Positions 1-64,000 of a stretch of DNA of 64,000 nucleotides are shown one piece after another. Numbering within the stretch: the first letter of the stretch is position 1; each line of letters begins with the position of its first letter. Origin of the DNA: Candidatus Zixiibacteriota bacterium (GTDB lineage Bacteria > Zixibacteria > MSB-5A5 > GN15 > FEB-12). A program made the position numbers and the translations under genes. The notes below the pieces were generated by a model. The model made no database searches, was not told where the DNA came from, and saw nothing but the letters and a program-made list of their open reading frames with translations. The stretch is taken from positions 132,709 through 196,708 of the forward strand of contig JAOUBJ010000003.1 of assembly GCA_029860345.1 (NCBI GenBank). The letters are read 5' to 3'.

Positions 1-826
1 AGTCACCGTCAGAGTCAGCCTGGTCGACGTTAGCATGCTCCGGGCAGTTATCGACACAGTCCCCGACCCCATCGAGATCAGCGTCGTTCGCCGGCTCACT
101 CTGGATATGGACCCAGTCGATGTGTACAATCTGCCCGCCATCGGTAGCGTTACCAGTGTACATGGAAAAGCCTACCGGATTGGTGCTGGCGTCCGCTTCC
201 ATCCACAGAAGTGCCCAGGAACTACCGTCCCAATAGTAAGTGCTAATACTGCTACCGGACCGAGCGATTCGGAATGTGGGGTAAAAACCAGTTTCAGGGA
301 ATGCGGCCTTTGGACAACCGGTTTCATCGGGGTACCAGCACTCAAACGCTTCGGTGTAAGTCCCGCAAGCGTTTGAGTCAGGGTCCGGAAACTTCTTACG
401 TTCGATGCGCATGGTCATATCGCTATTATAGACCAGTATACCAGTCCAAGCCGCCGCTGTTGGTGTCGGCCAGTCGTAGAGTTTGAAGCGTGCCTCAATA
501 TCGAAGTCGCCGCATATTTCGAGCTCATTCGCCAAGTGGACGTCAACCGATGAAACTCCACTGCAGGTAGCCGGGAGATCAAGAACGAGGTAGCCGCCTC
601 CTTCCCATACATCGTCATCGACGCAATTGCCGCTTGAGGTCCATGCAAATGACAGTTCGCTGTCGTTATACTCGTCGTCCAGGTCTCCTGGGCAACAGAC
701 AGCCCCAGGAAGTTTCTGCGATGAACCCTCCCATACGGCAGAGTAATTCTGAGCAACGGCCGTTGCCAATAAGACCAAGGTCAAACCGATTAACGGAATT
801 AGCGTCACGGACTTGGGAACGGACAT
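1..826 (-). CDS. secreted thrombospondin type 3 repeat protein, 3' end missing
   Basis: Reading the minus strand from the ATG at 826 gives an open frame that runs off the left edge without a stop (about 275 codons visible). A Shine-Dalgarno AGGAG lies just upstream. Residues 1-25 form a signal peptide ending near ATAVAQ. The middle (about 25-240) is rich in beta strands, Cys and aromatic residues and resembles a lectin/jelly-roll fold, though I cannot name the family. The last visible part, DLDGVGDCVDNCP, is a thrombospondin type 3 calcium-binding repeat and begins again at the edge, so more repeats probably follow. Likely exported or surface-bound. The substrate is unknown. Confidence 0.8.
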   Translation of the reverse strand, partial: MSVPKSVTLIPLIGLTLVLLATAVAQNYSAVWEGSSQKLPGAVCCPGDLDDEYNDSELSFAWTSSGNCVDDDVWEGGGYLVLDLPATCSGVSSVDVHLANELEICGDFDIEARFKLYDWPTPTAAAWTGILVYNSDMTMRIERKKFPDPDSNACGTYTEAFECWYPDETGCPKAAFPETGFYPTFRIARSGSSISTYYWDGSSWALLWMEADASTNPVGFSMYTGNATDGGQIVHIDWVHIQSEPANDADLDGVGDCVDNCPEHANVDQADSDGD

Positions 827-1156
827 TCTATACTCCTGACATTCATAGCTTAGGTTAGGTTCCTGGATGTCTTGCTGGTATGGTGCTACGAGCATAATGT
901 TTCATGAGACTGATCAAATACAAAGCTGTCCAATCGGCTTCTGTAACAAAGATAGTCCCGAACCCCGCTTTCGTCAAGAGAAAGCAGCCCAGTTAGTCCT
1001 CTATCGCTGGCCGTGATCGACGGCTTGGGAGGCCTATCAGCGAGGGTGAACGGCTCAGTATCGGCGTCTAAAGTTCCTCTCCCGCCCCCCCGTAAACTCC
1101 CTGCCCAATTCGCCGACAATAGAAGAGATAAAGGGTAAAACGGTCGAAAGCAGCTT
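827..1156. other. intergenic region between divergent genes
   Basis: This is the shared upstream region of the TSP3 protein gene (minus strand) and pilT (plus strand). It must hold both promoters, but I see no convincing -35/-10 pair, no operator palindrome and no RNA structure. A C-rich run lies near 1082-1090. Confidence 0.5.
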
Positions 1157-2239
1157 ATGCCGAAAATTGATGACCTGTTGAAAATTGTCAAAGAAGCCGG
1201 AGCATCCGATCTGCACCTGGGTGCCGGTAGTGTACCGATGGTCCGAGTCGACGGTAGTCTGGCCAAAACACGGCACAAGAAACTCAGCAACGAGAAAATA
1301 AAACAACTGGTCTACGAAGTCCTAACCGACGACCAGATTCGTAGTTTCGAAAAGTCAGGCGATCTGGACTTTGCGTACAGCATCGAGAATAGCGCACGGT
1401 ATCGAATCAACCTATACATGATGCACGCAGGTATCGCGGCTGCAATCAGATTAATCCCGGATATCGTCCCGGACCTGGCCGGACTGGGATTCTCCGATAT
1501 TGTACGGGGACTGATCAAATCGACATCGGGGCTGCTCCTGGTGACCGGACCGACCAACTCCGGCAAGTCGACAACCCTGGCGGCCATGGTCGACCACATC
1601 AACACGCACGAATCACGCCATATCATAACTCTGGAAGACCCCATCGAGTACACGCATACGAACAAGAACTCGTTGATCAGTCAACGTCAGATCGGTCTGC
1701 ATTCTGCATCGTTTACCCAGGCGCTGCACTCGGCGCTACGCGAAGACCCTGACGTCATCATGCTGGGCGAGATGCGTGACACCGAGACTATCTCGATGGC
1801 TATCACGGCCGCCGAGATAGGTCTGCTCGTCCTGGGTACCTTGCATACTTGCAGCGCCGTAAGTTCAATCGAGCGCGTAACCGATGTTTTCCCGCCCGAT
1901 CAACAGCAGCAGATACGGGTCATGCTGGCCGATACGTTGATCGGCGTTATCTCGCAACAGTTGCTAAGGCGAGCCGACGGCAATGGCCGGGTGGTTGCTT
2001 ACGAAGTCATGACACGGGCACCATCGATCCAGGCCATGATACGCGAGGAGCGAACCTACCAGATTCCATCGGTGATCCAAACCAGTCGCAAGATGGGCAT
2101 GCGTCTTTTGGATAATCACCTGAAGGCGTTGGTCGACTCCAGTATCGTAACGGTAGACGAAGCAATCCGGGTAGCGGCCAACCCGGCGGAGTTTTTCGAT
2201 CGCGTCAACGAAGCAGAGGCCCAGCCGGTGGAGGCATAA
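1157..2239 (+). CDS. pilT: type IV pilus retraction ATPase PilT
   Basis: PilT-family hexameric ATPase that drives pilus retraction (twitching) at the cytoplasmic face of the inner membrane. At 360 residues it has the usual length. The N-terminal PAS-like part contains ASDLHLGAGSVP. The motor core has Walker A GPTNSGKST (131-139), the Asp box ITLEDPIEY (157-165), Walker B VIMLGEMRD (200-208) and the His box GTLHT (227-231). The next gene starts inside this stop codon (TAATG), so the two are probably translated together. Minor pilin genes lie 37 kb away in the window; assembly genes such as pilB, pilC or pilQ are not here. Confidence 0.93.
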   Translation: MPKIDDLLKIVKEAGASDLHLGAGSVPMVRVDGSLAKTRHKKLSNEKIKQLVYEVLTDDQIRSFEKSGDLDFAYSIENSARYRINLYMMHAGIAAAIRLIPDIVPDLAGLGFSDIVRGLIKSTSGLLLVTGPTNSGKSTTLAAMVDHINTHESRHIITLEDPIEYTHTNKNSLISQRQIGLHSASFTQALHSALREDPDVIMLGEMRDTETISMAITAAEIGLLVLGTLHTCSAVSSIERVTDVFPPDQQQQIRVMLADTLIGVISQQLLRRADGNGRVVAYEVMTRAPSIQAMIREERTYQIPSVIQTSRKMGMRLLDNHLKALVDSSIVTVDEAIRVAANPAEFFDRVNEAEAQPVEA

Positions 2240-4377
2240 TGAACGACAGCTCGCAACGCATCCGTCTCGACGAAATTCTCGTGCACGAAGGACTCATCTC
2301 TGAGGTTCAAATCAAAGAAGCCCTCATGCGTCAGAAGGCGCACGGCGGCAAACTGGGATCGCAACTGCTCTACCACCGCGACATCGACGAAGCCGGTTTG
2401 GTGCGGGCATTGGCCATTCAGTTTGAATGTGAAGGTGTGGTCTTGTCCTCGTTGGAGATTCCGGATATAGTGATTAGATTGATCCCCTCCAAAGTTGCGA
2501 TTGCACGACGAGTGATGCCCTTTGACTATGACCCCGAACAGAACCTGCTGAAAGTAGCCTGCGAATCCCCGAAGGATCAGAGCCTGATCAACGAATTGAA
2601 CTTCGTGGCCCGCGGCAAGGAGATCAAACTCTACATTGCCGCCGAGTTGGCTTTGAACACCGCAATCAACAGACACTACCTGGGACAGAACGTCACACTT
2701 GAAGATCGCCTCCTTTTGGAGATCCCCGATGATGCGACCGACTCGATCGATGACGCCACCATACAGCCGGAGGCGTCGGAGGAAACGGTCACGCCTGACT
2801 TGCCTGCGATCCTCCTGGTCACCGACGAAGAATATTCCGGACCGCTGTTGCAGTCGTTGTTTGAACGCGACGGATACCAAGTGACCATGACCGATTCAGC
2901 GGATGAAGCTATCGAGATCACCGGCGACAACGCTTTCAACGCCGTCCTAATCAAAGACACGGTTTCCGGAGACTACCTTGACCTGATCGACCGCCTGCGA
3001 AAAAGTTCACCGAGCACCAGCGTACACTATTATGAGTCGGCCTCCTCGTTGATCCTGGGACGCCACGCAATGACAGCCGAGGCGGACCTGCTGGATAAAA
3101 ACCTGGAACTGTTCACCTCGCTGCTGGCGCTAAAGAGCGGACTGGCCGACAATCATTCCGGTTCGGTGGGAACCTACGTTGACCGACTGTGTGCTCAGAT
3201 GAAGCTACCGGCCAAGGAACGTTCGATCATTACCAATGCCGCCTATCTGCATGATCTGTCACGCCACTATTATCGTGACGACAACTCCAGGGACCAGCGC
3301 TCGTGGATAGGTCTTTCGGCCAAGTTGCTGTCGTCGCTGGAGTATCCACCGGTGGTAGTCCAGATGCTCCGTTCGATGTACAAGGACCTGGGCGGAAAAT
3401 ACACCAAACGATTGCCCATCGAGATTCTCGGCGGGAACATCCTCACCATTGTAGACCTGTTTTGCGAAACCGTGGACCCGCATGAAAAGCTGTCGCTGGA
3501 TAAGTTCGATGCTATCAGGAAAAAGTGTCGTGATCTGGCCGGGCGGCTCTTCCTGCCCGAGATTGTCGAGAACTTCATAACCATGATGCAAAGCGAAGTT
3601 CTGCACGCCCAGGCAACCAGCAAGCATGGGCAGGTGATGATCTACGCCGACAATCCGGGCGCTTTGTATCCCATCGAACGCCGCCTGCAGAACGAGGGAT
3701 TTCGCACCATCTCTCAGTTGTCTCGCGATACATTCGTGGACCTCTGCAAACGCAGCGAACCCGACATGATTGTACTCCTCCTGGAGGGTGAATACTCTCA
3801 GGTCTTATCGTTCGTCGACACTCTGGAAGCGGCCGGTGTGGTTCCGCGCACGTTACCGACCTTCCTCATGGTCGAATCCAACCAGGCATCGTCGATGACG
3901 CCGTTGTTGGATCGAGGGCTTGAGGACATTATTCCCAGTGATGTCAATCCCGACATGCTCGTCTCCAAACTACGTAAAGTTCAAACGAGAGCACAACTGC
4001 AGGACAGCCAGTTGATGTCGGACAACCAATCTTCGTCCGGCAGTCATGGAAGGCTTTCCGACATGAACGTGATCGACCTGTTGCACGCTTTGGGACCGAG
4101 CCGCCGCACGGTAAAGATCACCATAACCGGTTCGACTGAGGACAAGCGGCTTATCATCTTCCTCGATCAGGGCGTCATATCATACGCTGAGTTGAACGGC
4201 CAGGTCGGCGCACCGGCCGTGCATGTAGGCGTTTGTTGGTCGGAAGGGTCCTGGGTGGTCGAGCCGGTAACACCTGACAAACTACCGGTACCCAACAATC
4301 ATACCTCCAACGATGCGATCCTCCTGGAAGGCCGCCGCCTGATGGACGAGCGCGTCCGCACCGGACAGTTGTTGTAG
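2239..4377 (+). CDS. MshEN - receiver - degenerate HD-GYP - receiver - DUF4388 protein
   Basis: A 712-residue multidomain regulator that I read as: MshEN/GspE N-terminal domain (about 8-150) with two copies of the c-di-GMP-type repeat (RLDEILVHEGLI and KLGSQLLYHRDI); a receiver-like domain (about 190-280); an HD-type helical domain (about 290-450) with LHDLSR but with SMYKDLGGKYTKRLP where HD-GYP enzymes have HHE...GYP; a second receiver-like domain (about 465-585); and a C-terminal DUF4388/PATAN domain (about 600-712). There is no ATPase domain, so it is not a PilB. It overlaps pilT by one base, suggesting control of pilus retraction in response to a nucleotide or phosphorylation signal. Enzyme activity looks lost. 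Role inferred. Confidence 0.75.
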   Translation: MNDSSQRIRLDEILVHEGLISEVQIKEALMRQKAHGGKLGSQLLYHRDIDEAGLVRALAIQFECEGVVLSSLEIPDIVIRLIPSKVAIARRVMPFDYDPEQNLLKVACESPKDQSLINELNFVARGKEIKLYIAAELALNTAINRHYLGQNVTLEDRLLLEIPDDATDSIDDATIQPEASEETVTPDLPAILLVTDEEYSGPLLQSLFERDGYQVTMTDSADEAIEITGDNAFNAVLIKDTVSGDYLDLIDRLRKSSPSTSVHYYESASSLILGRHAMTAEADLLDKNLELFTSLLALKSGLADNHSGSVGTYVDRLCAQMKLPAKERSIITNAAYLHDLSRHYYRDDNSRDQRSWIGLSAKLLSSLEYPPVVVQMLRSMYKDLGGKYTKRLPIEILGGNILTIVDLFCETVDPHEKLSLDKFDAIRKKCRDLAGRLFLPEIVENFITMMQSEVLHAQATSKHGQVMIYADNPGALYPIERRLQNEGFRTISQLSRDTFVDLCKRSEPDMIVLLLEGEYSQVLSFVDTLEAAGVVPRTLPTFLMVESNQASSMTPLLDRGLEDIIPSDVNPDMLVSKLRKVQTRAQLQDSQLMSDNQSSSGSHGRLSDMNVIDLLHALGPSRRTVKITITGSTEDKRLIIFLDQGVISYAELNGQVGAPAVHVGVCWSEGSWVVEPVTPDKLPVPNNHTSNDAILLEGRRLMDERVRTGQLL

Positions 4378-4429
4378 GGATATCGTTGAATAGCTGGACG
4401 GGGTAAACTACTTCAGTCGCAAGGTGAGC

Positions 4430-4852
4430 TTACTGTGTCGCCTGCGAAAAGGCATGGGCCGCCATGTAGGCCTCGCCGATCTTTCTGTCTTCTTTGATGA
4501 TGTGGTTCACCAGCCAGTCGGCAAGGAAAGAGGTTAACTCAAATACGTTTACAGACTCACCTGCTTTCATCCGTCTCAAAAGGCCGGCAATCTCCCCCTT
4601 GAGCCGTTCATGCATCCCCTTGTGCTCCAGGTATCCCTCGAAACAGACTTCTTGCATGACCTTCTCTTCGGTATCAAAATGGTATCCGGTGTAATCCACC
4701 AAGGCTATCAGAACGGTACCGATCGTCTCGTTGACTATCCCGTCTTTCATTGACTCGTCCAACTGGTTGATCATGGCTACCAGTTTCTTGTGTTGCTCAT
4801 CCACTTCGGGAATGTCAACCTCAAATGCTTCGCACCATTGGACCCGCGCCAT
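4430..4852 (-). CDS. bacteriohemerythrin
   Basis: Single-domain hemerythrin of 140 residues, a four-helix bundle that binds O2 at a di-iron site in the cytoplasm. All ligand positions are present: H21, H58, E62, H77, H81, H117 and D122, in the patterns HFDTEE, HKGMH and HIIKED. The frame extends 14 codons further upstream, but the ATG at 4852 has a strong GGAGGG 5-6 bases before it and gives the usual MARVQW-type N terminus, so I take that start. It converges on the pilT operon. In microaerobic or anaerobic bacteria these proteins are proposed as oxygen sensors, scavengers or carriers; that role is inferred here. Confidence 0.9.
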   Translation of the reverse strand: MARVQWCEAFEVDIPEVDEQHKKLVAMINQLDESMKDGIVNETIGTVLIALVDYTGYHFDTEEKVMQEVCFEGYLEHKGMHERLKGEIAGLLRRMKAGESVNVFELTSFLADWLVNHIIKEDRKIGEAYMAAHAFSQATQ

Positions 4853-5060
4853 CTTTCCCTCCGGAACAGTTTGGTGATACCCGACGGTACCCATTTTGGA
4901 TTCCGCTATCGTCTACCCTATTTGTATCGACAGTTAGTCGGTTGAGTTTGCCCCCGGAGATGCAGCCAAAAAACAAGGAACAATCGGGCTTCGTTTGTGG
5001 TTTTGTACAACATAGATTATTACGGTCCACACAGGACACGAACTTCCATAGGAGGATACG

Positions 5061-7031
5061 ATGCCTGGTTTATATCGGAAAGCTGCCTTTCTGGCGGCAA
5101 TTCTGTTGGCGGTCTTCGCCTTCAGCAACAGTGTCCACGCCACAATTCATCACATTGATGTCGGCAACTTCTTCTTCGCCCCGACCGGTACAACCGTCGC
5201 ACCTGGCGACACGGTGCGCTGGACGTTTGTGGGCGGCTCGCACACAACCACCTCTGAGGTTACATCGCCCAAAGCCTGGGATTCAGGAATCATGCCGGTG
5301 TCCGATAGCTTCGATGTGGTCTTCAGCGCCGGTGACGGTCCCGGGCCGTTTCCATACTTGTGTTCGGTGCATCCTTTCAGCATGAAAGATACTATCTTCG
5401 TGACCGCCGCGCCGGCCGAGCCGACTATTTTTGCTTTTAAGATCGATGAAGCCCAGGCTGCTGCCTGCGCCGGTACCGGCAGTTTGGCCAGTGGTTTCGG
5501 CGTGGCTATTCTTAGCGCCGATTCCACCGAAGTATCGTTCCACATCGAGCACGATGTCAGTAGTGTCACCGCTGCTCATGTTCATTTCGCTCCGGCCTGT
5601 ACCAACGGCGGCGTCTCTTTTGCGTTTACTTCGCCCACCAGTCCGATAGTGGAAACCTGGTCGGTGACTTCAAGTGATGTTACAAACCTAATGGCCGGTG
5701 GTCTCTACATTAATATTCACTCCAGCACTTTCCCAGCCGGCGAGATTCGTGGCCAGGTCGAACAACAGACACACAAGATGGCCTTCACCCTCGACGAAGC
5801 CCAGGCCGACGGCGGGGCGGGCACGGGGAGTTTTGCATCCGGTGTGTTCACCGGTGAGTTGAATGCAAGCGCCACCGAGCTGTCGTTCACCGTCACGCAC
5901 GATGTCTCTAATGTTTCCGACGGCCACATACATCTCGGTGCACCCGGTGCAGTGGGACCCATACGATTTGTGTTTTCGGGCCTTACCAGTCCCATCAACG
6001 AGACCTGGATGCTCACTGCTGCCGATGTGATCAATTTCCTCGCGGGTGATCTGTATGTAAACCTCCACACAACGGCCAATCCGTCAGGGGAGATTCGTGG
6101 ACAATTGGTGGCCGGTGAAATCGTCTTTACGCTTGGCCTGGACGAAGCGCAGGCCGATGGCGGCAACGGCACAGGTAGCTCGGCGACCGGATTCTGTGTG
6201 GCAACACTAAACTCGGATACCAAAGAACTCACTGTCTATTGTGAGCACGATGTGGCCGGTCCCAACGACGCTCACATTCATCTGGGCGCTCCGGGTGTGA
6301 GCGGACCGATAGTGAAGGCCTTCACCAGCCCGGTGTCACCGATTTTTGAGACGTTCTTGTGTGACGATGCGGACTACGATGCGATTCTTGCCAGCAGCAC
6401 GTATATCAACATTCACTCGGCATCGTTCCCAGCCGGGGAGATTCGTGGTCAGATTGACCTGGATGCTGACTTTGAAGTAACATTTGGCCTCGATGAATCC
6501 GAAGCCGATGCCTGCGGCGGTACAGGAAGTCCGGCCACCGGTAGCAGCACGGTTACATTGAAGCCGGGCGGTAAGGAACTCACCGTCAGTCTCACCCACG
6601 ATGTTGCCGGTGCCGTTGACGGCCATATTCATCTGGCCCCGGAATGTGTCAACGGGGCGGTTCAGTTTGGATTCACGAGCTTCGCCTCGCCGATCACTGA
6701 AATCTGGTACTTGTCGGATGCCGACGTGATCAACCTGCTGCAAAAGGAATTGTATATCAATATCCACTCGGCGTCGTTTCCCGCCGGAGAGATTCGTGGA
6801 CAGATCGATGTCGATGTGGCGGCCTGGTTCTGTGGTGATATTGATAATAGCGGATCGCCGGCCATCGACATCTCCGACCTGGTCTATCTGGTAGACTTCA
6901 TGTTCACCGGCGGCCCACCACCTGTAAACCCGGGGGCGGCCGATCTGAACGGCGACGGCGTAATTGATATTTCAGACCTGGTCTGGCTGGTTGACTTTAT
7001 GTTCACCGGCGGTCCACCGCCAACCTGCTGA
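5061..7031 (+). CDS. secreted cupredoxin - 4x CHRD - dockerin-like protein
   Basis: A 656-residue exported protein. Signal peptide 1-27; plastocyanin-like domain about 28-113 with a complete type 1 copper set H61, C101, H104, M108 (LCSVHPFSM); then four CHRD domains (about 122-233, 240-349, 353-465, 470-585), each ending in a variant of NIHSASFPAGEIRGQ; finally a dockerin-like tail (about 592-656) with two calcium-loop repeats (DLNGDGVIDISDL). The start has an excellent GGAGG. The tail suggests anchoring or assembly on the surface. The cupredoxin could move electrons outside the inner membrane, but a link to the cytochrome block 5 kb away is speculation. A strong terminator follows. Confidence 0.88.
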   Translation: MPGLYRKAAFLAAILLAVFAFSNSVHATIHHIDVGNFFFAPTGTTVAPGDTVRWTFVGGSHTTTSEVTSPKAWDSGIMPVSDSFDVVFSAGDGPGPFPYLCSVHPFSMKDTIFVTAAPAEPTIFAFKIDEAQAAACAGTGSLASGFGVAILSADSTEVSFHIEHDVSSVTAAHVHFAPACTNGGVSFAFTSPTSPIVETWSVTSSDVTNLMAGGLYINIHSSTFPAGEIRGQVEQQTHKMAFTLDEAQADGGAGTGSFASGVFTGELNASATELSFTVTHDVSNVSDGHIHLGAPGAVGPIRFVFSGLTSPINETWMLTAADVINFLAGDLYVNLHTTANPSGEIRGQLVAGEIVFTLGLDEAQADGGNGTGSSATGFCVATLNSDTKELTVYCEHDVAGPNDAHIHLGAPGVSGPIVKAFTSPVSPIFETFLCDDADYDAILASSTYINIHSASFPAGEIRGQIDLDADFEVTFGLDESEADACGGTGSPATGSSTVTLKPGGKELTVSLTHDVAGAVDGHIHLAPECVNGAVQFGFTSFASPITEIWYLSDADVINLLQKELYINIHSASFPAGEIRGQIDVDVAAWFCGDIDNSGSPAIDISDLVYLVDFMFTGGPPPVNPGAADLNGDGVIDISDLVWLVDFMFTGGPPPTC

Positions 7032-7066
7032 TGATTTGCGGGTCAGGAAGAGCCCGCTGTATAACC

Positions 7067-7110
7067 AATGGGACGCGGCAACAAGGATGTCACCGCGTCC
7101 CATTTCTTTT
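7067..7110 (+). terminator. rho-independent terminator after the cupredoxin-CHRD gene
   Basis: A perfect 12-bp stem (7067-7078 with 7093-7104, AATGGGACGCGG / CCGCGTCCCATT) with a 14-base loop is followed by TCTTTT. It separates this gene from the convergent DUF1573 gene. Confidence 0.85.
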
Positions 7111-7170
7111 CTCGTCATCAACTCACAGAAGATACCCGGCGTCGATAGAGACAAGTATCTGTCACACCGC

Positions 7171-7911
7171 TTACTCCGGCGCCGCCATGGATGAGACCTG
7201 TTTCCCGATCCCGGCGGCCTGGTGTTTCACTGGCACGGTGAATCGACTTCTCTCATCGTCGTCAAGCTCAATCGTGAACGACTTTTCGAACGAGCCGGTC
7301 AAACCGACTTCTGTCAACACCAAGGAGCACTCGGCCGTGCTTTGCGATGCGATGGTTGTCGGCAGGCTGACGTCGAAGTAGTCTTGCGGCAGGTCCACCA
7401 GCCGGAAGGTGAGATCGCCCGGCGAAACGTTCTCGATAGTGAAGGATAGTTCGTTTCGCTGTTTGGCCGTGAACTGGCCGAGAGTCAGTTTGTATGGCGA
7501 TATGATTATCGGGTAGGTTGAGTCCGGCCGGGTTACGATATTAGTGACAAACCGCACCCGCTGGTCGGGCCCACCGGCGTTGGTTTTGATACTGGGGCTT
7601 TTGGATGCCGGACCGCTGCGCTTACCGGTGGAAAAAACAATTTCCAACCTCGTGCTGTCGCCCACGGCCAGGTGGTTGCGCTCCAGCGGCGCTTTGGTAC
7701 AGCCGCATCCGGGCACGACTTTCAGTATCTTCAGACTGTCGGTGCCTTCGGCTTTTAGCCAGAAGACATGCGACAATTTGGCATTCTGCGGACTGAAACC
7801 GAAGTCAAACGACTTCTCGGCAATGCTCAACTTCGGCGCAGCCGACGATGGCGTAGTTCCAATTGCGAGCAGCAACAGGGCCAACAGGATAGACGTGGCA
7901 TACTTATACAT
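7171..7911 (-). CDS. exported DUF1573 protein
   Basis: A 246-residue protein with a signal peptide (1-24, ending TPSSAA) and two Ig-like halves. The first (about 28-125) carries the DUF1573 hallmarks: FDFG followed by VVPGCGCTKA. The second (about 130-235) has similar spacing (LTLGQFTAKQRNELSFTIENV) but no cysteine pair. The start is fixed by AAGGAGGT in front of the ATG. DUF1573 proteins are common exported proteins of the FCB group with no settled function; they resemble ASH/MSP-like scaffold domains. It stands alone, just downstream of the sigma/anti-sigma pair on the same strand (107-base gap), so read-through from that pair is possible. Confidence 0.8.
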   Translation of the reverse strand: MYKYATSILLALLLLAIGTTPSSAAPKLSIAEKSFDFGFSPQNAKLSHVFWLKAEGTDSLKILKVVPGCGCTKAPLERNHLAVGDSTRLEIVFSTGKRSGPASKSPSIKTNAGGPDQRVRFVTNIVTRPDSTYPIIISPYKLTLGQFTAKQRNELSFTIENVSPGDLTFRLVDLPQDYFDVSLPTTIASQSTAECSLVLTEVGLTGSFEKSFTIELDDDERSRFTVPVKHQAAGIGKQVSSMAAPE

Positions 7912-8018
7912 GACGTACCTCCTTGACGGTGCTGTTCACAACACCGTTGTGGTTTGATGTTGATGAGCCGACTCGCTGTCGGCGATATGGACGGCGCTAT
8001 CCGAAAATTGTTATCGTC

Positions 8019-8687
8019 TTACAAAATATCCCGCCCGGCCCGCTCGAGTAGGCTGGCCGAGGCACCCTCGCGCACCGGGATAATATCAGAACTCAACTCG
8101 GCCGTGTTGATACGGGCCAGGGCGTTGACAACCAGTTGTGCTTCCTCAAGTGATTTCAACTCGACCACTTGCACGTTGCAGGTGGTGTCACACTCCAGCA
8201 CATCAACATTGGCCTCCAGGAGACCGAGGTCAAAAAGAAGATCGCAGATGGCCTCATCATCCTCGGCCAGCTCCTTCTCCACGCCGGCAAAAGCGACTGC
8301 GTAACCGATCGTTTGATCATACTGAAACGGTATCAAGGCCACAGCCAGCAAAGCCGCCAACGCCACCGATGCATAAACCACCCGAGCCGGTCGCCACCAC
8401 CGAACGATTGAGAAGCTTCCGGCTGTGCGATCTGTTCCTGCACGGCCATCGCCTGAAGATGCTATCCGAGCCTCGACTCTTTGTCGCGCTTGATGGAAGG
8501 GTGTTATGCCGGATGTGTCGTCCTCGTCCGCTGCCCGCAGAACCTGTGTCAGAAGGCCGGCTGCCTGAGCTTCCTCTCTGCAACGGGGGCAATCTCTGAG
8601 ATGATCCACCAGTGACGAGTCCGTCTGAGGATCGGCGCCCGCCTGCACTAGCTCGTTTATTCTCCGTTGGGCCTGGTCGCAATGCAT
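8019..8687 (-). CDS. anti-sigma factor with zinc-finger (ZAS) domain
   Basis: A 222-residue inner-membrane anti-sigma factor. The N terminus (1-45) has the ZAS signature DHLRDCPRC (H-x3-C-x2-C) expected to grip the partner sigma. One transmembrane segment lies at about 106-122 (VVYASVALAALLAVALIPF), leaving a C-terminal domain of about 95 residues in the periplasm as the likely sensor. Its start lies 31 bases inside the 3' end of the sigma gene, the usual arrangement for a sigma and its own inhibitor. The C-terminal part, which contains a CDTTC motif, matches nothing I can name, so the signal is unknown. Confidence 0.85.
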   Translation of the reverse strand: MHCDQAQRRINELVQAGADPQTDSSLVDHLRDCPRCREEAQAAGLLTQVLRAADEDDTSGITPFHQARQRVEARIASSGDGRAGTDRTAGSFSIVRWWRPARVVYASVALAALLAVALIPFQYDQTIGYAVAFAGVEKELAEDDEAICDLLFDLGLLEANVDVLECDTTCNVQVVELKSLEEAQLVVNALARINTAELSSDIIPVREGASASLLERAGRDIL

Positions 8688-9238
8688 TGGTTTATCCCGT
8701 TGATATTTGTTAGCTCACTGTCTCCGCCTATGTCGGCCAGGAGTTTTTTGAGTCGCTTTTTCATCTTCTGTCTGGCCCGGTGGAGCCGGACTTTTATTGC
8801 GCTTTCGCTCTTGTCATATAACTGTGCCAGTTCGGCTATGCTCCATTGTTCCAACTCGTGCAGGGTAACCAGAGCCTGTTCATCGGGCGATACAGCCGTG
8901 AAAGCGAGGTCAAGCCAACGTCGAGCATTAAACCGGTTGACGGGGTCAGTGACGGCATGATCCGATTCGATCTCAGGTGTCAACGATACTCGCCTCTGCC
9001 ACCAGGGTCGCCGAATACTGTCTCGAAAAGTGCTGATCAGGATTCTGTACAGCCAGGGTCGAAAGGATTCATTATTGCGCAGATCAGAAAACTTGGTCAT
9101 CGCCTTCACCATTACATCCTGCAAAAGGTCATCGGCGCGATCGCGGTCGCCACAGAGTTTGCGGCAGTACAGCGTCGCGCGCACATATTCGGGCTCCATT
9201 AACTTCCAGAACAGCTCTTTTGTTTCTTGCATCCGCAC
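8657..9238 (-). CDS. ECF-family RNA polymerase sigma factor
   Basis: A sigma-70 family ECF protein, 193 residues at most. Region 2 covers about 10-80 (RADDLLQDVMVKAM, FRPWLYRILISTFRDSIRR). Region 4 covers about 115-165 (VSPDEQALVTLHELEQWS, then SESAIKVRLHRARQKMKKR, a typical recognition helix). The listed start is GTG at 9238; the ATG two codons later (9232) is an equal candidate, and neither has a strong ribosome site. The 3' end overlaps the anti-sigma gene. A divergent permease gene begins 338 bases away and might be a target. Autoregulation is likely but no promoter motif could be fixed. Confidence 0.9.
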   Translation of the reverse strand: MRMQETKELFWKLMEPEYVRATLYCRKLCGDRDRADDLLQDVMVKAMTKFSDLRNNESFRPWLYRILISTFRDSIRRPWWQRRVSLTPEIESDHAVTDPVNRFNARRWLDLAFTAVSPDEQALVTLHELEQWSIAELAQLYDKSESAIKVRLHRARQKMKKRLKKLLADIGGDSELTNINGINQCIATRPNGE

Positions 9239-9576
9239 TAAGACGTTCCGCCGGTCGGTTGGGTTACCGAGTTTTTGCTGTTTTTACAGTTTGTCGTATG
9301 ATCTCTCAGGCGACCATTTTACACAGTTTGCCGGCACTTTTCACCAAGAATTGCTCCTGATGTCCCAGCGCAGTGTCCGCATGCGGTCACTCCTGTAGCA
9401 AATACGGACAACAGTACAAGCCGCACGCCGCGGTAACTACACATGAGATAACAACTTGAAAAAACCGGCACTCCTTTTGCTAAAACATAGACTGCCTGAA
9501 TTCGTAGAGCAAAAGTACTCAACTCAGGCAACACTGACATCAGCAGAGTATGAGCCGTCATTGAAAGACAAGAGAA
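9239..9576. other. divergent promoter region, sigma factor / permease
   Basis: No gene seen. It contains an inverted pair TTTTGCT (9475-9481) and AGCAAAA (9508-9514) about 60 bases before the permease start, which might be an operator or a weak hairpin. No clear ECF or housekeeping promoter was recognised on either strand. Confidence 0.4.
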
Positions 9577-11976
9577 GTGCTTAAGAACTACCTTATTTCC
9601 GCAATCAGAACCCTGAGTAAACAAAAACTCTTCACCGCGATCAATGTCTTCGGACTAACGATTGGCCTGGCCGCTTGTTTGATCGCCATGGGTCACCTTG
9701 CCTACGAGATCAGCTTCGAGGAGATGCACATAAACCGGGATCGCATCTATCGGGTCGACGGTGACTACACCTATCGAAACGGTGATGACACCCACAGGTT
9801 CAAAAGTGCGCGCGTGACCGCCCCGGTCGGTCCGGCGGTGGCGCTGGAGATACCTGAAGTCGAGAAGACAGCCATCTTTCGGCAGTACACCGATGTTGCC
9901 GTGACAATCGACGGCGAGGGCTTTCGGGCAGGCAACATGATCACCGCCTATCCGGAGCTTTTGGATGTGTTCACGCTGCCGTTAAAGCGCGGCAACCCCA
10001 GCACGATTCTGACCGAACCGTTCACCCTGCTTATCACCGAAAGTGCGGCTGAAAAATTGTTCCCGCTTCAGGACCCCATGGGGCGCACACTCACCATCAA
10101 CGAAAACACTGACTACCGAATCACCGGCGTACTTGCGGACATTCCGAAGAACACTCAACTGCACTGTGATTTCATCGCATCCTATACCAGCCTCCAGTCA
10201 ACCGCAGTTGATCTGGACTCATGGGAACAGCGACCGTATGATTACCTGTACCTGTTGTTAAGCAACAATGCAGATGTCGCCTCGGTCGAACAAAAGATAG
10301 GCGCACTGGTGGCAAAGCATCTACCTCCGGAGATCGGGGTGGAATACGAACTGGGCTTACGTCCGTTTTCCGATATCTATCTTGGGACGTTGGGTGAAGG
10401 TATCATTAGCGAGATGCAGCCGCGCGGAGAGTACGAGATCATCTACATGTTCGGTATTCTGGCTCTGTTCATACTGGTGCAGGCGGTGGCCGGATTCGTT
10501 AATCTGACCACGGCGCGGTCGGCCGACCGGATGAAAGAGGTGGGCGTGCGCAAAGTACTGGGCGCCGAACGCAATAATATCGTAAAGCAGTTCCTGGGCG
10601 AGTCACTCTTGCTCACAATGTTATCCATACTGGTCAGTCTGGTGCTCTACGAAGTTTTCAAGTCGGAAGTCGATCAGATTTTCATGCGCCAGGCCACCGT
10701 TAATCTTTCTGACAGTCCGCTAATGCTGGCCCTCACCGGGTCACTTGTTGTGGTCGTTGGTATCCTGGCCGGGCTCTACCCGGCTTTGTATATGTCGCGG
10801 TTCCGACCGGCAGCTATCCTGAAGCGTCAAGCCCAGGCCAGATCGCCCAGGTCGACGCTCCGCCGGATTTTGGTCGTGACGCAGTTTGCCATTGCTATTA
10901 CATTCATCTGCTGCGCTGTCATCACCTACCAGCAGGTGGACTACCTAATGGGGTATGACCTCGGTTTCAAACATGAAAACATGCTTGTCCTTGATTTTGA
11001 AGGGAACGATGGACCTCAAAAATGCCGGATTATGAAATCCGGTCTGCTGGCTAACCGCACCACCAATTCTGCCACTGCATCGTATCCTCCGCCGGGAAGA
11101 ACCTCTTTCGCCTTCTGGGGATTCTACGCCGACGCCGAGTGTAGCGAAGTGATTCGGACCAACGGTTACGTCGTCGATTACGATTTCATGTCGACCTTTG
11201 ACCTGACTCTGGCTCAGGGACGTGCTTTCTCACCCGACCACCCCGAAGATGAAAAACGCAGTGTCCTTATCGATGAATCCAGCGCCCGGTTCTTGCAGAT
11301 GGATAACCCGGTCGGTCAACGACTCTATCGTAAGGGTGATCAGACGTTCGAGATCGTAGGCGTGGTCAAGGACTTCCTCGGCACCTCAAAGAGTTGGGCC
11401 CGTCAGGATTTAATGGTCATCATGCTGGACCCGGAACAAAGCCCAACGTTGACCATAGAGCTGCCGGCTGGAAGCGTGACCGAGTCATTGGCTTCGGTGG
11501 CGGCCGCGTGGGAGGTGGTGTCGCCGGGTGAACCTTTCGAGTACCGGTTTCTCGATGCTGAGATCGATCAGGAATTCGATGAAGCGAGATGGATCGGTAG
11601 GATCTTTTTCAGTCTGGCCTTGGTGACTATTATCATCGGATGCCTGAGTGTATTCGGTTTGGTCTCCTATTCGGCTGAGCAGAGAACCAAAGAAATTGGT
11701 GTCAGAAAAGTTCTCGGCGCCCATGTCACCAGCATCGTCGCCCTCTTGGCCAAAGAGTTTGTCATTCTGTTAGCCATCGCCAATGCTATTGCCTGGCCGG
11801 CGGCCTACTTTTTCATGCAGGACTTTTTGTCGATGTTCGCCTCACATATCGACATCTCGATCACGACTTTTGTCATCGCCGGAGGAGCAGCGCTATTGTT
11901 AGCCCTGGCCACGGCTGCATACCAGGCCACTCGTGCCGCTTTGGCCAACCCGGCCGATTCGTTGAGGAGTGAGTAG
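9577..11976 (+). CDS. FtsX/MacB-type ABC transporter permease, two-repeat form
   Basis: A 799-residue inner-membrane protein with duplicated architecture: TM1 (about 21-43), a large periplasmic MacB_PCD domain, three TMs forming an FtsX domain (about 284-410, with KEVGVRKVLGAERNNIV), then TM5 (about 433-455), a second periplasmic domain and a second FtsX domain (about 675-795, with KEIGVRKVLGAHVTSIV). The repeated VRKVLGA motif is typical of the family. Start is GTG at 9577 (MLKNYLISA). Such permeases usually act with a LolD/MacB-like ATPase in export, lipoprotein release or antibiotic resistance; no ATPase gene is next to it. It is divergent from the sigma/anti-sigma pair. Confidence 0.88.
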   Translation: MLKNYLISAIRTLSKQKLFTAINVFGLTIGLAACLIAMGHLAYEISFEEMHINRDRIYRVDGDYTYRNGDDTHRFKSARVTAPVGPAVALEIPEVEKTAIFRQYTDVAVTIDGEGFRAGNMITAYPELLDVFTLPLKRGNPSTILTEPFTLLITESAAEKLFPLQDPMGRTLTINENTDYRITGVLADIPKNTQLHCDFIASYTSLQSTAVDLDSWEQRPYDYLYLLLSNNADVASVEQKIGALVAKHLPPEIGVEYELGLRPFSDIYLGTLGEGIISEMQPRGEYEIIYMFGILALFILVQAVAGFVNLTTARSADRMKEVGVRKVLGAERNNIVKQFLGESLLLTMLSILVSLVLYEVFKSEVDQIFMRQATVNLSDSPLMLALTGSLVVVVGILAGLYPALYMSRFRPAAILKRQAQARSPRSTLRRILVVTQFAIAITFICCAVITYQQVDYLMGYDLGFKHENMLVLDFEGNDGPQKCRIMKSGLLANRTTNSATASYPPPGRTSFAFWGFYADAECSEVIRTNGYVVDYDFMSTFDLTLAQGRAFSPDHPEDEKRSVLIDESSARFLQMDNPVGQRLYRKGDQTFEIVGVVKDFLGTSKSWARQDLMVIMLDPEQSPTLTIELPAGSVTESLASVAAAWEVVSPGEPFEYRFLDAEIDQEFDEARWIGRIFFSLALVTIIIGCLSVFGLVSYSAEQRTKEIGVRKVLGAHVTSIVALLAKEFVILLAIANAIAWPAAYFFMQDFLSMFASHIDISITTFVIAGGAALLLALATAAYQATRAALANPADSLRSE

Positions 11977-11978
11977 AC

Positions 11979-12000
11979 AACAGGGTCAAGCCCTGTTTTT
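11979..12000 (+). terminator. probable terminator after the permease gene
   Basis: AACAGGG (11979-11985) pairs with CCCTGTT (11991-11997) around a 5-base loop, followed by TTT. It starts three bases after the permease stop. The same motif could also be the edge of the repeat region that follows. Confidence 0.6.
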
Positions 12001-12057
12001 GCGCTTTGCGCGCATGTCGAAACCTCGCCCTTGTGCATAGTCACCACGAACAGTTTA

Positions 12058-12169
12058 GTAGGGCAGGATCCCTGTGATCCTGCCGATTCTGGCGGCATCA
12101 CAGGGATGCCGCCATAGAGGCTTCTACACCCAACCAAGAAAGGCGGGTCCGAAGACGGACCCACCCTAC
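12058..12169. repeat. compound palindromic repeat, three hairpins inside an outer stem
   Basis: Outer arms GTAGGG (12058-12063) and CCCTAC (12164-12169) enclose three hairpins: GGCAGGATC/GATCCTGCC (12062-12070, 12076-12084), GGCGGCATC/GATGCCGCC (12091-12099, 12105-12113) and GGGTCC/GGACCC (12145-12150, 12157-12162). A related element lies at 33573-33669. It has no coding capacity. I infer a dispersed non-autonomous repeat. Confidence 0.75.
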
Positions 12170-12256
12170 AGGAATTCACAACATGTCAAATCGCCGAGTT
12201 CATCCTTCGACTCCGCTCAGGATGAGGTGGGTGCGTTCATGCTTCGACTGCGCTCA

Positions 12257-12336
12257 GCATGACACAAGAGGGCGCGCGAAGCATGACACAAGAGGGCGCG
12301 CGAAGCATGACACAAGAGGGCGCGCGAAGCATGACA
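12257..12336. repeat. 24-bp tandem repeat, 3.3 copies
   Basis: Three exact copies of a 24-base unit (12257-12280, 12281-12304, 12305-12328) and eight further bases. The unit begins GCATGACACAAG and ends GGCGCGCGAA. The segment just before it, TTCGACTCCGCTCAGGATGA (from 12209), is repeated imperfectly at 12243. Both halves of the 24-base unit recur, split by an insertion, at 19628-19674. Confidence 0.9.
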
Positions 12337-12339
12337 ACA

Positions 12340-12400
12340 GTAGGTCGGAACCCCTTGTGGTCCCGACAATTGCGGCAGGTCCGTAAAGGACCTGACCTAC
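12340..12400. repeat. second compound palindrome
   Basis: Outer arms GTAGGTC (12340-12346) and GACCTAC (12394-12400) enclose a near-perfect GTCGGAACC/GGTCCCGAC hairpin and an AGGTCC/GGACCT hairpin. The layout is the same as at 12058-12169. It ends five bases before the stop of the cytochrome gene on the minus strand and may act as its 3' end structure. Confidence 0.65.
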
Positions 12401-12404
12401 AATA

Positions 12405-13955
12405 CTAATACCCCGAACTCTCGTCGTGACATTCGGTACATAGCATCTCGGCCCAGGCGCCGTCGATGTCTTCCGGATGCTCAAACAAAAGCCCGGTAAT
12501 ATCCGTTTCCAACTCCCCAGGGTCCTCCGATGCACCCTGTGCCACCATCAAGTGACAAGTCTTACAATCTGTGGCCAGAATCTGACCATACTGATTGGTC
12601 TTCTCACCATCGTGACAGCGGAAACAGCCCTCGTTGACGAAGTGGCTGAGGTTGTTTTCCCGCACCCGATAGTCGGTGCGCATCTCCGGGAAAAAGTTCT
12701 GGTCGTAGATTGAAGTCAGTGTTTTCGATGCCTGTTTTATGGCATCGACGGCCGAATCGGCTACTTTGGGGTAATTCTCCTGATAGTAATCGACTAAGCC
12801 ACTGGTGATTTTCATGTGAGCTTCGTCGTTGTCCTTGTAGTCGCCGTTAAGCAAATCGAGACCGACTTGACGAACGTATGGCAAACCGGGGTCTATGCGC
12901 CTTGTCGAGAGGGCCAGGTTAATGGACACCGCCGGCGGTTGAAAGCGGTGCGACGGTCGGTTGTGGCAATCCATGCAGTCGAACCGCCGAATCTCATACA
13001 AGCTTGAGTCCTCCCCTTCCGGAATTTGCAAATCGGTCAGTTCGAATCCGGGATCGGTGTACACGACTGTATCATTTTCGGCAGTGATAAAACGCACCCA
13101 GGGGATTTCCTGGCGTGTGTAATCGGTAGCGATATAATCAACGCGGTTCTCACCGATCATGTGCCAGTGGATACCTTCGGCCCGTCCGGTGCGCGGATTG
13201 CCACCGCCTATTTTGAGCAGCAGCTTTATAGTCCACGGCGAGTTTTCTTCGTCGGTGCGATAGTAGGTCCGCGTACTCAGTTTATCGCCGTAGAATTGTT
13301 GGGGCCAATGACAGTTCTCACAGGTCTCCTGAGCCGGTCTGAGATCGTGCACCGGCGTCTGAATCGGTCTGTCGAACAAATCAAGAGCCGTCGAATACAT
13401 CTGACGCATACCATCGAACTTGGCTTTCACCCAAAACGACGCACCTTCTCCGATATGACACTCAACGCATGGCACCTTGGCATGTGGCGAATTGTGATAG
13501 GTCACGCTCTGAGGTTCCATCACTACATGGCAGGTCTCGCCGCAGAAACCGGTGGAGTCGGTCGCTTCGTATGCCTTGGTCCCTATGTAGGCGACTACAA
13601 AAATCGACACGGACGACAATCCCAAAAAGAGCCAGAGGTTGCGCCAGTTTTGCGGAATGGTAGGATCGATTGACAACCGGAAGCGGATTCGCTCACCGGC
13701 TTTCCTGGCTTTGCGAATCTGCAGGGCCAGCGCACCGCCGAAAAACAGCAAGCCGATTAGCATGATAAAGGGCGCGACGACAAAGGTAACCAGTGAGCGA
13801 TACGGGTTTTCTGTACCACTGCTCAGATCGATCAGCAAAAGGATCAGAAACAAGAAGGCGCCGGAAAACAGCAGTGCTCCGCCGACCGCCGACAAGGGAT
13901 GTCTGAATATCGTTCGCCGCCGGATTTTTTGGGGCTTTTCTACTTCATCAGTCAT
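12405..13955 (-). CDS. NapC/NrfH-like membrane-anchored multihaem cytochrome c
   Basis: A 516-residue cytochrome with three membrane segments (about 20-42, 55-80, 105-125) and a periplasmic domain carrying seven haem sites: CGETCH (138-143, a CX3CH site followed by VVMEP as in NapC/NirT relatives), CVECH 163, CENCH 212, CMDCH 327, CFRCH 444, CKTCH 464 and CTECH 506. NapC/NrfH proteins oxidise quinol and pass electrons to periplasmic partners; here the natural partners would be the cytochromes encoded from 14.7 kb. It is longer than NapC or NrfH (about 200 residues), with extra membrane helices and C-terminal haems. It is divergent from the porin-cytochrome operon, 730 bases apart. Role inferred. 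Confidence 0.85.
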   Translation of the reverse strand: MTDEVEKPQKIRRRTIFRHPLSAVGGALLFSGAFLFLILLLIDLSSGTENPYRSLVTFVVAPFIMLIGLLFFGGALALQIRKARKAGERIRFRLSIDPTIPQNWRNLWLFLGLSSVSIFVVAYIGTKAYEATDSTGFCGETCHVVMEPQSVTYHNSPHAKVPCVECHIGEGASFWVKAKFDGMRQMYSTALDLFDRPIQTPVHDLRPAQETCENCHWPQQFYGDKLSTRTYYRTDEENSPWTIKLLLKIGGGNPRTGRAEGIHWHMIGENRVDYIATDYTRQEIPWVRFITAENDTVVYTDPGFELTDLQIPEGEDSSLYEIRRFDCMDCHNRPSHRFQPPAVSINLALSTRRIDPGLPYVRQVGLDLLNGDYKDNDEAHMKITSGLVDYYQENYPKVADSAVDAIKQASKTLTSIYDQNFFPEMRTDYRVRENNLSHFVNEGCFRCHDGEKTNQYGQILATDCKTCHLMVAQGASEDPGELETDITGLLFEHPEDIDGAWAEMLCTECHDESSGY

Positions 13956-14685
13956 GGTGACCTCTCATTTACCAGCCATTGCGGGCGGTCGGTATTGGCC
14001 GCCCGGAGCTTGTTAATTTTTTCTCAAGCTCCAGTTGGCGGAATATAAGTTTTCCTCGGTAAAACACAAGAGAAGTTTATGCACCTTTTGGATAATTATG
14101 GTATTCTTATTCTTTGTCGGGCAAGCCGATTCCTTCGACCGGTTCCGCTGATCGGCTCAAAACCAGTACCGACAGGGACATAGCAGGCCATACCCGGGGA
14201 TGTTCAAGGCGCTGCCAATCAGATAACTGCAGCCATTCACGCTCAATCTCGGCACTTCGCCGATGCTTGTTATTTTTTTCTCAATCGGCGGAGTTTGCCA
14301 TTTGTCGCGACAAACATGCAAGCATGCCTGAGTGCCGCCGTATCCCTCAGGGAGCCTGTTTTCCCCCTTATTCATGGTCATCTTTGTCCGGTTTTACTCC
14401 TCAAGCCCTGGTCTAAAGCTAATACTCTATGTGTTTCTACCGATAGATTAGCTAGGACGAGAATTGAGGATTTTGGACGATGTGTTGAGAGAATCACCAC
14501 AGAGAATGGGGGCCAGTTCTACCGATCCGAGAATTTCGAACGCTTTTATACAGATTCCCGCCGCTGGATTGGCCCATGTGAAAATATTCACTTTTATCTT
14601 GCACCCTGGCCTTGGATGGGGTAGGTATTATTGAAAAAAAAAGGCTAAACGAGCCCATGATACGGGACAATTTTGAGGTTTCTTT
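13956..14685. other. 730-base gap upstream of two divergent cytochrome genes
   Basis: No credible gene. The DNA is more AT-rich than its surroundings, with T-runs near 14019 and 14272. A 7-bp inverted repeat AGCTAAT (14417-14423) / ATTAGCT (14447-14453) with a 23-base loop is the only regular structure. The length suggests a long leader or regulatory region for the electron-transfer genes. I looked for a c-di-GMP (GEMM) riboswitch and did not see its conserved core. Confidence 0.5.
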
Positions 14686-15648
14686 ATGAGCAGTAGACCA
14701 ACGCATTGGCGACGATACAAGAGGCTTGGATCGATCCTGGCCATAGGTGTTATCGTTCTGTCGATACCACTGGTTCTCTATGGCGCTGAGGTTCCCGATG
14801 AGACCTGTCTGGACTGCCACGACGGTTTGGATAGTTCACTGGCGGAAGGAGTTCATCGGCTGAGTTCCCAGACCACCGGGTACGCCCTTGAGGTCGGGTG
14901 CGTGAATTGCCATACGGGTGGCGAGGCTCATATCGACGATCCGTCAACGGACAATATCACCAACCCCAGCCGCCTGATAGGCACCGAAGTTACCACACTG
15001 TGTTCCAAGTGTCATCAATCGCACCAGGAACTTGACGATTATGGTTTTGATGCTCACTCGACTTTGGAGATAAACTGTGCCGAATGCCATCGCGTACACA
15101 GTGTCGGTGGCCAGGAGTTGCTCGATGATCGGGCTGAGTTCTGTTTGAAGTGTCACCAGGAAATGAGCAACAAACTCTCCCGCCGGTCCAATCATCCGGT
15201 GCTTCAGGACAACGTCACCTGTTTGTCATGCCATAATTTCACCAAGCGGGCCGACCATAATACGGTCTATGGGTTAGGGGGCGTCTGTCAGGACTGTCAT
15301 CCCGATCAGGGCGGTCCCTTCCTGCATGAACATGCGGCCACCCAGGCATACGCGGTGACAGGCAGTCACTGTGTCGAATGCCACAACCCGCACGGCAGTG
15401 AGAACAATCGTCTGTTGCGTCAGCCGGGGAATCAGATGTGTCGCTCATGCCATGTTGAGCATGTTACCAGAAACCACGCCGATCTTTGGGATAACGTGTG
15501 GAGCAAACAGCCGTGTCAAACCTGCCATACTGATACCCACGGTTCTTTTGTCAGCGCGCTCTATCTGGACCCGGACTTACCCGCCAAACTCGGCGGGAAC
15601 TGCTATGATGCCGGATGTCATTCTCTCAACGGTCAGGGAGGCAACTAA
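14686..15648 (+). CDS. MtrA/DmsE-like periplasmic multihaem cytochrome c
   Basis: A 320-residue exported cytochrome with an N-terminal signal segment (about 12-33). It has ten CXXCH motifs (starting at 41, 72, 106, 131, 153, 179, 201, 229, 252, 277) and one CX4CH site, CYDAGCH (306-312). Length and haem spacing are close to MtrA/DmsE/PioA, the periplasmic decahaem cytochromes that sit in an outer-membrane porin. The next gene, whose ATG overlaps this stop, encodes that porin. GAGG precedes the ATG. It is expected to carry electrons from periplasmic donors into the conduit. The eleventh, CX4CH site is unusual for MtrA. Confidence 0.87.
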   Translation: MSSRPTHWRRYKRLGSILAIGVIVLSIPLVLYGAEVPDETCLDCHDGLDSSLAEGVHRLSSQTTGYALEVGCVNCHTGGEAHIDDPSTDNITNPSRLIGTEVTTLCSKCHQSHQELDDYGFDAHSTLEINCAECHRVHSVGGQELLDDRAEFCLKCHQEMSNKLSRRSNHPVLQDNVTCLSCHNFTKRADHNTVYGLGGVCQDCHPDQGGPFLHEHAATQAYAVTGSHCVECHNPHGSENNRLLRQPGNQMCRSCHVEHVTRNHADLWDNVWSKQPCQTCHTDTHGSFVSALYLDPDLPAKLGGNCYDAGCHSLNGQGGN

Positions 15649-17222
15649 TGGGACACTCTGTCATTACAAAACTGACCTTCCTGTTCGCGGCCTGTTGCCT
15701 GTTGCTTTGGGCACCTGCGCTGGCTGGTGAGGGGGGCGGCTCGATCAAGGCCGGTTATATCTACATCGACGAGGAAGGCAACCGGGGCGTAAATCATGAA
15801 ACCTACAACAGCTATGAAGGTCTGGGTATCTCGTTCGAGAACTGGAGATACCGGGTCAATAACAGCATCACTCTCCGGGCCGACCTTCGCAACCTCACGC
15901 TCAACAATCGTAACCTGCGTCTCTCAGCATCCAAGCCGGGACGGTTCAACATTTCGCTTAACAACAATCAATACCGGCGCAGCTATGATTTCGACGGCCT
16001 TCAGTTTACACGCCGACGCTCAACGGGCATGAAAATATCGGTACAACCATATCGAGAGATCACGCTGTTTGGTGGCTTCGGCCGGTCTGACAAACACGGC
16101 AACAGTGCCGTGCTGCTCTCCCCTGTTGCCGACACAGTCTATCACAGCACCGATTATGAGCACAGCAAATGGAACTTAGGCGCTCTGGCCGCCTTGCCAT
16201 ACGGCTTTGCACGGCTTGAATACCGTAGTTCAAGTTTCGATGATCGCCTGATCTCGAACGGTGATCGCAAGGCTGCCGGCATCAACCTGGATGCTCACAT
16301 CCGAGTACCCAATTACAGTTGGCTTGATCTGTCCGGCGGATACTACCACCGCACCGACGAGTACGAATCATCCGGCCTCGAATTGAAAACCAACCAGGGC
16401 TGGGGCGGATTCAAGCTTCATCTGCCCAAACTTCATCAAGTCGAGTATCGGCTACTCTTTGCTCGCACCAGGCACACCGGCGAAAACTCAGAGACCGACA
16501 ATGTCGTCAACACTTTGGCCGTTGGAAAAGCAATCAAAGGATATGGTGGTGTCAGGATAGGCTACGAGAATCGCATATCCGATGACCTTGTTGATCGCAC
16601 CGTTTCGCACGGGCTCCTGATCAAGGCCTGGTACGACTATCAGCGACGCTTGTTTATCAAGGCCTCGTTGGCCACACGCAAAAAACAAGTCAAGACCGGT
16701 GCCACGCTGCTTGGTGATGAAGACCTGACCCGCCACCGAGTAACGGCGCAGTATCGCAGTGCGGCGTGGGGCGACATCAGAGCACAGTGGCAGGGACGCT
16801 TCAGAACCAACGATGACTTGAACAGCCAAGTTGATTACCAATCGATCTCGCTGAATGCCAATCTGAAACGATCCGAATACGGGCGAGTAGCCATAGCCTA
16901 CAGCTACTACATGGGCAAGTACGAAAACACCGACCTCAATACCGGGTTTGAGTTCGCAGATAATGTCATTTCGGCAACACTGTATCCCAGGTCATACCGG
17001 AAGACTAATGCCTACATCGGCGGCAGCTACTATCGCAGCCGTCGCGACCTGGACACGGAGAAATTCAGCCTCAATTTCGGTGTGACATACGGCTTCCTGA
17101 AAGACCATGAGTTGGAAATCAAATACAATGTGTTCAACTTTGATGACTACCTGGCGCGAAGCGCCTACTACACAGCCAACATCGTTGAGATAAACGTTAA
17201 GAAAGCAGTATCTTTAGATTGA
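15648..17222 (+). CDS. MtrB/PioB-like outer-membrane beta-barrel of a porin-cytochrome complex
   Basis: A 524-residue outer-membrane barrel. I start it at the ATG at 15648, which overlaps the upstream stop (TAATG) and has AGGGAGG before it; this gives a clean signal peptide (MGHSVITK...APALAG). The frame stays open 33 bases further up but without a ribosome site. The mature part alternates polar and aromatic residues in strand-length blocks throughout and has no cytochrome motif. It lacks an N-terminal CXXC of the MtrB type that I can see. Flanked by the MtrA-like and lipoprotein cytochromes, it should sheath the haem wire through the outer membrane. Assigned by position and barrel pattern, not by a signature. 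Confidence 0.75.
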   Translation: MGHSVITKLTFLFAACCLLLWAPALAGEGGGSIKAGYIYIDEEGNRGVNHETYNSYEGLGISFENWRYRVNNSITLRADLRNLTLNNRNLRLSASKPGRFNISLNNNQYRRSYDFDGLQFTRRRSTGMKISVQPYREITLFGGFGRSDKHGNSAVLLSPVADTVYHSTDYEHSKWNLGALAALPYGFARLEYRSSSFDDRLISNGDRKAAGINLDAHIRVPNYSWLDLSGGYYHRTDEYESSGLELKTNQGWGGFKLHLPKLHQVEYRLLFARTRHTGENSETDNVVNTLAVGKAIKGYGGVRIGYENRISDDLVDRTVSHGLLIKAWYDYQRRLFIKASLATRKKQVKTGATLLGDEDLTRHRVTAQYRSAAWGDIRAQWQGRFRTNDDLNSQVDYQSISLNANLKRSEYGRVAIAYSYYMGKYENTDLNTGFEFADNVISATLYPRSYRKTNAYIGGSYYRSRRDLDTEKFSLNFGVTYGFLKDHELEIKYNVFNFDDYLARSAYYTANIVEINVKKAVSLD

Positions 17223-17229
17223 GGAGTAA

Positions 17230-19344
17230 ATGATGAGACAGTTGAGAATTGCAGCAGTGGGGCTGGCCGTTTTGATAGCGGTTTTCTCAGGCTGCGAGAG
17301 AAAGGTCACCGAGGAAGTGACCAAAATCGTCGCAGCCGAGGACGCTGCCGAATACATCGGAAGCTCTGCCTGTGGCGCATGTCATGCAGCTACCTATGAG
17401 AGTTTCCAGAACACCGGACACCCTTACAAGCTAAACGAGGCTGAAGATGTCCAGGCGGGTGACTACTATCCGTTCAGCGATGTGCCCGATGCGCCCTCTA
17501 TAGTATCATGGGACGATGTTGACAAAGTGATCGGTGGCTTCTGGTGGAAAGCGCGATTCATTCGCCACTCAGGCTCTATAGTTACCGGCGCCGCGGTCCA
17601 GTACAATCTGGCCACCGAGGGATGGGTCGGCTACCATGATGGGGAGGACCTCCCCTACGATTGTGGTCCCTGTCACATGACCGCCTATCGCGATACCGGC
17701 AACCAGGAAGGCCACGACAGCCTGATCGGTACCTGGGCATTCGGCGGCGTTCAGTGCGAGGAATGCCACGGTGCCGGTAGTCTGCATGCTTCCACACCCT
17801 ACGATGTCGCCATGAAAATCGACCGCTCCAACGAAGGTTGCGGCAAGTGCCACATCCGCGGCGATGTCAATAAGATTCCGGCCAGCGGAAGTTTTGTGAA
17901 GCATCACGAACAGTGGAACGAGATGTTCACCACCAAGCACGCCTCTATCCAGTGTGTGGACTGTCACGACGTGCACTATGGTTTGCATCCGGATAGCCCC
18001 GACCGCGACATGGCTATCAAGCTCACCTGTGAGAATTGCCATCTGGAAAAAACAGAATCGTTCGGGCGGACCGATATCGAGGAACACCTAAGCAGCCCGT
18101 TCGCGCCCGGCTGTATCGATTGCCACATGCCCAAAGGAGCCAAATCGGCCGTGGCAGCGGATACTTATGTCGGCGACGTGACTTCGCATTTGTGGCGGAT
18201 CAATACCGATGTCGACGCCGAGTACATCACCGACAACTTCGCCAACGGTTACCTGACTGTGGAGTACACCTGCCTTCAGTGTCACACCACCGAAGACAAG
18301 GCCTGGGCAGCGGCCAACGCCGACCGCTCCCACGCTCCCAACACGGCTGATACCGATGTTTGCATGACCTGCCACGACGGTTCCAACAATCTCGCTCAAA
18401 AAGTGATTGCCGCCACTCGTCAGTGGGAGTTCTCACTCCACGCAACCGGCGAACGCTCTGATCGCAGCCGTGGCTCTTGCGCTCCGTGTCATACCAATGA
18501 AGGATTCATAGCCGATCTTGAGGGTGAAGAAGTTGCCGGCGACGTCTTCAACGCCATCGGTTGTTTCACTTGCCACGATCCTCACACCAATGGATCGTTC
18601 GCTATCAGAACCACCGATGAAGTGGAGCTGGGCGACGGCACCGAATTCGACAACGGTATCTCAAATCTGTGTGCCAACTGCCACAAGAGCCGTCGCGATG
18701 TAGCTACCTACGTCGTAGCCGGCAAGGAAATGAGCAACCACTTCGGTCCCCATCACGGACCTCATGCCGACATGGTGATGGGCACAAACGCCTATGAGTA
18801 CGACGGATATACCTACACCAACTCGTGGCACACGTCTGGAATCGACGATCCCTGCCTGAGCTGCCACTACGACGAAGCCGACCGTTACGAATTCGGTGGA
18901 CATAGCTTCCGAATGAGGAACGAGGACGGCGATGAAAACGTCGAGGCCTGCAATATTACCGGCTGTCACGGCGACGAGTTCGAAATCGACAGCTTGAACA
19001 GGGTTGCCGACGCGGACTTCGACGGTGACGGTAACATCGAAGGCGTATTCGATGAGATCGAGGGTCTTATTGATGACCTGCAGGATGAGTTGATCGCGGC
19101 CGGCCTGCTCGAATGGATTGCCGAGGATGGCATTTGGGAACCTACCGATGACCTGGTTGTGCCGAACGTTGACAGTTTGGGCGCTGTCTACAACTGGGCC
19201 TTCGTCCATGAGGACCAGTCGCACGGCATCCACAACACTCTGTACGCTGTGGGGCTCTTGCGATCAGCCTATAATTACATGACGACCGGTGATCCCAACG
19301 GCGCTCCCGCCAGGCGGAAACCTGTCATGTTGACAACTCATTAG
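17230..19344 (+). CDS. outer-membrane lipoprotein multihaem cytochrome c
   Basis: A 704-residue lipoprotein: the lipobox FSGC puts the lipidated Cys at residue 22. It has thirteen CXXCH motifs (starting at 48, 145, 176, 204, 242, 267, 295, 348, 378, 417, 445, 481, 542) and one CX4CH, CNITGCH (574-580). After residue 585 there is an acidic haem-free tail with a calcium-like loop DADFDGDGN and a segment around GIHNTLYAVGLLRSA. It lies 7 bases after the barrel gene, with GAGGAG before the start. In porin-cytochrome complexes the third protein is an outer cytochrome that meets the external acceptor; this is the natural candidate, though it looks unlike MtrC/OmcA in domain layout. A strong terminator follows. 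Confidence 0.85.
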   Translation: MMRQLRIAAVGLAVLIAVFSGCERKVTEEVTKIVAAEDAAEYIGSSACGACHAATYESFQNTGHPYKLNEAEDVQAGDYYPFSDVPDAPSIVSWDDVDKVIGGFWWKARFIRHSGSIVTGAAVQYNLATEGWVGYHDGEDLPYDCGPCHMTAYRDTGNQEGHDSLIGTWAFGGVQCEECHGAGSLHASTPYDVAMKIDRSNEGCGKCHIRGDVNKIPASGSFVKHHEQWNEMFTTKHASIQCVDCHDVHYGLHPDSPDRDMAIKLTCENCHLEKTESFGRTDIEEHLSSPFAPGCIDCHMPKGAKSAVAADTYVGDVTSHLWRINTDVDAEYITDNFANGYLTVEYTCLQCHTTEDKAWAAANADRSHAPNTADTDVCMTCHDGSNNLAQKVIAATRQWEFSLHATGERSDRSRGSCAPCHTNEGFIADLEGEEVAGDVFNAIGCFTCHDPHTNGSFAIRTTDEVELGDGTEFDNGISNLCANCHKSRRDVATYVVAGKEMSNHFGPHHGPHADMVMGTNAYEYDGYTYTNSWHTSGIDDPCLSCHYDEADRYEFGGHSFRMRNEDGDENVEACNITGCHGDEFEIDSLNRVADADFDGDGNIEGVFDEIEGLIDDLQDELIAAGLLEWIAEDGIWEPTDDLVVPNVDSLGAVYNWAFVHEDQSHGIHNTLYAVGLLRSAYNYMTTGDPNGAPARRKPVMLTTH

Positions 19345-19361
19345 ATTGTATTTGTTGTGTG

Positions 19362-19395
19362 AAAAGGCCCCTTCAGACGAAGGGGCCTTTTTTGT
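19362..19395 (+). terminator. rho-independent terminator of the porin-cytochrome operon
   Basis: A 12-bp perfect stem AAAAGGCCCCTT (19362-19373) / AAGGGGCCTTTT (19380-19391) with a 6-base loop and following Ts. It ends the 14686-19344 operon. Confidence 0.93.
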
Positions 19396-19429
19396 ACGCG
19401 CATCCGAGTGAGCGTATCAAGCCGCTCCC

Positions 19430-19718
19430 CTCATTAGCTGTTCTCTTCGCAGGTCAGTCCGCCGTGGCGGATTGTGGTCGTGACAATTCGACGAGTGGCC
19501 GTTTCACACTTTGTTCCCTCGTTCAGCAGGGTCCTGGCCTCACCAATGGTGAAGCTGAGACCCAGCTGCTGCCATGGCGCAGGGTCTCACGCTGCCTTTG
19601 GCAGCGAAGGACCCAGCGCAACCCTATCATGACACAACCTGTCCGCCCAGGATGTGGTGAAGGGCGCGCGAAGCGAGAGGGAGCCATTGATGGCCCATCT
19701 ATGGGTCCCCTCTCACAA
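19430..19718. repeat. compound palindromic repeat region
   Basis: No gene. Nested short palindromes include CCGCCGTGGCGG (19461-19472), GCTGC-CTTTG-GCAGC, and GAGAGGG...CCCCTCTC close to the end of the neighbouring cytochrome gene. CATGACACAA (19628-19637) and GGGCGCGCGAAGC (19662-19674) repeat the two halves of the 24-base tandem unit at 12257, here separated by 24 other bases. It is the same class of dispersed repeat as at 12.1, 33.6 and 56.0 kb. Confidence 0.6.
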
Positions 19719-21689
19719 TCAAGTGTCGGCTGCGCGTTCCTTGCGCACTCTGTCATCCTTGCTTTCGCCAACACTGTCGCGCGAAGCCATATTCTCACGA
19801 TCCAGTTCCAGTATGATCGGATCTTCGGGATGCTCGTGACGATACTTGTCGACCGGCATCTTGCCTGAGTACCAGGCCGGGTTCATCGGATAGGTTCCGG
19901 GATTGAAAACAGTGGCATATAGATGCCAAACCATAATGGCCAGCGTGGCCAACCAGGCCTCATAGAAGTGAACCACCAACGCCACATCCAGATATGACTT
20001 GGAGAGCCACCCAATGAAGAAGTTGTCGAACCACAAGAGCAGTCCCGTTGCCACCATTACTACCGTACCCCAAACAAGCGCCCAGTACTCCGCTTTCTCA
20101 ATATAGGCGAAGCGTCCGAAACGAGGCTTGTCTTTGGCCAGGCCAAGATTGTAGCCGATCAGTTGAATCGCCTGTCGCAAGTCTGTCATGGTCGGGATCA
20201 TGTCCCTGAGGAAGCCTCTCCCGCGAGCCGTCATCAAGTAGAGCAGATGCCAAACAGTGGTCACTATCAACATCACCGCCGAAATACGGTGGATCGTGCC
20301 ACGGAGTTCGAAGCCGCCTTCCCACCCAAACAAAAGGTGAACCCATGTAGAATCGGAATACCTGAGAGCGAAGCCGGATACCACCAATGAAATGAAGGAC
20401 ACTGTCAGAAACGTGTGCTGCCACACTTCGCTTCTCGTCATGCGGACCAGTTGGGGACCCTTGCTGACTTTCTGAATCTCCTTGCGAAGGTCGATCAGCC
20501 AGTGAAGAAGCATACCCCCAATAACAAGAAGGATCAACCAAATATAGATATCTTTGACAATATTGGCCAGACGGTTGTCTTCCAAACCGGGATCACCATG
20601 GATTGGGGTCTGAGCTATCTCGGCTGAAATCTCGGGGTGACAGTTACCACAAGTTTCTTCAAGATTGTCGGCGTGGATCGATGACGTCGGATCGCTGTGA
20701 TCAAGGATGCGGTGACCACCGTGACAGGAAGCACAATTGGCCACCGACTGATCGCCAGCCTGGCTCTTCAATCCGTGATAGCTGTCGACATAGCTGACCT
20801 CTTCACCAGTGGGGATTTCATACTTTTCATTCAAGGCCGCCGATTCGTGACAGGGGCTGCAAGTAGCTTCGGCAATTCGGTCGGGACTTACCGGCGAACG
20901 AGGATCACTGGAGGCTATGATCCCGTGCTCACCGTGACAGTGGGTGCAGACCGGCGAATCATTATCCCCCTGCAGAACCAGTTGACCATGAATGCCATCC
21001 CAGAAGTCGCGCTCGATTCGTTGATGGCATTTTCCGCAGGTCTTTGGAATATTGAAATGGTTGACCGATGACTCCAGATGATTGGCCGCCAAAATATGAT
21101 GCGAACTGCCACCGGGGGAATGACAATCGACACAGGTTGCGGCCGAGTAGATACCGCCAATCTCGGTCTTCCCATGAACTGAACTTTGGTATGTCTGTAC
21201 CGCCTGATCGTAAAGAGTCACATGCTTCTCGGTCATATCCAGATTCTCATGGCACTTTCCGCACGTATACGGCAGATTGATCGGATTCACCCGAGATTGC
21301 TTCTCACTTGAGGCCAGAATATCGTGACGACCATGACAATTCGCGCAGCCGGGAATATCCACGCCACTCTCGGTCTTGAGTCGGCCATGCCACATGTATG
21401 TTTCGCTCACATCGGAGTGGCAGTCGCCGCATGGAACAGAGCCGGGCGTCTCCTCGTGCGGCAACTGTTCAATATCCAAATGACAATCGGTACATGAGAA
21501 TCCCTCATGAACCGAGCCGTTCAAGGCGACATCAAAAGCATGGTCACCATTGTCCTCGGTAACATCGTGGCAATCCAAACATGCGGTGGTACCGTCTCCT
21601 ACATCTTCCTGCGCCCGGACAGGCACCCCGACACAAATCAGAAGAACCAGAAGGGCCGACCAAAAACCAATGTTATGCGTTCGTATCAT
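19719..21689 (-). CDS. CbcL-like fusion: 11-haem cytochrome c plus membrane cytochrome b
   Basis: A 656-residue protein: signal peptide (1-26), eleven CXXCH motifs between residues 37 and 351 (CLDCH, CTDCH, CGDCH, CANCH, CGKCH, CVDCH, CGKCH, CTHCH, CSPCH, CASCH, CGNCH), then a membrane domain from about 382 with HydC/FdnI-type cytochrome b helices and histidines (IHRISAVMLIVTTVWH; VVHFYEAWLATLAIMVWH). This order matches CbcL of Geobacter, an inner-membrane quinol oxidase feeding the extracellular route. The CASCHGGH and HGEHGIIASSDP stretches repeat every 60-70 residues. It is divergent from the 19-haem relative at 22180. The last 20 or so residues are charged and abut a repeat region. Function inferred from architecture. 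Confidence 0.85.
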   Translation of the reverse strand: MIRTHNIGFWSALLVLLICVGVPVRAQEDVGDGTTACLDCHDVTEDNGDHAFDVALNGSVHEGFSCTDCHLDIEQLPHEETPGSVPCGDCHSDVSETYMWHGRLKTESGVDIPGCANCHGRHDILASSEKQSRVNPINLPYTCGKCHENLDMTEKHVTLYDQAVQTYQSSVHGKTEIGGIYSAATCVDCHSPGGSSHHILAANHLESSVNHFNIPKTCGKCHQRIERDFWDGIHGQLVLQGDNDSPVCTHCHGEHGIIASSDPRSPVSPDRIAEATCSPCHESAALNEKYEIPTGEEVSYVDSYHGLKSQAGDQSVANCASCHGGHRILDHSDPTSSIHADNLEETCGNCHPEISAEIAQTPIHGDPGLEDNRLANIVKDIYIWLILLVIGGMLLHWLIDLRKEIQKVSKGPQLVRMTRSEVWQHTFLTVSFISLVVSGFALRYSDSTWVHLLFGWEGGFELRGTIHRISAVMLIVTTVWHLLYLMTARGRGFLRDMIPTMTDLRQAIQLIGYNLGLAKDKPRFGRFAYIEKAEYWALVWGTVVMVATGLLLWFDNFFIGWLSKSYLDVALVVHFYEAWLATLAIMVWHLYATVFNPGTYPMNPAWYSGKMPVDKYRHEHPEDPIILELDRENMASRDSVGESKDDRVRKERAADT

Positions 21690-22179
21690 TTAACTCTCCT
21701 TTTGAGTCTATTTTCTCTCATCGGCTGTACAAGGTCAATACTTGCGTGCCTGAGTCCAAAGTAAGTAAATTTCATGTGAAATCTTTCACAAATATCCACA
21801 AAAAAAAGTCAATCATCATTCTCATATTATCATAATACCGATTTACGTATTTGGCAAGCGGAAAAAACAGATAAAACTATCCCTATTCTGGTTTTGTATT
21901 GATTCTTGGGGGTTTTCAAGGGGAAAACTGTCTTGTTTGCACCCGGTTTGCAGCGGCAGGCTATCTGTTTATTGAGGCGGAACAGCCTCTGGAGGCGCCT
22001 TGATCTGGATTGAGCACGAGATCAAGCATATAAACCATGTGAATAATTTCTCTAAAATATACCAATCTTGACAGGTTTTCTCTTGACCAGGCGAGAAAGT
22101 TTATTATGCTTATGGAAAGTTATCGGCTGAATGTCTCAGCCGAGGCTTTGGATTTGACATTGAGGACAAAGAGAGACTT
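21690..22179. other. 490-base divergent promoter region of the two CbcL-like genes
   Basis: No gene. It is markedly AT-rich from 21760 to 21850, consistent with promoter and activator sites. A candidate promoter for the plus-strand gene is listed separately. No palindromic operator or riboswitch was recognised. Confidence 0.5.
22083..22110 (+). promoter_or_regulatory. candidate sigma-70-like promoter for the 19-haem gene
   Basis: TTGACC (22083-22088), a 16-base spacer and TATGCT (22105-22110), 70 bases before the start codon. A further TTGACA lies at 22068-22073. It is a weak match; treat as a suggestion. Confidence 0.3.
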
Positions 22180-24981
22180 GTGACCAACAACATTTCCGGA
22201 CGCTTGAGCCTTTTCATCTTCGTTCTGCTGACCATTTTCATTGCGGGACCGGCCTCGGCCCAGGAGGTTGATGACTGTCTGGCCTGCCATGATGATCCCG
22301 ACCTTACCAAAGAACGCCGGGGCCGAGAGGTATCCCTGTTTGTCAACCTGGATAGCTTTCACAAATCGGTCCATGGAGATCAGGATTGTATCGATTGTCA
22401 CCAGGACCTTACCGATGTTGACTTTCCGCATGAGGATTCCCTTGAACCTGTCGACTGCTCAATGTGTCACGACGACGTGGCCGAGACCTACATGGCCAGT
22501 CTGCACGGCGAGTTGGTGGCCAAAGGTGAAGACCTGGCGCCTAAGTGCTGGGACTGTCATGGTGCTCATGATATAGTAGGACCGGATCAGCCCGGTTCGG
22601 CTGTTACCAAGTTCAATATTCCGGTTATGTGCGGGCGATGTCATAAAGAGGGTTCGGCAGTGACGCGAGCCTATGATATCCCGGAAGACAGCGTTCTTTC
22701 CAACTACTCGCAATCGATCCACGGCGTTGGTCTGTTTCAACGAGGGTTAACTGTTACCGCAGTATGTGTGGATTGCCACACCGCGCATAACGTCCGTGAC
22801 CACACCGATCCTGAATCGTCGATTCATCGCGGCAATGTCGCCAACACCTGTCAACAGTGTCACGGCCAGATTGAGAAGGTCCATCGCAAAGTAATCCGCG
22901 GCGAGTTATGGGAGAAGCAACCCGAGCAGGTGCCGGTGTGTGTGGACTGTCACTCCCCTCACAAAATCCGGAGAGTATTCTACGAAGAAGGGATGGCCGA
23001 CCGCGAATGCATGGAATGCCACCAACAACCTGATCTTTCCATAACCAGGGACGGCGAGGTTCATTCGCTGTATGTCGACTCCATCGAAACGCACAGCTCG
23101 ATACACCGCAACACTTCCTGCGCCCAGTGTCATACCGGTGCAACACCCGGACTCGACAGACCCTGCGCCACCGTGGCTACAAGTGTGGACTGTTCCAATT
23201 GCCATCCCGAGATTGTCGACATTTATAAGACCGGTATGCACGGTACCCTGGCCGATAGGGGCGACGAAGATGCTCCGTCATGCACAGATTGTCACGGTAT
23301 ACACGATATTCGCGAGAAACTCGACAAGCTCTCACCCACCTTTCCCACCAACGTCCCCGAACTTTGCGGAAAGTGTCACCGCGAAGGTAACCAGGCAGCC
23401 GTGAGATACTACAATGGAGCGGAGCATCCGGACCATATCGTCGAGAACTACCGCATGTCGATTCACGGTAAGGGACTTCTGCAAAGCGGGCTGATTGTGA
23501 CCGCTATGTGCACCGACTGCCATACGGCGCACCATGTCTTGCCCCATGATGACCCGGAATCGAGCATACACCACGACAAAATTGCTGAGACTTGTGCCAA
23601 TTGTCACCACGGTATCTATGAACAGTTCACCAGTAGTGTTCACTCGCCCACCGTCACGGACACCGACAAACCGTTGCCCAACTGCAAGGACTGTCACCAG
23701 TCGCATACCATCAGTCGCGCCGACAAAGTAGATTTCAGACTGACGCTAAGAGACCAGTGCGGCGGCTGTCACGAGGAGGTTACCGAAAGTTACTTTGAGA
23801 CATTTCACGGCAAGGTATCCAAGTTGGGCTACTCGGCCGCGGCGCAGTGCTACGATTGTCACGGCGCTCACAATATACTCCCACCCGACAATCCGAAATC
23901 TACTCTGGCCCGACAGCATATTGTCGAGACCTGCGGCAAATGCCACAGCGGTTCTCATCGCCAGTTTGCCGGATACCTGACCCACGCCACCCACCATGAT
24001 CGGGACAAGTACCCGATTTTGTTTTACACTTTCTGGTTCATGACCTGCCTGTTGATCGGTACCCTGGTAATCGCCTTGACCCACACGCTACTGTGGTTGC
24101 CGCGCTCCTTCCAGGCCATGCGGCAGCATAAAAAGATGCGCGAGGACATGCGCGGACAGTTGCAGTATCGAAGATTCAAACCGCTGCATAGCCGGTTGCA
24201 CATTCTGGTGGTCATCAGTTTCCTCGGACTGGCCTTGACCGGCATGACCCTCAAGTTCTCCTACCTCGGTTGGGCTCAATGGATATCGGCTCTGCTGGGC
24301 GGTTTTGAATCGGCCGGGTTCATACATCGCTTGTGCGCGGTAATCACTTTCTTCTACTTCGGGGTGCATGTCTTCGATCTCATCTGGGTGAATCGGCACA
24401 AGAAGGTATCTCTGAAAGCGATGCTACGAAGCCCATATTCGATGTTGCCGAACTGGACGGATGCAAAAGAAGTGTATCACACCTTGAAGTGGTTCATCGG
24501 CATGGGCCCGCGCCCGGCTTACGGACGCTGGACCTACTGGGAGAAGTTTGACTACTTTGCCGTCTTTTGGGGTGTCGCTATTATCGGCAGCACCGGACTA
24601 ATGCTGTGGTTCCCGGAGTTTTTCACGCATCTCTTCCCCGGTTGGTTCATAAATGTGGCCACGATCATACACTCGGACGAAGCCCTTCTGGCGGTGGCCT
24701 TTATTTTCACCGTGCACTTTTTCAACACCCATTTTCGGCCGGACAAATTCCCGATGGATACGGTCATTTTCACCGGTCGCATGCCGCTTGAAGAACTCAG
24801 GCTGGAACGCCCCCGCGAATACGATCACCTGGTCAAGACTCATCAGTTGAGAAAGCACCTCATCGAACCGTTACCGCCGGCCATGGAGCGAACGGCGCGA
24901 GTTTTCGGCGCCATCGCCTTGACTATCGGGATCACCATAATCCTGCTCATTGTCTACGCCGAAGTATTCGGTTATCGTTGA
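22180..24981 (+). CDS. CbcL-like fusion: 19-haem cytochrome c plus membrane cytochrome b
   Basis: A 933-residue protein starting at GTG 22180. Signal peptide (1-28); nineteen CXXCH motifs between about residues 33 and 612, the last being CGKCH followed by SGSHRQF; then a membrane cytochrome b domain from about 613 to the end, with paired-His helices (FIHRLCAVITFFYFGVHVF; IIHSDEALLAVAFIFTVHFF). The periplasmic part contains an internal duplication: CWDCHGAHDI...CGRCHKEG...CVDCHTAHNV...DPESSIH and CTDCHGIHDI...CGKCHREG...CTDCHTAHHV...DPESSIH. It is built like the divergent 11-haem protein but much larger. Probably a quinone-linked inner-membrane oxidoreductase with a long haem arm reaching across the periplasm. 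Confidence 0.85.
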   Translation: MTNNISGRLSLFIFVLLTIFIAGPASAQEVDDCLACHDDPDLTKERRGREVSLFVNLDSFHKSVHGDQDCIDCHQDLTDVDFPHEDSLEPVDCSMCHDDVAETYMASLHGELVAKGEDLAPKCWDCHGAHDIVGPDQPGSAVTKFNIPVMCGRCHKEGSAVTRAYDIPEDSVLSNYSQSIHGVGLFQRGLTVTAVCVDCHTAHNVRDHTDPESSIHRGNVANTCQQCHGQIEKVHRKVIRGELWEKQPEQVPVCVDCHSPHKIRRVFYEEGMADRECMECHQQPDLSITRDGEVHSLYVDSIETHSSIHRNTSCAQCHTGATPGLDRPCATVATSVDCSNCHPEIVDIYKTGMHGTLADRGDEDAPSCTDCHGIHDIREKLDKLSPTFPTNVPELCGKCHREGNQAAVRYYNGAEHPDHIVENYRMSIHGKGLLQSGLIVTAMCTDCHTAHHVLPHDDPESSIHHDKIAETCANCHHGIYEQFTSSVHSPTVTDTDKPLPNCKDCHQSHTISRADKVDFRLTLRDQCGGCHEEVTESYFETFHGKVSKLGYSAAAQCYDCHGAHNILPPDNPKSTLARQHIVETCGKCHSGSHRQFAGYLTHATHHDRDKYPILFYTFWFMTCLLIGTLVIALTHTLLWLPRSFQAMRQHKKMREDMRGQLQYRRFKPLHSRLHILVVISFLGLALTGMTLKFSYLGWAQWISALLGGFESAGFIHRLCAVITFFYFGVHVFDLIWVNRHKKVSLKAMLRSPYSMLPNWTDAKEVYHTLKWFIGMGPRPAYGRWTYWEKFDYFAVFWGVAIIGSTGLMLWFPEFFTHLFPGWFINVATIIHSDEALLAVAFIFTVHFFNTHFRPDKFPMDTVIFTGRMPLEELRLERPREYDHLVKTHQLRKHLIEPLPPAMERTARVFGAIALTIGITIILLIVYAEVFGYR

Positions 24982-25145
24982 TTGGCGTCTGGCCCACAGT
25001 CTATTTGTTGACTTTCGGGGCTCCAGTCTATTGACTTAGAATTGTCCATCGAATCGGACCAAGGCCTTCTGGTGCCTGCTGATGCAAAGTGGCTTATTGG
25101 CAGTGGAGACCGGCACTTGGAGGAAGTCTATCAAGGAGGTTGGAG

Positions 25146-25610
25146 ATGGCTGAGACCATAAGAATTGTCAAATATTACTATGCGACTGTCGGTGACCGGC
25201 CGGGCGAAGCGAGGCGCTTGATGGAGCACCTCAGTGAAAGAGGGGTTAACCTGCTGGCCTTCACGGCCTTTCCCATCGAGGGGAACAGATCACAGTTGGA
25301 TTTCGTCCCCGACAAGTCCGAGGAGTTGCTGGCGGCCGCTGCCGATGCCGGCGTGGATCTGGTCGGCCCCAAGGAGGCCATTCTTATCCAGGGGGACGAC
25401 CGAGCGGGAGCCTTGCATGACCATCATCTGAAACTGGCCAACGCCAACATCAACGTGCACGCCGCTAATGGTGTCGCCTGCGGATCAGGACGCTTCGGCT
25501 ATATCCTGTGGGTGGCGCCGTCTGATGTCAAAAGCGCCACCGAGGTGCTGATGGGCAGCGAAACCGACGGCCCCCATGGCACCCTGCGTCCGGGCGGGGT
25601 GGATTGGTAG
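25146..25610 (+). CDS. small protein with two ACT-like domains
   Basis: A 154-residue cytoplasmic protein. The ATG at 25146 has AAGGAGGT (25133-25140) at good spacing; the open frame upstream has no such site. Residues 18-75 (GEARRLMEHLSERGVNLLAF) and 85-145 (DRAGALHDHHLKLANANINV) each look like the beta-alpha-beta-beta-alpha-beta ACT fold, which binds small ligands, often amino acids. There is no catalytic domain, so it is a free-standing ligand sensor. The neighbours are unrelated and the ligand is unknown. Confidence 0.75.
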   Translation: MAETIRIVKYYYATVGDRPGEARRLMEHLSERGVNLLAFTAFPIEGNRSQLDFVPDKSEELLAAAADAGVDLVGPKEAILIQGDDRAGALHDHHLKLANANINVHAANGVACGSGRFGYILWVAPSDVKSATEVLMGSETDGPHGTLRPGGVDW

Positions 25611-26073
25611 ATTCCTCTTCAGAGGATGAGGAGGCTTACGGCAAGGATCAGGTGCCATTCGGCGTGGAGTGGTCTGAGCTTCTAATGATCGAAAACACGC
25701 GGTTGAGCGGCCCGCATGATCACCGGCCGGCACCAGTATAGTGCGACTCCAATAACCCTGGCCACCGGATAGGTATCCCCGGTGAACCGTGTCAACGGAA
25801 GCGCGATCAGTTGATTCGCTCCGACGACACCTTTTGTTGAGCGCTTTACGGGCTGGTATATTTCCAAAAACGCTTGACAGACCCACCTTGTCCATTAGAT
25901 TCAATTGTATTGCTCTGGGTCCGAATGTTGGCTTCCTAAATGGGGAGATCAGATTCTCTTCCCGCGGCGGCAACTCCCGCCCCGGGAACAAAGTTCTCTC
26001 AAACAACACACTGTGTTAAAAATGGGTAGGACCGCAAATCCCGCCCGGACTCCAAAGGCAAAGGAGACCAGTC
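25611..26073. other. 463-base gap upstream of the phosphoesterase gene
   Basis: No credible gene on either strand. It holds a candidate promoter at 25874-25901 and a GC-rich palindromic stretch CCCGCGGCGGCAACTCCCGC near 25962. Otherwise nothing recognised. Confidence 0.4.
25874..25901 (+). promoter_or_regulatory. candidate sigma-70-like promoter
   Basis: TTGACA (25874-25879), a 16-base spacer and TAGATT (25896-25901), 172 bases before the phosphoesterase start. The -35 is perfect and the -10 is fair. Confidence 0.35.
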
Positions 26074-27363
26074 ATGAAACTTGCTTTCATTTCCGACACG
26101 CATTTCGGCGACACCAATTGTGCGCTGATTGATCACGCTAACATTACCAGGGGGAACAAGTTCGATCTATTCGCCCAGGCCGCCGGGACCGGGAACGACT
26201 TCCTGGTGGTGATGGGAGACATTTTCGATTTCTCCGTCAGTAGTTATGAGGATGCCTACCGGCGGGCAAAAGTGTTCTTCGAATTGGTGAAGAAGGAAAA
26301 CATAGCCAAGAGTATCCTGTACGTTCCGGGCAATCACGACTTTGACATGTGGCACACGGTCCAGCAGGAATTCAGAATCATACACCAGGTGCGCCGCGGC
26401 AAACCGGCTGAGTGGTTCCGCTGGTCGCTCCCTGGGTTCATTGATGATCGCAAGGAGAGAGGTAACAAACGGGGAGTCTACCTGCCCGGCCCCATCGACG
26501 GACCGATCAATCCGGACGCGCCACCGGATGCCAATAAGCTGTTTCTCAACGGTATCACCCTGAATCCGGCCGGGGGCGGCGAAGCTACCAACTTTTATGT
26601 GGCTTATCCAAATCTCTATATGATAACCGACAAGGAATCACTGCTCATCACACACGGCCATTATCTCGAAGCTTTCTGGAGTCTATCCGGTGAGTGGCTT
26701 CGCAAAATCGCCCAGAAAGATCTGCCACAGAAGGTCATCATTGAGGACTTGGTGGCCTTCAACGTACCTCTCTGTCAGGCTTCATGCTCAAGCATCGGCC
26801 AGGCGGGCAAGCTCACCCCTCTGGTACAAAAAATCGAACATGAGGTGAAATACGGAAACCTGAAGCGAGTCAAGCGGTACCTCAACAGGATCGTCACGGC
26901 CCTGGATGAAATGACCAAACTCAAATGGTACAACCCGGAGACCTGGGTGCGCGAGTGGCTTACCGATCTCGTGGCCAACAAAGTCGAAAAGGAAGTAATC
27001 AAGGGGCTGGAAGAAGCAGAGGACACACGCTATAGCGAAGAGTTCATTACCAAAAAGGAAGTGCTGATGCGTTTCAAGCGCTACTTCCAGGCAAGTTTGC
27101 GGGAGATTCAACAACTCAAAGATGAATACGGCCTCGAAATGAGCCAGCCACAGAGAGTGATATTCGGACACACTCATCGTCCGATTAAATGGCTCGATCC
27201 CAAGGCGCCCAACACCACCGTGAACAAGATGAGCGTCAGGCTGTACAACACCGGCGGATGGCTTTACAGAAAGAATCCCAAAACAAAGAAAACGGAATTC
27301 TGTGGTGCCGAAGTCTTTACATACAACTCCGATGACGGGTTTGCATCAACGCGAATTGAGTGA
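26074..27363 (+). CDS. calcineurin-like metallophosphoesterase
   Basis: A 429-residue cytoplasmic phosphoesterase with the full two-metal motif series: SDTHFGD (near residue 8), GDIFDF (about 49), GNHDFD (about 86), THGHY (about 190) and GHTHRP (about 363). Between the last two motifs lies a helical insertion of about 150 residues (KIEHEVKYGNLKRVKRYLNR onward) not found in small family members. AAAGGAGACC precedes the ATG. The substrate cannot be told from sequence; relatives act on nucleotides, UDP-sugars or phosphoproteins. A small lipoprotein gene follows after 63 bases and may be co-transcribed. Confidence 0.85.
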   Translation: MKLAFISDTHFGDTNCALIDHANITRGNKFDLFAQAAGTGNDFLVVMGDIFDFSVSSYEDAYRRAKVFFELVKKENIAKSILYVPGNHDFDMWHTVQQEFRIIHQVRRGKPAEWFRWSLPGFIDDRKERGNKRGVYLPGPIDGPINPDAPPDANKLFLNGITLNPAGGGEATNFYVAYPNLYMITDKESLLITHGHYLEAFWSLSGEWLRKIAQKDLPQKVIIEDLVAFNVPLCQASCSSIGQAGKLTPLVQKIEHEVKYGNLKRVKRYLNRIVTALDEMTKLKWYNPETWVREWLTDLVANKVEKEVIKGLEEAEDTRYSEEFITKKEVLMRFKRYFQASLREIQQLKDEYGLEMSQPQRVIFGHTHRPIKWLDPKAPNTTVNKMSVRLYNTGGWLYRKNPKTKKTEFCGAEVFTYNSDDGFASTRIE

Positions 27364-27426
27364 GGTGTCAATGAGTAAATCTGATTCGGTGATATGTACT
27401 TAACTATCAAACCATGCGAGGCTGTT

Positions 27427-27822
27427 ATGAAGAGAGCGACGGGACTGCTTTTGTGTTTGTGCGCGGCAATGTGTCTGTTGAGTGGTTGCGCCACAATCGC
27501 TATGAACGCTACTACCCTGCCGGAACCGGCCGAGATGAATGCGGCCGGGACTGCCAACTACACGGTGATAAGTAGTTTCACGGTGAACGACAGAGCCGGC
27601 TGGATTCTCGGGCTCGTTCCGGTCAACCCACCGGCCGGTGACAACCACTATTATCTCAAAACAATTCTCGACCGAGAGATTCAGGCCGCCGGCGGTGATG
27701 CCGTAATCAACGTGACATTACGTGGCCAGTACCAGTTTACGGATTTCCTTATCGGCTTGGTTTTGCCGGTGTACAGTACACGCACGCTCACCGTGACCGG
27801 GGATGTCATCAAGTACAACTAA
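27427..27822 (+). CDS. small lipoprotein
   Basis: 131 residues from the ATG at 27427 (MKRATGLLLC). The signal peptide ends in the lipobox LLSGC, so it should be lipidated. The mature part is a short alpha/beta domain with GWILGLVPVNPPAGDNHYYL and a C-terminal hydrophobic stretch (FLIGLVLPVYSTRTLTVTG). This resembles the TRL/Bor-like small lipoprotein class, but I do not assign a family. An upstream in-frame start at 27394 would place 11 extra residues before the signal peptide and is less likely. A terminator follows. Confidence 0.75.
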   Translation: MKRATGLLLCLCAAMCLLSGCATIAMNATTLPEPAEMNAAGTANYTVISSFTVNDRAGWILGLVPVNPPAGDNHYYLKTILDREIQAAGGDAVINVTLRGQYQFTDFLIGLVLPVYSTRTLTVTGDVIKYN

Positions 27823-27860
27823 CGACCCGGCCACACGCGCAACCATTCAGAACTTTGACC

Positions 27861-27899
27861 GTGCCGCCGCAGCTTCCACGCCCGGCGGCGCTTTTTTTT
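27861..27899 (+). terminator. rho-independent terminator
   Basis: GTGCCGCCG (27861-27869) pairs with CGGCGGCGC (27883-27891, one G-T pair) and is followed by eight Ts. It ends the phosphoesterase/lipoprotein unit. Confidence 0.88.
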
Positions 27900-28250
27900 G
27901 GGTGTGGGCGGGCCATAGACTGTAGACACAATAAAGTACTTGACAGGTCCATGTATCCTATTTATCCTATGGCCAAGTGTTCTGGGGTCCGTGTTTTTTG
28001 TACTGGGGTTTGGCGTGATATTTACAACATAACCATCGGCAATCGAGTTTAGGGCGATGTTGCAGGTTTGGAACCATGGTTCGGCCGTATGTCCGGCAAG
28101 CCCATGGGTCGCCGCCTGCAGAGGATGTCTCGTTTTTTCCAGCAGATCATAAGCGCACCGATCAGCGGACCCTGCTGGCAATTACCGTCTGCCCGTCGGC
28201 GCTTCATTGATGATCGTTGACGGTCAGCATGGACTGGAAGGAGTTTCTGT
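27900..28250. other. 351-base gap / leader upstream of the 432-residue secreted protein
   Basis: No credible gene. A good promoter match (27940-27968) lies at its left end, implying a leader of about 275 bases. No known riboswitch was recognised in it. Confidence 0.4.
27940..27968 (+). promoter_or_regulatory. candidate sigma-70-like promoter
   Basis: TTGACA (27940-27945), a 17-base spacer and TATCCT (27963-27968). It is the best housekeeping-type match I saw in the window. It lies 40 bases after a terminator and 283 before the next start codon. Confidence 0.45.
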
Positions 28251-29549
28251 ATGCGAAAAGTGAAAGTTGTTCTATGGACGGTTGTGGGAATGCTGCTGGC
28301 GCCCATGTTGAGCCTTGCTGAAGATTCCGTGGCAGTAAAAGCACCAGTACAGACCAATACTGCCCTGGATTCAGCAACAAAGGCTTTGACGCAACTGTCC
28401 TTGGATGAAGAAAAGAGAATGATCCAATGGGATATGGGTGTGGTAGCCAGTTTCAAGAATGACTTCGCCGATGGCAAGTCCGAATCGGTGCTCAACATCT
28501 CGACAGACTTCTCCAAGGGTGGATATCCTAGGGAGTTTCGATTTGTGACAACCAGCAGTGTCGAGCTGGAGGCCTCCAAGCTGGATGATGAGGTGACCGG
28601 GCTGTTGCTTAATTACGACTACTACATCCATCCGCACGTTGAGACCTATGCTTTCATGGAACGGTTCAGCGACACCTACATGGGCATCGACCAGCGGTTT
28701 GAGTTCGGCATTGGACTCAAGTTTGAGTATGCCTGCTTTGGATTGGTTGATAGTAAGGATCGGGTCGTTGTTGAGCGGGCTCGTCGGAACTTAATCTCTG
28801 CCCGGGCCGAAGACACAACGCTGTGCAAGAAAACACCCAAATCTAAACTGGATTCGTTGACCTGTGACAAGAGAATCCTTACAGCCAAACTTGTTTCTCT
28901 TGGAGCTATCGAGGTTAAGAAGAGGACTTTGGAGCATGTCAACGAGATCGAAGCGGCCAAGCGCGAGATTAACAGGATAGACCAGTCGATCGAGAAATTG
29001 CCTATAGATATCACTGCTCTCAAAGAGCCTCTGCATGGGAAGGTAGATAAGGCACTGACATCCATTCGAAAACGAAAATCCCGCGTCAAATTGGGACTGG
29101 CCTTATCGATCTTCAGAGAACTGGAAAAGGCAAACACTAAAAATCTCGTTGATACCCTTGTGACCATCGACACCTTGGATAAGGTAGTAGCGGTTACGGA
29201 CACTACCTCCCTCTCGATTGATCCAACGGAGCGGTACCGATGGGTGATTCGCCCCTCGGTTGCTGTCAGGATTACCCAAGACCTTGAGATTAAGGGCTAC
29301 CACTACTGGAAGCTACCACTATCCCATCCTGGGAAGATAGACGGCTGCTACGATATCCGTAAGGATGCTTCGTGTGCCGTCAAGTGGGATGTCGCGAAGG
29401 ATGGAGACTTGGAGCCCAAGGTGAGCATAAAGCTCAGCTACGACTTCAGAACTGACTCTCATCCACCATCGGTTGAACACGAAGGCGTGTGGCACCGCCA
29501 CCGCGACCGTCACGAGACGTACAAATTGGAGTTCACCGTGAAGCTATAG
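28251..29549 (+). CDS. exported beta-barrel-like protein with inserted coiled coil
   Basis: A 432-residue protein with a signal peptide (1-24, ending SLAE) and GGAAGGAG before the ATG. Residues about 60-165 resemble a DUF481-type barrel (DYYIHPHVETYAFMERF, MGIDQRFEFGIGLKFEY). Residues about 170-300 are charged and helical (ARRNLISARAED; AKREINRIDQSIEKL), consistent with a coiled coil. Barrel-like strands return at 320-432 (YRWVIRPSVAVRITQDLEIK) and the protein ends in a final-strand pattern YKLEFTVKL. I read it as an outer-membrane barrel with a helical insertion. Function unknown; no operon partners. Confidence 0.6.
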   Translation: MRKVKVVLWTVVGMLLAPMLSLAEDSVAVKAPVQTNTALDSATKALTQLSLDEEKRMIQWDMGVVASFKNDFADGKSESVLNISTDFSKGGYPREFRFVTTSSVELEASKLDDEVTGLLLNYDYYIHPHVETYAFMERFSDTYMGIDQRFEFGIGLKFEYACFGLVDSKDRVVVERARRNLISARAEDTTLCKKTPKSKLDSLTCDKRILTAKLVSLGAIEVKKRTLEHVNEIEAAKREINRIDQSIEKLPIDITALKEPLHGKVDKALTSIRKRKSRVKLGLALSIFRELEKANTKNLVDTLVTIDTLDKVVAVTDTTSLSIDPTERYRWVIRPSVAVRITQDLEIKGYHYWKLPLSHPGKIDGCYDIRKDASCAVKWDVAKDGDLEPKVSIKLSYDFRTDSHPPSVEHEGVWHRHRDRHETYKLEFTVKL

Positions 29550-29560
29550 ATCAGCGACTC

Positions 29561-30199
29561 TCAAACTACCCTCAGCACCGCCCGCACTGGGGAGGCGTCC
29601 ATGCCGACCAGCTTCAAGGGAAAGGCGATCAGTTCGTAGACTCCGGCTGTCACCTCCTGCAAGGCAAGGTTCTCAAGTATGGCCACACCTCCTTCGGTCA
29701 GTATATGATGCGATTCCATTGTCTTGGAGTCGAACGGGTCGACCGAAGGTGTGTCCAACCCGACCAGTTTCACACCAGACCCCACAAGCATCCTGGCCGC
29801 ATCAGTTGATAAACAGCAAAAGTCGGTATCAAACGTCTCCGGCATGTCCGAATGCGTTTTGAACAAGAGACGTTCGGGCGTTGACTCAGGCAGATCGTTC
29901 AAATAGTCGACCGTAATCTGCGGTGCATTTAGAGCATCCACAACCAGCGCCGGTCCAAAGTAAACGTCCAGGGCGACCTCCGAGATCGAGACGCCGCCTT
30001 GCCGAAAGTGAAGCGGCGCATCGGCGTGCGTCCCGGTGTGCAGGGACATAGTTGTACTGCCGACATTGCAGGAGTCGCCGCGATCCATCTGCATCACCCA
30101 AAACCGATGATACTCCGTATCCCCCGGCCAAACCGGAATACCGGGAGCAACCGGCTGTGAGATATCGATCAGCCCCGATCTCTGTTTGTCTGGCTTCAC
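29561..30199 (-). CDS. kynB: kynurenine formamidase / cyclase-family metal hydrolase
   Basis: A 212-residue member of the cyclase (PF04199) family. The metal-binding motif HTGTHADAPLHF (about 54-65) is complete, and the length and the IDISQPVAPGIPVWPGD start fit bacterial KynB, which hydrolyses N-formylkynurenine to kynurenine and formate in tryptophan breakdown. It starts at GTG 30199, overlapping the stop of the upstream gene as GTGA. That gene is kynureninase-like, which supports the pathway. Other cyclase-family activities (for example isatin hydrolase) remain possible. No tryptophan dioxygenase gene is in the window. Confidence 0.78.
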   Translation of the reverse strand: MKPDKQRSGLIDISQPVAPGIPVWPGDTEYHRFWVMQMDRGDSCNVGSTTMSLHTGTHADAPLHFRQGGVSISEVALDVYFGPALVVDALNAPQITVDYLNDLPESTPERLLFKTHSDMPETFDTDFCCLSTDAARMLVGSGVKLVGLDTPSVDPFDSKTMESHHILTEGGVAILENLALQEVTAGVYELIAFPLKLVGMDASPVRAVLRVV

Positions 30200-31362
30200 G
30201 TCTTCTGCTTAACCGATAGTTCGGTTAGAATCTTTTCAATCTCGACCACCAGGTCGTCGATTTCCTGATCACTGTTGTAAAAGTGCGGCGAGACGCGGAT
30301 GCCGGCGCCCGGCCGGTAGTCGACAAGGAAACTGCGGGCCAGTAGTTCGCGCGTGACCGTCTCGGCCTTAGCGACATTGAGAGTTATTGTTCCCCCGCGA
30401 TGTTTCGGATCCTCCGGCGTAAAAACGGACCACTCACGTTCCCGGGCCAATTGGGCCAGGCGCGAGGTCATCTCAAGCGACCGCTTTCGAATACGCGGCA
30501 CACCTATTTCTGTAATGATGTCCAGCCCGGGTTGGCAGGTATACAAGGCCGGTACCGCCGGCGTACCGTTCATCCACTTGTAAGAACCCTCGGCAAAGCG
30601 TATCGGCGAGGGGTCAAAAGCGAACGGGTTTTCGTGAGCCAGCCATCCGGTAAAACGCGGCGTAAGTTCCAGGGCTACCTCTGGCTTAACGTACAGGTAA
30701 CCCACACCGGGGCCGCCACACAACCACTTCAAACAACCGCCGGCGGCAAAGTCGGCGCCCAGTGTCTGGATATCGACAGGTACCGCCCCCAACCCCTGGA
30801 AAATATCCACCAGCACCAGCGCGCCGACCCGGTGCGCTTTCTCGATAACGGCAGCGACATCGACAATATATGCCGACTTGAACAGAACCTGCGAGATCGA
30901 TACCAGTGCCGTCGTTTCATCGATAGCATCCAACACCGCCTGGGTCGGCACAGTCATGCCGTCGGGACACGGCACGATTTCCAACCGTCCCCGATCGCGT
31001 AGCGTCTGCCGGTACAAGTATAACAGCGATGGAAACTCCTGCTGGACCATTACGACCTTGTCGCGGGGCTTATCAAAATCAAAACATGACAGCACCGTTG
31101 CCTGCGCACTGGTGACATTGGCGTGGATCGAAACCGTGTCGGATGCGGCATTCATCAACGATCCGATTTTGTCGCCGACTGTCCGCGCTATCATCCACCA
31201 CTCTTCCTCCCAGGCACGAACCCCGCGTGTGCTCCATAGCTTGAGGTACCGATCAGAACACTCGCGCGCTTTGTTGGGCATGGCGCCCAGCGAATTGGCG
31301 ATAAGATGATGGCAATTCTCAAGCGACTCGAATTCGGTGCGGTAGTCCAGAAGGTCTTTCAT
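30196..31362 (-). CDS. kynU: kynureninase-like PLP enzyme (aminotransferase class V fold)
   Basis: 388 residues from the ATG at 31362 (MKDLLDYRTEFESLENCHHL); the frame is open 96 bases further up but this would run into the nfo 3' end and adds an unusual N terminus. PLP-enzyme features: Asp in VLVDIFQGLGAVPVD, the Schiff-base Lys in CLKWLCGGPGVGYLYV, and IRVSPHFYNSDQEIDDLV near the end. Kynureninase cleaves kynurenine to anthranilate and alanine. The four-base overlap with kynB downstream favours this role, but other class V enzymes (cysteine desulfurase-like) share these motifs, so the exact substrate is not certain. Confidence 0.65.
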   Translation of the reverse strand: MKDLLDYRTEFESLENCHHLIANSLGAMPNKARECSDRYLKLWSTRGVRAWEEEWWMIARTVGDKIGSLMNAASDTVSIHANVTSAQATVLSCFDFDKPRDKVVMVQQEFPSLLYLYRQTLRDRGRLEIVPCPDGMTVPTQAVLDAIDETTALVSISQVLFKSAYIVDVAAVIEKAHRVGALVLVDIFQGLGAVPVDIQTLGADFAAGGCLKWLCGGPGVGYLYVKPEVALELTPRFTGWLAHENPFAFDPSPIRFAEGSYKWMNGTPAVPALYTCQPGLDIITEIGVPRIRKRSLEMTSRLAQLAREREWSVFTPEDPKHRGGTITLNVAKAETVTRELLARSFLVDYRPGAGIRVSPHFYNSDQEIDDLVVEIEKILTELSVKQKT

Positions 31363-31384
31363 ACACTCGCTCAGGGCAGACTCC

Positions 31385-32230
31385 CTACTTGACCAATCCT
31401 CGCAAGATGGCCAGGTTTTCGATGTCTTCAGAAAGGTCATCGCCTTTGGGTGTCTCAAGGATCATGGGCACTTTCTTAAGCCTGCGATCATTAACGATAT
31501 TTCGAAAGGCCTCAAGGCCTATGTGCCCTTTCCCGATGTGTTCGTGACGATCCTTGCGCGATGCGAATTCCCGTTTGCTGTCGTTCATGTGAATGACCTG
31601 GAGGCGCTCCAACCCGACTATATCATCAAACTGCTTGATTGTCTTTTTGAAGTCTTTCGGATCGCTTAGGGGATAGCCGGCCGCAAAAATGTGACAGGTA
31701 TCCAGACATACGCCTATATGTTCTTGGTCCTCGACGCCATCAATGATCTGCGCCAACTGTTCGAACTTGTAACCGAGGTTGGAACCCTGCCCGGCGGTCG
31801 CTTCCAACAAAAGCGTGACATTGTTGTCGCCCAGTTCATCGAACATCAGATTGATGCTCTCAATAATCGTGGCCAGACCAAGCTCTTCGCCGGAACCGAC
31901 ATGTGAGCCGGGATGCAATACCAGGTTGGGAATCTTCAAAAGGTTACAACGCTGCATTTCTTCTGTGAGCGAGTTGCGAGATTTCTCGCGTAAGGCTTCA
32001 TCCGGCGACGCGATGTTGATCAGATAGCTGGTGTGCGAACACGAAACCGTGACCCCGGTGCTTTCAATGGCCGCAAGGTACTGATCGACTTCGGCCGTCT
32101 CAAGCTTCTTGGCCCGCCACTGATTGTTGGATTTGTTGAACATCTGGATGGTATCGCAGGTTGCCTTTTTGCCTCGTTCGATGGCGTTGAAAACACCACC
32201 GGCGATAGATTCGTGGGCGCCAAACAGCAT
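31385..32230 (-). CDS. nfo: deoxyribonuclease IV (endonuclease IV, AP endonuclease)
   Basis: A 281-residue TIM-barrel enzyme of base excision repair that cuts DNA 5' of abasic sites using three zinc ions. Family motifs are intact: GAHESIAGG at the start, NLVLHPGSHVGSG, LLLEATAGQG, VCLDTCHIFAAGY, VIHMNDSKREFASRKDRHEHIG and the final ILETPKGD. Length is typical. AAGGATT precedes the ATG. It lies upstream of kynU-kynB on the same strand with a gap of about 20 bases, so the three may be one transcript without an obvious functional link. Confidence 0.93.
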   Translation of the reverse strand: MLFGAHESIAGGVFNAIERGKKATCDTIQMFNKSNNQWRAKKLETAEVDQYLAAIESTGVTVSCSHTSYLINIASPDEALREKSRNSLTEEMQRCNLLKIPNLVLHPGSHVGSGEELGLATIIESINLMFDELGDNNVTLLLEATAGQGSNLGYKFEQLAQIIDGVEDQEHIGVCLDTCHIFAAGYPLSDPKDFKKTIKQFDDIVGLERLQVIHMNDSKREFASRKDRHEHIGKGHIGLEAFRNIVNDRRLKKVPMILETPKGDDLSEDIENLAILRGLVK

Positions 32231-32405
32231 ATCGTAATCCTTAAAACAGGCCTTTCAAGTTCACAAACATCAAAATACGAAAACGGGGGCAGGATGCAAC
32301 CGGTTAATCTGCACGATCAATCTGCAAGAAACTAATTGCATCGACAACCTTGACCACCTATTAATGTAGAAGAGGAGTGTGACGATCAAACCGGAGGGAT
32401 TCAAT

Positions 32406-33566
32406 ATGCCAAACAGGGCAGGAATATGTACGCTGACAAAGATTGTTGCCCTGGCCCTGGCGACATTTATGTGGGCGTCGGCTTGCGATGATTCGCCCAG
32501 CGGACCACAGGTTTTTATCGACCGACCCCAGGTTGAGCCGGTACCGAATGACCAGGCCGTCGACGTTGCCAACAGTCCAACTCTGATCTGGCCGAGTGCT
32601 GATGCCTTCGACCAATCGGCGCGTTACGAACTGTATCTCGACACCGTCAACCCACCAACTCTCTACGCTGTTAATCTGACCGACACCGTGTTCAGACCTG
32701 ACTGGCTGGAATCGGGTTGGACTTACTATTGGCGGGTGATCACCAAGGGTGTACGTCGTCGCAATCCGGCTTCACCTCTGTGGAGCTTCACAACAAAGAG
32801 CATAACCTATCCGGTGGCGGTAGGTAACAGTTGGCGATACAGGAGCAATTCCTGGTATGAAAACCTCCAACCCAAGAGTCTGGTGCCGAGATTTGGTGAC
32901 ACCACCTTTGTCATCAGGGAAGTAGAGATTGATAACTTCGACAGCGCAATCGGAGGACCCGGACGATACCGCTTCCACACAGGAACCACCGGCCGCACCC
33001 GCCCATCTGAGGCCTCTTGTTACTACGAAGTTCATCAGGACGGTTTGTACATGACGATGGCTGAAGTTGGGACCGGCAGCGGCGTATGGCCCAAGACGGG
33101 GAAGGGCATAAGTTATAGCTTCGCCGGCAGGACATTCAATTCGACGAATGCTCTCTCAGCTTTTCTGGGGGCTGGCATCCCGGGTGGGTTCGCTGCCGGG
33201 TCGGATCATGATTATCCTCGAAAGTCCCTCCAATACCCTCTCAGGATCGGCACTCAGTGGACTTATACGGAGAACCATGCCACTCCGGGAAGCGTGGTGC
33301 GTCGAGTCGTCGACAGGCAAAGCATCGAGATCGGCTTGGGCCGTTTCGACTGCTTCGTCATCAGGCAGTTGCACAACCTGGCCGAAGACGGTACTTGGGA
33401 CAATACTCTCGAGATTGTCGATTATGTCGCTGCCGAAGGACTTATCAAGCGCAGAACAATAGCCCGGGATGTGCAAATCAATGATTGGGGGCATGCCTAT
33501 CCAATTGGAACGGCCGACATTGTCATCGAGGCATTCCTGACCGATTTCGATCTCATCGACCCGTGA
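32406..33566 (+). CDS. lipoprotein with FN3-like domain
   Basis: 386 residues from the ATG at 32406, which has GGAGG at proper distance; an in-frame GTG at 32379 lacks one. The lipobox-like WASAC gives a lipidated Cys at about residue 27. Residues about 40-130 resemble a fibronectin type III domain (SPTLIWPSADAFDQSARYEL, YYWRVITKG). The rest (about 140-386) is a beta-rich domain with two YPVAVGNSWRY / YPLRIGTQWTYTENH modules, a pattern common in exported FCB-group proteins. Function unknown. It is followed by a compound repeat. Confidence 0.75.
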   Translation: MPNRAGICTLTKIVALALATFMWASACDDSPSGPQVFIDRPQVEPVPNDQAVDVANSPTLIWPSADAFDQSARYELYLDTVNPPTLYAVNLTDTVFRPDWLESGWTYYWRVITKGVRRRNPASPLWSFTTKSITYPVAVGNSWRYRSNSWYENLQPKSLVPRFGDTTFVIREVEIDNFDSAIGGPGRYRFHTGTTGRTRPSEASCYYEVHQDGLYMTMAEVGTGSGVWPKTGKGISYSFAGRTFNSTNALSAFLGAGIPGGFAAGSDHDYPRKSLQYPLRIGTQWTYTENHATPGSVVRRVVDRQSIEIGLGRFDCFVIRQLHNLAEDGTWDNTLEIVDYVAAEGLIKRRTIARDVQINDWGHAYPIGTADIVIEAFLTDFDLIDP

Positions 33567-33572
33567 ATCCAG

Positions 33573-33669
33573 TAGGGCAGGTCTGCCTTCAGACCTGCCG
33601 GAAAAGGCGGGTTCACGCCGCGGCGCGCAGGCGAAGCCGGACCCGCCAAAGCTGTAAAAGCCTGCCCTG
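33573..33669. repeat. compound palindromic repeat with nested arms
   Basis: Outer arms GGGCAGG (33575-33581) / CCTGCCC (33661-33667). Inside: GGCAGGTCT (33576-33584) / AGACCTGCC (33591-33599), and GGCGGGT (33606-33612) / ACCCGCC (33641-33647). The first hairpin competes with the outer stem for the same bases. It resembles the element at 12058-12169. It starts soon after a stop codon and could also end transcription of the lipoprotein gene. Confidence 0.75.
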
Positions 33670-33845
33670 ATTGAAGAAACCGGTCAACCGCGTCGGCCAA
33701 ATCCAGTCCGCTTAACATTTTTGCACCATTAACTTAGCGGTTTGACTCTATTTTCTGGCCAGGTCGAAATTTCACTGACACGATCTGTCAGTCCCCCCTG
33801 TTAACATGTGTCTGAGCAAACTTGAACCTGGTATGGGGTATCCAA

Positions 33846-34274
33846 ATGGAGCATTCGATTCTGATTCGAGACACCGAAGTTAAGGTCACCGATGTTCTCG
33901 ACATGATCTCGCGGGGGCTGTCATATTACCAAATCCTGCTGACTGACACACGATTGACCTTGACCGACATTATGGTAACGGCCAAGCTGGCCAAAGAACT
34001 AATCGAAAATTTCGTGGAAACCGAACACATCATCGTAGTGGAAGGCTCAATCCAGATTGCCGCCAGTGGCGGTCGCATTCAAAATGTCAGTAAAATGCGC
34101 GAAGACCACCCAAGAGCCTTTATGAAATGGAGCGAAACAGAGGAACGTCAACTGACTGATCTGTTCCACTCAGGAAAGAGCCTGAATGAAATCGCCAAGG
34201 TACTGGAACGTAAACGGGGTGCGATTAAGTTGAGGCTTAAGAAACTGGGACTGCTTCGCGACGATGAATCATAG
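33846..34274 (+). CDS. DUF433-like domain fused to a SANT/HTH-type DNA-binding domain
   Basis: 142 residues from the ATG at 33846 (MEHSILIRDTEVKVTDVLDM). Residues about 8-65 follow the DUF433 pattern (SRGLSYYQILLTDTRLTLTD), a winged-helix-like domain known from antitoxin-type proteins. Residues about 98-140 (MKWSETEERQLTDLFHSG ... AIKLRLKKLGLL) look like a Myb/SANT or sigma-region-4-like helix-turn-helix. A transcription regulator is likely. No toxin gene is adjacent. An upstream TTG (33822) is possible but less likely. Shine-Dalgarno is weak. Confidence 0.65.
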   Translation: MEHSILIRDTEVKVTDVLDMISRGLSYYQILLTDTRLTLTDIMVTAKLAKELIENFVETEHIIVVEGSIQIAASGGRIQNVSKMREDHPRAFMKWSETEERQLTDLFHSGKSLNEIAKVLERKRGAIKLRLKKLGLLRDDES

Positions 34275-34303
34275 CAGGTCTGCTCCGGCTCCGATCTGTT
34301 GGG

Positions 34304-36151
34304 TTACCATCCGCCGTTGGAAGTGTGGATGATTGTTCCGTCGCGACCTGCCGCCCAGCCGTGGTTTCGATCAGTAAAAAACAGACCCTGGAAGACGTCG
34401 TCGCTTCCGGTTTCCTGTAGCTTCCAGTTCTCGCCGCCATCGGTAGTGGCGTAAACATCACCGTTGTATCCGGTCACCCAGCCATAGAGCTCGTCGACGA
34501 ATTGAATTCTAAAAAAGTGCGCCGGTGCGTCCAACTGAACAGTCCATGTGAGCCCACCATCGGTCGAATGAAAAACCCGGCCACCCCCGGCGCACCAACC
34601 ATTCAGGGAATCGAGGAAGATGACCTCGTGCAACCAGCCCTCCAACGCAACCGGGTTTTGGACCCACAGCTCACCCCCATTGACAGTTCTGTAGACTCCC
34701 CCATCCCTCCCCACGATCCATCCGATTTGCTCACTGACGAAACAGACAGATTCCATCGATTCCCACACCGGGGCAACCTGTCCTCTCCAGGTGACGCCCC
34801 CGTCGTCGGTGCGTGCAATAGTACCGGCCCAGCCGACCGCCCAGCCGACTGTGTCATTGACGAAGTCGATATCGTACAGACCTCTCCCCAGGTCCTCAAT
34901 TTGCTTTTCCCAGGTGTATCCGCCGTCGGTGGTATGATAAACAGTGGCGCCTGCAGTTACATACCAGCCCTCGGTCCGGCTTATGAACTCGATTTCCCAA
35001 AGTCCCAGCTCCTGCTCACCTCTCGGATTCCAGGTTTTGCCGCCGTCCTCGGTAGCGAGGAAAGTCCGATACCCACCCGCCCAGCCATGGAGACTGTCAA
35101 CCATCTGAAGGGTGTTGAACCAACTACCTGTGCCGGTACTGATCGGTTCCCAGGTAACGCCGCCATCGACACTCCGCGCCATACGTCCGCCCCTGCCCGT
35201 TGCCCACGCCATATCTCCCTGAAAGTCGATCGACTGATAGCTCCACCAGCCAAGCCCGTTATCGATGACTTGCCATGTTTCCCCTCCGTCGGTCGTCTTT
35301 TGCAAAGGTCCCTGTATCCACCCAGTGGTGTAATCGGTGAACAGAACATCACTGTGCTCCACCGGCGTAAGGGTTACCATCCATGTCTCACCACCGTCGG
35401 TTGTGCGGAGGCGCACTCCTGCAAAACTATCGTAATAAATTGCTTCGCCGACAGCAACTCCGATCCATTGATCCGCAAAAGCAACAGCCTTCAACCTCAT
35501 ATAGGTGTTGTCATGTTCAATCGTCTGGGATTCCCAGGTCTCGCCTCCATTTATAGTGGACACAACCCGATTCCCACCGACCGCCCAGCCCACTCTGTTA
35601 CTGTGAAAGAAGACGCTCCTCAGCGACACACCAACACCGCTTTGCTGTTTCTGCCAAACACTACCACCGTTGCTGGTGTGGATAATCGTGCCGGAAGCGC
35701 CTACCGCCCACCCGTTCAATTTATCAGTGAAGGTAACATCGTAGAGACTTGACGGTGTACCGGAGGAAACTTGATACCATGATCGAAAAGCGTTGGTTGT
35801 TGTCAGTATCAGGCCATTTGAGCCGACTATCCAGGCCGACTTGTGATCGAGCATGCAAATTGCGTTCAAATTCAGATCAGTATTGCTCTTCTCGCGAATC
35901 CAGCTATCGCCGGCATCGACTGTGCGTAGAATGGTGCCGGCATCCCCTACTACCCAGCCGTTCTGTTCGTCAATAAACTCAATATCTCTGATATCATTGC
36001 CAGTTGGCACTGGTCTTTGAGTATGCCAGCCTCTGCCCCTATTACTGGTTTGCGTAGGACCCTTGTTATCACAGGCACAAAACGTAACTAGCAGAACAGT
36101 GACAAGAAGCGCCACGACTACCCCATGCGGTGACTTCAAAAGAACGTTCAC
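34304..36151 (-). CDS. lipoprotein with 14 Ycf48-like repeats (double seven-bladed propeller)
   Basis: A 615-residue lipoprotein starting at GTG 36151 with GGAGGG ahead; lipobox TFCAC (Cys at about 27). The whole mature chain is a run of repeats of about 40 residues of the form (NGW)(A/V)VG...GTI..T.DGG.TW, as in Ycf48/HCF136 and BNR-type sialidase repeats. I count 14 GW-type centres, enough for two seven-bladed propellers. The chain stops in the middle of the last repeat (HTSNGGW), so the final blade may be closed by the N terminus. Surface or periplasmic; the ligand is unknown. A seven-repeat relative is at 48908. Confidence 0.85.
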   Translation of the reverse strand: MNVLLKSPHGVVVALLVTVLLVTFCACDNKGPTQTSNRGRGWHTQRPVPTGNDIRDIEFIDEQNGWVVGDAGTILRTVDAGDSWIREKSNTDLNLNAICMLDHKSAWIVGSNGLILTTTNAFRSWYQVSSGTPSSLYDVTFTDKLNGWAVGASGTIIHTSNGGSVWQKQQSGVGVSLRSVFFHSNRVGWAVGGNRVVSTINGGETWESQTIEHDNTYMRLKAVAFADQWIGVAVGEAIYYDSFAGVRLRTTDGGETWMVTLTPVEHSDVLFTDYTTGWIQGPLQKTTDGGETWQVIDNGLGWWSYQSIDFQGDMAWATGRGGRMARSVDGGVTWEPISTGTGSWFNTLQMVDSLHGWAGGYRTFLATEDGGKTWNPRGEQELGLWEIEFISRTEGWYVTAGATVYHTTDGGYTWEKQIEDLGRGLYDIDFVNDTVGWAVGWAGTIARTDDGGVTWRGQVAPVWESMESVCFVSEQIGWIVGRDGGVYRTVNGGELWVQNPVALEGWLHEVIFLDSLNGWCAGGGRVFHSTDGGLTWTVQLDAPAHFFRIQFVDELYGWVTGYNGDVYATTDGGENWKLQETGSDDVFQGLFFTDRNHGWAAGRDGTIIHTSNGGW

Positions 36152-36223
36152 AGCGATACCCTCCAGTCAAGACAAGATCTATCAATCTTTTGTGCTGTCC
36201 TCTATCACTGTGAAGATGGTGCA

Positions 36224-36658
36224 TTAAGTCGTCTTTGTCAAGGACGTTATCACTTTGCGGGAACACCCGACCAGCGCCTCGGCCTCGATCTCGACCAGCC
36301 AGTCATCGCGAAGAAGGGCCTTGACAACAACCATAGTGGCGGCCGGTCGGATGTCTGAAAAAAACTCGCCGTGCGCACGGCCTACATCTTCGGCGTGCAC
36401 TGCATCGGTGAGGTAGATGCGGGTGCGGTATACATCGGCTAGCGAACCGCCCGCTTCTTCGATAGCGTCCTGGATTATAGACAGGCATCGTCGGGTCTGA
36501 CCGACGGCATCGTTGGGGCAGGCGCTGCTACCGTCGGGCAGGATCGGCGCCGTGCCCGACACCGCGACCAGGTCGCCCACGCGCACGGCTCGTGAGAAGC
36601 CTATCTCACTCTCGTATGGTGATGCCGACGATATCAGAGTTCGTTTCATTTCATTCAC
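36224..36658 (-). CDS. RidA/YjgF-family enamine deaminase
   Basis: A 144-residue RidA-like protein (Rid family) that hydrolyses reactive enamine/imine products of PLP enzymes; forms trimers in the cytoplasm. Family marks: GFSRAVRVGDLVAVSGTAP near the N terminus, the conserved Arg in DVYRTRIYLTD, and ATMVVVKALLRDDWLVEIEA towards the end. The listed start is GTG at 36658; the ATG three codons on (36649) is equally possible. A small membrane protein gene lies just upstream on the same strand (14-base gap). The final residues differ from RidA itself (KVITSLTKTT), so it belongs to another Rid subgroup. Confidence 0.88.
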   Translation of the reverse strand: MNEMKRTLISSASPYESEIGFSRAVRVGDLVAVSGTAPILPDGSSACPNDAVGQTRRCLSIIQDAIEEAGGSLADVYRTRIYLTDAVHAEDVGRAHGEFFSDIRPAATMVVVKALLRDDWLVEIEAEALVGCSRKVITSLTKTT

Positions 36659-36672
36659 TTCTATCTACAGTT

Positions 36673-37050
36673 TCAGGCTGTCGGTGTCGTCGACCGTCCC
36701 TCGAACAACCGCACCGTTTCGTCGTTGAAAAGTACGAAGATGCCATAGATGCCCAAGGCAGTTCCAAACGGGATTCCGGGCAGGTTCAAGAAGGACAGGA
36801 CCAAAGCCAGAATCCGCGCCCAGTTCTGGTGTTTCAAAAGACCCCAGCCCGCCAGTATGCCCGGTACCGACGTTACTGCAACCATGGCTGCTATGAATGT
36901 TCCGATCGTAACCAATAGCAGAACTTCCTCGTCACTGGGAGCAAGGGCACCCCCAAGTCCGAAAATGGCAAATACGGCTACCGCTGCAATCAACCCCATT
37001 ATACCGAATACTATGAAAAGTATGCCCAACACCTGTACATGTTTCTCCAT
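36673..37050 (-). CDS. small integral membrane protein
   Basis: 125 residues with three or four hydrophobic segments: about 8-32 (LGILFIVFGIMGLIAAVAVF), 44-66 (VLLLVTIGTFIAAMVAVTSV), then WGLLKHQNWARILALVLSFL and GTALGIYGIFVLFNDETVRL. The last phrase resembles membrane proteins of the DUF4064/YIEGIA-like kind, but no function is known. AGAGGAGAA precedes the ATG. It is probably co-transcribed with the RidA-family gene. Confidence 0.75.
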   Translation of the reverse strand: MEKHVQVLGILFIVFGIMGLIAAVAVFAIFGLGGALAPSDEEVLLLVTIGTFIAAMVAVTSVPGILAGWGLLKHQNWARILALVLSFLNLPGIPFGTALGIYGIFVLFNDETVRLFEGRSTTPTA

Positions 37051-37149
37051 ACCAATTCTCCTCTTCGTAACTCAGACTATAACCGTGACGTTTCTGTTTT
37101 CTCAATAATGTCTTTGGATATGTTGTTCGGCAACTATTATCTGCACCGG

Positions 37150-38574
37150 CTATTTCAAATTCATCGAAAGAATCTTGATCTCGGTCATGTCCTCTATCGA
37201 ATAGCGCACTCCCTCCCGACCAAGCCCTGAGTTTTTCATACCACCATACGGTTGATGGTCGGCGCGGTAGGTAGGGATGTCATTCACCACCACGCCACCG
37301 CACTGGATATGTTTGAAAGCATAAAACACATCCTTCAACCGATTGGTGAAGACCCCGGCCTGTAAACCGTATTCGGAGTCGTTGATTTCGGCGATAACCT
37401 TCTTGAAACTCTTGTATGGTTGCACCACGGCCAATGGAGCGAAAGCCTCTTTCGAGCAAACGTCCATCGTCCTCTTAACATTGGTCAGCACCGTCGGCTG
37501 CATCAATCCGCCGCGCGCCGCACCGCCGGTAAGAAGTTCGGCGCCGTCCGCGACCGCCGCTTTGACAATCTGCATGGCGGCTTTGACCGCCTCACGACTG
37601 ACCATCGAACCTATGTCGGTCCGGGGATTCAACGGATTGCCGACTTTCAGCTTGAGAACTTTGGCCTTGAACAAGCGAAGAAAACGGTTGTAGATTTTCT
37701 CGTGTACATAGATCCGTTGAACCGAGATACAGGATTGCCCCGCCACAGCAAAGGCGCCATACAACAGACGGGTGGCAGCAAATTCGAGGTCGACGTCGTC
37801 AGCGATTGCCACCCCGGCGTTGCCGCCCAGTTCGAGCACCACTTCTTTCCGGCCCGAGTGCTCTTTGATCCACCAGCCGACTTCGGAGGAACCGGTAAAA
37901 GTAATCAGCTTAACACGAGGATCGTCCAACAACGGCGAGGCTTCCCGGGCTGATCCCGGCAGAATCGATACGGCGCCTTTGGGATGGTCGGTACCGTCGA
38001 TCAGCTCGGCCAGCATCAACGCTACTATCGGCGTGCTCGAAGCCGGCTTGAGGACGATTGTATTGCCTGAAGCAATGGCCGGTGCGATTTTGTGCGCAAC
38101 CAGGTTCAAAGGGAAATTGAACGGAGATATCCCGGCAATGACGCCGCGTGGAAAACGCCTGACCAATCCCATCCGCTCCTCCGAGCCGGGCGACCAGTCC
38201 AGGTCGATTATCTCGCCACCCACCCGCTTGGCTTCCTCACCGGCCACTCTGAACACACCGATACTGCGGGTAACCTCGCCGCGCGCATCCGTGAGCGACT
38301 TACCCAGTTCGCGAGACATCATGGTGGCAATCTTTTCGTGGTTCTTCTCAAGTCCGGCAGCTACAGCCAGACAGGTTTGTTCACGTTGGTACGACGGCAG
38401 ATCGCGGGTTTGCTGAAATGTCTGGTGTGCTATCTTGATCGCCTCGGTATAGTCTTTTCTGGAGGCTGCCGCCACCTGTCCGACAACAGCGCCGTTATAT
38501 GGGGAAGCTACTTTTATCTTATTGGCTCGGTCAACCCAGTGACCTCCCAGGTACATCTTATAAGTCTTGGCCAT
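37150..38574 (-). CDS. aldehyde dehydrogenase (NAD(P)+-dependent)
   Basis: 474 residues from the ATG at 38574 (MAKTYKMYLGGHWV), which has GGAG ahead; the frame continues 84 bases upstream without a site. ALDH superfamily motifs are complete: the ISPFNFPLNLVAHKIAPAI loop, GNTIVLKPAS, FTGSSEVGWWI (nucleotide binding), catalytic Glu in VLELGGNAG, catalytic Cys in AGQSCISVQRIYV and YGLQAGVFTN. The sequence is closest in style to lactaldehyde/glyceraldehyde-3-phosphate (non-phosphorylating) dehydrogenases, but the substrate cannot be fixed. It stands alone. Confidence 0.92.
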   Translation of the reverse strand: MAKTYKMYLGGHWVDRANKIKVASPYNGAVVGQVAAASRKDYTEAIKIAHQTFQQTRDLPSYQREQTCLAVAAGLEKNHEKIATMMSRELGKSLTDARGEVTRSIGVFRVAGEEAKRVGGEIIDLDWSPGSEERMGLVRRFPRGVIAGISPFNFPLNLVAHKIAPAIASGNTIVLKPASSTPIVALMLAELIDGTDHPKGAVSILPGSAREASPLLDDPRVKLITFTGSSEVGWWIKEHSGRKEVVLELGGNAGVAIADDVDLEFAATRLLYGAFAVAGQSCISVQRIYVHEKIYNRFLRLFKAKVLKLKVGNPLNPRTDIGSMVSREAVKAAMQIVKAAVADGAELLTGGAARGGLMQPTVLTNVKRTMDVCSKEAFAPLAVVQPYKSFKKVIAEINDSEYGLQAGVFTNRLKDVFYAFKHIQCGGVVVNDIPTYRADHQPYGGMKNSGLGREGVRYSIEDMTEIKILSMNLK

Positions 38575-38910
38575 TTTGTCTCCAGTGTAACTTAGGTTCA
38601 GGTCTTCAGTATAATCACCGATTCTCCCGAATTCCACCGGTTTGTTGAACCGGAACAATCCAACTCCCCTAGTCAGTGTTGACCTGTGGGCGATACCCCA
38701 TACTTTATGGGCGACTTGGAATGAGAACGAGCGTTTTCAGTTGAGTGAGCTACCCGTAGGTCCAGAAACTGCTCCGGCTCGCCCGCCCTCCGGGCCGCTA
38801 ACAACTTACCCGCCACCTACTTACAGACCCCAGCCGCCAAGGCCAACACAATTGTACTCAGGCGGCACAGCATTTACAAGATAGAAAGCAACAAGCTGAG
38901 GAATTACTTT
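38575..38910. other. 336-base gap upstream of the minor pilin operon
   Basis: Divergent upstream region for the aldehyde dehydrogenase (minus) and the pilin operon (plus). No gene, clear promoter or RNA structure. A small GC hairpin CGCCCTCCGGGCG-like stretch lies near 38781-38797. Confidence 0.4.
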
Positions 38911-39276
38911 ATGCAAAAGCGCAAGATTCATAACGAAAAAGGTCTCTCCTTACTGGAAGTGTTGGTAGCGATGATCATCCTGAGCGTGTCGCTGCTGTTA
39001 CTTTTGAACATGGCAATGGTGGCCCTGGACGGCAACGACTGGGCCAATAACGCCACTATGGCCACGCAATTGATGCAGGAGAAACTGGAGCAGCTCAGGA
39101 ACACCGGCGATCTGGTCAACGGCAGTGACACTATAGAAGACTACGTGCGTACTTGGTCGGTCTCGACCGTTGCCAAACATCTCAGGAAGGTCGATGTCTG
39201 CATTAACTGGGAGGACCTTCGCAATTACGAAAAAGCCGACACGATGACGGCGTTCATTCAATCTGATTCGGTGTAG
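38911..39276 (+). CDS. pilV: PilV-like minor prepilin
   Basis: A 121-residue type IV pilus minor pilin. The class III signal is cut at G/L in EKGLSLLEVLVAMIIL, with Leu at +1, a Glu at +5 and a hydrophobic helix of about 20 residues. The mature part is short and ends in NYEKADTMTAFIQ. It is the first gene of a three-gene unit with PilW- and PilX-like genes spaced 11 and 15 bases apart, each with a good ribosome site. Minor pilins prime pilus assembly in the inner membrane. The exact Pil name rests on gene order and signal type. Confidence 0.82.
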   Translation: MQKRKIHNEKGLSLLEVLVAMIILSVSLLLLLNMAMVALDGNDWANNATMATQLMQEKLEQLRNTGDLVNGSDTIEDYVRTWSVSTVAKHLRKVDVCINWEDLRNYEKADTMTAFIQSDSV

Positions 39277-39287
39277 GTGGTGACAAA

Positions 39288-40112
39288 ATGAAAAATGTAA
39301 TAGACAAACTAAAGCAAGTGCGGGGGGCCAGCCTTTTGGAAGTGCTGGTCGCTTTGGCCATTACAGGTGTGGTTACGTTGGCCGTGTTCAAAGCCTATAT
39401 TACCCAACATCGACACTACATCGTGCAGGAAGATGTCACCGACATTCAGCAAAACGCCCGAGCCGCGATCGATGAACTCTCTCGACACGTGCGTATGGCC
39501 GGACACGATCTGCCGATGGGAATGGCGGCTATCGCTGCGTCCAACACCAATCCGGATACGATCACGATAACTTATCACACCGATGCCTGCGATACCTACA
39601 TTTCAGCACCAATGCCGCAGCCGTCGGCGGAGTTGAAGTGCGGTACCGATATCTCCTGCTATTGGACAGGACAGTGGGTTTACATTTATGAGCCGGCCGT
39701 GAACATCGGCGAGTGGTTTGAGATCACTCAAGTACAGGAAGCATCCATGCACCTGCAACACAACACTATGCAATTATCGCGGAAGTACGGCGCCGATTCG
39801 GAAATCCTCTCCCTGACTCAGGTGAAGTTCTATATCGACACGACCGACACCGAACATCCCAATTTGATGATTCAGTATATGGGTCAGACGCCACAGGTCT
39901 ACTCGATGAACATGACCGATCTGCAGTTTGTGTACCACATGAGAAATGGTGACACTCTCGATGCTCCGATCCTGGTCGATGATATCAGAGAGATAGCTAT
40001 CTCGGTCACCGGACGTTCCAACAGTCCCGACCCGGAAGCCCCGGATACTTCCGATGTATATAGATTCCGCACCTTCGCCACGTCGGTCTACCTGCGGAAT
40101 CTGGAATCCTAG
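39288..40112 (+). CDS. pilW: PilW-like minor prepilin
   Basis: A 274-residue prepilin with the N-terminal signal VRGASLLEVLVALAITGVVT and the PilW pattern DIQQNARAAIDELSRHVRMAGHDL (helix leading into the globular domain). The rest is beta-rich (DTITITYHTDACDTY; VYSMNMTDLQFVYHMRNGDT; IREIAISVTGRS). It acts with the neighbouring PilV- and PilX-like proteins at the tip or priming complex of a type IV pilus. GGTGG precedes the ATG. Confidence 0.85.
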   Translation: MKNVIDKLKQVRGASLLEVLVALAITGVVTLAVFKAYITQHRHYIVQEDVTDIQQNARAAIDELSRHVRMAGHDLPMGMAAIAASNTNPDTITITYHTDACDTYISAPMPQPSAELKCGTDISCYWTGQWVYIYEPAVNIGEWFEITQVQEASMHLQHNTMQLSRKYGADSEILSLTQVKFYIDTTDTEHPNLMIQYMGQTPQVYSMNMTDLQFVYHMRNGDTLDAPILVDDIREIAISVTGRSNSPDPEAPDTSDVYRFRTFATSVYLRNLES

Positions 40113-40127
40113 AATAGGTGGTTCAGT

Positions 40128-41783
40128 ATGAATAAGTTTGTACTCAAATCTGAGAGCGGTTTCGCCACCCTGATAGCTCTCTTGATGGTCGGCATGCTGA
40201 CTTTGTTGGGCATCGCCGCCCTGTCGACATCCGACGATGAAGTAAACATCGCCGGCAATGAACTTCAGGAGATGCGCGCCTTTTATGCCGCCGAGGCGGG
40301 ACTCGAAGCCGCCGGAGCAGCCTTGCGCTCCGAGTTCGACTCGACCGGAGCTCCGCCTACCAAGATGCCCGCGGCCAAACTGGAATTGAACGAATGCTAC
40401 CTGGTCTATGAAACCGTCGATGACGGTCCCATGACTCAGGAAATTCTTGCCAGGGGGACTCTCTCAGGATTGCATGCGTCGGTCAAATCGTTCACCGTAA
40501 CGGCCATGGCCGAAAGCAAGTTCGACCCCGGTCAGATAACTCTCCGGGAGTCCTTTCAGATGGCCTTGATTCCGATTTTCCAGTTCGCCGTTTTCTATAA
40601 CAACGAACTCGAATTCGCCCCCGGACCGGCCATGACCATATCCGGCCGCGTGCATACCAACAACAAAATGTACCTGCAGGCCGGCAACAATCTCACTATG
40701 GACAGTTGGGTTACCTGCGCCAAGGATATCCATCATGGCGGCACCGGCGCTGGAGCTATCGGCGCCGGAGGTGATGTCTTCATCAAGGACGTCTCCGGCA
40801 ACGATCAAAACATGCTCCGCAGCGGTGTCTGGCTGGACAGCGATCACGCCAATTGGTATGACTCTTCGGTGGCCCGCTGGGGCGGCATGGTGCGTGATCA
40901 AACCCACGGCCAGGAGCAGTTGAACGTGCCTGTGGACGATCCGGGCGGTGACCCGCACAAGCTGATCGAACCCTCAGCCGGCGGCAACAGCGACTCGTTC
41001 GAAGGTAAAGCCAGCCTCAAAATCATCGACCGTACCGCCTTTCGCTTAGTCGGCGGTATCTGGGTCGATGTAACCGCCGACATGGTGGCCAAGGGAATCA
41101 TAACGTTCAACGACGATAAGTTCTATGACACCCGCGAAGTTGAAAATGTCGACGTCATGGACCTTGATGTTGATCTGATGTACACCGAAGGATACGGTCC
41201 GGCCAACGGTGTGCTCTATGTCTCGGATGGGACTTCAGACTTCCCGGCCGTACGACTGGTGAATGGCGTCGAACTCGACGCCGCATTGACCGTGGCCAGC
41301 GAGAACCCGGTCTATACTTTCGGTGATTATAACCGGACGAACAAGAAACCGGCTGCGATCCTCGCCGATGCCATCACTTTCCTCTCCGACCAGTGGGATG
41401 ACAATAAATCCACCTGGTCACTGGCTACTCGCAACAAGCCGATGCACACGACGGTCAACTGCTCGTACATCGCCGGCAATGTCGAGACCGATGCCACCAA
41501 TTACAGCGGCGGTTTCGAGAATCTGCCCCGTTTTCTCGAAGACTGGTCCTCGCGCAACCTGAACTGGGCCGGTTCAGCCGTCAACCTTTGGAACTCGGTA
41601 CAAGCCGACGGCTCCTGGGGCAAGGCCAATGTCTACAGTGCCCCCAACCGAAGTTGGAATTACGACACCGACCTCGATGACCCGGCCAACATGCCGCCGG
41701 AGGTTCCGGTTGTGCGCATCCTTCAGCGAGTCGGCTGGAGCCAGGAATTTGTCAGCTACTACGACGCCGGGGCTGCTCATTAA
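40128..41783 (+). CDS. pilX: PilX-like pilus assembly protein with large C-terminal domain
   Basis: A 551-residue protein starting with the PilX N-terminal signature (ESGFATLIALLMVGMLTLLG; NELQEMRAFYAAEAGLEAA). PilX itself is about 200 residues; here about 400 more follow, beta-rich, with ISGRVHTNNKMYLQAGNNLT and PRFLEDWSSRNLNWAGSAVN. This enlarged form is seen in several uncultured phyla and may act as a tip adhesin. It is the last gene of the operon; a strong terminator follows. Ligand unknown. Confidence 0.82.
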   Translation: MNKFVLKSESGFATLIALLMVGMLTLLGIAALSTSDDEVNIAGNELQEMRAFYAAEAGLEAAGAALRSEFDSTGAPPTKMPAAKLELNECYLVYETVDDGPMTQEILARGTLSGLHASVKSFTVTAMAESKFDPGQITLRESFQMALIPIFQFAVFYNNELEFAPGPAMTISGRVHTNNKMYLQAGNNLTMDSWVTCAKDIHHGGTGAGAIGAGGDVFIKDVSGNDQNMLRSGVWLDSDHANWYDSSVARWGGMVRDQTHGQEQLNVPVDDPGGDPHKLIEPSAGGNSDSFEGKASLKIIDRTAFRLVGGIWVDVTADMVAKGIITFNDDKFYDTREVENVDVMDLDVDLMYTEGYGPANGVLYVSDGTSDFPAVRLVNGVELDAALTVASENPVYTFGDYNRTNKKPAAILADAITFLSDQWDDNKSTWSLATRNKPMHTTVNCSYIAGNVETDATNYSGGFENLPRFLEDWSSRNLNWAGSAVNLWNSVQADGSWGKANVYSAPNRSWNYDTDLDDPANMPPEVPVVRILQRVGWSQEFVSYYDAGAAH

Positions 41784-41809
41784 CCTGTTCCCCGTAGAAA
41801 TAGAACTAC

Positions 41810-41836
41810 AAAACCCGCCTTCTCGGGCGGGTTTTT
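41810..41836. terminator. terminator between convergent pilX and sppA-like genes
   Basis: AAAACCCGCC (41810-41819) pairs perfectly with GGCGGGTTTT (41826-41835), loop TTCTCG, followed by T on the plus strand. The stem reads acceptably in both directions and lies between two convergent genes. Confidence 0.9.
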
Positions 41837-41857
41837 CTATGTCGATGGGTTGGACGG

Positions 41858-44287
41858 TTATTCAATGATCAAATCATACGGCATCCGCGCATAGATACCT
41901 TCTTCGGTCAACGGGGGCACGTTTTCCAAGGCCTTGTCCACGACATCAACGTTGCCTGAAAACAATCCGGCCACCATACCGAACAGTGAGCGCCCCGGCA
42001 GCGCAAACCAGGAGCGTCTCTCTGGAAACAGCGCAACGCGGTAATCGGATACCCGAAGTTGCGAAGCTGTGTAGTCCAACGCCTGCTTAAGCCCGCCCAT
42101 CTCGTCCACCAAACCATACTTCGCCGCTTCCCGGCCGGTCCAAACCCGACCCTGGGCCAACGCATCTATCGAATCAACCTCAAGGGTGCGGTTGTCGGCC
42201 ACCAACTTGAGAAAGTGATCGTAGAACGCCTGCATCTGCGAGAAATACTTTAGGCGCTCATCGTCGGTGAAGCCTCGCATGGTGCTGAGCATCCCGGCAT
42301 AGCGACCACGGGTATACATCTCGGTACCGAGATCGATCTTGTCGTACAGACCGCTGAAATCCGGCTTACCGCCGAAGATACCTATCGACCCGGTAATACT
42401 ACCCGGCCCGGCGTAGATACGTCGAGAATTCATGGCAATGTAGTAGCCACCGGAAGCGGCCACATTGGCCATGGAAACCACCAACGGTTTCTTGCGCGCT
42501 GCTTTTTCGGCAATATGATGGATCTCCTCGCCCGCCAGTGCGAAACCACCCGGTGAATTTATGCGCAGAACAACACCGGCTACCTTCGGGTGTTGCAGCG
42601 CTTGCGCGAATCCGAGATTCATCAGCGACGGTGTCACGCCCCGCCGCCGCTGGAACGGGTTGGGACTGCCTGATGAAGTAATCTCACCGTCGGCTACCAC
42701 CACAGCCATCACCGGAAGGGGAGGCCAGCCATCGTTGAGCAGGGTGTCGGACAGATATCTTTTGAAAGATACCTGCGGCATGGGCGACAAGATGCCATGA
42801 TGCAGATCATCATGATAGCTCAGGGCGTCGACCAGACCGTATTCGAGAGCCTGTTCGGAATCAAAAGGTCCCTGATCGATCAGGCTACGTACCGAGTCGG
42901 CCGAGAGCGAACGCCCGGCGGCAATAGTCGAGACCAACTGATCGAATAAATCGTCAAGCAACCGATTAACCTGGACTCGGTTCGCATCGGATGCTTCACT
43001 GCGAGTGAACTTCTCGGCGGCGCTCTTATGATCACCGACCTGCATAACGTCCGCCTTAATACCTATCTTGTCCAGGCTGCCGGCATAGAATGTCAACTCC
43101 GCCTTCATGCCCACCAGCCGCAAGCGATCGACCGGTGTCATCAATATGCGGTCGGCGGCTGATGCCACGTAGTACGCGATGTTACCGGCGCGTGACAGAT
43201 GGCAGGTGATGAGTTTGCCGCCTCTCTTGAACTCGATCAGGGCTGCCCAAAGCTCCTGCGCCTGAGCAAAACCGAGTGAGAGACCGCGCAGACTGATAAG
43301 CATCTCATCAATCGACGGATCTTCAGCTGCCCGGTAGATATTCGTGATGAGAACGGCAAACGGTGTGGGCTTGTGTCCGAAAAATGGTCGCGGCGGGTTT
43401 TCGGGCATACGGCCGGAAAGTCCGAGAGCAAGACGACGACCGCGCGGTCCGATTATCGAGCGCTGTCGCTTGCTGGTGCTGCCGGCGTAGACATCGCTGT
43501 TAAGGTGGTCACCACCGCTGGAATAATGTGTCTGTGAGCCCACGAAATACTCGAGCAAATTGGCTCTCAAACCGATCTGGAAATTCTTATCCGAGTCGAT
43601 CTGCCCCCGAAGGTAGAGGCCGTTGTTGGATGCCAGCTCGGCGTGGTAGACATAATCGGCATTGGGTAGCCGGGTGCCGGTGGAAAGGAACATGTCGACC
43701 GAAAAAGTGAAGCGGTGGCCGATCGGACGATAGCCTATCGAATAGCGCATCTCTGTTTCTGTCCGATTTCCCTCGGAGTTTTTGCTGCGGTTCAAGTTTT
43801 CAAAAACCGCCGCCCATCGAAGTTTATCACGTCCGCCCAGAATACCGACATTCCAGGTATGGCCTTTATGAAGCTCCGGCGGACCTTCTTTGAAATACCG
43901 ATACGACCCTCCCACGTGCGTGCCGTCTCCAAGCGTCGTGCCCAGCGCAAACAAATACTCTTTCAGGTCATCGCCGTCCGGCATGTAAACGTTGCGATAG
44001 GCCATGGCCAGGCGGTCTCGGGTCGTGACCAAGCCCCAACTGCGCGCTTGCGTATCATCGTGCAGACCGGCTATCAACTGAAGGGATGCCGCACTATACC
44101 GGGCCAGCCCGGCCGGGTTGACCCAGGCCGCCTCGGACCCAAAAACCGAAGCTGCCGGTTGGTAGTAGAATACGCTCGAAGGTATCTCCATTCTCTGGGC
44201 GAAAATCTCTCCTGAATCAATCAGAAAGACCAGACCGAACAGAAGCGTCAGAGTTTTCATGTTACAATGCACTATGGACTCCCTCAT
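41858..44287 (-). CDS. sppA: signal peptide peptidase SppA fused to an N-terminal outer-membrane barrel-like domain
   Basis: An 809-residue protein. Signal segment (about 10-30), then about 270 residues that look like a PorV/UPF0164-type barrel (SEAAWVNPAGLARYSAASLQ, MRYSIGYRPIGHRFTFSVDM), then a complete long-form SppA (about 300-800). The SppA catalytic pair is present: Lys about 421 in GDHKSAAEKF and Ser about 612 in VAASGGYYIA, preceded by RINSPGG. SppA normally degrades cleaved signal peptides from the inner membrane. The start ATG overlaps the upstream stop as ATGA; the ATG at 44260 gives a shorter signal peptide and is an alternative. A barrel on SppA is unusual. Confidence 0.85.
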   Translation of the reverse strand: MRESIVHCNMKTLTLLFGLVFLIDSGEIFAQRMEIPSSVFYYQPAASVFGSEAAWVNPAGLARYSAASLQLIAGLHDDTQARSWGLVTTRDRLAMAYRNVYMPDGDDLKEYLFALGTTLGDGTHVGGSYRYFKEGPPELHKGHTWNVGILGGRDKLRWAAVFENLNRSKNSEGNRTETEMRYSIGYRPIGHRFTFSVDMFLSTGTRLPNADYVYHAELASNNGLYLRGQIDSDKNFQIGLRANLLEYFVGSQTHYSSGGDHLNSDVYAGSTSKRQRSIIGPRGRRLALGLSGRMPENPPRPFFGHKPTPFAVLITNIYRAAEDPSIDEMLISLRGLSLGFAQAQELWAALIEFKRGGKLITCHLSRAGNIAYYVASAADRILMTPVDRLRLVGMKAELTFYAGSLDKIGIKADVMQVGDHKSAAEKFTRSEASDANRVQVNRLLDDLFDQLVSTIAAGRSLSADSVRSLIDQGPFDSEQALEYGLVDALSYHDDLHHGILSPMPQVSFKRYLSDTLLNDGWPPLPVMAVVVADGEITSSGSPNPFQRRRGVTPSLMNLGFAQALQHPKVAGVVLRINSPGGFALAGEEIHHIAEKAARKKPLVVSMANVAASGGYYIAMNSRRIYAGPGSITGSIGIFGGKPDFSGLYDKIDLGTEMYTRGRYAGMLSTMRGFTDDERLKYFSQMQAFYDHFLKLVADNRTLEVDSIDALAQGRVWTGREAAKYGLVDEMGGLKQALDYTASQLRVSDYRVALFPERRSWFALPGRSLFGMVAGLFSGNVDVVDKALENVPPLTEEGIYARMPYDLIIE

Positions 44288-45336
44288 TCACTGGCTGTGA
44301 CATAGATGTTCCCTTTGCCTCGGATGGATCCGCTTATCAAACCGCCACCATCCCCGACCACGAGATTAAGTCGGTTTTGTTCAACCAGCTCGGTCGTGAA
44401 AGCAAAGTGCTCAGCTTCGATCTTGCTGCCCCCATCCACGGTCAGCGTCAGCACCGCCGAGAACTCCTCAGGCAGCATGAGTTCAATATCTTCATAGCGA
44501 TTGCTAATCAAGAGTTGCCCCGTTCTCAGTTCGGCCAGCGAGATCAAGATCGGCCCGGAGGTGCACCGTACATAACTCTTGTCATCGCCCGGGTCCCAAT
44601 CCTCGACTTCGATTCGTCCATAGGCATTCTTAACATTCAGCCCGCCGGTAAGACCATGGATACGAATATCCCCGCCGTCGTTGCGAAGAACGGCCGGTTG
44701 GCTCAGATCGCTGATTCCCTCAGCGGTTAGAATCGAGTTTGTGGTGGAAACCGTAATCTGCCCGGATACGTCGGTGACCGTGATGCGTTGATTGGCTGTC
44801 TGGACCTCCAGGCGCTTGGACACATGAGCTATATCCATCCGTCCGAGAGAAGCGGTGTTTTCGAAAGAAACGAAGGGGCCATCGGCGTCAATATCGAATT
44901 CAGCAGCCTCGATATCTACCGCAAAACCTTCCGGAATTTGGAGGACCGCCTCCACAATACCGGACTCATCAGCTTTCCACGGGGGTGGATTGGGGGCTCG
45001 CATCTGAAGCTTAAGACCGCTCGGCGTTTTGCTCAGCACTACCGCAATCTGATCAAGATAGTCAACAGCATGAGACTTCCTGGAAGTGCGCGCTTTTTTG
45101 ATGTAGGTCAAAACCGCACTATCTTCGGTCGTGGCCAAAATCTGCAACTCCCCACGGAGGCTCGCCGCGGACTTGACCGAGAGCTGAGTACCCTTGCCGG
45201 GCATAACCGATCTCTGCAACTCCCTGGTGGCAAAAAGTCCGTTCGATTCTTCACGAATCTCCTGGGCGATAGACGTCGTCGACATCATCACCAGAAAAAC
45301 ACCTATTAGAGCAAGGGACTTCTTCATAGTAATCAT
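44284..45336 (-). CDS. exported DUF4097-like beta-helix protein
   Basis: A 350-residue exported protein with a signal peptide (1-24, ending TTSIAQ). The mature chain has repeated short strands of the DUF4097 type (LEVQTANQRITVTDVSGQIT; GGLNVKNAYGRIEVEDW; DGGDIRIHGLTGG), expected to form a right-handed beta-helix. These proteins are widespread but without known activity. Its start overlaps the stop of the RNA methyltransferase gene (ATGA), and its stop overlaps the start of the SppA fusion, so all three are coupled in translation. Confidence 0.75.
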   Translation of the reverse strand: MITMKKSLALIGVFLVMMSTTSIAQEIREESNGLFATRELQRSVMPGKGTQLSVKSAASLRGELQILATTEDSAVLTYIKKARTSRKSHAVDYLDQIAVVLSKTPSGLKLQMRAPNPPPWKADESGIVEAVLQIPEGFAVDIEAAEFDIDADGPFVSFENTASLGRMDIAHVSKRLEVQTANQRITVTDVSGQITVSTTNSILTAEGISDLSQPAVLRNDGGDIRIHGLTGGLNVKNAYGRIEVEDWDPGDDKSYVRCTSGPILISLAELRTGQLLISNRYEDIELMLPEEFSAVLTLTVDGGSKIEAEHFAFTTELVEQNRLNLVVGDGGGLISGSIRGKGNIYVTASE

Positions 45337-46127
45337 TTACCTTCAACTTGATCGTAGAATTGCTTCATCATTAAAGCCGCTGCCACAGCAACATTGAGAG
45401 ATTCCACGCTGCTCTCGTGCTTTAGCTGCCAACGGCAGTTCGCTGTATTTGCGATGGGCTCGGACAGACCCACCGCTTCGGAACCGACGGCCAGGATCAC
45501 CCTGTTTCGTTTGGCATTGACCGGTGGTCCGGCCGTGGACCTGCCATTTACGTCGGCCGCCACCAGCGTGAACTCGCCTTCTGCGGACAACTGGGCCGCT
45601 TGGGTCGCCGTCGTCCGGATCAGCTTCACACCGAATATCGTACCCGCCGAAGCTCGCACCACCTTGGGCGCAAACGGATCGGCGCAGGCACCGACCAGCA
45701 ACAGAGGATTGAACCCGAAAGCCAGGGCGCAACGTATAAGGGTGCCCAGGTTGCCGGGGTCCGAGATGCCATCGCACAATAAGACTTTACGATACCGCGG
45801 CTTCAGAAGTTCAGTCGGCGACCATTCCATCATGTCGAAAACGCCCAAAAGACCCTGTGAGGTGACACTGTCGCAGGTCGCTTTCATTTCTCGCGCCGAG
45901 GTGCTGGCAAGAGGTATACGTTTGGCACGAAACCGTCCGACCAACGCTGAAGCTCTGTCGGTCAACAACGGCTTGGCAGTAAGCAAGAGCCGGGGACCTA
46001 CTCGGTGCCGCATGGCCTCTTCCAAAAGCCGCACACCTTCAGCTACGAATCGACCATGGACACGGCGCCCTTTCACAGTGCGCAACGACTTGATTTCTTT
46101 TAGTTCCTTTTTGGTGATCGACACCAT
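45333..46127 (-). CDS. TrmH/SpoU-family RNA 2'-O-ribose methyltransferase
   Basis: A 264-residue SPOUT methyltransferase that methylates ribose 2'-OH in rRNA or tRNA using S-adenosylmethionine. The N-terminal substrate-binding domain (about 1-95) carries KGRRVHGRFVAEGVRLLEEA. The knotted catalytic domain has motif 1 DGISDPGNLGTLIRCALAFG, motif 2 ILAVGSEAVGLSEP and motif 3 SVESLNVAVAAAL. The target nucleotide is not known. AGAGGT precedes the ATG. It is first in the operon with the DUF4097 and SppA-fusion genes. Its start codon lies only 16 bases from that of the divergent patatin gene. Confidence 0.9.
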   Translation of the reverse strand: MVSITKKELKEIKSLRTVKGRRVHGRFVAEGVRLLEEAMRHRVGPRLLLTAKPLLTDRASALVGRFRAKRIPLASTSAREMKATCDSVTSQGLLGVFDMMEWSPTELLKPRYRKVLLCDGISDPGNLGTLIRCALAFGFNPLLLVGACADPFAPKVVRASAGTIFGVKLIRTTATQAAQLSAEGEFTLVAADVNGRSTAGPPVNAKRNRVILAVGSEAVGLSEPIANTANCRWQLKHESSVESLNVAVAAALMMKQFYDQVEGK

Positions 46128-46143
46128 TTTTTACCTCTGAGGC

Positions 46144-48804
46144 ATGAAACGACTAAGACCCAATGAATCGTTCAAAGCGTCGGCTTGGCAAGTGAAAACT
46201 GTACTGACATTGTTGCTGCCGGTTATGATTGCCGTCCACTCCCCCGCCCTAGCCGGCGCTGATATAGTCATCGGCGGGCTGGACGGCCTCAGTATGTCCG
46301 GCAACGGTGAGCACCACCGGGTCCTGTTGGCTCTGTCCGGGGGTGGCGCCCGTGGCATTGCCTCGATAGGCGTTCTCAAAGCATTCCATGAAAAGGGAAT
46401 CGAGGTCGAAGCGATCACCGGCACCTCGATCGGCGGGATCATCGGCGGCCTTTATGCCTGCGGCTATACTCCCGACGAGTTGACCAGCCTGGTCAACAAT
46501 CTTGACCTGACCGGTCTCTTCTCCAACAAGCCGGCCAGGCGAACCATGTTTCTGACTCAACGCCAGGAGCGGGGTCGACATCTGTTTTCGATCCGCTTCG
46601 ATGGTTTCATGCCGGTGGTGCCTCGCGCCCTGACGGCCGGGCAGAAACTCACCTCTATTCTCACAACCTGGACAACACGGGCCAATTATCATGCCGGCGG
46701 CAACTTTGACAACCTGGCTATCCCTTTCAAAACTATCAGCACCGACATTGTCTCAGGACAGGAGGTGGTGCTGGACAAAGGTTCCCTGACCGATGCCATG
46801 CGCGCCACCATGGGCTTCCCGCTGGCTTTCACGCCGCTTGACAAAGGCGAACGCCTGCTCATGGACGGCGGTATGGTCACGCCCATTCCGGTCCAACTGG
46901 TAAAAAGCATGAGCGACTCGATCGGCTTCACCGTTGCCGTAAACACTGTCAGCCCGCTAATGCCGAAAGAGGAACTGTCGACACCGGTTGACATCGCCAA
47001 CCAGGTAACCTCCATAATGACCGCCGACAAACTCAAAGAGCAGTTAGACAAGGCCGACTATGCCATCAAACCGCCCTTGAACGGCATCAGCATGTCCGAA
47101 TTCAAAGCAAAAGAAAGTTTGATCGAGATCGGCTATCAAGCCGGGCTAACGGCCGCCGACAGCATCATCGACCTGTTGCACCAACGATCAGACAGTTCCG
47201 AATTCACCATTGCCGCCATGAAATTCCCCGGTTGTGCCGCCACTTATGCCGATGCTATCGAAAAACGACTGCTCAATCGCCACTTAAGCAAGGCCAGGCT
47301 GGTAGCCGACCTTAAAGCTCTGTGCATCGACCTGAAACTGTTTCGGCTGGAAGCGGACCTTGATCTGGTCGATGACACCAGCGTTCATGACCGGCGGCTA
47401 AGTCTGGCTATCAGCATACTGCCTCAGAATCGCTGGCCGGACGTCGAGATAGAATTCGCCGGGAATCAGATGTTCCCGGACAGCCTTCTCACCCATCTGA
47501 TAAAGAGCGACAATGACGTGATTTCGCCGTCTTCGCTCCGTCACGGTCTTGACAAGATTCTCGACCACTACAAACGGCGGGGCTACGACCTGGTGGATAT
47601 CGAAGGAACCACTCTCTCCGACTGCGGACGGCATCTGACGGTGGTCCTTGATGAAGCAATAGTGACCGGTATCGACATCGCCGGGAACCATCGTACAAGG
47701 TCCTGGCTGATCAGGTCCAACTTTTCTCTCAAAGAAGGTCGTCCTTTTTCTACCGGGCGAGCCTCTCGGGGCCTGGCCAATGTTTTTGCCTCGGATCTTT
47801 TCAATCGTGTCACGCTCGATCTGGTTCCAAGTGATACCGGCGCCCGGATCAACATCGGCGTCGAAGAAAGGCACGGGCACCAACTCAGGCTGGGTTGGCA
47901 CTGGCATGATGAGTACCAATCGGAGGAGTTCGCCGAGTTTCTGGACAACAACGTCATGGGTGCGGGCTTGCAGTACTTGCTGCACGCTCGCTACGCGCCG
48001 GATCGGCAGGTTTATGCCGCCTCGCTTAAAGCAGATCGCATACTCTCGACCTATCTGCTGGCCAAACTGAACCTACACCACAATCGACTCAATCGAAACG
48101 TCTACGACGCCCACGGTAACGTAACCGACGAAATAGACGAAAACCGAACCGGCCTGGAAGTTAAGTTCGGCCAACAAATTTCACGGCTGGGTACTCTTTC
48201 GGCCGGTCTGATTGTCCAGGAAGTCGAATACGAATTCGACACCGCGCAGGTTCGAGAGAAATTCGGGCTGCGCGCGCTTAAGTTCGAGTCGCTGGTCGAG
48301 ACATTCGACCGCCTGCCCTTTCCGGAATCAGGGAAGAAGCATCTTTTTGAGATTCAACTCTCCGGAAAATTCATTGGCGGCGAAGTTGAGTATACCAAGT
48401 TCTATTCATCGATTGAAGCATACTGGTCGCTCGGTGGACCCTTGAACTATCATCCAAAACTGGCCGTCGGTCTGTCGCGCTCGGGCTTGCCCGAGTCGGA
48501 GAAGTTCTATCTCGGCGGCATGAAGTCCTTCGCCGGATTCCGAACCGATCAACTGTCGGGCGACAAAATTATGACAATGTCTCACGAACTCAGATGCAAA
48601 CTACCGCTGAGGCTGTATCTGTCGGCGCGCTACGACATCGGCGAGGTCTACGCAAGCGCCGACGACATCAGGCTGTCCGGATTGCGGCACGGTTTCGGCG
48701 TGACCGCCGCCCTGGATTCACCGATTGGTCCGCTGGAATTCGGGTACGGCGTTGCCGATGAAGGTTTCGAGCGTTACTATGTCAATATCGGCCTCGCCTT
48801 TTAG
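46144..48804 (+). CDS. patatin-like phospholipase fused to a BamA/Omp85 barrel (PlpD-like)
   Basis: An 886-residue type Vd autotransporter-like protein. Signal peptide; patatin domain (about 58-340) with oxyanion loop GGGARG (66-71), nucleophile Ser95 in GTSIG and catalytic Asp241 in DGGMV; POTRA-like domain (about 420-560); C-terminal Omp85 barrel (about 570-886) with the lid motif region FYLGGMKSFAGFR and final strand YYVNIGLAF. Expected to hydrolyse phospholipids at or outside the outer membrane. Start is uncertain: the ATG at 46144 has GAGG only one base away and gives a long n-region, while GTG at 46192 gives a neat signal peptide (KTVLTLLLPVMIAVHSPALA). Confidence 0.88.
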   Translation: MKRLRPNESFKASAWQVKTVLTLLLPVMIAVHSPALAGADIVIGGLDGLSMSGNGEHHRVLLALSGGGARGIASIGVLKAFHEKGIEVEAITGTSIGGIIGGLYACGYTPDELTSLVNNLDLTGLFSNKPARRTMFLTQRQERGRHLFSIRFDGFMPVVPRALTAGQKLTSILTTWTTRANYHAGGNFDNLAIPFKTISTDIVSGQEVVLDKGSLTDAMRATMGFPLAFTPLDKGERLLMDGGMVTPIPVQLVKSMSDSIGFTVAVNTVSPLMPKEELSTPVDIANQVTSIMTADKLKEQLDKADYAIKPPLNGISMSEFKAKESLIEIGYQAGLTAADSIIDLLHQRSDSSEFTIAAMKFPGCAATYADAIEKRLLNRHLSKARLVADLKALCIDLKLFRLEADLDLVDDTSVHDRRLSLAISILPQNRWPDVEIEFAGNQMFPDSLLTHLIKSDNDVISPSSLRHGLDKILDHYKRRGYDLVDIEGTTLSDCGRHLTVVLDEAIVTGIDIAGNHRTRSWLIRSNFSLKEGRPFSTGRASRGLANVFASDLFNRVTLDLVPSDTGARINIGVEERHGHQLRLGWHWHDEYQSEEFAEFLDNNVMGAGLQYLLHARYAPDRQVYAASLKADRILSTYLLAKLNLHHNRLNRNVYDAHGNVTDEIDENRTGLEVKFGQQISRLGTLSAGLIVQEVEYEFDTAQVREKFGLRALKFESLVETFDRLPFPESGKKHLFEIQLSGKFIGGEVEYTKFYSSIEAYWSLGGPLNYHPKLAVGLSRSGLPESEKFYLGGMKSFAGFRTDQLSGDKIMTMSHELRCKLPLRLYLSARYDIGEVYASADDIRLSGLRHGFGVTAALDSPIGPLEFGYGVADEGFERYYVNIGLAF

Positions 48805-48907
48805 GATGCATCCTGGGCCGATCGAGTGTATAATGTGTAGGTGAACCTGGGTCCACAAAACTCCGACGCCATACCCGGGCTCGGATAAATCTCGCGAAGG
48901 ATTGGGC

Positions 48908-49915
48908 ATGGCTCACAATGTTTATACTGCGCGCGCCGCTTTGATCGGTTCTGTCATGGCGCTGTTATTGACGGTGCTGAATTGCACCGAGGATAAGTTT
49001 ATTGATCCCGTTTGTGAGGGATGTTTCCGATTTCATGTGACCCATCCCAACAGCGGTACCCAGGAAATCCTGCGCGACGTTTTCTTTGCCGATAGCGCCA
49101 ACGGCTGGACGGTCGGCAACGACGGTATCGTCTTGCACTCCGACGACGGCGGCGTCACCTGGTCGGCCCAGCATCAAGGCGCCGGTGGGCGCCTGTGGGG
49201 CGTGCATTTCCCGACCTCCGATTTCGGGTACGTTGTCGGCGAGGATGATACTCTCTTGCGCACCGGCGATGGCGGTGACAGTTGGACAGCACGATCCACC
49301 GCCGGCTTCGACCTAACCGCAGTGTACATGGACGATCAAGGACGCGCCTTTGCCGTGGGTGATCACGTTGTTCTCAAAGCCAATAACTCTATACCATCCT
49401 GGCAGGTCTACCAGGATATCGATAACGTGCTGCCGTTTCTGTACGGCGTCACCTTTGTCGATCCCAACAAGGGCTGGGCGGTCGGGTCCGGTGACAATAG
49501 AATCATCAACACCACCGACGCCGGAGCGCACTGGTTTCCGCAAAGCAACCCTGCCACTCAACCGCTATTGGATGTGAGCTTTGTCGATGGGTCCCACGGT
49601 TGGGCGGTCGGGGTCGGCGGCACGGTGGTTTACACGGCAGACGGTGGAGCTACCTGGACCAAACAGACAATTGGCACCAGTCGCGTTCTGCACGGGGTCG
49701 ATTTTTGGAATGTTGAGAATGGCGCGGTGGTGGGCGATTCAGGGGTTGTCTTCACAACCACCGATGGCGGGGAAACCTGGGAGCAACGACTCAGTGGCAA
49801 CGACAACGATTTGCTGAGCGTTTCTTATGCCGACGCCCACACACTCGTAGTCTGCGGCGTCAACGGCACGCTTCTGCGCTTTACTTATAGTTGGGAAGAG
49901 TGTTGCGAGGAGTGA
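48908..49915 (+). CDS. Ycf48-like seven-repeat propeller, probable lipoprotein
   Basis: 335 residues from the ATG at 48908 with GAAGGATT ahead. The N-terminal hydrophobic segment (about 10-25) is followed by LNC, a poor lipobox, then a Cys-rich stretch (CEGCF). The remainder is seven repeats with centres NGWTVGN, FGYVVGE, RAFAVGD, KGWAVGS, HGWAVGV, NGAVVGD and HTLVVCG and blade ends such as TDGGETW: one seven-bladed propeller. Ycf48 proteins assist assembly of photosystem II in cyanobacteria, but in heterotrophs such repeats serve varied binding roles. Ligand unknown. It ends in EECCEE. Confidence 0.8.
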   Translation: MAHNVYTARAALIGSVMALLLTVLNCTEDKFIDPVCEGCFRFHVTHPNSGTQEILRDVFFADSANGWTVGNDGIVLHSDDGGVTWSAQHQGAGGRLWGVHFPTSDFGYVVGEDDTLLRTGDGGDSWTARSTAGFDLTAVYMDDQGRAFAVGDHVVLKANNSIPSWQVYQDIDNVLPFLYGVTFVDPNKGWAVGSGDNRIINTTDAGAHWFPQSNPATQPLLDVSFVDGSHGWAVGVGGTVVYTADGGATWTKQTIGTSRVLHGVDFWNVENGAVVGDSGVVFTTTDGGETWEQRLSGNDNDLLSVSYADAHTLVVCGVNGTLLRFTYSWEECCEE

Positions 49916-49929
49916 TGATAATCACGGTG

Positions 49930-49999
49930 TGATGAATCACCTCTTGGCGCTTCGCGGCGATAAGTCGCTTTCTCGCGCTTCGCGCTTGTCGCAACCTCG
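49930..49999. repeat. short palindromic repeat remnant
   Basis: A GC-rich stretch of overlapping palindromes (GCGCTTCGCGGCG, GCGATAAGTCGC, CGCGCTTCGCGC) between convergent genes. It resembles the inner part of the larger repeat elements in the window. Confidence 0.4.
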
Positions 50000-50003
50000 C
50001 AGA

Positions 50004-50987
50004 TCACCACCGATACTCAGCCGAAAGCCTAAACGTAGCATCAAGGTCGGAGTGGTGCAGATAAGCAAAGTCGACCGCGATGTTCTTGACGCTAAAGCCA
50101 CCACCAGCGGTCAAGCGCCCGATGTCATACCCGGCCCGACCGAAAACCATCTCACGCCAACCCAGTTCAAGCCCGTAGTGCGCATCCAGCGACAACGACC
50201 CGGTCCAATACTGCGCGGTCTCCTGAAGCGATTCGAATTTGATATCGCCGGATGCTACCAATCGTCCGGTGAAGTCGCGGTGCGAATGTTTGAGCATCAG
50301 ACCCGGCTTGACCGTTGGGTAGATAGACTCGACATTGGCCCCTGAGTCGAAAGTCTTGCCGCTGTACCGTATGAACCCCGACGTGATATCGGTCACCATC
50401 AGACCCAACCGCAACGACGGTCGCCACTGGTAGAGCATGCCGGCGTCCATGGTCAGGCCATAGCCCGACTCGGTTCCGATATCGCGGTAGATGATTTTCG
50501 CGCTGAGGCCGTAGCCGATTCTGTCGCTCAGTTTACCGGCCATCGCGGCGGTCAACAGAAAGTCACCATGCGACTCTTCACGCAACACGAACGGACGGTC
50601 GAATTCGTTAAGTTGCGTGATCTTGATCCCGCCGCCACCGAGATAGTACAGATAGAAACTATATGCCTGCACGGTAGAATTAGCCCGCGGGCGGCTGTCG
50701 GTGTAGGCGATGAAGTCGTGGTTCAACAACGACCCGAAGGTCTCAGCATGCATCCCGACCAGTCGGCGACGGTCGAGATAGTTCATCCCGGCCGGGTTCC
50801 AGTAGGCGGCGCTGCCATCGAACGGCCCGGCCACCACGGCGCCACCCAGGGCCAAACCACGAGCGCCAACACCCAACGAGAAGGGATCACCGGCATACTT
50901 GGCTGCCTGCAGCGGCGCAGCACCGACAAAGCACACCAGAAGCATACAAATAAGAGCGGGGAATAGTCTAACAGCGTCGTGTGGCAC
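50004..50987 (-). CDS. PorV/UPF0164-like outer-membrane barrel
   Basis: I take the GTG at 50987 (VPHDAVRLFPALICMLL), about 328 residues, because the frame further up to 51197 encodes a dispersed repeat. Signal peptide to about residue 29 (APLQAA), then the family hallmark DPFSLGVGARGLALGGAVVA and AAYWNPAGMNYLDRRRLVGM, and barrel strands to the end (DFAYLHHSDLDATFRLSAEY). This family includes PorV/PorQ of type IX secretion and FadL-like barrels; no other T9SS gene is seen here. AGAAG eight bases ahead supports the start only weakly. Confidence 0.75.
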   Translation of the reverse strand: MPHDAVRLFPALICMLLVCFVGAAPLQAAKYAGDPFSLGVGARGLALGGAVVAGPFDGSAAYWNPAGMNYLDRRRLVGMHAETFGSLLNHDFIAYTDSRPRANSTVQAYSFYLYYLGGGGIKITQLNEFDRPFVLREESHGDFLLTAAMAGKLSDRIGYGLSAKIIYRDIGTESGYGLTMDAGMLYQWRPSLRLGLMVTDITSGFIRYSGKTFDSGANVESIYPTVKPGLMLKHSHRDFTGRLVASGDIKFESLQETAQYWTGSLSLDAHYGLELGWREMVFGRAGYDIGRLTAGGGFSVKNIAVDFAYLHHSDLDATFRLSAEYRW

Positions 50988-51067
50988 CTTCAAAGCTTCT
51001 TTGGGGGTGACTCTTCGGTCGCGGATCCCCGTCCCCAACAAGGTTTGAGACGACCACCTGTCGCGTG

Positions 51068-51189
51068 TCATGGCGAGCGATCCGCTACAGGCGGAGAAGC
51101 GCGGCAATCTCATGCCTCGACTCCGCTCGGCATGACAAGTGTGCAACGTATTGAGATCGTCGCGGCATACCAGGCGTGCCTCGCAATGA
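51068..51189. repeat. dispersed palindromic element
   Basis: Outer imperfect arms TCATGGCGAG (from 51068) and CTCGCAATGA (to 51189) enclose CATGCC (51111-51116) / GGCATG (51129-51134) and an imperfect GCGGCAATCTCA / TGAGATCGTCGC pair. The wording (GCGAGCG.. GCGGCAATCTC.. CTCCGCTCGGCATGAC) is a repeat type I recognise as common between genes in many uncultured bacterial genomes. It stays open in the frame of the PorV-like gene, which can mislead start prediction. Confidence 0.7.
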
Positions 51190-51386
51190 CGATACACCGG
51201 GTCCTGTCAACACTCCCACCGATACTGGGCTTTGTCAATATGCTGATAAGTCTGATCACCGTTCGTTTCCTGCTATGCTCAAGCATCTATCTCAAATCGT
51301 TCGGCACCAATAAGCGTAGCCCGCCCTCCAACCGCAAGGCTTTTGGACGTCACTCTTTATACTCATTGGTACCGGGTCGTCATCAA

Positions 51387-51417
51387 ACAAAAAAAGGGCG
51401 GGACCTCTGTCCCGCCC
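51387..51417 (-). terminator. rho-independent terminator of the HMA protein gene
   Basis: GGGCGGGAC (51396-51404) pairs perfectly with GTCCCGCCC (51409-51417), loop CTCT. On the minus strand it is followed by seven Ts. Confidence 0.92.
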
Positions 51418-51443
51418 AATAGAATCTATGTTGTTCCGAGCGA

Positions 51444-52046
51444 TTAGCTCTCGTCGGATTTCGTTTCAGTCTTCTCGGTGGGTTTGTCGGCGGTTTTGCT
51501 GCTGGCGCAACCGCCCGATTTGGCGTGGCTGGCGCAGGTCTTAGCGCAAGACTTGCTGCAACCGGCTTTGCCCGAAGCAGAAGCTGCCTTGGCCGTCGGT
51601 GCATCACCCTTGGCCACAGCGGGGATGATCTCCGCCTGGAAGCCGGTGTTAATCACAGCCGAGGTGAGCGCTTTGCCGTCATACTTGGCCGGGTCGCAAC
51701 AGACTAAGGCATAGCTGCCTTTGTGGTCGACCTTGATAACCTTGTTGACGCCGTCAACTTTGGCCAGAGCAGAAGTAACCTGAGACTCACAGCCACCACA
51801 GGTCATACCCTTGACCGATATCTTGGTGAAACCGCAGTTCTCGTGGTCGGCGCACATCTTCTTGCATTCTTCAGCCGTGATACCGTAGAGCTTGAGACAT
51901 TCTTCCTGAGTCAGTTTCTGGCAGTTAGCCCCGTCACCTTTAGCAGCAGCTTTATGGGCGCCGCATCCCGGGCCGGCCAGGGCCGACGAACTGATGAACG
52001 CTACCAATAGCAGAGCGCTCAAACCGAATAGTGTGAGTTTCTTCAC
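51444..52046 (-). CDS. exported HMA-domain metal-binding protein with Cys-rich tail
   Basis: A 200-residue exported protein. Signal peptide (1-24, ending SSALAG); a Cys-containing segment (CQKLTQEECLKLYGITAEEC, about 42-61); a heavy-metal-associated domain (about 74-145) with the metal site GMTCGGCES; and a low-complexity tail (about 148-200) rich in Ala, Lys and Cys (CSKSCAKTCASHAKSGGC). Cytoplasmic HMA proteins are copper chaperones, whereas an exported one may buffer copper, mercury or another soft metal in the periplasm. An arsenate reductase gene is divergent, 280 bases away; a shared metal response is possible but not shown. Confidence 0.8.
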   Translation of the reverse strand: MKKLTLFGLSALLLVAFISSSALAGPGCGAHKAAAKGDGANCQKLTQEECLKLYGITAEECKKMCADHENCGFTKISVKGMTCGGCESQVTSALAKVDGVNKVIKVDHKGSYALVCCDPAKYDGKALTSAVINTGFQAEIIPAVAKGDAPTAKAASASGKAGCSKSCAKTCASHAKSGGCASSKTADKPTEKTETKSDES

Positions 52047-52326
52047 CTGACTACTCCTGTTGTGTTAAACCTAAAAAGTTCGTTTGTTTTCTTCCAATTA
52101 AGCAGAAAACCTGCCTAAGTCAATAGTTTGTTGCCCATTTCGGCCGGTTCTCAGAGGCTGATAAGGACACTGTTTAGACAAATATGGACGCAATTAGTTC
52201 CTGTTTTAACATGAAAATCGGCATATTGTCACAAAAATGAACTTTCTCTTTACGGCTGCGTTGCTACATTGAGGACCAAATTGACCGGTCCGACCGCCTG
52301 ACTACACAGAATAGGAGAAAATTGTC

Positions 52327-52737
52327 ATGAAAATGCTGGTCCTGTGCACCGGCAACGCCTGTCGCTCCCAAATGGCTGAGGGGTTTCTGCGTACTCTGGG
52401 TGGGAATCGGTTGACCGTCGACTCGGCCGGGATAACACCGTCCAGGCTTGATCGGCGGGCCGTAACGGCGATGGCGGAATTGGGTATCGACATCTCGGGA
52501 CATACCTCGGACGCAATGGATCGTTATCTGCAAGATCAGTTCGACTATGTAATCACCGTCTGCGACAACGCCAGAGACAACTGCCCCCTGTTCCCCGGTC
52601 AGGCAAAAAGGCTCCATTGGCCTTTTGACGACCCCGCGGCCGCCACCGGCAGTGACCAGGAGGTAATGGCAGAATTCCGGCGGGTACGCGATGAGATCAA
52701 AGCGAAAGTGGTAAGTTGGCTCAAGACTATCCAATGA
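52327..52737 (+). CDS. arsC: arsenate reductase (thioredoxin-coupled, low-Mr phosphatase fold)
   Basis: A 136-residue cytoplasmic enzyme reducing arsenate to arsenite. It has the P-loop CTGNACR (CX5R, Cys7) and the redox pair Cys79 and Cys86 in CDNARDNCPLFPG, matching the Cys10/82/89 triad of Staphylococcus aureus ArsC; DDP (101-103) supplies the general acid. The triad separates it from plain tyrosine phosphatases. TAGGAGA precedes the ATG. There is no arsR, arsB or acr3 gene next to it. The histidine kinase gene follows after 33 bases. Confidence 0.9.
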   Translation: MKMLVLCTGNACRSQMAEGFLRTLGGNRLTVDSAGITPSRLDRRAVTAMAELGIDISGHTSDAMDRYLQDQFDYVITVCDNARDNCPLFPGQAKRLHWPFDDPAAATGSDQEVMAEFRRVRDEIKAKVVSWLKTIQ

Positions 52738-52770
52738 CCATGAGGAACTGTATTAACACAGCAGGACGAA

Positions 52771-54714
52771 ATGACTGAAAACTCAGCCGCGCTGGAAAAC
52801 CAGCTTGCCGCCTTAACAACCGACGGCAGGGAGCTTGAACCGACCGAGGAATCGGTCAAGCTTCTGCTTCGGATTGTTGAGCAAACAAGTGTCAACAATC
52901 CGGACAGGGGGTTGGAGTTGTCCGAAAAGGCGTATCACCTGGCCGAGCAAATATCCTATCAAAGGGGCTTGGCCGGGGCCCTGACCGGCATTGCCTTTAC
53001 ACACTATCTACACTCGGACCATGCAGCGGCACTTCCCAAGATTCACGAAGGGCTGCACCTGGCCCGCCAGGACGGCGATCCGATGACGATTGCGCGCGCT
53101 TTGACCATCAGCGCCGGTGTTCAGCTAAGTGTGGGCAACTACGAACAGGCCCTGGCTAACGGATTTGAGTCACTGAAACTGTATCGTCAGATTGGGCGGC
53201 CGGCGCAGGAGGCCTGGGCGCTTCACGGAATCGGCACCGGTTTTCTCGAACTGGGAGACTTTGATCAGGCGCTTGAGTATGCCCGCCAGAGTCTCGCTAT
53301 TTTTGAAAACCTGGGTGATGATCGTATAGCCATCTCCGGACGCGGCCGGGCTATTAACGCCATCGGCATGGTGTACAAAAGCAAAGGTGATCTGGCCGAA
53401 GCCGCTTGTTATTTCCGAAAGAGCCTGGAGATTTTTGAAAACCACAAGAACAACATCGGTATCGCCCGGTCGCTAAACGATCTCGGGGAGATCCATCAAG
53501 AGCTTGGTGAATTCGAAGTTGCCCTGGACTGCCACACCCGCAGTCTCGAAATCCGTCGGCGGATCGGTATGCGGCAGGCACAATCCACATCGTTGATAAA
53601 CCTGGGCAAACTCAAACTGCAACAAGGAGAGGTAACCGCCGCTTTGGAGCTTCTCACCGAAGCGTTGAGGATCGCGCTGGACGTCAATGTAAAACTGCGA
53701 ATCTATCAGGCCCATAGAGCGCTGTCGGACGCCTATGAAGCAGCCGGTAGTTTTGAAGAAGCGCTGAAACACCAGCGGGCCTTTCAGCAAGTGCGCGACG
53801 AAGTATCCGGGGACGATGCCAACACCAGAGTCAAGAATCTTCAGGTCAGCTATGAAATCGAGAAATCCGAAAACGAAGCAGAGATCGAGCGGCTGAAAAA
53901 CGTCGAACTAAAAGAGAAGAACGAGCAACTTAAGCAACTGCTTCAGCAGATCCAAACAGCCCAGGCGCACCTGGTGCAGGCTGAGAAGATGGCTGCACTG
54001 GGCAAACTGGTCGCCGGCATCCTGCATGAGATGAACAGCCCGCTGGGATCGATGAAAAGCGCTATCGATGTCTTGCGCCGCAGCCTCGAACGACTCAGTC
54101 AACTTGACCTTGAAAACCTGTTGCAGGACACCGACATGTTCGAACAGTTCAGGTTGGTTATGCGAACGCTCAGTGACAACCACACTATCGCTCACAGTGC
54201 CGGTGATCGCCTGGCCTCAATCGTGCACAATCTCAAGAGCTTTGCGCGGTTGGACGAAGCAACCTATCAAACGGTCGACCTTCATGATGGCCTGGAGAGC
54301 GCCTTGGCCGTGCTGAACCATGAACTTGACGGACGTATCTCTGTTGTCAGACAATATGACAACATCCCCAAACTTACCTGCTACGCATCGGAAATGAACC
54401 AGGTCTTTCTGAACCTGCTGACAAATGCGATGCAGTCAATGGACGGCGAAGGCACCATCACCGTGACTACCTCAAGTAACGATAACAGTTTGAGTATAGA
54501 AATACGGGACACCGGCGCCGGCATTGCCGAAGATCAGTTGTCACATCTGTTCGAACCGAATTTCACGCAAACGGGTCCACGTGCAAAAGCCGGCCTGGGA
54601 CTGTTTGCATCGCACAATATCGTCAGCAAACACGGCGGCGAGATTAGAGCCGAAAGTACCGTGGGGCGGGGAAGCCGCTTTACCATCTCTTTGCCGTTTG
54701 AGCACCAGTCGTAG
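52771..54714 (+). CDS. TPR-containing sensor histidine kinase
   Basis: A 647-residue soluble kinase with no membrane segment. It has about eight TPR units (about 60-345, e.g. AWALHGIGTGFLELGDFDQA and IARSLNDLGEIHQELGEFEV), a long coiled coil (about 350-405), then a HisKA-like region with the phosphoacceptor His near 420 in LHEMNSPLG. The ATPase domain has N box NQVFLNLLTNAMQSM, G1 DTGAGIAE and G2 GLGLFASHNIV. The layout suggests that a protein partner binding the TPRs sets kinase activity. No response regulator gene is adjacent. An alkC gene follows after 64 bases. Confidence 0.9.
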   Translation: MTENSAALENQLAALTTDGRELEPTEESVKLLLRIVEQTSVNNPDRGLELSEKAYHLAEQISYQRGLAGALTGIAFTHYLHSDHAAALPKIHEGLHLARQDGDPMTIARALTISAGVQLSVGNYEQALANGFESLKLYRQIGRPAQEAWALHGIGTGFLELGDFDQALEYARQSLAIFENLGDDRIAISGRGRAINAIGMVYKSKGDLAEAACYFRKSLEIFENHKNNIGIARSLNDLGEIHQELGEFEVALDCHTRSLEIRRRIGMRQAQSTSLINLGKLKLQQGEVTAALELLTEALRIALDVNVKLRIYQAHRALSDAYEAAGSFEEALKHQRAFQQVRDEVSGDDANTRVKNLQVSYEIEKSENEAEIERLKNVELKEKNEQLKQLLQQIQTAQAHLVQAEKMAALGKLVAGILHEMNSPLGSMKSAIDVLRRSLERLSQLDLENLLQDTDMFEQFRLVMRTLSDNHTIAHSAGDRLASIVHNLKSFARLDEATYQTVDLHDGLESALAVLNHELDGRISVVRQYDNIPKLTCYASEMNQVFLNLLTNAMQSMDGEGTITVTTSSNDNSLSIEIRDTGAGIAEDQLSHLFEPNFTQTGPRAKAGLGLFASHNIVSKHGGEIRAESTVGRGSRFTISLPFEHQS

Positions 54715-54778
54715 GTTGACCGGGATTCGCCTTTGAAGGTGCCTGGTGAGGCGCGGCAAGACGAAGCAAGGACCATCA

Positions 54779-55888
54779 ATGACCAAAGCAAAACCCAAGA
54801 GCAGCCCGCTGTGGAAAGACTGGGTCGATGATGATATGGTCAACCGAATCGCTCAAGTGTTCAGCCGTGCATACAGCAAGTTCGACAAGACAAGATTCAT
54901 ACGCGAACTGACTTCGCGTGGGTTCTTTGACCTCAACTTGAAAGACCGCATTAATCGCATCTCAGAAACTCTGGGAAGGTTTTTGCCGAACGACTACCCC
55001 AAGGCAGTAGGTATCCTTCTGAAGGCCGCTCCTCAACTCGGCGAATTCGAAAACTGGGCGCTGACCGGATATGTCGAACGGTTCGGACAGGGACGTTTTG
55101 GCGAGTCCATGCGCGCCCTTAAGGCCTTGACACCTTATGGCACCGGCGAATTTGCGATCCGTTCGTTCATCATAAAACAGCCGATACCCATGCTGGAAGT
55201 CATGTCCGGATGGGCCGATGATCCCAACGAGCACGTGCGTCGTCTGGCGGCCGAAGGTTCACGTCCACGTGGTGTCTGGACGGCACACATTGAAGCATTC
55301 AAGAAGGACCCCCGGCCGGTGTTGAAACTGCTTGAAAAACTGAAAGCGGACTCTTCGCTGTATGTGCGCAAAGCGGTAGCCAATAATCTCAACGATATTT
55401 CAAAAGAGAACCCCGACATCGTGATAAAATGGGCGGAACGCTGGCTGGCCGACAACAATCCACACACCAACTGGATCGTCAAACGTGGCTGCCGGACGCT
55501 GGTGAAGAACGGCGACCCGCGAGTGTTCGGGCTGTTAGGTTTTACGGTGAGACCAAAGATCGACCTGGTCAGGTTTGGGCTGACACCAAAACGGATCGAG
55601 ATTGGTTCGGCTTTGTCATTAGGTTTGCATCTTAGATCGACAGCGGCCAAACATCAAAAGCTGGCCATCGATTATCGTATCAGCTACACCCGTCCGGCCG
55701 ACAGGACCTCCATGAAACTGTTCAAGTGGTCCGAGAAGATTCTGCCCTCGCAGGACTCCCTCAAACTCGAAACCGTCCGTTCGTTTGCCGATCAGAACAC
55801 TCGGCGCCATTATCCCGGTCGACATCGTGTGGAGTTGATTATCAACGGTGTTGTTTGGGCCGCCACCGATTTCCATGTGTTCGCTTAG
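54779..55888 (+). CDS. alkC: AlkC-like DNA alkylation repair protein
   Basis: 369 residues from the ATG at 54779 (MTKAKPKSSPLWKDWV; AAGGACC ahead). HEAT-like helical repeats (about 10-255, with VRRLAAEGSRPRGVW and YVRKAVANNLNDISKENPD) form the AlkC/AlkD DNA glycosylase fold that removes alkylated bases such as 3-methyladenine. The C-terminal 100 residues (about 265-369, LSLGLHLRSTAAKHQKLAID ... RHRVELIINGVVWAATDF) match the Ig-like domain that marks AlkC rather than AlkD. No adaptive-response genes such as ada are nearby. Confidence 0.85.
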   Translation: MTKAKPKSSPLWKDWVDDDMVNRIAQVFSRAYSKFDKTRFIRELTSRGFFDLNLKDRINRISETLGRFLPNDYPKAVGILLKAAPQLGEFENWALTGYVERFGQGRFGESMRALKALTPYGTGEFAIRSFIIKQPIPMLEVMSGWADDPNEHVRRLAAEGSRPRGVWTAHIEAFKKDPRPVLKLLEKLKADSSLYVRKAVANNLNDISKENPDIVIKWAERWLADNNPHTNWIVKRGCRTLVKNGDPRVFGLLGFTVRPKIDLVRFGLTPKRIEIGSALSLGLHLRSTAAKHQKLAIDYRISYTRPADRTSMKLFKWSEKILPSQDSLKLETVRSFADQNTRRHYPGRHRVELIINGVVWAATDFHVFA

Positions 55889-55918
55889 ATTCCATTCGTC
55901 CATAGCTCCCCCAAAAAA

Positions 55919-56097
55919 GGGCTTGTTGACATACCCCGTTTGTGTTGTGTCGGGTCCTGAGCGCACCGAAGGCGTGATTGTGACCCGACACCTAACTCCA
56001 TACATGACAGCGGCGGCGGGTCACACGAATCCGCTGGCGCCCGCCGCGGCGGACAGGACCCACCGCAACATGGAGGAGGGATTTTTTCAACAAGCCC
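55919..56097. repeat. 179-base palindromic element with long outer arms
   Basis: Perfect outer arms GGGCTTGTTGA (55919-55929) and TCAACAAGCCC (56087-56097). Inside, GTGTCGGGTC (55947-55956) / GACCCGACAC (55982-55991) and a GC-rich palindromic stretch near 56011-56055. It fills the gap between convergent alkC and a small barrel gene and touches that gene's terminator. Confidence 0.75.
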
Positions 56098-56130
56098 AAA
56101 AAAAGAGCCGGTCCCAAGCGGAGCCGGCTC
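56098..56130 (-). terminator. rho-independent terminator of the small barrel gene
   Basis: GAGCCGG (56105-56111) / CCGGCTC (56124-56130) with a 12-base loop; on the minus strand seven Ts follow. Confidence 0.85.
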
Positions 56131-56152
56131 ATGCAAAAACCAATAATCCAGA

Positions 56153-56698
56153 TCAGAAAGCGACGCCACTCACCAGAATGTTGATATGCTGGTGATCAAA
56201 TTCCACTGGGGATTCTTCCGTTTTACCCTTTGCGAAATAGACCGCTGCTTGCCAATGGCGAGCAAACTCGTATCCGGCTCCAACCATGAAACCAAAGCCC
56301 GGATCGGCTTCGTATTCATCAACATGAAAGATATATGCACCAAGGCCGCCAACCGTAAAGAACGACTTACCGACAGGACCGAAGTAGTGGTACCATGCGG
56401 CTCCGTTGAAACCTTGAACGATGTCCGCGTCGGATATGTCACCTTTCCATGCCGCAACATTCCCTTCGTAGACGATCATATTCTGTTCGTCCCAGCCGTA
56501 CCCTATGATAAAATTCACTCCCAGGCCGGTGCCGTCTTCTCCAACGGGGAAGCCCAGAAAATCCACCGACCACTCCGCTTGGGCGGCCACGCCCAATCCG
56601 CCACCGAGCACGAATCCTTTACGCAATCCATCGAAGGCGCCGGCGGTGGTGGCCATAAACAACACGGCCAACATCGTAATCAATACCAAACGTCTCAT
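56153..56698 (-). CDS. small outer-membrane beta-barrel protein
   Basis: 181 residues from the ATG at 56698, chosen for its ideal AGGAGGTAAG site; the frame is open further up with no site. Signal peptide (1-21, ending TTAGA). The mature part has eight or so amphipathic strands (LGVNFIIGYGWDEQNMIVYE, AAWYHYFGPVGKSFFTVGGL, HWQAAVYFAKGK) and ends INILVSGVAF, a typical last strand. It fits an OmpX/OmpW-size barrel. Function unknown. Divergent from a second small barrel gene 271 bases away. Confidence 0.75.
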   Translation of the reverse strand: MRRLVLITMLAVLFMATTAGAFDGLRKGFVLGGGLGVAAQAEWSVDFLGFPVGEDGTGLGVNFIIGYGWDEQNMIVYEGNVAAWKGDISDADIVQGFNGAAWYHYFGPVGKSFFTVGGLGAYIFHVDEYEADPGFGFMVGAGYEFARHWQAAVYFAKGKTEESPVEFDHQHINILVSGVAF

Positions 56699-56969
56699 CT
56701 TACCTCCTGAGGTTTGTGGTCCACGGCTTATTAACAGGCAACATACTCGATAATCGGATTGACCCGCAAGCAAAAAAACCGTCTGCCAGTTTGTACAATT
56801 TGGACCCAATTTGTTTGTTGACACATCGTGGGCTGGAGCACAGGTTGATACGAATTATATGAGAGAACACCAGAGATGGTGGTGGTGCAGACATTGAGTC
56901 ATGCCTGACGAATAGGAGTTCAAGGAAGAAACCAAACAGACCCTTCACACAATCACAGGAGATGTACAG

Positions 56970-57548
56970 ATGAGACGATCATTGTTGTTAATGTTGGTGC
57001 TATGTCTTGCGCTTAGCGTCACTGCTGCCGCCGAGGAAGGCGACGGCATGAAAGGCTGGGCGTTGGTGAGTGGATACGGTGGCTACACTTTTGGCTTTGG
57101 GGATTTGTTCTTCGATGAGACAATTGCGGGAGTCAACGTCTCCTTTGAGGCCGGTCTCTCCTTCGGAGGTGCCTTCCACTATGGGCTGACCGACAAGTTC
57201 TTTCTCGGAGGCGAGCTGGGCTTTCAGTCTTATAAGACGCAAGCCTCGCTCGGTGGTCTTTCCGCGTCCACGACAGACACCAAATTGAACATACTGGCCA
57301 GCGGCCTCTATGCACTGAACTATGTCGAAAACCAGCAGGCCTTATTCCTCGCATTCGGCGCCGGGCAGTATAGCGGTTTGGACGAATTCGGTTTTAACGC
57401 CGGAGTTCTTTACACCAGAATGGCCGGCGATAAGTTCGCCTGGTTCGTCATGCCGAGGTTTCACTATGTGCTGACCGACCCTTCGGGTACGATGGTACAG
57501 GTTGTGCTCGGCGTGACCTTGCCGGTCGCCGGACGCACGGGGCCGTAA
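56970..57548 (+). CDS. small outer-membrane beta-barrel protein
   Basis: A 192-residue exported protein: signal peptide (1-21, ending VTAAA), CAGGAGA before the ATG. Strands such as WALVSGYGGYTFGFGDLFF, LSFGGAFHYGLTDKFFLGGE and AWFVMPRFHYVLTD point to an eight-stranded barrel; the last strand is MVQVVLGVTLPVAG. It is similar in size to the divergent barrel at 56153-56698, though the two do not look closely related. Function unknown. Confidence 0.75.
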   Translation: MRRSLLLMLVLCLALSVTAAAEEGDGMKGWALVSGYGGYTFGFGDLFFDETIAGVNVSFEAGLSFGGAFHYGLTDKFFLGGELGFQSYKTQASLGGLSASTTDTKLNILASGLYALNYVENQQALFLAFGAGQYSGLDEFGFNAGVLYTRMAGDKFAWFVMPRFHYVLTDPSGTMVQVVLGVTLPVAGRTGP

Positions 57549-57588
57549 CCGGACCGCAAAGACAAGGGTCTCGACCCGCGAATAATAA

Positions 57589-57623
57589 AAACCGACTCTC
57601 CAATACAGGGAGTCGGTTTCTTG
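57589..57623. terminator. bidirectional terminator
   Basis: AAACCGACTC (57589-57598) / GAGTCGGTTT (57610-57619). The plus strand continues with CTTG; the minus strand runs into TTTTTATTATT. It lies between the convergent barrel and methyltransferase genes. Confidence 0.8.
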
Positions 57624-57707
57624 TTGGCTTACCAATAATCCGGGTCCGCATTCTCGCACGACAGTCACACCCAAACGGCAACCACGGGCGGGCGCTACCG
57701 ATGAGTC

Positions 57708-58688
57708 CTAACGCAACGTGCTCACCAACAGGTACGACTCGTGGTGGTCGTCGTGAACGTCGTAGGGATACTTCTCAACATCAAATCCGGCCTCTTTCAG
57801 CAAACGTACCCAGGTAGCTATCGGAAACAACCCAAACCGATGTCGATCCTGTTCGATGCGCACCTTCCCGCCCTCTGAAATCAAATAGAACATCAGGGTT
57901 TCATACACCGGCCGTGAATGGTCCGGGCGGTGGGAGTATTCGATCAAAGTAAGAGTAGTTCCGTCTTCGGTGTTACTATTGTGGCTAACGGCGCCCTCGA
58001 CAAAGGACTCCTCAAAGTGATCCGGAGTGGTCATGAACAGGCCACCTCTTTCCAGATGGACGGCGGCGGTGTTGAATGTTGCCACCAAATCGTCCTCCGA
58101 TGCCATGTAGCTGATGGCATCGTGAATCAACACAGCGTCGAACTTGCGCCCCAGTCGCACGGTGCGCATATCGCCCAGATGATGCTCGACATCCGGGTTG
58201 AGTAGTCGGGAATTATTCAGCATCTTGTCCGAGAGATCAACGGCAGTAGCCCTGAAGCTGATTGTTGCAGCGTCAATAACATCCTGCTCCGCGGTAGCAT
58301 TCTCTTTTCCCCTCTTGAGAGGGGTGCCCGAAGGGCGGGGTGTGTTTTTGTGCTGATGAGACACACCCCCGAATCCCCTCTCGAGAGGGGACTTGGAAGG
58401 TGCGCAGCCACCACCGGTATGCTGCCCTCCATGATCAGGTACCTGAGGTCTGAGAATGTGCGAAAGGTTGTTCCCGCCGCCGACACCAAGTTCCAGCAGC
58501 TCATGATGCCCTGCACCGAGCTTGGTGTACAGCACGTTGCGCCAGTGTCGAGCTTCATCGGCGTAATCTGAAGGCGCACTAACCAGGGTCCACAGATGCG
58601 CAAGCTCCGTGTACATTCGAGGTTGGGCGATACGATCCGACATTGGTTCAGCAGTGGATGAGTCAGGATGCGGCCGGTCGGCGCTCAT
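57708..58688 (-). CDS. SAM-dependent methyltransferase carrying an in-frame repeat insertion
   Basis: 326 residues from the ATG at 58688, which overlaps the upstream GNAT stop as ATGA. A class I methyltransferase: motif I LLELGVGGGNNLSHIL, motif II region FRATAVDLSDKML, then FDAVLIHDAISYM and a C-terminal half with YETLMFYLISEGGKVRIEQD. Between motifs I and II sits a segment of about 32 residues (from APSKSPLERGFGGV to PSGTPLKRG) encoded by a palindromic repeat at 58303-58397. Ordinary relatives have only a short loop there. The enzyme may tolerate the loop or may be impaired. Substrate unknown. Confidence 0.75.
   Translation of the reverse strand: MSADRPHPDSSTAEPMSDRIAQPRMYTELAHLWTLVSAPSDYADEARHWRNVLYTKLGAGHHELLELGVGGGNNLSHILRPQVPDHGGQHTGGGCAPSKSPLERGFGGVSHQHKNTPRPSGTPLKRGKENATAEQDVIDAATISFRATAVDLSDKMLNNSRLLNPDVEHHLGDMRTVRLGRKFDAVLIHDAISYMASEDDLVATFNTAAVHLERGGLFMTTPDHFEESFVEGAVSHNSNTEDGTTLTLIEYSHRPDHSRPVYETLMFYLISEGGKVRIEQDRHRFGLFPIATWVRLLKEAGFDVEKYPYDVHDDHHESYLLVSTLR
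58303..58397. repeat. palindromic repeat inside the methyltransferase gene
   Basis: CCCCTCTTGAGAGGGG at the left and CCCCTCTCGAGAGGGG at the right, with GGGGTGTGTT / GACACACCCC between. The whole segment is one large imperfect palindrome. It keeps the reading frame open and adds about 32 residues (SKSPLERG ... TPLKRG) to the protein. Confidence 0.85.
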
Positions 58689-59161
58689 GTAACCATCCGC
58701 GCCATGCGGAAACCGATGGTATAGGATGACGTGGCTTCGATGACGAAGCCGGCCTTGAGATAGCATCCCAATGTGATTTCGCTGTCACCATACAGATTGA
58801 GCACAACTTTGGCCACGTTGGCCCGCGCGGCGGCTCGGTTGTACAGAAGCTCGAGCATCTTGGTGCCGTAGCCTTCACAGCGCTTGACCGGATCGACAAT
58901 CAGATGCGTGATTTCAACGGCCATCTCAAGCGGTCGGTTGAACAGTTCACCGTAGGCCACCGGTCTGCGTTGCCAGAGAAGAATGTAAGAAGAAACAGCG
59001 TCTCGCTGCCAGGATTCGACAATCTCTTCGGGCGGTGGGTAGTCCTTGCCGCGACAAAGGTTCTTGTACGTCTCCTCCGAATCGATCCATGAACGAACGA
59101 CCGGCGCGTACTCCATGGTGAATGGAACGATATCTGCTTTGGCTTGAGTTCGTTGATTCAC
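58685..59161 (-). CDS. GNAT-family N-acetyltransferase
   Basis: A 158-residue GNAT enzyme starting at GTG 59161 with GGAGGG ahead. The acetyl-CoA site is seen in ITHLIVDPVKRCEGYGTKML (motif A, with R/Q-x-x-G-x-G/A form RCEGYG), followed by VVLNLYGDSEITLGCYLKAGF (motif B). The acceptor is unknown. It lies 15 bases after glmS and is coupled to the methyltransferase gene downstream. GlmU normally supplies the acetylation step after GlmM; there is no reason in the sequence to think this protein replaces it. Confidence 0.85.
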   Translation of the reverse strand: MNQRTQAKADIVPFTMEYAPVVRSWIDSEETYKNLCRGKDYPPPEEIVESWQRDAVSSYILLWQRRPVAYGELFNRPLEMAVEITHLIVDPVKRCEGYGTKMLELLYNRAAARANVAKVVLNLYGDSEITLGCYLKAGFVIEATSSYTIGFRMARMVT

Positions 59162-59176
59162 GGCGACCCTCCGGCT

Positions 59177-61003
59177 CTATTCCACAGTGACCGATTTGGC
59201 CAGATTGCGCGGTTGATCTACATGACAGCCACGCATCACGGCAATATGGTAAGCCAACAATTGAAGCGGGATGATCGACAACAGCGGTGTCAACAGCCGA
59301 TAGGTGTTGGGAATATAGATTACATGATTGACGCGCTCGGCAATCTCCGTGTCCCCTTCGGTGGCAATAGCAATGATCTTCCCTTTACGTGCCCGCACCT
59401 CAGCTATGTTGGACATTACCTTGTCATAGACCGGGTCCCGCAAAGCGATCACTACCACCGGCATGGAATCGTCGATCAAGGCGATGGGTCCGTGCTTCAT
59501 CTCGGCGGCTGGATATCCTTCGGCGTGTATGTATGAAATCTCCTTGAGTTTGAGCGCGCCCTCAAGGGCTGTAGGGAAATTTATACCACGACCAAGATAG
59601 AGGAAGTTGTTCGCCTTATAGTATTCGTCGGCGATCTTCTTAATCTGCTGTTCCGATTCCAGAATCCATTGCACCTGTTCGGGTATCTTTTGGATGGCGC
59701 CGATGATCTCCTGCCCCTGTTGCACCGAAAGATGACGCATTCGTCCCAACAACGTGGCGATCAAAGATACAACCATCACCTGATGTGTGAAGGCCTTGGT
59801 CGATGCCACTCCGATTTCCGGACCGGCATGGATGTAAACGCCGCCGTCCGATTCACGGGCAATGGTACTGCCGACGACATTGACCAGGCTGAGGACCGTG
59901 GCGCCGCGTTGTTTCGCTTCGCGCATCGCGGCCAGCGTGTCGGCCGTTTCACCGGACTGACTGATGGCAAACAGCAACGTGCTCTCATCTATGATTGGGG
60001 AACGATAGCGAAACTCCGAGGCGTATTCCACTTCAACAGGAACGCGCGCCAGTTCTTCTATCATGTACTCACCGATCAAGGAGGCATGCCAGGAGGTGCC
60101 GCAAGCAGTGACGATGATTCGCCTGATTCGTCTCAGTTCATCGATCTGCATATTGAGACCGTTGAGACGCGGTATGCCCTCCTCCCAACTCAGGCGACCA
60201 CGAAAAGCATTGGGAAGAGTGCTTGACTGCTCATGAATCTCCTTGAGCATGAAGTGGTCGTAACCTTCCTTTTCGATCTGGTCAAGGGTCCAACTCACTT
60301 CCTCAATGGGCGGGTCTATCTTGACGTTTTGGATCGTCGTCACTTCGAACCCGTCGATAGTGACGGTAGCGATTTCACCGTCAGTGAGGTAAACGACTTT
60401 ATTCGTGTGCTCAAGCATAGCCGACACATCGGAAGCAACGAAGTTCTCGCCTTCGCCACTGCCGAGCACCAGCGGTGACCCCATCCGTGCCGCCACAATC
60501 GTCTGAGGATGGCGTGACGATACGACCGCGATCCCATAGGTACCGTCCACTTGTGATAGAGCGACCCGCACGGCCTCAGTCAGATTGCCCGAGTAATTGA
60601 AGCGGACCAGATGGACCAGGACTTCGGTATCCGTGTCAGTCTTAAAAACGAAACCCTGCCGAACCAGGAATTCCCGAAGTGCGCGATGGTTCTCGATGAT
60701 ACCATTGTGTACCAGCGCGATTTCATGATCCGAATCGGTGTGCGGATGGGCGTTGATCTGGTTAGGTTCCCCGTGCGTAGCCCATCTCGTGTGAGCCATG
60801 CCGTGCGTACAGTTGCAATCGATCTCCTCAAGCGACTGTTCCAGCCGCGCAATCTTACCCGCCTCCTTGGCCACCGTCAACCCGGTCTCGGTCATCAAGG
60901 CAATACCGGCGGAATCATAACCGCGATACTCCAGTCGCTTCAGTCCGCTGATCAGAATCGGCATAGCCTGGCGATGTCCGACATATCCAACGATTCCACA
61001 CAT
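59177..61003 (-). CDS. glmS: glutamine-fructose-6-phosphate aminotransferase (isomerising)
   Basis: A 608-residue cytoplasmic enzyme making glucosamine-6-phosphate from fructose-6-phosphate and glutamine, the first step towards UDP-GlcNAc. The N-terminal Ntn-type glutaminase begins MCGIVGYVG (Cys2 is the nucleophile), with HTRWATHGEPNQINAHPH following. Two SIS domains form the C-terminal half (IVTACGTSWHASLIGEYMIE; FLYLGRGINFPTALEGALKL) and the chain ends NLAKSVTVE as in the family. GAGGGAAA precedes the ATG. It lies 15 bases after glmM. No glmS ribozyme is seen upstream, as expected for an internal gene. Confidence 0.97.
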   Translation of the reverse strand: MCGIVGYVGHRQAMPILISGLKRLEYRGYDSAGIALMTETGLTVAKEAGKIARLEQSLEEIDCNCTHGMAHTRWATHGEPNQINAHPHTDSDHEIALVHNGIIENHRALREFLVRQGFVFKTDTDTEVLVHLVRFNYSGNLTEAVRVALSQVDGTYGIAVVSSRHPQTIVAARMGSPLVLGSGEGENFVASDVSAMLEHTNKVVYLTDGEIATVTIDGFEVTTIQNVKIDPPIEEVSWTLDQIEKEGYDHFMLKEIHEQSSTLPNAFRGRLSWEEGIPRLNGLNMQIDELRRIRRIIVTACGTSWHASLIGEYMIEELARVPVEVEYASEFRYRSPIIDESTLLFAISQSGETADTLAAMREAKQRGATVLSLVNVVGSTIARESDGGVYIHAGPEIGVASTKAFTHQVMVVSLIATLLGRMRHLSVQQGQEIIGAIQKIPEQVQWILESEQQIKKIADEYYKANNFLYLGRGINFPTALEGALKLKEISYIHAEGYPAAEMKHGPIALIDDSMPVVVIALRDPVYDKVMSNIAEVRARKGKIIAIATEGDTEIAERVNHVIYIPNTYRLLTPLLSIIPLQLLAYHIAVMRGCHVDQPRNLAKSVTVE

Positions 61004-61018
61004 GCGATTTCCCTCGTC

Positions 61019-62380
61019 TTACTTAAACAATCCAATCACACTTCGTGACAGAGAGCGGCTCAACTCGGCCTCATCGGTTTCAACAATCAACCGAAAAATC
61101 GGCTCGGTGTTGGACGACCTTATCTGAAGCCAGCCTCGGTCAAAGTCAAAGCGCAGTCCGTCTCGGCGATCAAGACGCGAACGACCCAACAGGCGACTCG
61201 CAGTATTCTTCTCAAAACGGCTCAGCCGCTGTTTGAAATCAATCGGTAACTTCGCTTTTGACTTTATAGTATAGTATGTCGGCAAAGTTTCCACCAGCCC
61301 TGATAGAGTTATCTTCTGTTCGGCCAGACGCGACAGAACCAGCGCGGCGGCAATAAGGGCGTCACGACCGGCATGGAAGCTCGGGAAAATCACACCGCCG
61401 TTGCCTTCACCGCCAATCACTCCTTTCCGCCGGTGCATCATCTGGACAACATTGGCCTCACCCACTTTTGAGTAATGCACTTTGGACCCCATCGCCGTAG
61501 CGGCATCAGCCGTAACTTTCGACGTGGACAAATTGATAACGGTGGGACCATGGAGCTTGGAGAGCACCTGTTGGACGGCAATGGTCAAAGTGAGTTCCTC
61601 GCCGATGGGTCTGCCTCGTTCATCGACCAACGCCAACCGGTCGGCGTCCGGATCGCAGGCCATACCCAGATCGGCTCGGTGTTTCTTCACGGCGCGACCA
61701 AGCTGGCCAAGATTGGCCGGTGTTGGTTCCGGTTCGTGAACAAAGTTGCCGTCCTCCCTGCAATTAATCTCGATCACTTTCAGACCAAGTTCGCGCAGAA
61801 GCTTTGGAATTGCCCGGGAACCGGCGCCGTTGATGGCGTCGATCACGATCTTGAACTTCCGCTTCCTCACTGCAGCCCGGTTCACCGCTTTGGAGGCAAG
61901 GGTCATCTTGATATGCTGGTCGATCCACTCTGTTTGTGTCGAAATCCGCCCCAGCCGGGCGGCAGGTTTGTATGCAAACTTGCCGACAGTGAGAATCTTA
62001 TCCAGCTTATTATATTGCGCCGGTGTGATAAACTCGCCACGGTCATTGAAAAACTTGAGAGCGTTCCACGGAGCTGGATTATGCGAAGCAGTGACACAGA
62101 TACCGCCGGATGCTTTAAGTTTCTTCACAGCTATCTCGACCGTGGGCGTGGGGACGATACCGGTTTCGACGACATTGATACCAACCGAAGTCAGCCCGGA
62201 CGTAACGGCTCGCATGAATATCTCGCCCGACGGTCGGCTGTCTCGTCCGACCACTACCGTACCAGTCCTTAGCATGGTGCCGAAAGCAGCACCGTATTTT
62301 ACAACCAGTTCCGGATCAAGCCCGGCCCCAACGATCCCGCGAATACCGGAAGTAGATTTGATAAGAGTCTGTTTGGGCAT
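61019..62380 (-). CDS. glmM: phosphoglucosamine mutase
   Basis: A 453-residue member of the alpha-D-phosphohexomutase family that converts glucosamine-6-phosphate to the 1-phosphate. Active-site parts: TSGIRGIVG near the N terminus, the phosphoserine loop TASHNPAPWNALKFF, the metal loop DPDADR, the sugar loop GEGNGGVIFP, and the phosphate-binding RSSNTEPIFRLIVET. Some details (PAPWNALKF, RSSNTEP) recall phosphomannomutase/phosphoglucomutase relatives, but glmS directly downstream supports GlmM. It is the first gene of the glmM-glmS-GNAT-methyltransferase operon. No strong ribosome site. Confidence 0.88.
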   Translation of the reverse strand: MPKQTLIKSTSGIRGIVGAGLDPELVVKYGAAFGTMLRTGTVVVGRDSRPSGEIFMRAVTSGLTSVGINVVETGIVPTPTVEIAVKKLKASGGICVTASHNPAPWNALKFFNDRGEFITPAQYNKLDKILTVGKFAYKPAARLGRISTQTEWIDQHIKMTLASKAVNRAAVRKRKFKIVIDAINGAGSRAIPKLLRELGLKVIEINCREDGNFVHEPEPTPANLGQLGRAVKKHRADLGMACDPDADRLALVDERGRPIGEELTLTIAVQQVLSKLHGPTVINLSTSKVTADAATAMGSKVHYSKVGEANVVQMMHRRKGVIGGEGNGGVIFPSFHAGRDALIAAALVLSRLAEQKITLSGLVETLPTYYTIKSKAKLPIDFKQRLSRFEKNTASRLLGRSRLDRRDGLRFDFDRGWLQIRSSNTEPIFRLIVETDEAELSRSLSRSVIGLFK

Positions 62381-62481
62381 AGTCCATCAACGTTTAAGAT
62401 TGCTGCATTGTGAGTTACCTCGAGGAAAATAGCTGTTTGAAGACCAAAAACCAAGAATTCTTGTCGTGAGGATAGGTCCGG

Positions 62482-64000
62482 TTATGGACTTAGCTTAACC
62501 ACGTAGAGGTCGGTGGACTCGCTAAAGGAGCGTGTATAGCCGACCGCTATTATGGAGCCGTCGTCAAGTTCCGTCACGGCGTGGAATCTGTCGGCAGCAT
62601 CGCCACCAATCAAGAACTGATCTACCAACTCTCCGGATGCGTTGACCAATCCAAACCACGCCTGGCCGAACGAGCCACGGGTATACCCCACCGGGATAAA
62701 AGAACCGTCGGACAACTGAGCCAAGTCGACCGGATCAACCATCCAATGGCCGCTGTTTTGCCGCCAAAGCTGATTTCCACCTGTGTCCCAACTGGCAAAG
62801 AACTTGGTGTTTTCGCCACCGGCCATAGCAAAACCTCCGGAGCTTGTCGACACCATAGTCCCCGTCATCCATTCGGCATAGCCGCCGAACCAGTCGCCGT
62901 GAGATAATTTCGTCCACACCTCATTCTGCTGGACATCCAGCTTGGTCAGGAAACAATGGACTTCGGGCACACAATCTTCTGGTGGCCAAAATCGGCGTAT
63001 CCATGCAGTCCATGCAATCATGATCGATCCATCGGGCATTTGTGCCACGCTATTATAGACTCCTGATGACGAGTGACCATTGCAGTTGCTCGACCTGAAA
63101 TAGACATCGGCCCACACCGAATCTCCGGCGGCATCAGTCTTGACCACGTAGGCACCACCCATGCCGTATCCTGCCAGGATGTAGCCACCGTCACCAGCCG
63201 GCAACACCTCCAAAAAAGATTCATGGCTGTCCGCACCATGTGTCCGTTCCCACACTTTAGTCCCGGACGAGTTCAGTTTCACCAGCCAACCATCGTTCCC
63301 ACCCGCTCCGGCGGATTTGGTGAAACCAACCGCTGCAAAACCACCGTCGGGAGTGGCGATAATATCGTTAAACTGGTCTTCGGCTGCGCCGCCGAACGTC
63401 TTCTCCCACACTACATCACCGTCGGAGTCAATCTTAACCACATAGCCATCGAAATCCCCGGCCCCGGATGAGTTGGTTTTGCCGGCAATCACAATTCCGC
63501 CGTCGTTCGCGAGAGTGACAGCGTTCGCCTCGTCGGTATCCGCCCCGCCATAACTCTTCTGCCAAACCAGCGGACCGGGTAAGTAAACTTCCAGGTTTTC
63601 AGCAAGGGGTGACCAATTCAGTTTATCGTCGGCAGTGCGGATGGCGAAGTAGTAGATTACATCGTTCCCCAGATCAGTGACTGTAAATGTCTCCACCGAC
63701 CCTGAGCCCTGCGGCGCTGAAAGGCCGGCCACTTCGGTAGCGGCTGCCCAGGTTGCATCGTCGATAGGAGACTGTGAGTACCGTAAACTGTAAACGTGAG
63801 CTGTCCCCGAGGCACCATCATCACCGCTAGCCGTCCAAGTGAGAGTTACTGAAGTGTGAGTTGAATCCGTCACCTGTAGATCGGTGATGGCGTTCGGCGG
63901 TATCGTGTCGACCGGCGTAGTTAAGCTCACAACATTGGACAACCCCGACCAGTTGTTGTTTTCATCCACACTCTTGATGCCGAATGCGTATGCGGTTTCT
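62482..64000 (-). CDS. secreted FN3 and beta-propeller repeat protein, 5' end missing
   Basis: The frame is open to the right edge; the GTG at 63969 is only an internal codon, since ETAYAFGIKSVDENN reads through it as part of an FN3 domain. Visible order: end of one FN3 domain; a complete FN3 domain (IPPNAITDLQVTDSTHTSVT ... YYFAIRTADDKLNWSPLAEN); then six or seven repeats of the delta-60/PQQ-like propeller type (WQKSYGGADTDEANAV, WEKTFGGAAEDQFNDI, each with TxDGGFxxxG). It ends in DLYVVKLSP. Likely exported and surface-associated, but the signal peptide would lie beyond the window. It is on the same strand as glmM, 101 bases upstream of it. Confidence 0.85.
   Translation of the reverse strand, partial: ETAYAFGIKSVDENNNWSGLSNVVSLTTPVDTIPPNAITDLQVTDSTHTSVTLTWTASGDDGASGTAHVYSLRYSQSPIDDATWAAATEVAGLSAPQGSGSVETFTVTDLGNDVIYYFAIRTADDKLNWSPLAENLEVYLPGPLVWQKSYGGADTDEANAVTLANDGGIVIAGKTNSSGAGDFDGYVVKIDSDGDVVWEKTFGGAAEDQFNDIIATPDGGFAAVGFTKSAGAGGNDGWLVKLNSSGTKVWERTHGADSHESFLEVLPAGDGGYILAGYGMGGAYVVKTDAAGDSVWADVYFRSSNCNGHSSSGVYNSVAQMPDGSIMIAWTAWIRRFWPPEDCVPEVHCFLTKLDVQQNEVWTKLSHGDWFGGYAEWMTGTMVSTSSGGFAMAGGENTKFFASWDTGGNQLWRQNSGHWMVDPVDLAQLSDGSFIPVGYTRGSFGQAWFGLVNASGELVDQFLIGGDAADRFHAVTELDDGSIIAVGYTRSFSESTDLYVVKLSP

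Follow-up and report, generated by a model that had tools for sequence, protein, structure and literature searches.

Results

An island of six genes with 62 haem-binding motifs

Can one locus of a Candidatus Zixiibacteriota genome encode every layer needed to move electrons between the quinone pool and the cell exterior, and is such a system new? The question was raised by an earlier note, made from the letters of a 64,000-nucleotide stretch of DNA alone (the window), which proposed a complete extracellular electron transfer (EET) island. Reading the sequence, we found all six proposed frames in place within 12405-24981. Their proteins together contained 59 CXXCH, one CX3CH and two CX4CH motifs, 62 in sum. 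This was far above shuffled controls of the same composition (mean of at most 0.13 motifs per protein, maximum 3; n=200), confirming the proposed number of about 62 c-type haem sites. The island lies on contig 3 of the 4.76 Mb genome and is laid out as follows.

12405..13955, minus strand: putative ImcH-type cytochrome, 516 aa; 6 CXXCH and 1 CX3CH
13956..14685, no strand: 730 bp separating imcH from the divergently oriented conduit operon, read from the sequence
14686..15648, plus strand: MtrA-like cytochrome; 10 CXXCH and 1 CX4CH at the extreme C-terminus
15648..17222, plus strand: MtrB/PioB-like outer-membrane barrel, 524 aa; 0 haem motifs
17230..19344, plus strand: lipoprotein cytochrome, whole; 13 CXXCH and 1 CX4CH
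17230..18342, plus strand: N8 module of the lipoprotein; 8 CXXCH; border approximate, about residue 371
18343..19344, plus strand: C6 module of the lipoprotein; 5 CXXCH and 1 CX4CH
19719..21689, minus strand: CB11, cytochrome c-b fusion, 656 aa; 11 CXXCH
22180..24981, plus strand: CB19, cytochrome c-b fusion, 933 aa; 19 CXXCH

Strand and spacing gave at least four transcription units, namely imcH (minus), the MtrA-like, barrel and lipoprotein genes (plus), CB11 (minus) and CB19 (plus). In the three-gene operon the ATG of the barrel gene overlaps the stop codon of the MtrA-like gene, and 7 bases separate the barrel gene from the lipoprotein gene. The region between imcH and the operon contained a weak promoter-like match on the minus strand (14124-14095). 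A promoter scan of 12000-26000 returned 16 hits with 10.1 expected (sd 3.4) and a terminator scan 24 with 12.1 expected, and no conclusion was drawn from either. By hydropathy alone, a hydrophobic N-terminal segment was present in the five proteins other than the ImcH-type one. The island genes included no small periplasmic carrier.

Three further frames were noted in the window outside the island. A sigma-70 family sigma factor (8657-9238, minus strand) lies 3 kb from it and overlaps a 222-residue frame (8019-8687, minus strand) with a cysteine-rich N-terminus, a hydrophobic stretch and no Pfam match; the two (8019-9238) are a possible regulator pair. A 432-residue protein with a hydrophobic N-terminus is encoded at 28251-29549 (plus strand) and gave no Pfam match up to E 1e-4.

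The barrel protein folds like MtrB

The earlier note had staked its proposal on the 15648-17222 protein being a barrel, and structure prediction agreed with it. The AF2 model contained 26 strands with a mean pLDDT of 71.8, the best of five models that spanned 40.7 to 71.8; residues 1-87 were below 50, and about four of the 26 strands lie there. Foldseek ranked 6r2q_B, from the Mtr complex of S. baltica according to a passage of PMC12133095, first at E 3.4e-13 (next entry 1.1e-8). VIA aligned 473 residues of the model with the same chain at 4.3 angstrom (Z 21.2; next entry Z 17.0). The modelled barrel is thus MtrB-like in fold, and MtrB is its nearest solved structure by a clear margin. Searches of the PDB by phmmer and by profile gave nothing meaningful, so it was fold comparison alone that settled the identity of the barrel.

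Ordinary Pfam hmmscan detected no match in the barrel, nor did NCBIfam up to E 0.01. A genome search with PF11854 gave 28.4 bits as the sum of two stretches (E 0.04 and 0.06; cut-off 23), with the barrel frame as the sole match in the genome, and the model exceeded its cut-off in none of 14 control genomes. Only 4 of 33 barrel orthologs matched PF11854 at E up to 1 (best 3.2e-6). A barrel family that ordinary HMM scans miss is apparently new, as judged from the open-licence literature that we searched. Shewanella MtrB has an N-terminal CXXC pair, a feature that is not universal in the MtrB/PioB family. The pair is absent from our barrel, whose only cysteines are residues 16 and 17 in the signal-like N-terminus.

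An MtrA-like cytochrome with an eleventh haem site

The gene directly before the barrel gene had been read as an MtrA-like cytochrome with 11 sites, which alignment substantiated. Against 6r2q_A, a chain that we take to be MtrA despite its label, phmmer gave E 1.1e-23 over query residues 39-287 with ten haems in register. The eleventh site, a CX4CH motif, lies beyond the end of this alignment. The protein scored 145.7 bits against the DmsE/MtrA decahaem model TIGR03508 (cut-off 192.2), and by sequence it is a homologue of the DmsE/MtrA decahaem family that falls outside the curated subfamily. It would presumably be inserted in the barrel.

Among 56 barrel-linked MtrA-like proteins, 42 contained eleven CX2-4CH motifs and 38 had a CX3-4CH motif within the last 60 residues. 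In an alignment of 16 sequences the eleventh site was CX4CH in most, CX2CH in L024 and CXCH in L062 and L065; it was missing in L025, L085 and L090, which adjoin other barrel-sized frames. The variant motifs (CX3CH, CX4CH) are presumed to carry haem. An eleventh haem site at the C-terminus of MtrA is, in the open-licence literature searched, apparently new.

Probable ImcH- and CbcL-type proteins at the inner membrane

The first gene had been described as a NapC/NrfH-like membrane cytochrome with seven motifs; the count was correct, but the family was not. The protein has three transmembrane (TM)-like segments before its haems, a CX3CH motif after the third, six CX2CH motifs and 516 residues. 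In TM number, motif order and length, this candidate ImcH-type protein fits the published description of ImcH (three TM segments, CX3CH beside the TM part, six CX2CH, about 500 aa; PMC6295460), and it shares these features with ImcH of Geobacter. It passed the Pfam model of the NapC/NirT N-terminal region (29.0 bits, cut-off 24.1) and reached 52.1 bits against the NrfH model TIGR03153, far under the cut-off of 134.2. A role as NrfH partner of NrfA was rejected on this score and on the result of a genome search for NrfA, which returned no PF02335 match.

The two cytochrome c-b fusions proved to be as proposed, with 11 and 19 haem sites. CB11 has its 11 c-haem sites followed by a b561/FdnI-like membrane domain (Pfam Ni_hydr_CYTB, E 3e-12 at 418-596), and all 18 aligned sequences, window included, contained 11 CXXCH motifs. 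CB19 has 19 sites followed by a b561-like membrane domain that scored 26.5 against the b561 Pfam model, under the cut-off of 30.1; of the 22 aligned sequences, the window's among them, 19 had 19 CXXCH motifs and the others had 14, 16 and 21. Simple hydropathy gave four (CB11) and five (CB19) TM segments after the haems, against six expected for CbcL/MtrH/MtoC. With an N-terminal c-haem string, a C-terminal b-type membrane domain, and a size and haem number within the published range (3-23 haems, 416-1034 aa; PMC6295460), both fit the CbcL/MtrH/MtoC type as putative members. They differ from the known systems in that two unequal members are neighbours, an arrangement found repeatedly in the phylum.

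A modular, probably surface-exposed lipoprotein related to OcwA

The third gene of the operon was confirmed to encode a 14-site lipoprotein cytochrome. The N-terminus has a signal-like stretch followed by a lipobox-like FSGC-ERKV, and the protein probably sits at the cell surface. No second copy was found in the genome. We rejected an identification as MtrC, since the OmcA/MtrC NCBIfam model TIGR03507 gave no match up to E 0.01 with the whole protein or with either module. It may yet be distantly related to MtrC, because the whole protein passed PF22113 (MtrC/MtrF domains II/IV) with 55.3 bits at 266-424 (cut-off 30). This match is not specific, however, because the MtrA-like protein passes as well (30.4 bits, same cut-off). 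Among C6 modules, 23 of 27 matched PF22113 at E up to 0.001; the copy from the window reached 28.0 bits, less than the cut-off.

The best match of the N8 profile was OcwA (6i5b_A, E 3.6e-21), over profile positions 35-214 of 379 and about 190 OcwA residues. A 681-residue multihaem cytochrome, 6qvm_A, came second (E 1.4e-12); its length suggests that it is probably OmhA of Carboxydothermus. These N8 and C6 comparisons used a cut at residue 378/379, which falls inside the first C6 motif, the true border being at about 371. N8 has eight motifs to the nine haems of OcwA, a protein that also ends in a C-terminal three-helix bundle; the fold model of N8 was poor (pLDDT 35.7). According to PMC6703420, where 6i5b is mentioned once, OcwA is a surface reductase of iron oxide that is unrelated to MtrC, OmcA and UndA and similar to cytochromes of the nitrogen and sulfur cycles. 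N8 is homologous to OcwA of Thermincola (and probably to OmhA), and the surface role known for OcwA may hold here too. Unlike OcwA, which it matches in part, the protein is a Gram-negative lipoprotein placed on an MtrAB-type conduit and carries an extra six-haem module.

In another reading, the lipoprotein would be kin to NrfA, HAO or MccA and act at the surface as an enzyme on some soluble compound of nitrogen or sulfur, and the conduit would feed that reaction and not minerals. The N8 profile does match MccA (4.5e-5), octahaem nitrite reductase (0.0013) and cytochrome c554 (0.0046), all weakly and among hits, MtrA included, at 3.6e-5 and above; its best matches are OcwA and the 681-residue cytochrome, not these enzymes. 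The lipoprotein has no CXXCK motif, which is weak evidence against an enzyme because OcwA slowly reduces nitrite and acts on hydroxylamine without the usual catalytic motif (PMC6703420). We consider this reading quite improbable and favour a cytochrome that passes electrons to an external acceptor.

At 53 loci the lipoprotein occurred as C6 (32), N8C6 (12), N8 (6, counting L022, whose frame is interrupted) or N8N8 (3), with 6 haem motifs in 29 proteins, 14 in 12, 8 in 5, 16 in 3, 5 in 3 and 1 in 1. A quick tree built from the 53 barrels required 11 changes of architecture, compared with a mean of 19.2 after shuffling and a number as low in 0 of 200 shuffles; the presence of N8 took 5 changes. 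In this tree 15 of 50 inner branches had support under 80, and gains were not distinguished from losses. Well-supported branches by themselves forced 3 changes for C6, 4 for N8C6, 3 for N8 and 3 for N8N8. Given these changes, it seems that one surface cap has replaced another several times on a conduit that remained the same. A modular N8/C6 surface lipoprotein outside the OmcA/MtrC NCBIfam model is apparently new, and we found no paper on it in the open-licence literature.

A conserved conduit core and its loosely linked, probable entry proteins

Conservation of the cluster in relatives was the second point on which the proposal had been made to depend, and we found that the three-gene core was kept. 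The barrel family was present in 71 of 132 genomes from the phylum; fragmented drafts are numerous among these 132, and contig ends can hide linkage. Gene order was read at 58 loci, from 56 of the 71 barrel genomes plus L021 and L022, with L023 and L024 not counted, since they duplicate L036 and L044. The MtrA-like gene lay directly upstream of the barrel gene at all 55 loci with room for it, and the lipoprotein gene directly downstream at 52 of 56. Among the ten genomes behind the first close loci, five had the barrel family (L021, L022, L023, L024 and L028), and it was not found in the three Acidobacteria, one Spirochaeta and one Deltaproteobacterium. The records of L021 and L022 are assigned to Candidatus Latescibacterota.

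The entry proteins behaved differently. ImcH-like proteins (E up to 1e-40, identity at least 32%) were detected in 91 of 132 genomes. Orthologs of CB11 and CB19 were picked by hand among the matches listed, in 51 of 103 and 52 of 98 genomes with weaker paralogs dropped, and were therefore present in at least 51 and at least 52 of the 132. Barrel and ImcH-like genes co-occurred in 62 genomes (odds ratio 7.6, p 1.3e-6, kinship ignored). With picked orthologs among the matches listed, 33 genomes had both CB11 and CB19, and in 32 of them the two lay within 20 kb of each other. The same distance separated ImcH from CB19 in 24 of 40 genomes and CB19 from the barrel in 8 of 33; for ImcH and the barrel it was 15 of 62. 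All four lay within 20 kb in at least 4 of 132 genomes (G000, G039, G048 and G055). The window thus brings together two modules that are usually separate, and the statement that all layers are together holds for its island and not for most relatives. CB19 orthologs were found without the barrel in 19 of 52 genomes (among the matches listed) and ImcH-like genes in 29 of 91, often enough that neither is dedicated to the barrel.

It could then be argued that the six genes are not one system and that the three-gene conduit and the ImcH/CB11/CB19 set are neighbours by chance. The tight CB11-CB19 and ImcH-CB19 linkages, set beside the looser ones to the barrel, are what this view would predict. Yet ImcH and the barrel are found linked in seven of the phylum's family groups (f1, f2, f4, f9, f11, f15 and f17), the two genes co-occur across genomes, and separate loci can still cooperate. 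We therefore regard chance proximity as unlikely and treat the six genes as parts of one pathway.

Within the genus, the barrel was not found in five of six congeners. In one of these (G002; contigs 130 and 82, loci L083 and L084) ImcH was kept at 88% and CB11 and CB19 at 79-80%. No barrel or MtrA-like gene was present in the 7.7 and 18 kb around these genes, and the genome gave no barrel match. Either the conduit is an accessory trait in this genus, or an assembly gap may have removed it from G002.

A second conduit type with a haem motif in its barrel-like protein

A second conduit type was found in related genomes, in which an MtrA-like gene (ten haem motifs where complete) adjoins a barrel-like protein of 568-595 residues. 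One CXXCH motif was invariant in all eight of these second-type barrels, which are listed by locus.

L085, 3190-4977, plus strand: one-CXXCH barrel
L089, 4421-6178, minus strand: one-CXXCH barrel
L090, 16646-18352, minus strand: one-CXXCH barrel
L092, 11376-13106, minus strand: one-CXXCH barrel
L113, 4913-6655, plus strand: one-CXXCH barrel
L114, 5945-7657, minus strand: one-CXXCH barrel
L053, 5924-7633, plus strand: one-CXXCH barrel
L122, 13590-15323, minus strand: one-CXXCH barrel

Two of the eight matched the MtrB/PioB Pfam model at E up to 0.01 (best 9.7e-7). Profile comparison between the window barrel family and the one-CXXCH family was weak (probability 7.8, E 0.0045), so the placement of both families in MtrB/PioB draws on few Pfam matches. 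A porin that carries its own c-type haem would, if true, be unusual.

Discussion

We found that the island combines a conduit of the MtrAB type with entry proteins of the ImcH and CbcL types and ends in a surface cytochrome of another kind, modular and related to OcwA. Alignment, fold and family comparisons support the original proposal of such a conduit, together with probable quinol-oxidising cytochromes and a probable surface cytochrome, in a lineage other than Shewanella, Rhodopseudomonas or Geobacter. Its description as an undescribed system was too strong, since reports exist of mtrAB in Zixibacteria metagenome-assembled genomes (MAGs; PMC9769843) and of Geobacter-like porin-cytochrome operons in Zixibacteria (PMC7005843), and iron-cycling genes of Zixibacteria are likewise in print. 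Our island is of the same phylum as that mtrAB, and a MAG named Dive96..., like a sample in PMC9769843, has the barrel family (L028); in the relevant passages of that paper mtrAB is named without lipoprotein modules, an eleventh haem or imcH linkage. A survey of MtrCAB reports it from three phyla, and its text has no mention of 'Zixi'. The 2018 survey of ImcH and CbcL homologs reports no mtrAB beside imcH, and the word 'Zixibacteria' is absent from it (PMC6295460). The window differs from the Geobacter arrangement in having imcH 0.7 kb from the MtrA-like gene, and imcH beside mtrAB is apparently new on the evidence of that survey and the open-licence literature searched.

Compared with MtrCAB of Shewanella, the island shares a decahaem MtrA in register, a barrel nearest to MtrB and a cytochrome gene directly before the barrel gene. 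It differs in the eleventh MtrA haem site, in a barrel that is shorter (524 aa) and lacks the cysteine pair near the N-terminus, and in a lipoprotein gene that follows the barrel gene and has no OmcA/MtrC NCBIfam match.

The motifs, folds, homology, operon structure and conservation described above were established by computation, and from here we infer the order and direction of transfer and the acceptor. We propose, with a probability of roughly 0.8, that the island encodes a respiratory electron-export system running from quinol oxidation through an MtrAB-type conduit and a surface cytochrome to an external acceptor. Quinol in the inner membrane would be oxidised by the ImcH-type protein and the two c-b fusions. 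These three would be alternative points of entry, each perhaps suited to a different acceptor potential, an idea already put forward for ImcH and CbcL of Geobacter. The periplasmic haem strings of these proteins, or a soluble cytochrome encoded elsewhere, would deliver electrons to the MtrA-like protein, which would sit with its 11 haems inside the 26-strand barrel. At the cell surface, electrons would leave through the C-terminal eleventh haem to the lipid-anchored 14-haem cytochrome, which would reduce an external acceptor, for example an oxide of Fe(III) or Mn(IV), humics, an electrode or a partner cell.

The same conduit might instead run inward, with Fe(II), an electrode or a partner cell feeding electrons through the lipoprotein, the MtrA-like protein and the barrel to a CbcL-type protein and the quinone pool, and oxygen serving as final acceptor via a haem-copper oxidase. 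A haem-copper oxidase (COX1) gene is present in the genome, and homologs of CbcL/MtrH/MtoC, which are known from both Fe(III) reducers and Fe(II) oxidisers, are thought to work both ways (PMC6295460). Zixibacteria MAGs with mtrAB and rTCA have been called chemolithoautotrophic (PMC9769843). The island nevertheless has an ImcH-type protein, from a family that the abstract of PMC6295460 reports solely from Fe(III)-reducing bacteria, and genome searches for RuBisCO and for NrfA gave no match. Inward flow seems unlikely on balance, and export is the direction that we adopt.

The presence of the haem-copper oxidase also means that EET is at most one of several respirations in this organism. Two other large cytochrome clusters were observed in the genome, one with adjacent frames of 16 and 26 CXXCH motifs on contig 22 (26601-29836; L125) and one on contig 12 (59763-93752; L123 and L124). 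The latter holds cytochromes with 13, 17, 9, 10 and fewer CXXCH motifs and a 2718-residue frame with 11. The island is accordingly not the whole cytochrome equipment of the genome.

More tentatively, and at somewhat under even odds, these conduits may form a separate branch. In it a constant core of MtrA, mostly with 11 haems, and barrel would bear interchangeable caps (C6, N8, N8C6 and N8N8), N8 being shared with Gram-positive OcwA, and domain shuffling would yield surface wires of 6 to 16 haems; a sister conduit would pair a 10-haem MtrA with an MtrB-like porin that has its own haem.

Our results extend the MtrAB-type conduit across a sediment phylum that is largely uncultured, and in a form missed by ordinary HMM scans; they suggest that systems of this kind are undercounted by the standard models for MtrB and MtrC. 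Should the cap prove to be a modular lipoprotein related to OcwA and not MtrC, it would link the surface cytochromes of electroactive Gram-positive and Gram-negative bacteria. Natural variants with 6, 8, 14 and 16 haems on one conduit would then, if the reading is true, allow a direct test of how rate and acceptor range depend on the cap and the length of the wire.

Follow-up and report, generated by a model that had tools for sequence, protein, structure and literature searches.

An OcwA-type outer cytochrome as a swappable module on a predicted extracellular electron conduit in Zixiibacteriota

Introduction

What kind of protein stands at the outer end of a porin-cytochrome operon whose third gene encodes a lipoprotein with 14 haem motifs, and how did it come to be there? 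Porin-cytochrome operons have already been noted in Zixibacteria (FeGenie, PMC7005843; PMC9769843), and the diversity of the outer Pcc cytochromes is known from an earlier survey (PMC4245776). The operon examined here occupies positions 14686-19344 of a 64,000-nucleotide stretch of DNA (the window) from Candidatus Zixiibacteriota bacterium, a member of an uncultured phylum (assembly GCA_029860345.1, contig JAOUBJ010000003.1, positions 132,709 to 196,708). All coordinates are those of the window, and (+) and (-) denote the strand. An initial annotation, made from the sequence alone, had described the locus as a minimal outer-membrane conduit and its lipoprotein as a possible new class of terminal reductase.

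Results

Operon layout and distribution

The annotated gene order (MtrA-like cytochrome, MtrB-like porin, lipoprotein), the coordinates and the spacing of -1 and 7 bases were confirmed exactly. The operon is complete. The ATG of the porin gene at 15648 overlaps the stop codon of the MtrA-like gene by one base, 7 bases separate the porin stop from the start of the lipoprotein gene at 17230, and the single strong terminator claimed after the operon was found at 19362-19393 (+) (fold -27.4 kcal/mol, z = -5.6). This is the sole MtrA-porin locus found in the host genome, which is 4.76 Mb in size and 99% complete. The porin and the lipoprotein are each present in one copy, and the MtrA profile gives one strong match together with weaker multihaem loci.

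The operon is kept in dozens of relatives. At a threshold of 1e-10 the lipoprotein was matched in 91 of the 133 genomes of the phylum, and in 61 of the 79 high-quality genomes. Within the window's own genus it is present in two of seven genomes (G000 and G048, as against G043-G047), and the genomes lacking it are 91-98% complete, which points to patchy retention or to transfer of the locus. An apparently identical protein occurs in L004, labelled Calditrichota, and in G017 (L084), which is placed in the window's own family; the public labels of such MAGs may therefore be unreliable.

The MtrA-like cytochrome and the porin

The MtrA-like periplasmic cytochrome (14686-15648, +) carries 10 CXXCH motifs and a C-terminal CX4CH (CYDAGCH, 15601-15621, +), identified by motif scan and by its column in the alignment of relatives, giving 11 haem motifs in all. 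The eleventh was absent from the initial annotation. Membership of the MtrA family is given by a profile match to the solved MtrA (6r2q_A, 1.7e-46); the protein scores below the NCBIfam cut-offs for DmsE and GSU2203. In 55 relatives the eleventh column holds CX4CH in 35, CXXCH in 7 and other residues in 13, i.e. a motif is kept in 42. The CX4CH of the lipoprotein (CNITGCH, 18949-18969, +, the fourteenth haem site) behaves similarly, with CX4CH in 34, CXXCH in 14 and other residues in 2 of 50 relatives. Because both columns alternate between CX4CH and CXXCH, the two are probably real haem sites, that of the lipoprotein very probably so. In the solved complex haem 10 of MtrA contacts MtrC (PMC7198977), so that, by analogy, an extra C-terminal haem may lengthen the wire towards the outer module. 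In 12 operons whose outer cytochrome consists of a C module alone (see below), the eleventh motif is C-X-C-H, e.g. GSCFCHN (L113, L117, L119, L127, L128, L134-L137, L140, L141 and L146).

The porin (15648-17222, +, 524 aa with signal peptide) had no sequence match in Pfam, NCBIfam or PDB and is assigned by fold only. Its AlphaFold2 model (pLDDT 85.9) has 26 strands, the number found in MtrB (PMC7198977). The best PDB fold match is MtrB itself (6r2q_B, E 6.8e-15, TM 0.75), and the next are TonB-dependent receptors with TM no higher than 0.54. Taken with the MtrA profile match, this supports the reading of the locus as an outer-membrane conduit sheathed by an MtrB-type barrel.

Neighbouring quinone cytochromes

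The divergent neighbour of the operon (12405-13955, -) encodes an ImcH-like inner-membrane quinol-oxidising cytochrome of 516 aa with three transmembrane segments, one CX3CH (CGETCH at 138) and six CXXCH. It matches NapC/NirT in Pfam, NrfH in NCBIfam and NrfH in PDB (6e-5), and agrees with the published ImcH layout of 495-519 aa, three transmembrane segments, a CX3CH next to a transmembrane segment and six CX2CH (PMC6295460). On the other side lie two CbcL-like cytochromes recognised with Pfam and NCBIfam, one with 11 CXXCH and an FdnI/b561-type membrane domain (19719-21689, -) and the second with 19 CXXCH and a b561-type membrane domain (22180-24981, +). Both have the CbcL/MtrH/MtoC layout of an N-terminal multihaem part followed by an FdnI-like b-type membrane part (PMC6295460), and are assigned by that layout. 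Elsewhere, too, the operon has genes similar to these neighbours on its flanks, and ImcH-like kin adjoin it in about ten other loci. As the 2018 survey contained no mtrAB adjacent to imcH (PMC6295460), the linkage of an ImcH-like gene (12405-13955) with mtrAB-like genes (beginning at 14686) seems to be new.

These neighbours bear on the direction of electron flow, which might be inward, the conduit serving uptake of electrons from Fe(II), steel or a partner cell. Conduits of the MtrAB type run in both directions, as MtoAB and PioAB illustrate. Homologs of CbcL/MtrH/MtoC are found in reducers and oxidisers alike (PMC6295460), and either role has been suggested for Zixibacteria (PMC8478452). Reports of ImcH homologs, however, are confined to Fe(III) reducers (PMC6295460), and an ImcH-like gene adjoins this operon; OcwA and OmhA, the kin of the lipoprotein described below, are reductases. 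We regard inward flow as unlikely and take the conduit to run outwards in what follows.

The 14-haem lipoprotein

The third gene (17230-19344, +) encodes a putative outer-surface lipoprotein cytochrome of 704 aa with a VFSGC lipobox, the lipid-bearing Cys22 of which is invariant across the 13 closest full-length relatives. The motif count bears out the 13 CXXCH and one CX4CH (residues 574-580) originally noted, where about 0.07 CXXCH would be expected by chance. The haem-free acidic tail, put at about 120 residues in the initial annotation, comprises 124 (18970-19341, +), 26 of them D/E as against 5 K/R. It contains a DxDxDG loop and an NrfA/OcwA-type three-helix segment, with a conserved S.GxHN at the end. 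The loop, DFDGDGNIE (19015-19041, residues 596-604), is EF-hand-like, lies between the last haem and the three helices, is present in the consensus of the C module and is a possible calcium site.

Two modules can be distinguished. The N module (17341-18345, +, residues ~38-372) has eight CXXCH (haems 1-8), the first four of which align with haems 1-4 of OcwA, a cytochrome c554-like scaffold. The C module (18355-19341, +, residues ~376-704) has five CXXCH and the CX4CH (haems 9-14) followed by the C-terminal tail, with helices at 606-623, 647-662 and 670-686 in the predicted model. That model has a pLDDT of 86.5 and a pTM of 0.59, falling below pLDDT 50 in the linker at 372-385.

We infer that the lipoprotein lies outside the cell, exposed at the surface. 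In relatives the N module occurs alone or duplicated. In L023 it carries a T9SS sorting tail (39 bits, the cut-off being 23), and in archaea (L018-L022) a C-terminal hydrophobic segment with a basic end, both of which independently favour an extracellular module.

Some of the more distant occurrences are unusual in themselves. The archaeal proteins (Ca. Pyrohabitans, Methanoperedenaceae, Methanosarcinales) are products of single genes, with the 8-haem N module, a C-terminal anchor and no porin. The L023 protein (6941-8437), with its T9SS type A sorting domain, comes from a record labelled Desulfobulbaceae, for which that secretion route is unexpected. A 1738-aa ORF in a Phycisphaerae MAG (L025:2090-7306) has 26 CXXCH, includes an N module and matches the C module weakly. 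C-module-like proteins without a nearby porin were found in L154-L169, several with just 3-4 CXXCH, and in L167 and L169 PKD-like repeats lie behind the C-module-like part. The C-module genes of G088, G094, G115 and G116 have in-frame stops, representing decay or assembly errors.

Relationship to known cytochromes

The lipoprotein might be a divergent MtrC/OmcA, as PF22113 (MtrC/MtrF domains II/IV) matches it at 55 bits with a cut-off of 30. Three shuffled controls in which only the C..CH positions were kept nevertheless reach 44-53 bits, and the match straddles the module boundary and the linker. TIGR03507 is absent, there was no structural match to an Ig-like or split-barrel plus pentahaem arrangement, and neither MtrC nor OmcA is among the PDB sequence or fold matches. 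PF22113 was accordingly rejected as a sign of membership, the earlier observation that the MtrC/OmcA layout is lacking stands, and descent from that family is scarcely credible.

A profile of the lipoprotein family instead matched OcwA in PDB at 1.5e-39, along two segments of which the second extends to the C-terminus. Next came OmhA at 1e-25 and MccA at 2.7e-16, followed by octahaem nitrite reductase/NrfA. The single sequence without a profile still matched OcwA at 2.4e-10, and a profile of the C module only matched OcwA at 8.4e-10 and NrfA at 1e-5. A shuffled lipoprotein that kept its haem motifs gave no OcwA match. The fold search with the model returned only OcwA, OmhA and MccA; the global TM-scores against OcwA are low (0.25-0.36), probably because the model has no haems and its modules are joined by the low-confidence linker. 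OcwA is a c554-like tetrahaem unit fused to an NrfA-like pentahaem unit with a three-helix bundle (PMC6703420), and the haem-free three-helix tail is included in the likeness. By sequence profile and predicted fold, both halves of the lipoprotein belong to the OcwA/OmhA/NrfA superfamily. In the alignment its haems 1-4 correspond to OcwA haems 1-4 and its haems 10-14 to OcwA haems 5-9, with five inserted between; OcwA proper has nine haems in one unit and the lipoprotein has 14 motifs. The proposed class of terminal reductase is thus not wholly new, since this superfamily already includes extracellular terminal reductases of Gram-positive bacteria. Matches of the C-module tail to influenza haemagglutinin in PDB (E 0.02) were dismissed as a chance acidic-helix likeness that disappeared with the profile. 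Matches of the family to UshA-like, GSU2203 and DmsE entries of NCBIfam, far under the cut-offs, were put down to generic haem-motif similarity.

In OcwA the open haems 2 and 5 sit under His-His motifs, of which HH281/282 is described (PMC6703420). The motif at haem 2 appears to be conserved as His225-His226 (17902-17907, +; 93% and 100% in 27 N modules), a pair placed by residue offset, OcwA 200-255 being outside the printed alignment. A possible counterpart of the motif over haem 5 is His508-His509 (18751-18756, +), conserved at 100% and 78%, for which the register against OcwA is ambiguous. Judging from the homology, haem 2, and perhaps haem 10, would be five-coordinate and ligand-binding, each beneath a His-His pair.

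An alternative is that the protein works mainly as an enzyme at the cell surface whose acceptor is soluble (nitrite, hydroxylamine, sulfite or a different oxyanion), drawing electrons from the MtrA-porin base as an extracellular DMSO reductase does from DmsE/DmsF. Besides the conserved His-His motif, its nearest solved kin (OcwA, MccA, octahaem nitrite reductase and NrfA) are in keeping with this, and OcwA itself shows slow nitrite reduction as well as activity on hydroxylamine (PMC6703420). Against it, every haem motif ends in CH, so that the CXXCK haem of NrfA and octahaem nitrite reductase is missing, as is the long-spaced CX15CH of MccA, and no enzyme family matched the protein over its full length. 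Moreover, relatives drop the N or the C module, which leaves no single active site common to all. The initial annotation had singled out clear homology, over the full length, to a known soluble enzyme family such as the octahaem enzymes as the observation that would count against its proposal; the five inserted haems, the lack of a CXXCK catalytic haem and the module-variable architecture speak against such homology. We consider a dedicated soluble-acceptor enzyme quite unlikely, and a conduit to an extracellular acceptor remains the preferred reading.

Module exchange among relatives

The comparison covered 61 distinct operons chosen with a porin directly upstream of the outer cytochrome; in 55 of these the contig carries MtrA as well. 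The third position is filled by a C module alone in 38, N+C in 12, N alone in 6, N+N in 4, and split N and C in 1. Whatever module follows, the leader is near-constant (CERKVTEE..., CERKVVNE..., CEREITGD...; mostly a 'CERKVT'-type lipobox leader), which suggests that modules have been exchanged behind a fixed signal and anchor. The architectures need at least 15 changes on the porin tree and 14 on the MtrA tree where the least possible is 4, exact counts being soft because the trees are quick ones with long branches (L008, L115, L017). Taken alone, the starred branches of the porin tree force 5 for C, 7 for N+C, 5 for N and 4 for N+N.

Three of the N+N proteins (L010, L011, L098) have two copies that are each other's nearest kin, and on this comparison at least these three pairs are separate tandem duplications. 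The fourth, L012, is probably another. One genus, g28, holds C (G057), N+N (G058) and N+C (G059, G060). The comparison indicates that the outer modules have been swapped, dropped or duplicated many times between relatives upon a constant MtrA-porin base. We found no earlier report of OcwA-type outer cytochromes in porin-cytochrome operons, or of their modular exchange, in a search confined largely to open-access papers and without preprints.

Discussion

We think it likely that the locus encodes a trans-outer-membrane conduit that serves respiration on an extracellular acceptor, its outer cytochrome built of OcwA-type modules. Menaquinol would be oxidised by the ImcH-like and CbcL-like inner-membrane cytochromes. 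Electrons would then cross the periplasm to the 11-haem MtrA-like wire within the MtrB-type barrel, emerge at its outer end and enter the lipid-anchored cytochrome, whose N module has eight haems and whose C module, with its three-helix tail, has six. The outer cytochrome would spread them to an acceptor, most likely either a mineral of Fe(III) or Mn(IV) or a partner cell. Going by the homology, small ligands could bind at haem 2 and perhaps at haem 10. Exchange, loss and duplication of the outer modules on a constant base presumably tune reach and acceptor.

A more tentative proposal goes further. One MtrA-porin base may act as a socket for several modules of OcwA/NrfA lineage, exchanged and duplicated to alter length and acceptor, with the 14-haem form a surface reductase in which one wire would feed two distinct haems (2 and 10), each able to bind a ligand. 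If so, lineages change length and acceptor by exchanging or duplicating modules. Outer Pcc cytochromes are known to be diverse and to co-evolve poorly with their base, and here the origin of the diversity can be read directly. Homologous bases with near-identical leaders bear heads of 8, 6, 14 or 16 haems, three of these forms within one genus, and so offer natural matched sets for testing the role of the extracellular head. The findings also link two lineages hitherto apart, the OcwA/OmhA surface reductases of Gram-positive bacteria and the MtrAB conduits of Gram-negative bacteria, and bear on the relation of both to enzymes of the nitrogen and sulfur cycles.

The locus resembles MtrCAB of Shewanella (PDB 6r2q) in its MtrA-type wire, 26-strand MtrB-type barrel and outer lipoprotein cytochrome. 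It differs in that the outer cytochrome is from another superfamily, the MtrA-like protein has an eleventh, CX4CH haem motif and the porin could not be matched to MtrB by sequence. With the Pcc clusters of Geobacter and Ignavibacterium (OmbB-OmaB-OmcB) it shares a porin, a periplasmic cytochrome and an outer cytochrome that varies widely and has unusual haem motifs. As far as consulted, the survey of those clusters (PMC4245776) describes neither module exchange behind a constant leader nor a relationship to OcwA. It found no atypical motif in the periplasmic Pcc cytochromes, whereas CX4CH is typical of the MtrA-like proteins here. OmhA of Carboxydothermus ferrireducens (PDB 6qvm), a cell-surface Fe(III) reductase, is of the same superfamily as the lipoprotein; it has 11 haems, comes from a Gram-positive organism and is stated to be unassociated with porin-cytochrome complexes (PMC7829351). 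OcwA of Thermincola potens (PDB 6i5b) shares the c554-like first four haems, the NrfA-like last five, the three-helix tail and apparently the His-His at haem 2. OcwA, however, is a single unit of nine haems in a cell with neither outer membrane nor porin, whereas the cytochrome described here has 14 haems (five of them inserted), is lipid-anchored, is encoded third in a porin-cytochrome operon and is made of separable modules.

Follow-up and report, generated by a model that had tools for sequence, protein, structure and literature searches.

The stretch of Candidatus Zixiibacteriota DNA analysed here (64,000 nucleotides, hereafter the window) contains a reading frame in which the protease SppA is preceded by what looks like an outer-membrane barrel, and it raises two questions: do both halves belong to one protein, and, if so, where would the protease work? 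With respect to the window itself, the first is readily answered: the frame is single, with neither an internal stop nor a frame change, so no frameshift has joined two genes here, a point on which the preliminary description had asked for caution. The features of the gene, its neighbours and some related loci are collected in Table 1. Judged from the sequence, the first nine residues of the frame are probably unused, Met10 opening a clean signal peptide.

Table 1. Features of the barrel–SppA locus (window positions) and of related loci (locus handle before the colon)
Feature	Position	Strand	Remarks
Barrel–SppA fusion gene	41858..44287	(-)	809 aa; likely start M10 (44260) or 44287
Signal peptide MKTLTLLFGLVFLIDSGEIFAQ	44195..44260	(-)	M10–Q31, read from the sequence; putative cleavage site
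N-terminal plug with NPA motif (WVNPAGLA)	44087..44194	(-)	mature residues 1–36; AlphaFold2 and alignment
14-strand FadL/PorV-type barrel (predicted)	43475..44086	(-)	mature residues 37–240; AlphaFold2 pLDDT 92.5
Ten-residue linker	43445..43474	(-)	mature 241–250; from last strand to start of 3bez match
Complete two-domain SppA	42020..43444	(-)	mature 251–725; 3bez_C match and Pfam S49 twice
Catalytic Lys codon, K421	43025..43027	(-)	alignment with 3bez and homologues
Catalytic Ser codon, S612	42452..42454	(-)	alignment with 3bez and homologues
C-terminal tail	41861..42019	(-)	partly low confidence in model
DUF4097 (toastrack) protein	44284..45336	(-)	directly upstream, 4-base overlap with fusion ORF; conserved neighbour
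SpoU-family RNA methyltransferase	45333..46127	(-)	first operon gene; conserved neighbour
Patatin–POTRA–Omp85 protein	46144..48804	(+)	divergent, outside operon; conserved neighbour in most families
Stand-alone barrel loci	L052, L054, L057, L059 (f4); L061 (G049), L063 (G048)		
sprA, M28-like peptidase and DUF4097 genes upstream of fusion	L048:1-5637; L047:3269-9500		gene order

The two halves of the protein

Sequence profiles barely reach the N-terminal half. No convincing Pfam or NCBIfam match was found for the first ~245–270 residues of the window protein, and a sequence profile of the barrel matched no chain when compared with solved structures. Among the 64 homologous domains of our alignment (A1), TraF_2 is matched by three (best value 0.0015), Porin_4 by two (best 3.6e-4) and PorV_fam (NF033709) by one (E 0.012); none of the three profiles is matched by the window protein. 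From the same alignment, AlphaFold2 predicts a barrel of 14 strands behind two short plug helices, with a mean pLDDT of 92.5, a pTM of 0.83 and similar confidence across the five models. The top Foldseek match of this model is PorV of the type IX translocon, and in VIA-align 2 the PorV chains 8gl6_F (Z 24.2, rmsd 3.1 over 244 residues) and 6h3i_F (Z 24.1) stand above FadL, TodX, TbuX and CymD (Z about 20–23), with other porins at 17 or below. BamG, a FadL-family barrel that forms part of Bacteroidota BAM complexes (PMC12611786, PMC12578637), scores Z 19.7–21.2 (structures 9n2d, 9hjm and 9hiv).

Further likeness lies in the plug, which carries an NPA motif: Pro27 is invariant and Asn26 is present in at least 90% of the 64 sequences, and in FadL the same motif is named in the title of PDB entry 2r4o. 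The predicted window barrel therefore shares with PorV and FadL its 14 strands, its N-terminal plug and its NPA motif, but it is shorter (about 245 residues, as against 367–421) and has a protease at its C-terminus; likewise, no enzyme domain is described for BamG, whereas the window barrel carries SppA. Overall, the N-terminal half is predicted with high confidence to adopt the FadL/PorV fold, an assignment made through structure. Both the PorV-style start (AAWVNPAGLA) and the barrel-like domain of the preliminary description are thereby borne out. Elsewhere in the same genome there is a second barrel-like match (E 1.1e-5; G000:C2:254388-254669, L156) in a frame of 335 aa, which is perhaps the organism's own PorV.

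The C-terminal half is more conventional. Within the last 500 residues, Pfam reports two matches to Peptidase_S49 (8.4e-72) and weaker relatives of the same fold; the NCBIfam SppA domain model scores well over its cut-off, and TIGR00705 (SppA_67K) is matched at 1e-80 with 272 bits, under its cut-off of 311. Lys421 and Ser612 correspond in the alignment to chain positions 184 and 384 in PDB entry 3bez, which, given an offset of 25, we take to be Lys209 and Ser409 of Escherichia coli SppA. Both residues are conserved in all 43 aligned fusions, the lysine in the first S49 domain and the serine in the second, and the earlier claim of a full SppA with its catalytic pair holds. A full-length model based on the 43 sequences (pLDDT 87.8, pTM 0.84) superposes on E. 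coli SppA (3bez_C) with a Z score of 36.7 and an rmsd of 2.7 over 455 residues (30% identity, mature residues 251–725); pLDDT falls below 50 for ~30 residues of the tail (mature 734–763).

The last barrel strand ends at mature residue 240 and the SppA fold begins at 251. In E. coli, SppA forms a tetramer in the inner membrane, to which an N-terminal transmembrane segment ties it (PMC9360617); in the fusion this anchor is absent and, since the SppA match starts right after the barrel, the barrel occupies its place. The catalytic unit itself has the same two-domain Ser–Lys arrangement as E. coli SppA (protease IV; family S49, TIGR00705). According to the models, then, the window protein is an SppA catalytic unit, rather than a standard SppA.

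Location and orientation of the protease

On the basis of the fold and the signal peptide, we consider it probable that the protein is an outer-membrane-anchored SppA that would face the periplasm and degrade peptides there. The fusion would be exported by Sec, and the 14-strand barrel would insert in the outer membrane; because the number of strands is even and the N-terminus forms a plug, the chain would presumably emerge from strand 14 into the periplasm and, after about ten residues, enter SppA. A Ser–Lys protease, possibly a tetramer like its E. coli counterpart, would therefore be held under the outer membrane instead of at the inner membrane. The proposal of the preliminary description that an SppA-type protease is placed at the outer membrane is supported to this extent; its suggestion that surface proteins are processed is not, since the predicted topology has SppA on the other, periplasmic face of that membrane.

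The opposite orientation deserves consideration. In intimin, an N-terminal barrel is followed by a C-terminal domain, and the fusion has the same order, such that SppA might pass through the barrel and reach the cell surface in the manner of an inverse autotransporter. Proteins of the intimin type, however, have a long linker that runs through the pore, whereas the ~ten residues between the last strand and the SppA fold are too few for such a crossing, and in the predicted structure the N-terminus plugs the pore; surface exposure is, in our judgement, highly improbable.

For a periplasm-facing SppA, the most likely substrates would be peptides arriving or accumulating at the inner face of the outer membrane, namely, used signal peptides or the remnants of outer-membrane and type IX secretion traffic, a guess based on the S49 and M16 families, the latter being those of two peptidases that, in many families of Zixibacteria, are encoded in the same operon and beside which the fusion would act. 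Besides the fusion, the window's genome encodes a short SppA (L002) whose N-terminus has a hydrophobic helix; this protein would stay in the cell, and the inner membrane is, therefore, probably still served. Without sppA, Flavobacterium columnare no longer glides and forms more vesicles (PMC13236525); SppA is therefore of consequence for outer-membrane processes even in its ordinary form.

Occurrence, separated halves and a probable slippage site

Searching with a profile built on the entire fusion recovers the gene uninterrupted, and near the full model length, from about 96 of 132 Zixibacteria genomes, which represent 17 of 19 families (a tally made by eye on the profile-search list; in further genomes the fusion is cut at contig ends), so that the preliminary description's suggestion to seek the same fusion elsewhere has been amply rewarded. 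Loci L075 and L078 ('Candidatus Zixiibacteriota') hold the same gene. Recurrence in one open frame on this scale is therefore far beyond chance and, together with the conserved gene order, makes it next to impossible that a frame error or faulty assembly produced the fusion, even though relatives with separate halves, considered below, do exist. The fusion is not indispensable, because family f7 (G008 and G009; 93 and 99% complete) has a short SppA only.

Other phyla were sampled through 80 SppA loci. A contig binned as Poribacteria (L096) encodes a fusion of 814 aa, which the SppA tree places away from the fusions of Zixibacteria, and three other Poribacteria loci have ordinary SppA; about 1 kb downstream of the L096 fusion lies a gene for a PorV/PorQ-like protein (L096:6914-7861; NF033709, 1e-23, just under the cut-off). 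In the same tree, L135 (a MAG) clusters with Zixibacteria family f19. This tree, a quick one, hinted at several origins of the fusion within Zixibacteria, but these are not required, as a single clade is not rejected (p-AU 0.72). Additionally, a deltaproteobacterial candidate of 748 aa (L094) was discarded: its extra length comes from an upstream start codon, and what follows is an SppA of the usual kind, hydrophobic helix included.

In family f4 and in genomes G048 and G049, the gene at the fusion locus encodes the barrel alone (274–284 aa), in f4 with M16 genes after it, and most of these genomes have a second, divergent barrel–SppA ('type B') elsewhere. In a tree of the barrels, type B forms a separate clade and the stand-alone barrels nest within the fused ones at two places; the SppA half has thus, going by the sequences, most likely been lost twice at this locus. 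We considered the separate halves of f4 as evidence against a fusion and rejected them on account of this nesting. Because two lineages keep the barrel at the locus without SppA, anchoring is probably not its sole function.

Family f18 presents a different case. In both of its genomes, which represent two genera (G123 and G124), the frame of the barrel differs from that of SppA (L065:3924-6370 and L066:3423-5890), and a run of nine T residues occurs at the identical place (CGT TTT TTT TTG in one and GCT TTT TTT TTC in the other, in the barrel frame). Within about 20 codons of this run the barrel frame meets a stop, and past the run it is not conserved between the two species. SppA could start at the earliest 29 codons beyond the T run, and over these codons the two sequences differ 6, 4 and 20 times at codon positions 1, 2 and 3 of the SppA frame; this pattern indicates that the stretch is under selection and translated in the SppA frame, for which slippage at the T9 run is needed. 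Programmed slippage or frameshifting thus appears likely in f18. Runs of nine T residues have a length known for transcriptional slippage (PMC1088944), and a heptamer for −1 ribosomal frameshifting would match the site as well; a stimulating RNA stem was looked for downstream of the run and none was found (z 0.7 and 1.1). That the run was miscounted in both genomes is possible but unlikely. Other, isolated breaks between the halves occur in G103 and G057, and these may be errors. Relatives with separate halves, which the preliminary description would have counted against the fusion if the window held a sequencing error, do therefore exist, but they appear to represent later losses of SppA (f4, G048 and G049) or the conserved slippage site of f18, rather than to point to an error in the window.

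Gene neighbourhood and possible partners

In most families, SpoU, DUF4097 and barrel–SppA follow one another on one strand, with the patatin–Omp85 gene divergent from them. The latter protein, of the PlpD type, offers a parallel in that it also joins a hydrolase to an outer-membrane barrel; its barrel, however, is of the Omp85 family and its enzyme is an N-terminal lipase, whereas the fusion combines a barrel of another family with a protease. In many families, two M16 zinc peptidase genes lie downstream of the fusion. The family of the window, f1, is an exception, as the fusion is followed there by genes resembling those of pilins or by one for an aldehyde dehydrogenase. In the window, three consecutive genes resembling minor type IV pilins (38911-41783) stand tail to tail with the fusion gene, the last being the only one with a Pfam match (PilX_N, below its cut-off).

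The M16 peptidases also bear on the suggestion that the barrel is a channel, through which hydrophobic peptides or lipopeptides would enter from the outside or from the membrane by FadL-type lateral opening, and be passed to SppA and the M16 enzymes as food. FadL-family barrels do carry hydrophobic substrates (PMC12611786), and the operon does hold M16 peptidases; however, the conserved gene neighbourhood showed no peptide transporter, and PorV and BamG illustrate that many FadL-type barrels do not transport. We regard uptake of this kind as unlikely.

A further suggestion is compatible with an outer-membrane-anchored SppA and would refine it: the barrel may be a docking module on a larger machine, as PorV is on SprA and BamG on BamA, with SppA trimming or clearing peptides for type IX secretion or BAM. 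The nearest solved folds, namely, PorV of the T9SS translocon and the FadL-type subunits of Bacteroidota BAM (PMC12611786, PMC12578637), point in this direction, but a fold match does not show a partner. SprA, the type IX translocon, was found in 126 of the 132 genomes, the window's included, which agrees with docking; such near-universal presence means, however, that co-occurrence cannot tell whether the fusion serves SprA. In G112 and G114–G117, the fusion is preceded, at a distance of about 3 kb, by sprA, and in G115 and G116 the order is sprA, M28-like peptidase (a weak assignment), DUF4097, fusion, M16 and M16. The two genes are neighbours only in these genomes, and the adjacency is thus confined to one part of the phylum; moreover, G068 (93% complete) has the fusion and no SprA match at 1e-20, and f7 has SprA without the fusion. 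Docking is, accordingly, a possible but tentative refinement.

A broader scheme, which we put forward as doubtful, would be a phylum-wide outer-membrane machine for peptide disposal, in which the barrel docks or feeds an SppA chamber that is located beneath the outer membrane and has M16 partners, and in which the supply of barrel-only relative to barrel–SppA protein would be set by gene splitting (f4, G048 and G049) or by slippage at the T9 run (f18).

In the literature searched, the scope of which excluded most subscription journals and annotation databases, no earlier description of SppA joined to a barrel was found. Existing descriptions of SppA make it an enzyme of the inner membrane whose task is the clearance of signal peptides; if the outer-membrane-anchored form proposed here is correct, peptide clearance would also take place at the outer membrane, and the FadL-type barrel would gain a new use as the carrier of a protease. 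Moreover, as the barrel half has no Pfam or NCBIfam profile, annotation would show only 'SppA' for such proteins, and with it the wrong cell location. The barrel-only and slippage variants, finally, constitute a natural test of the role of each half.
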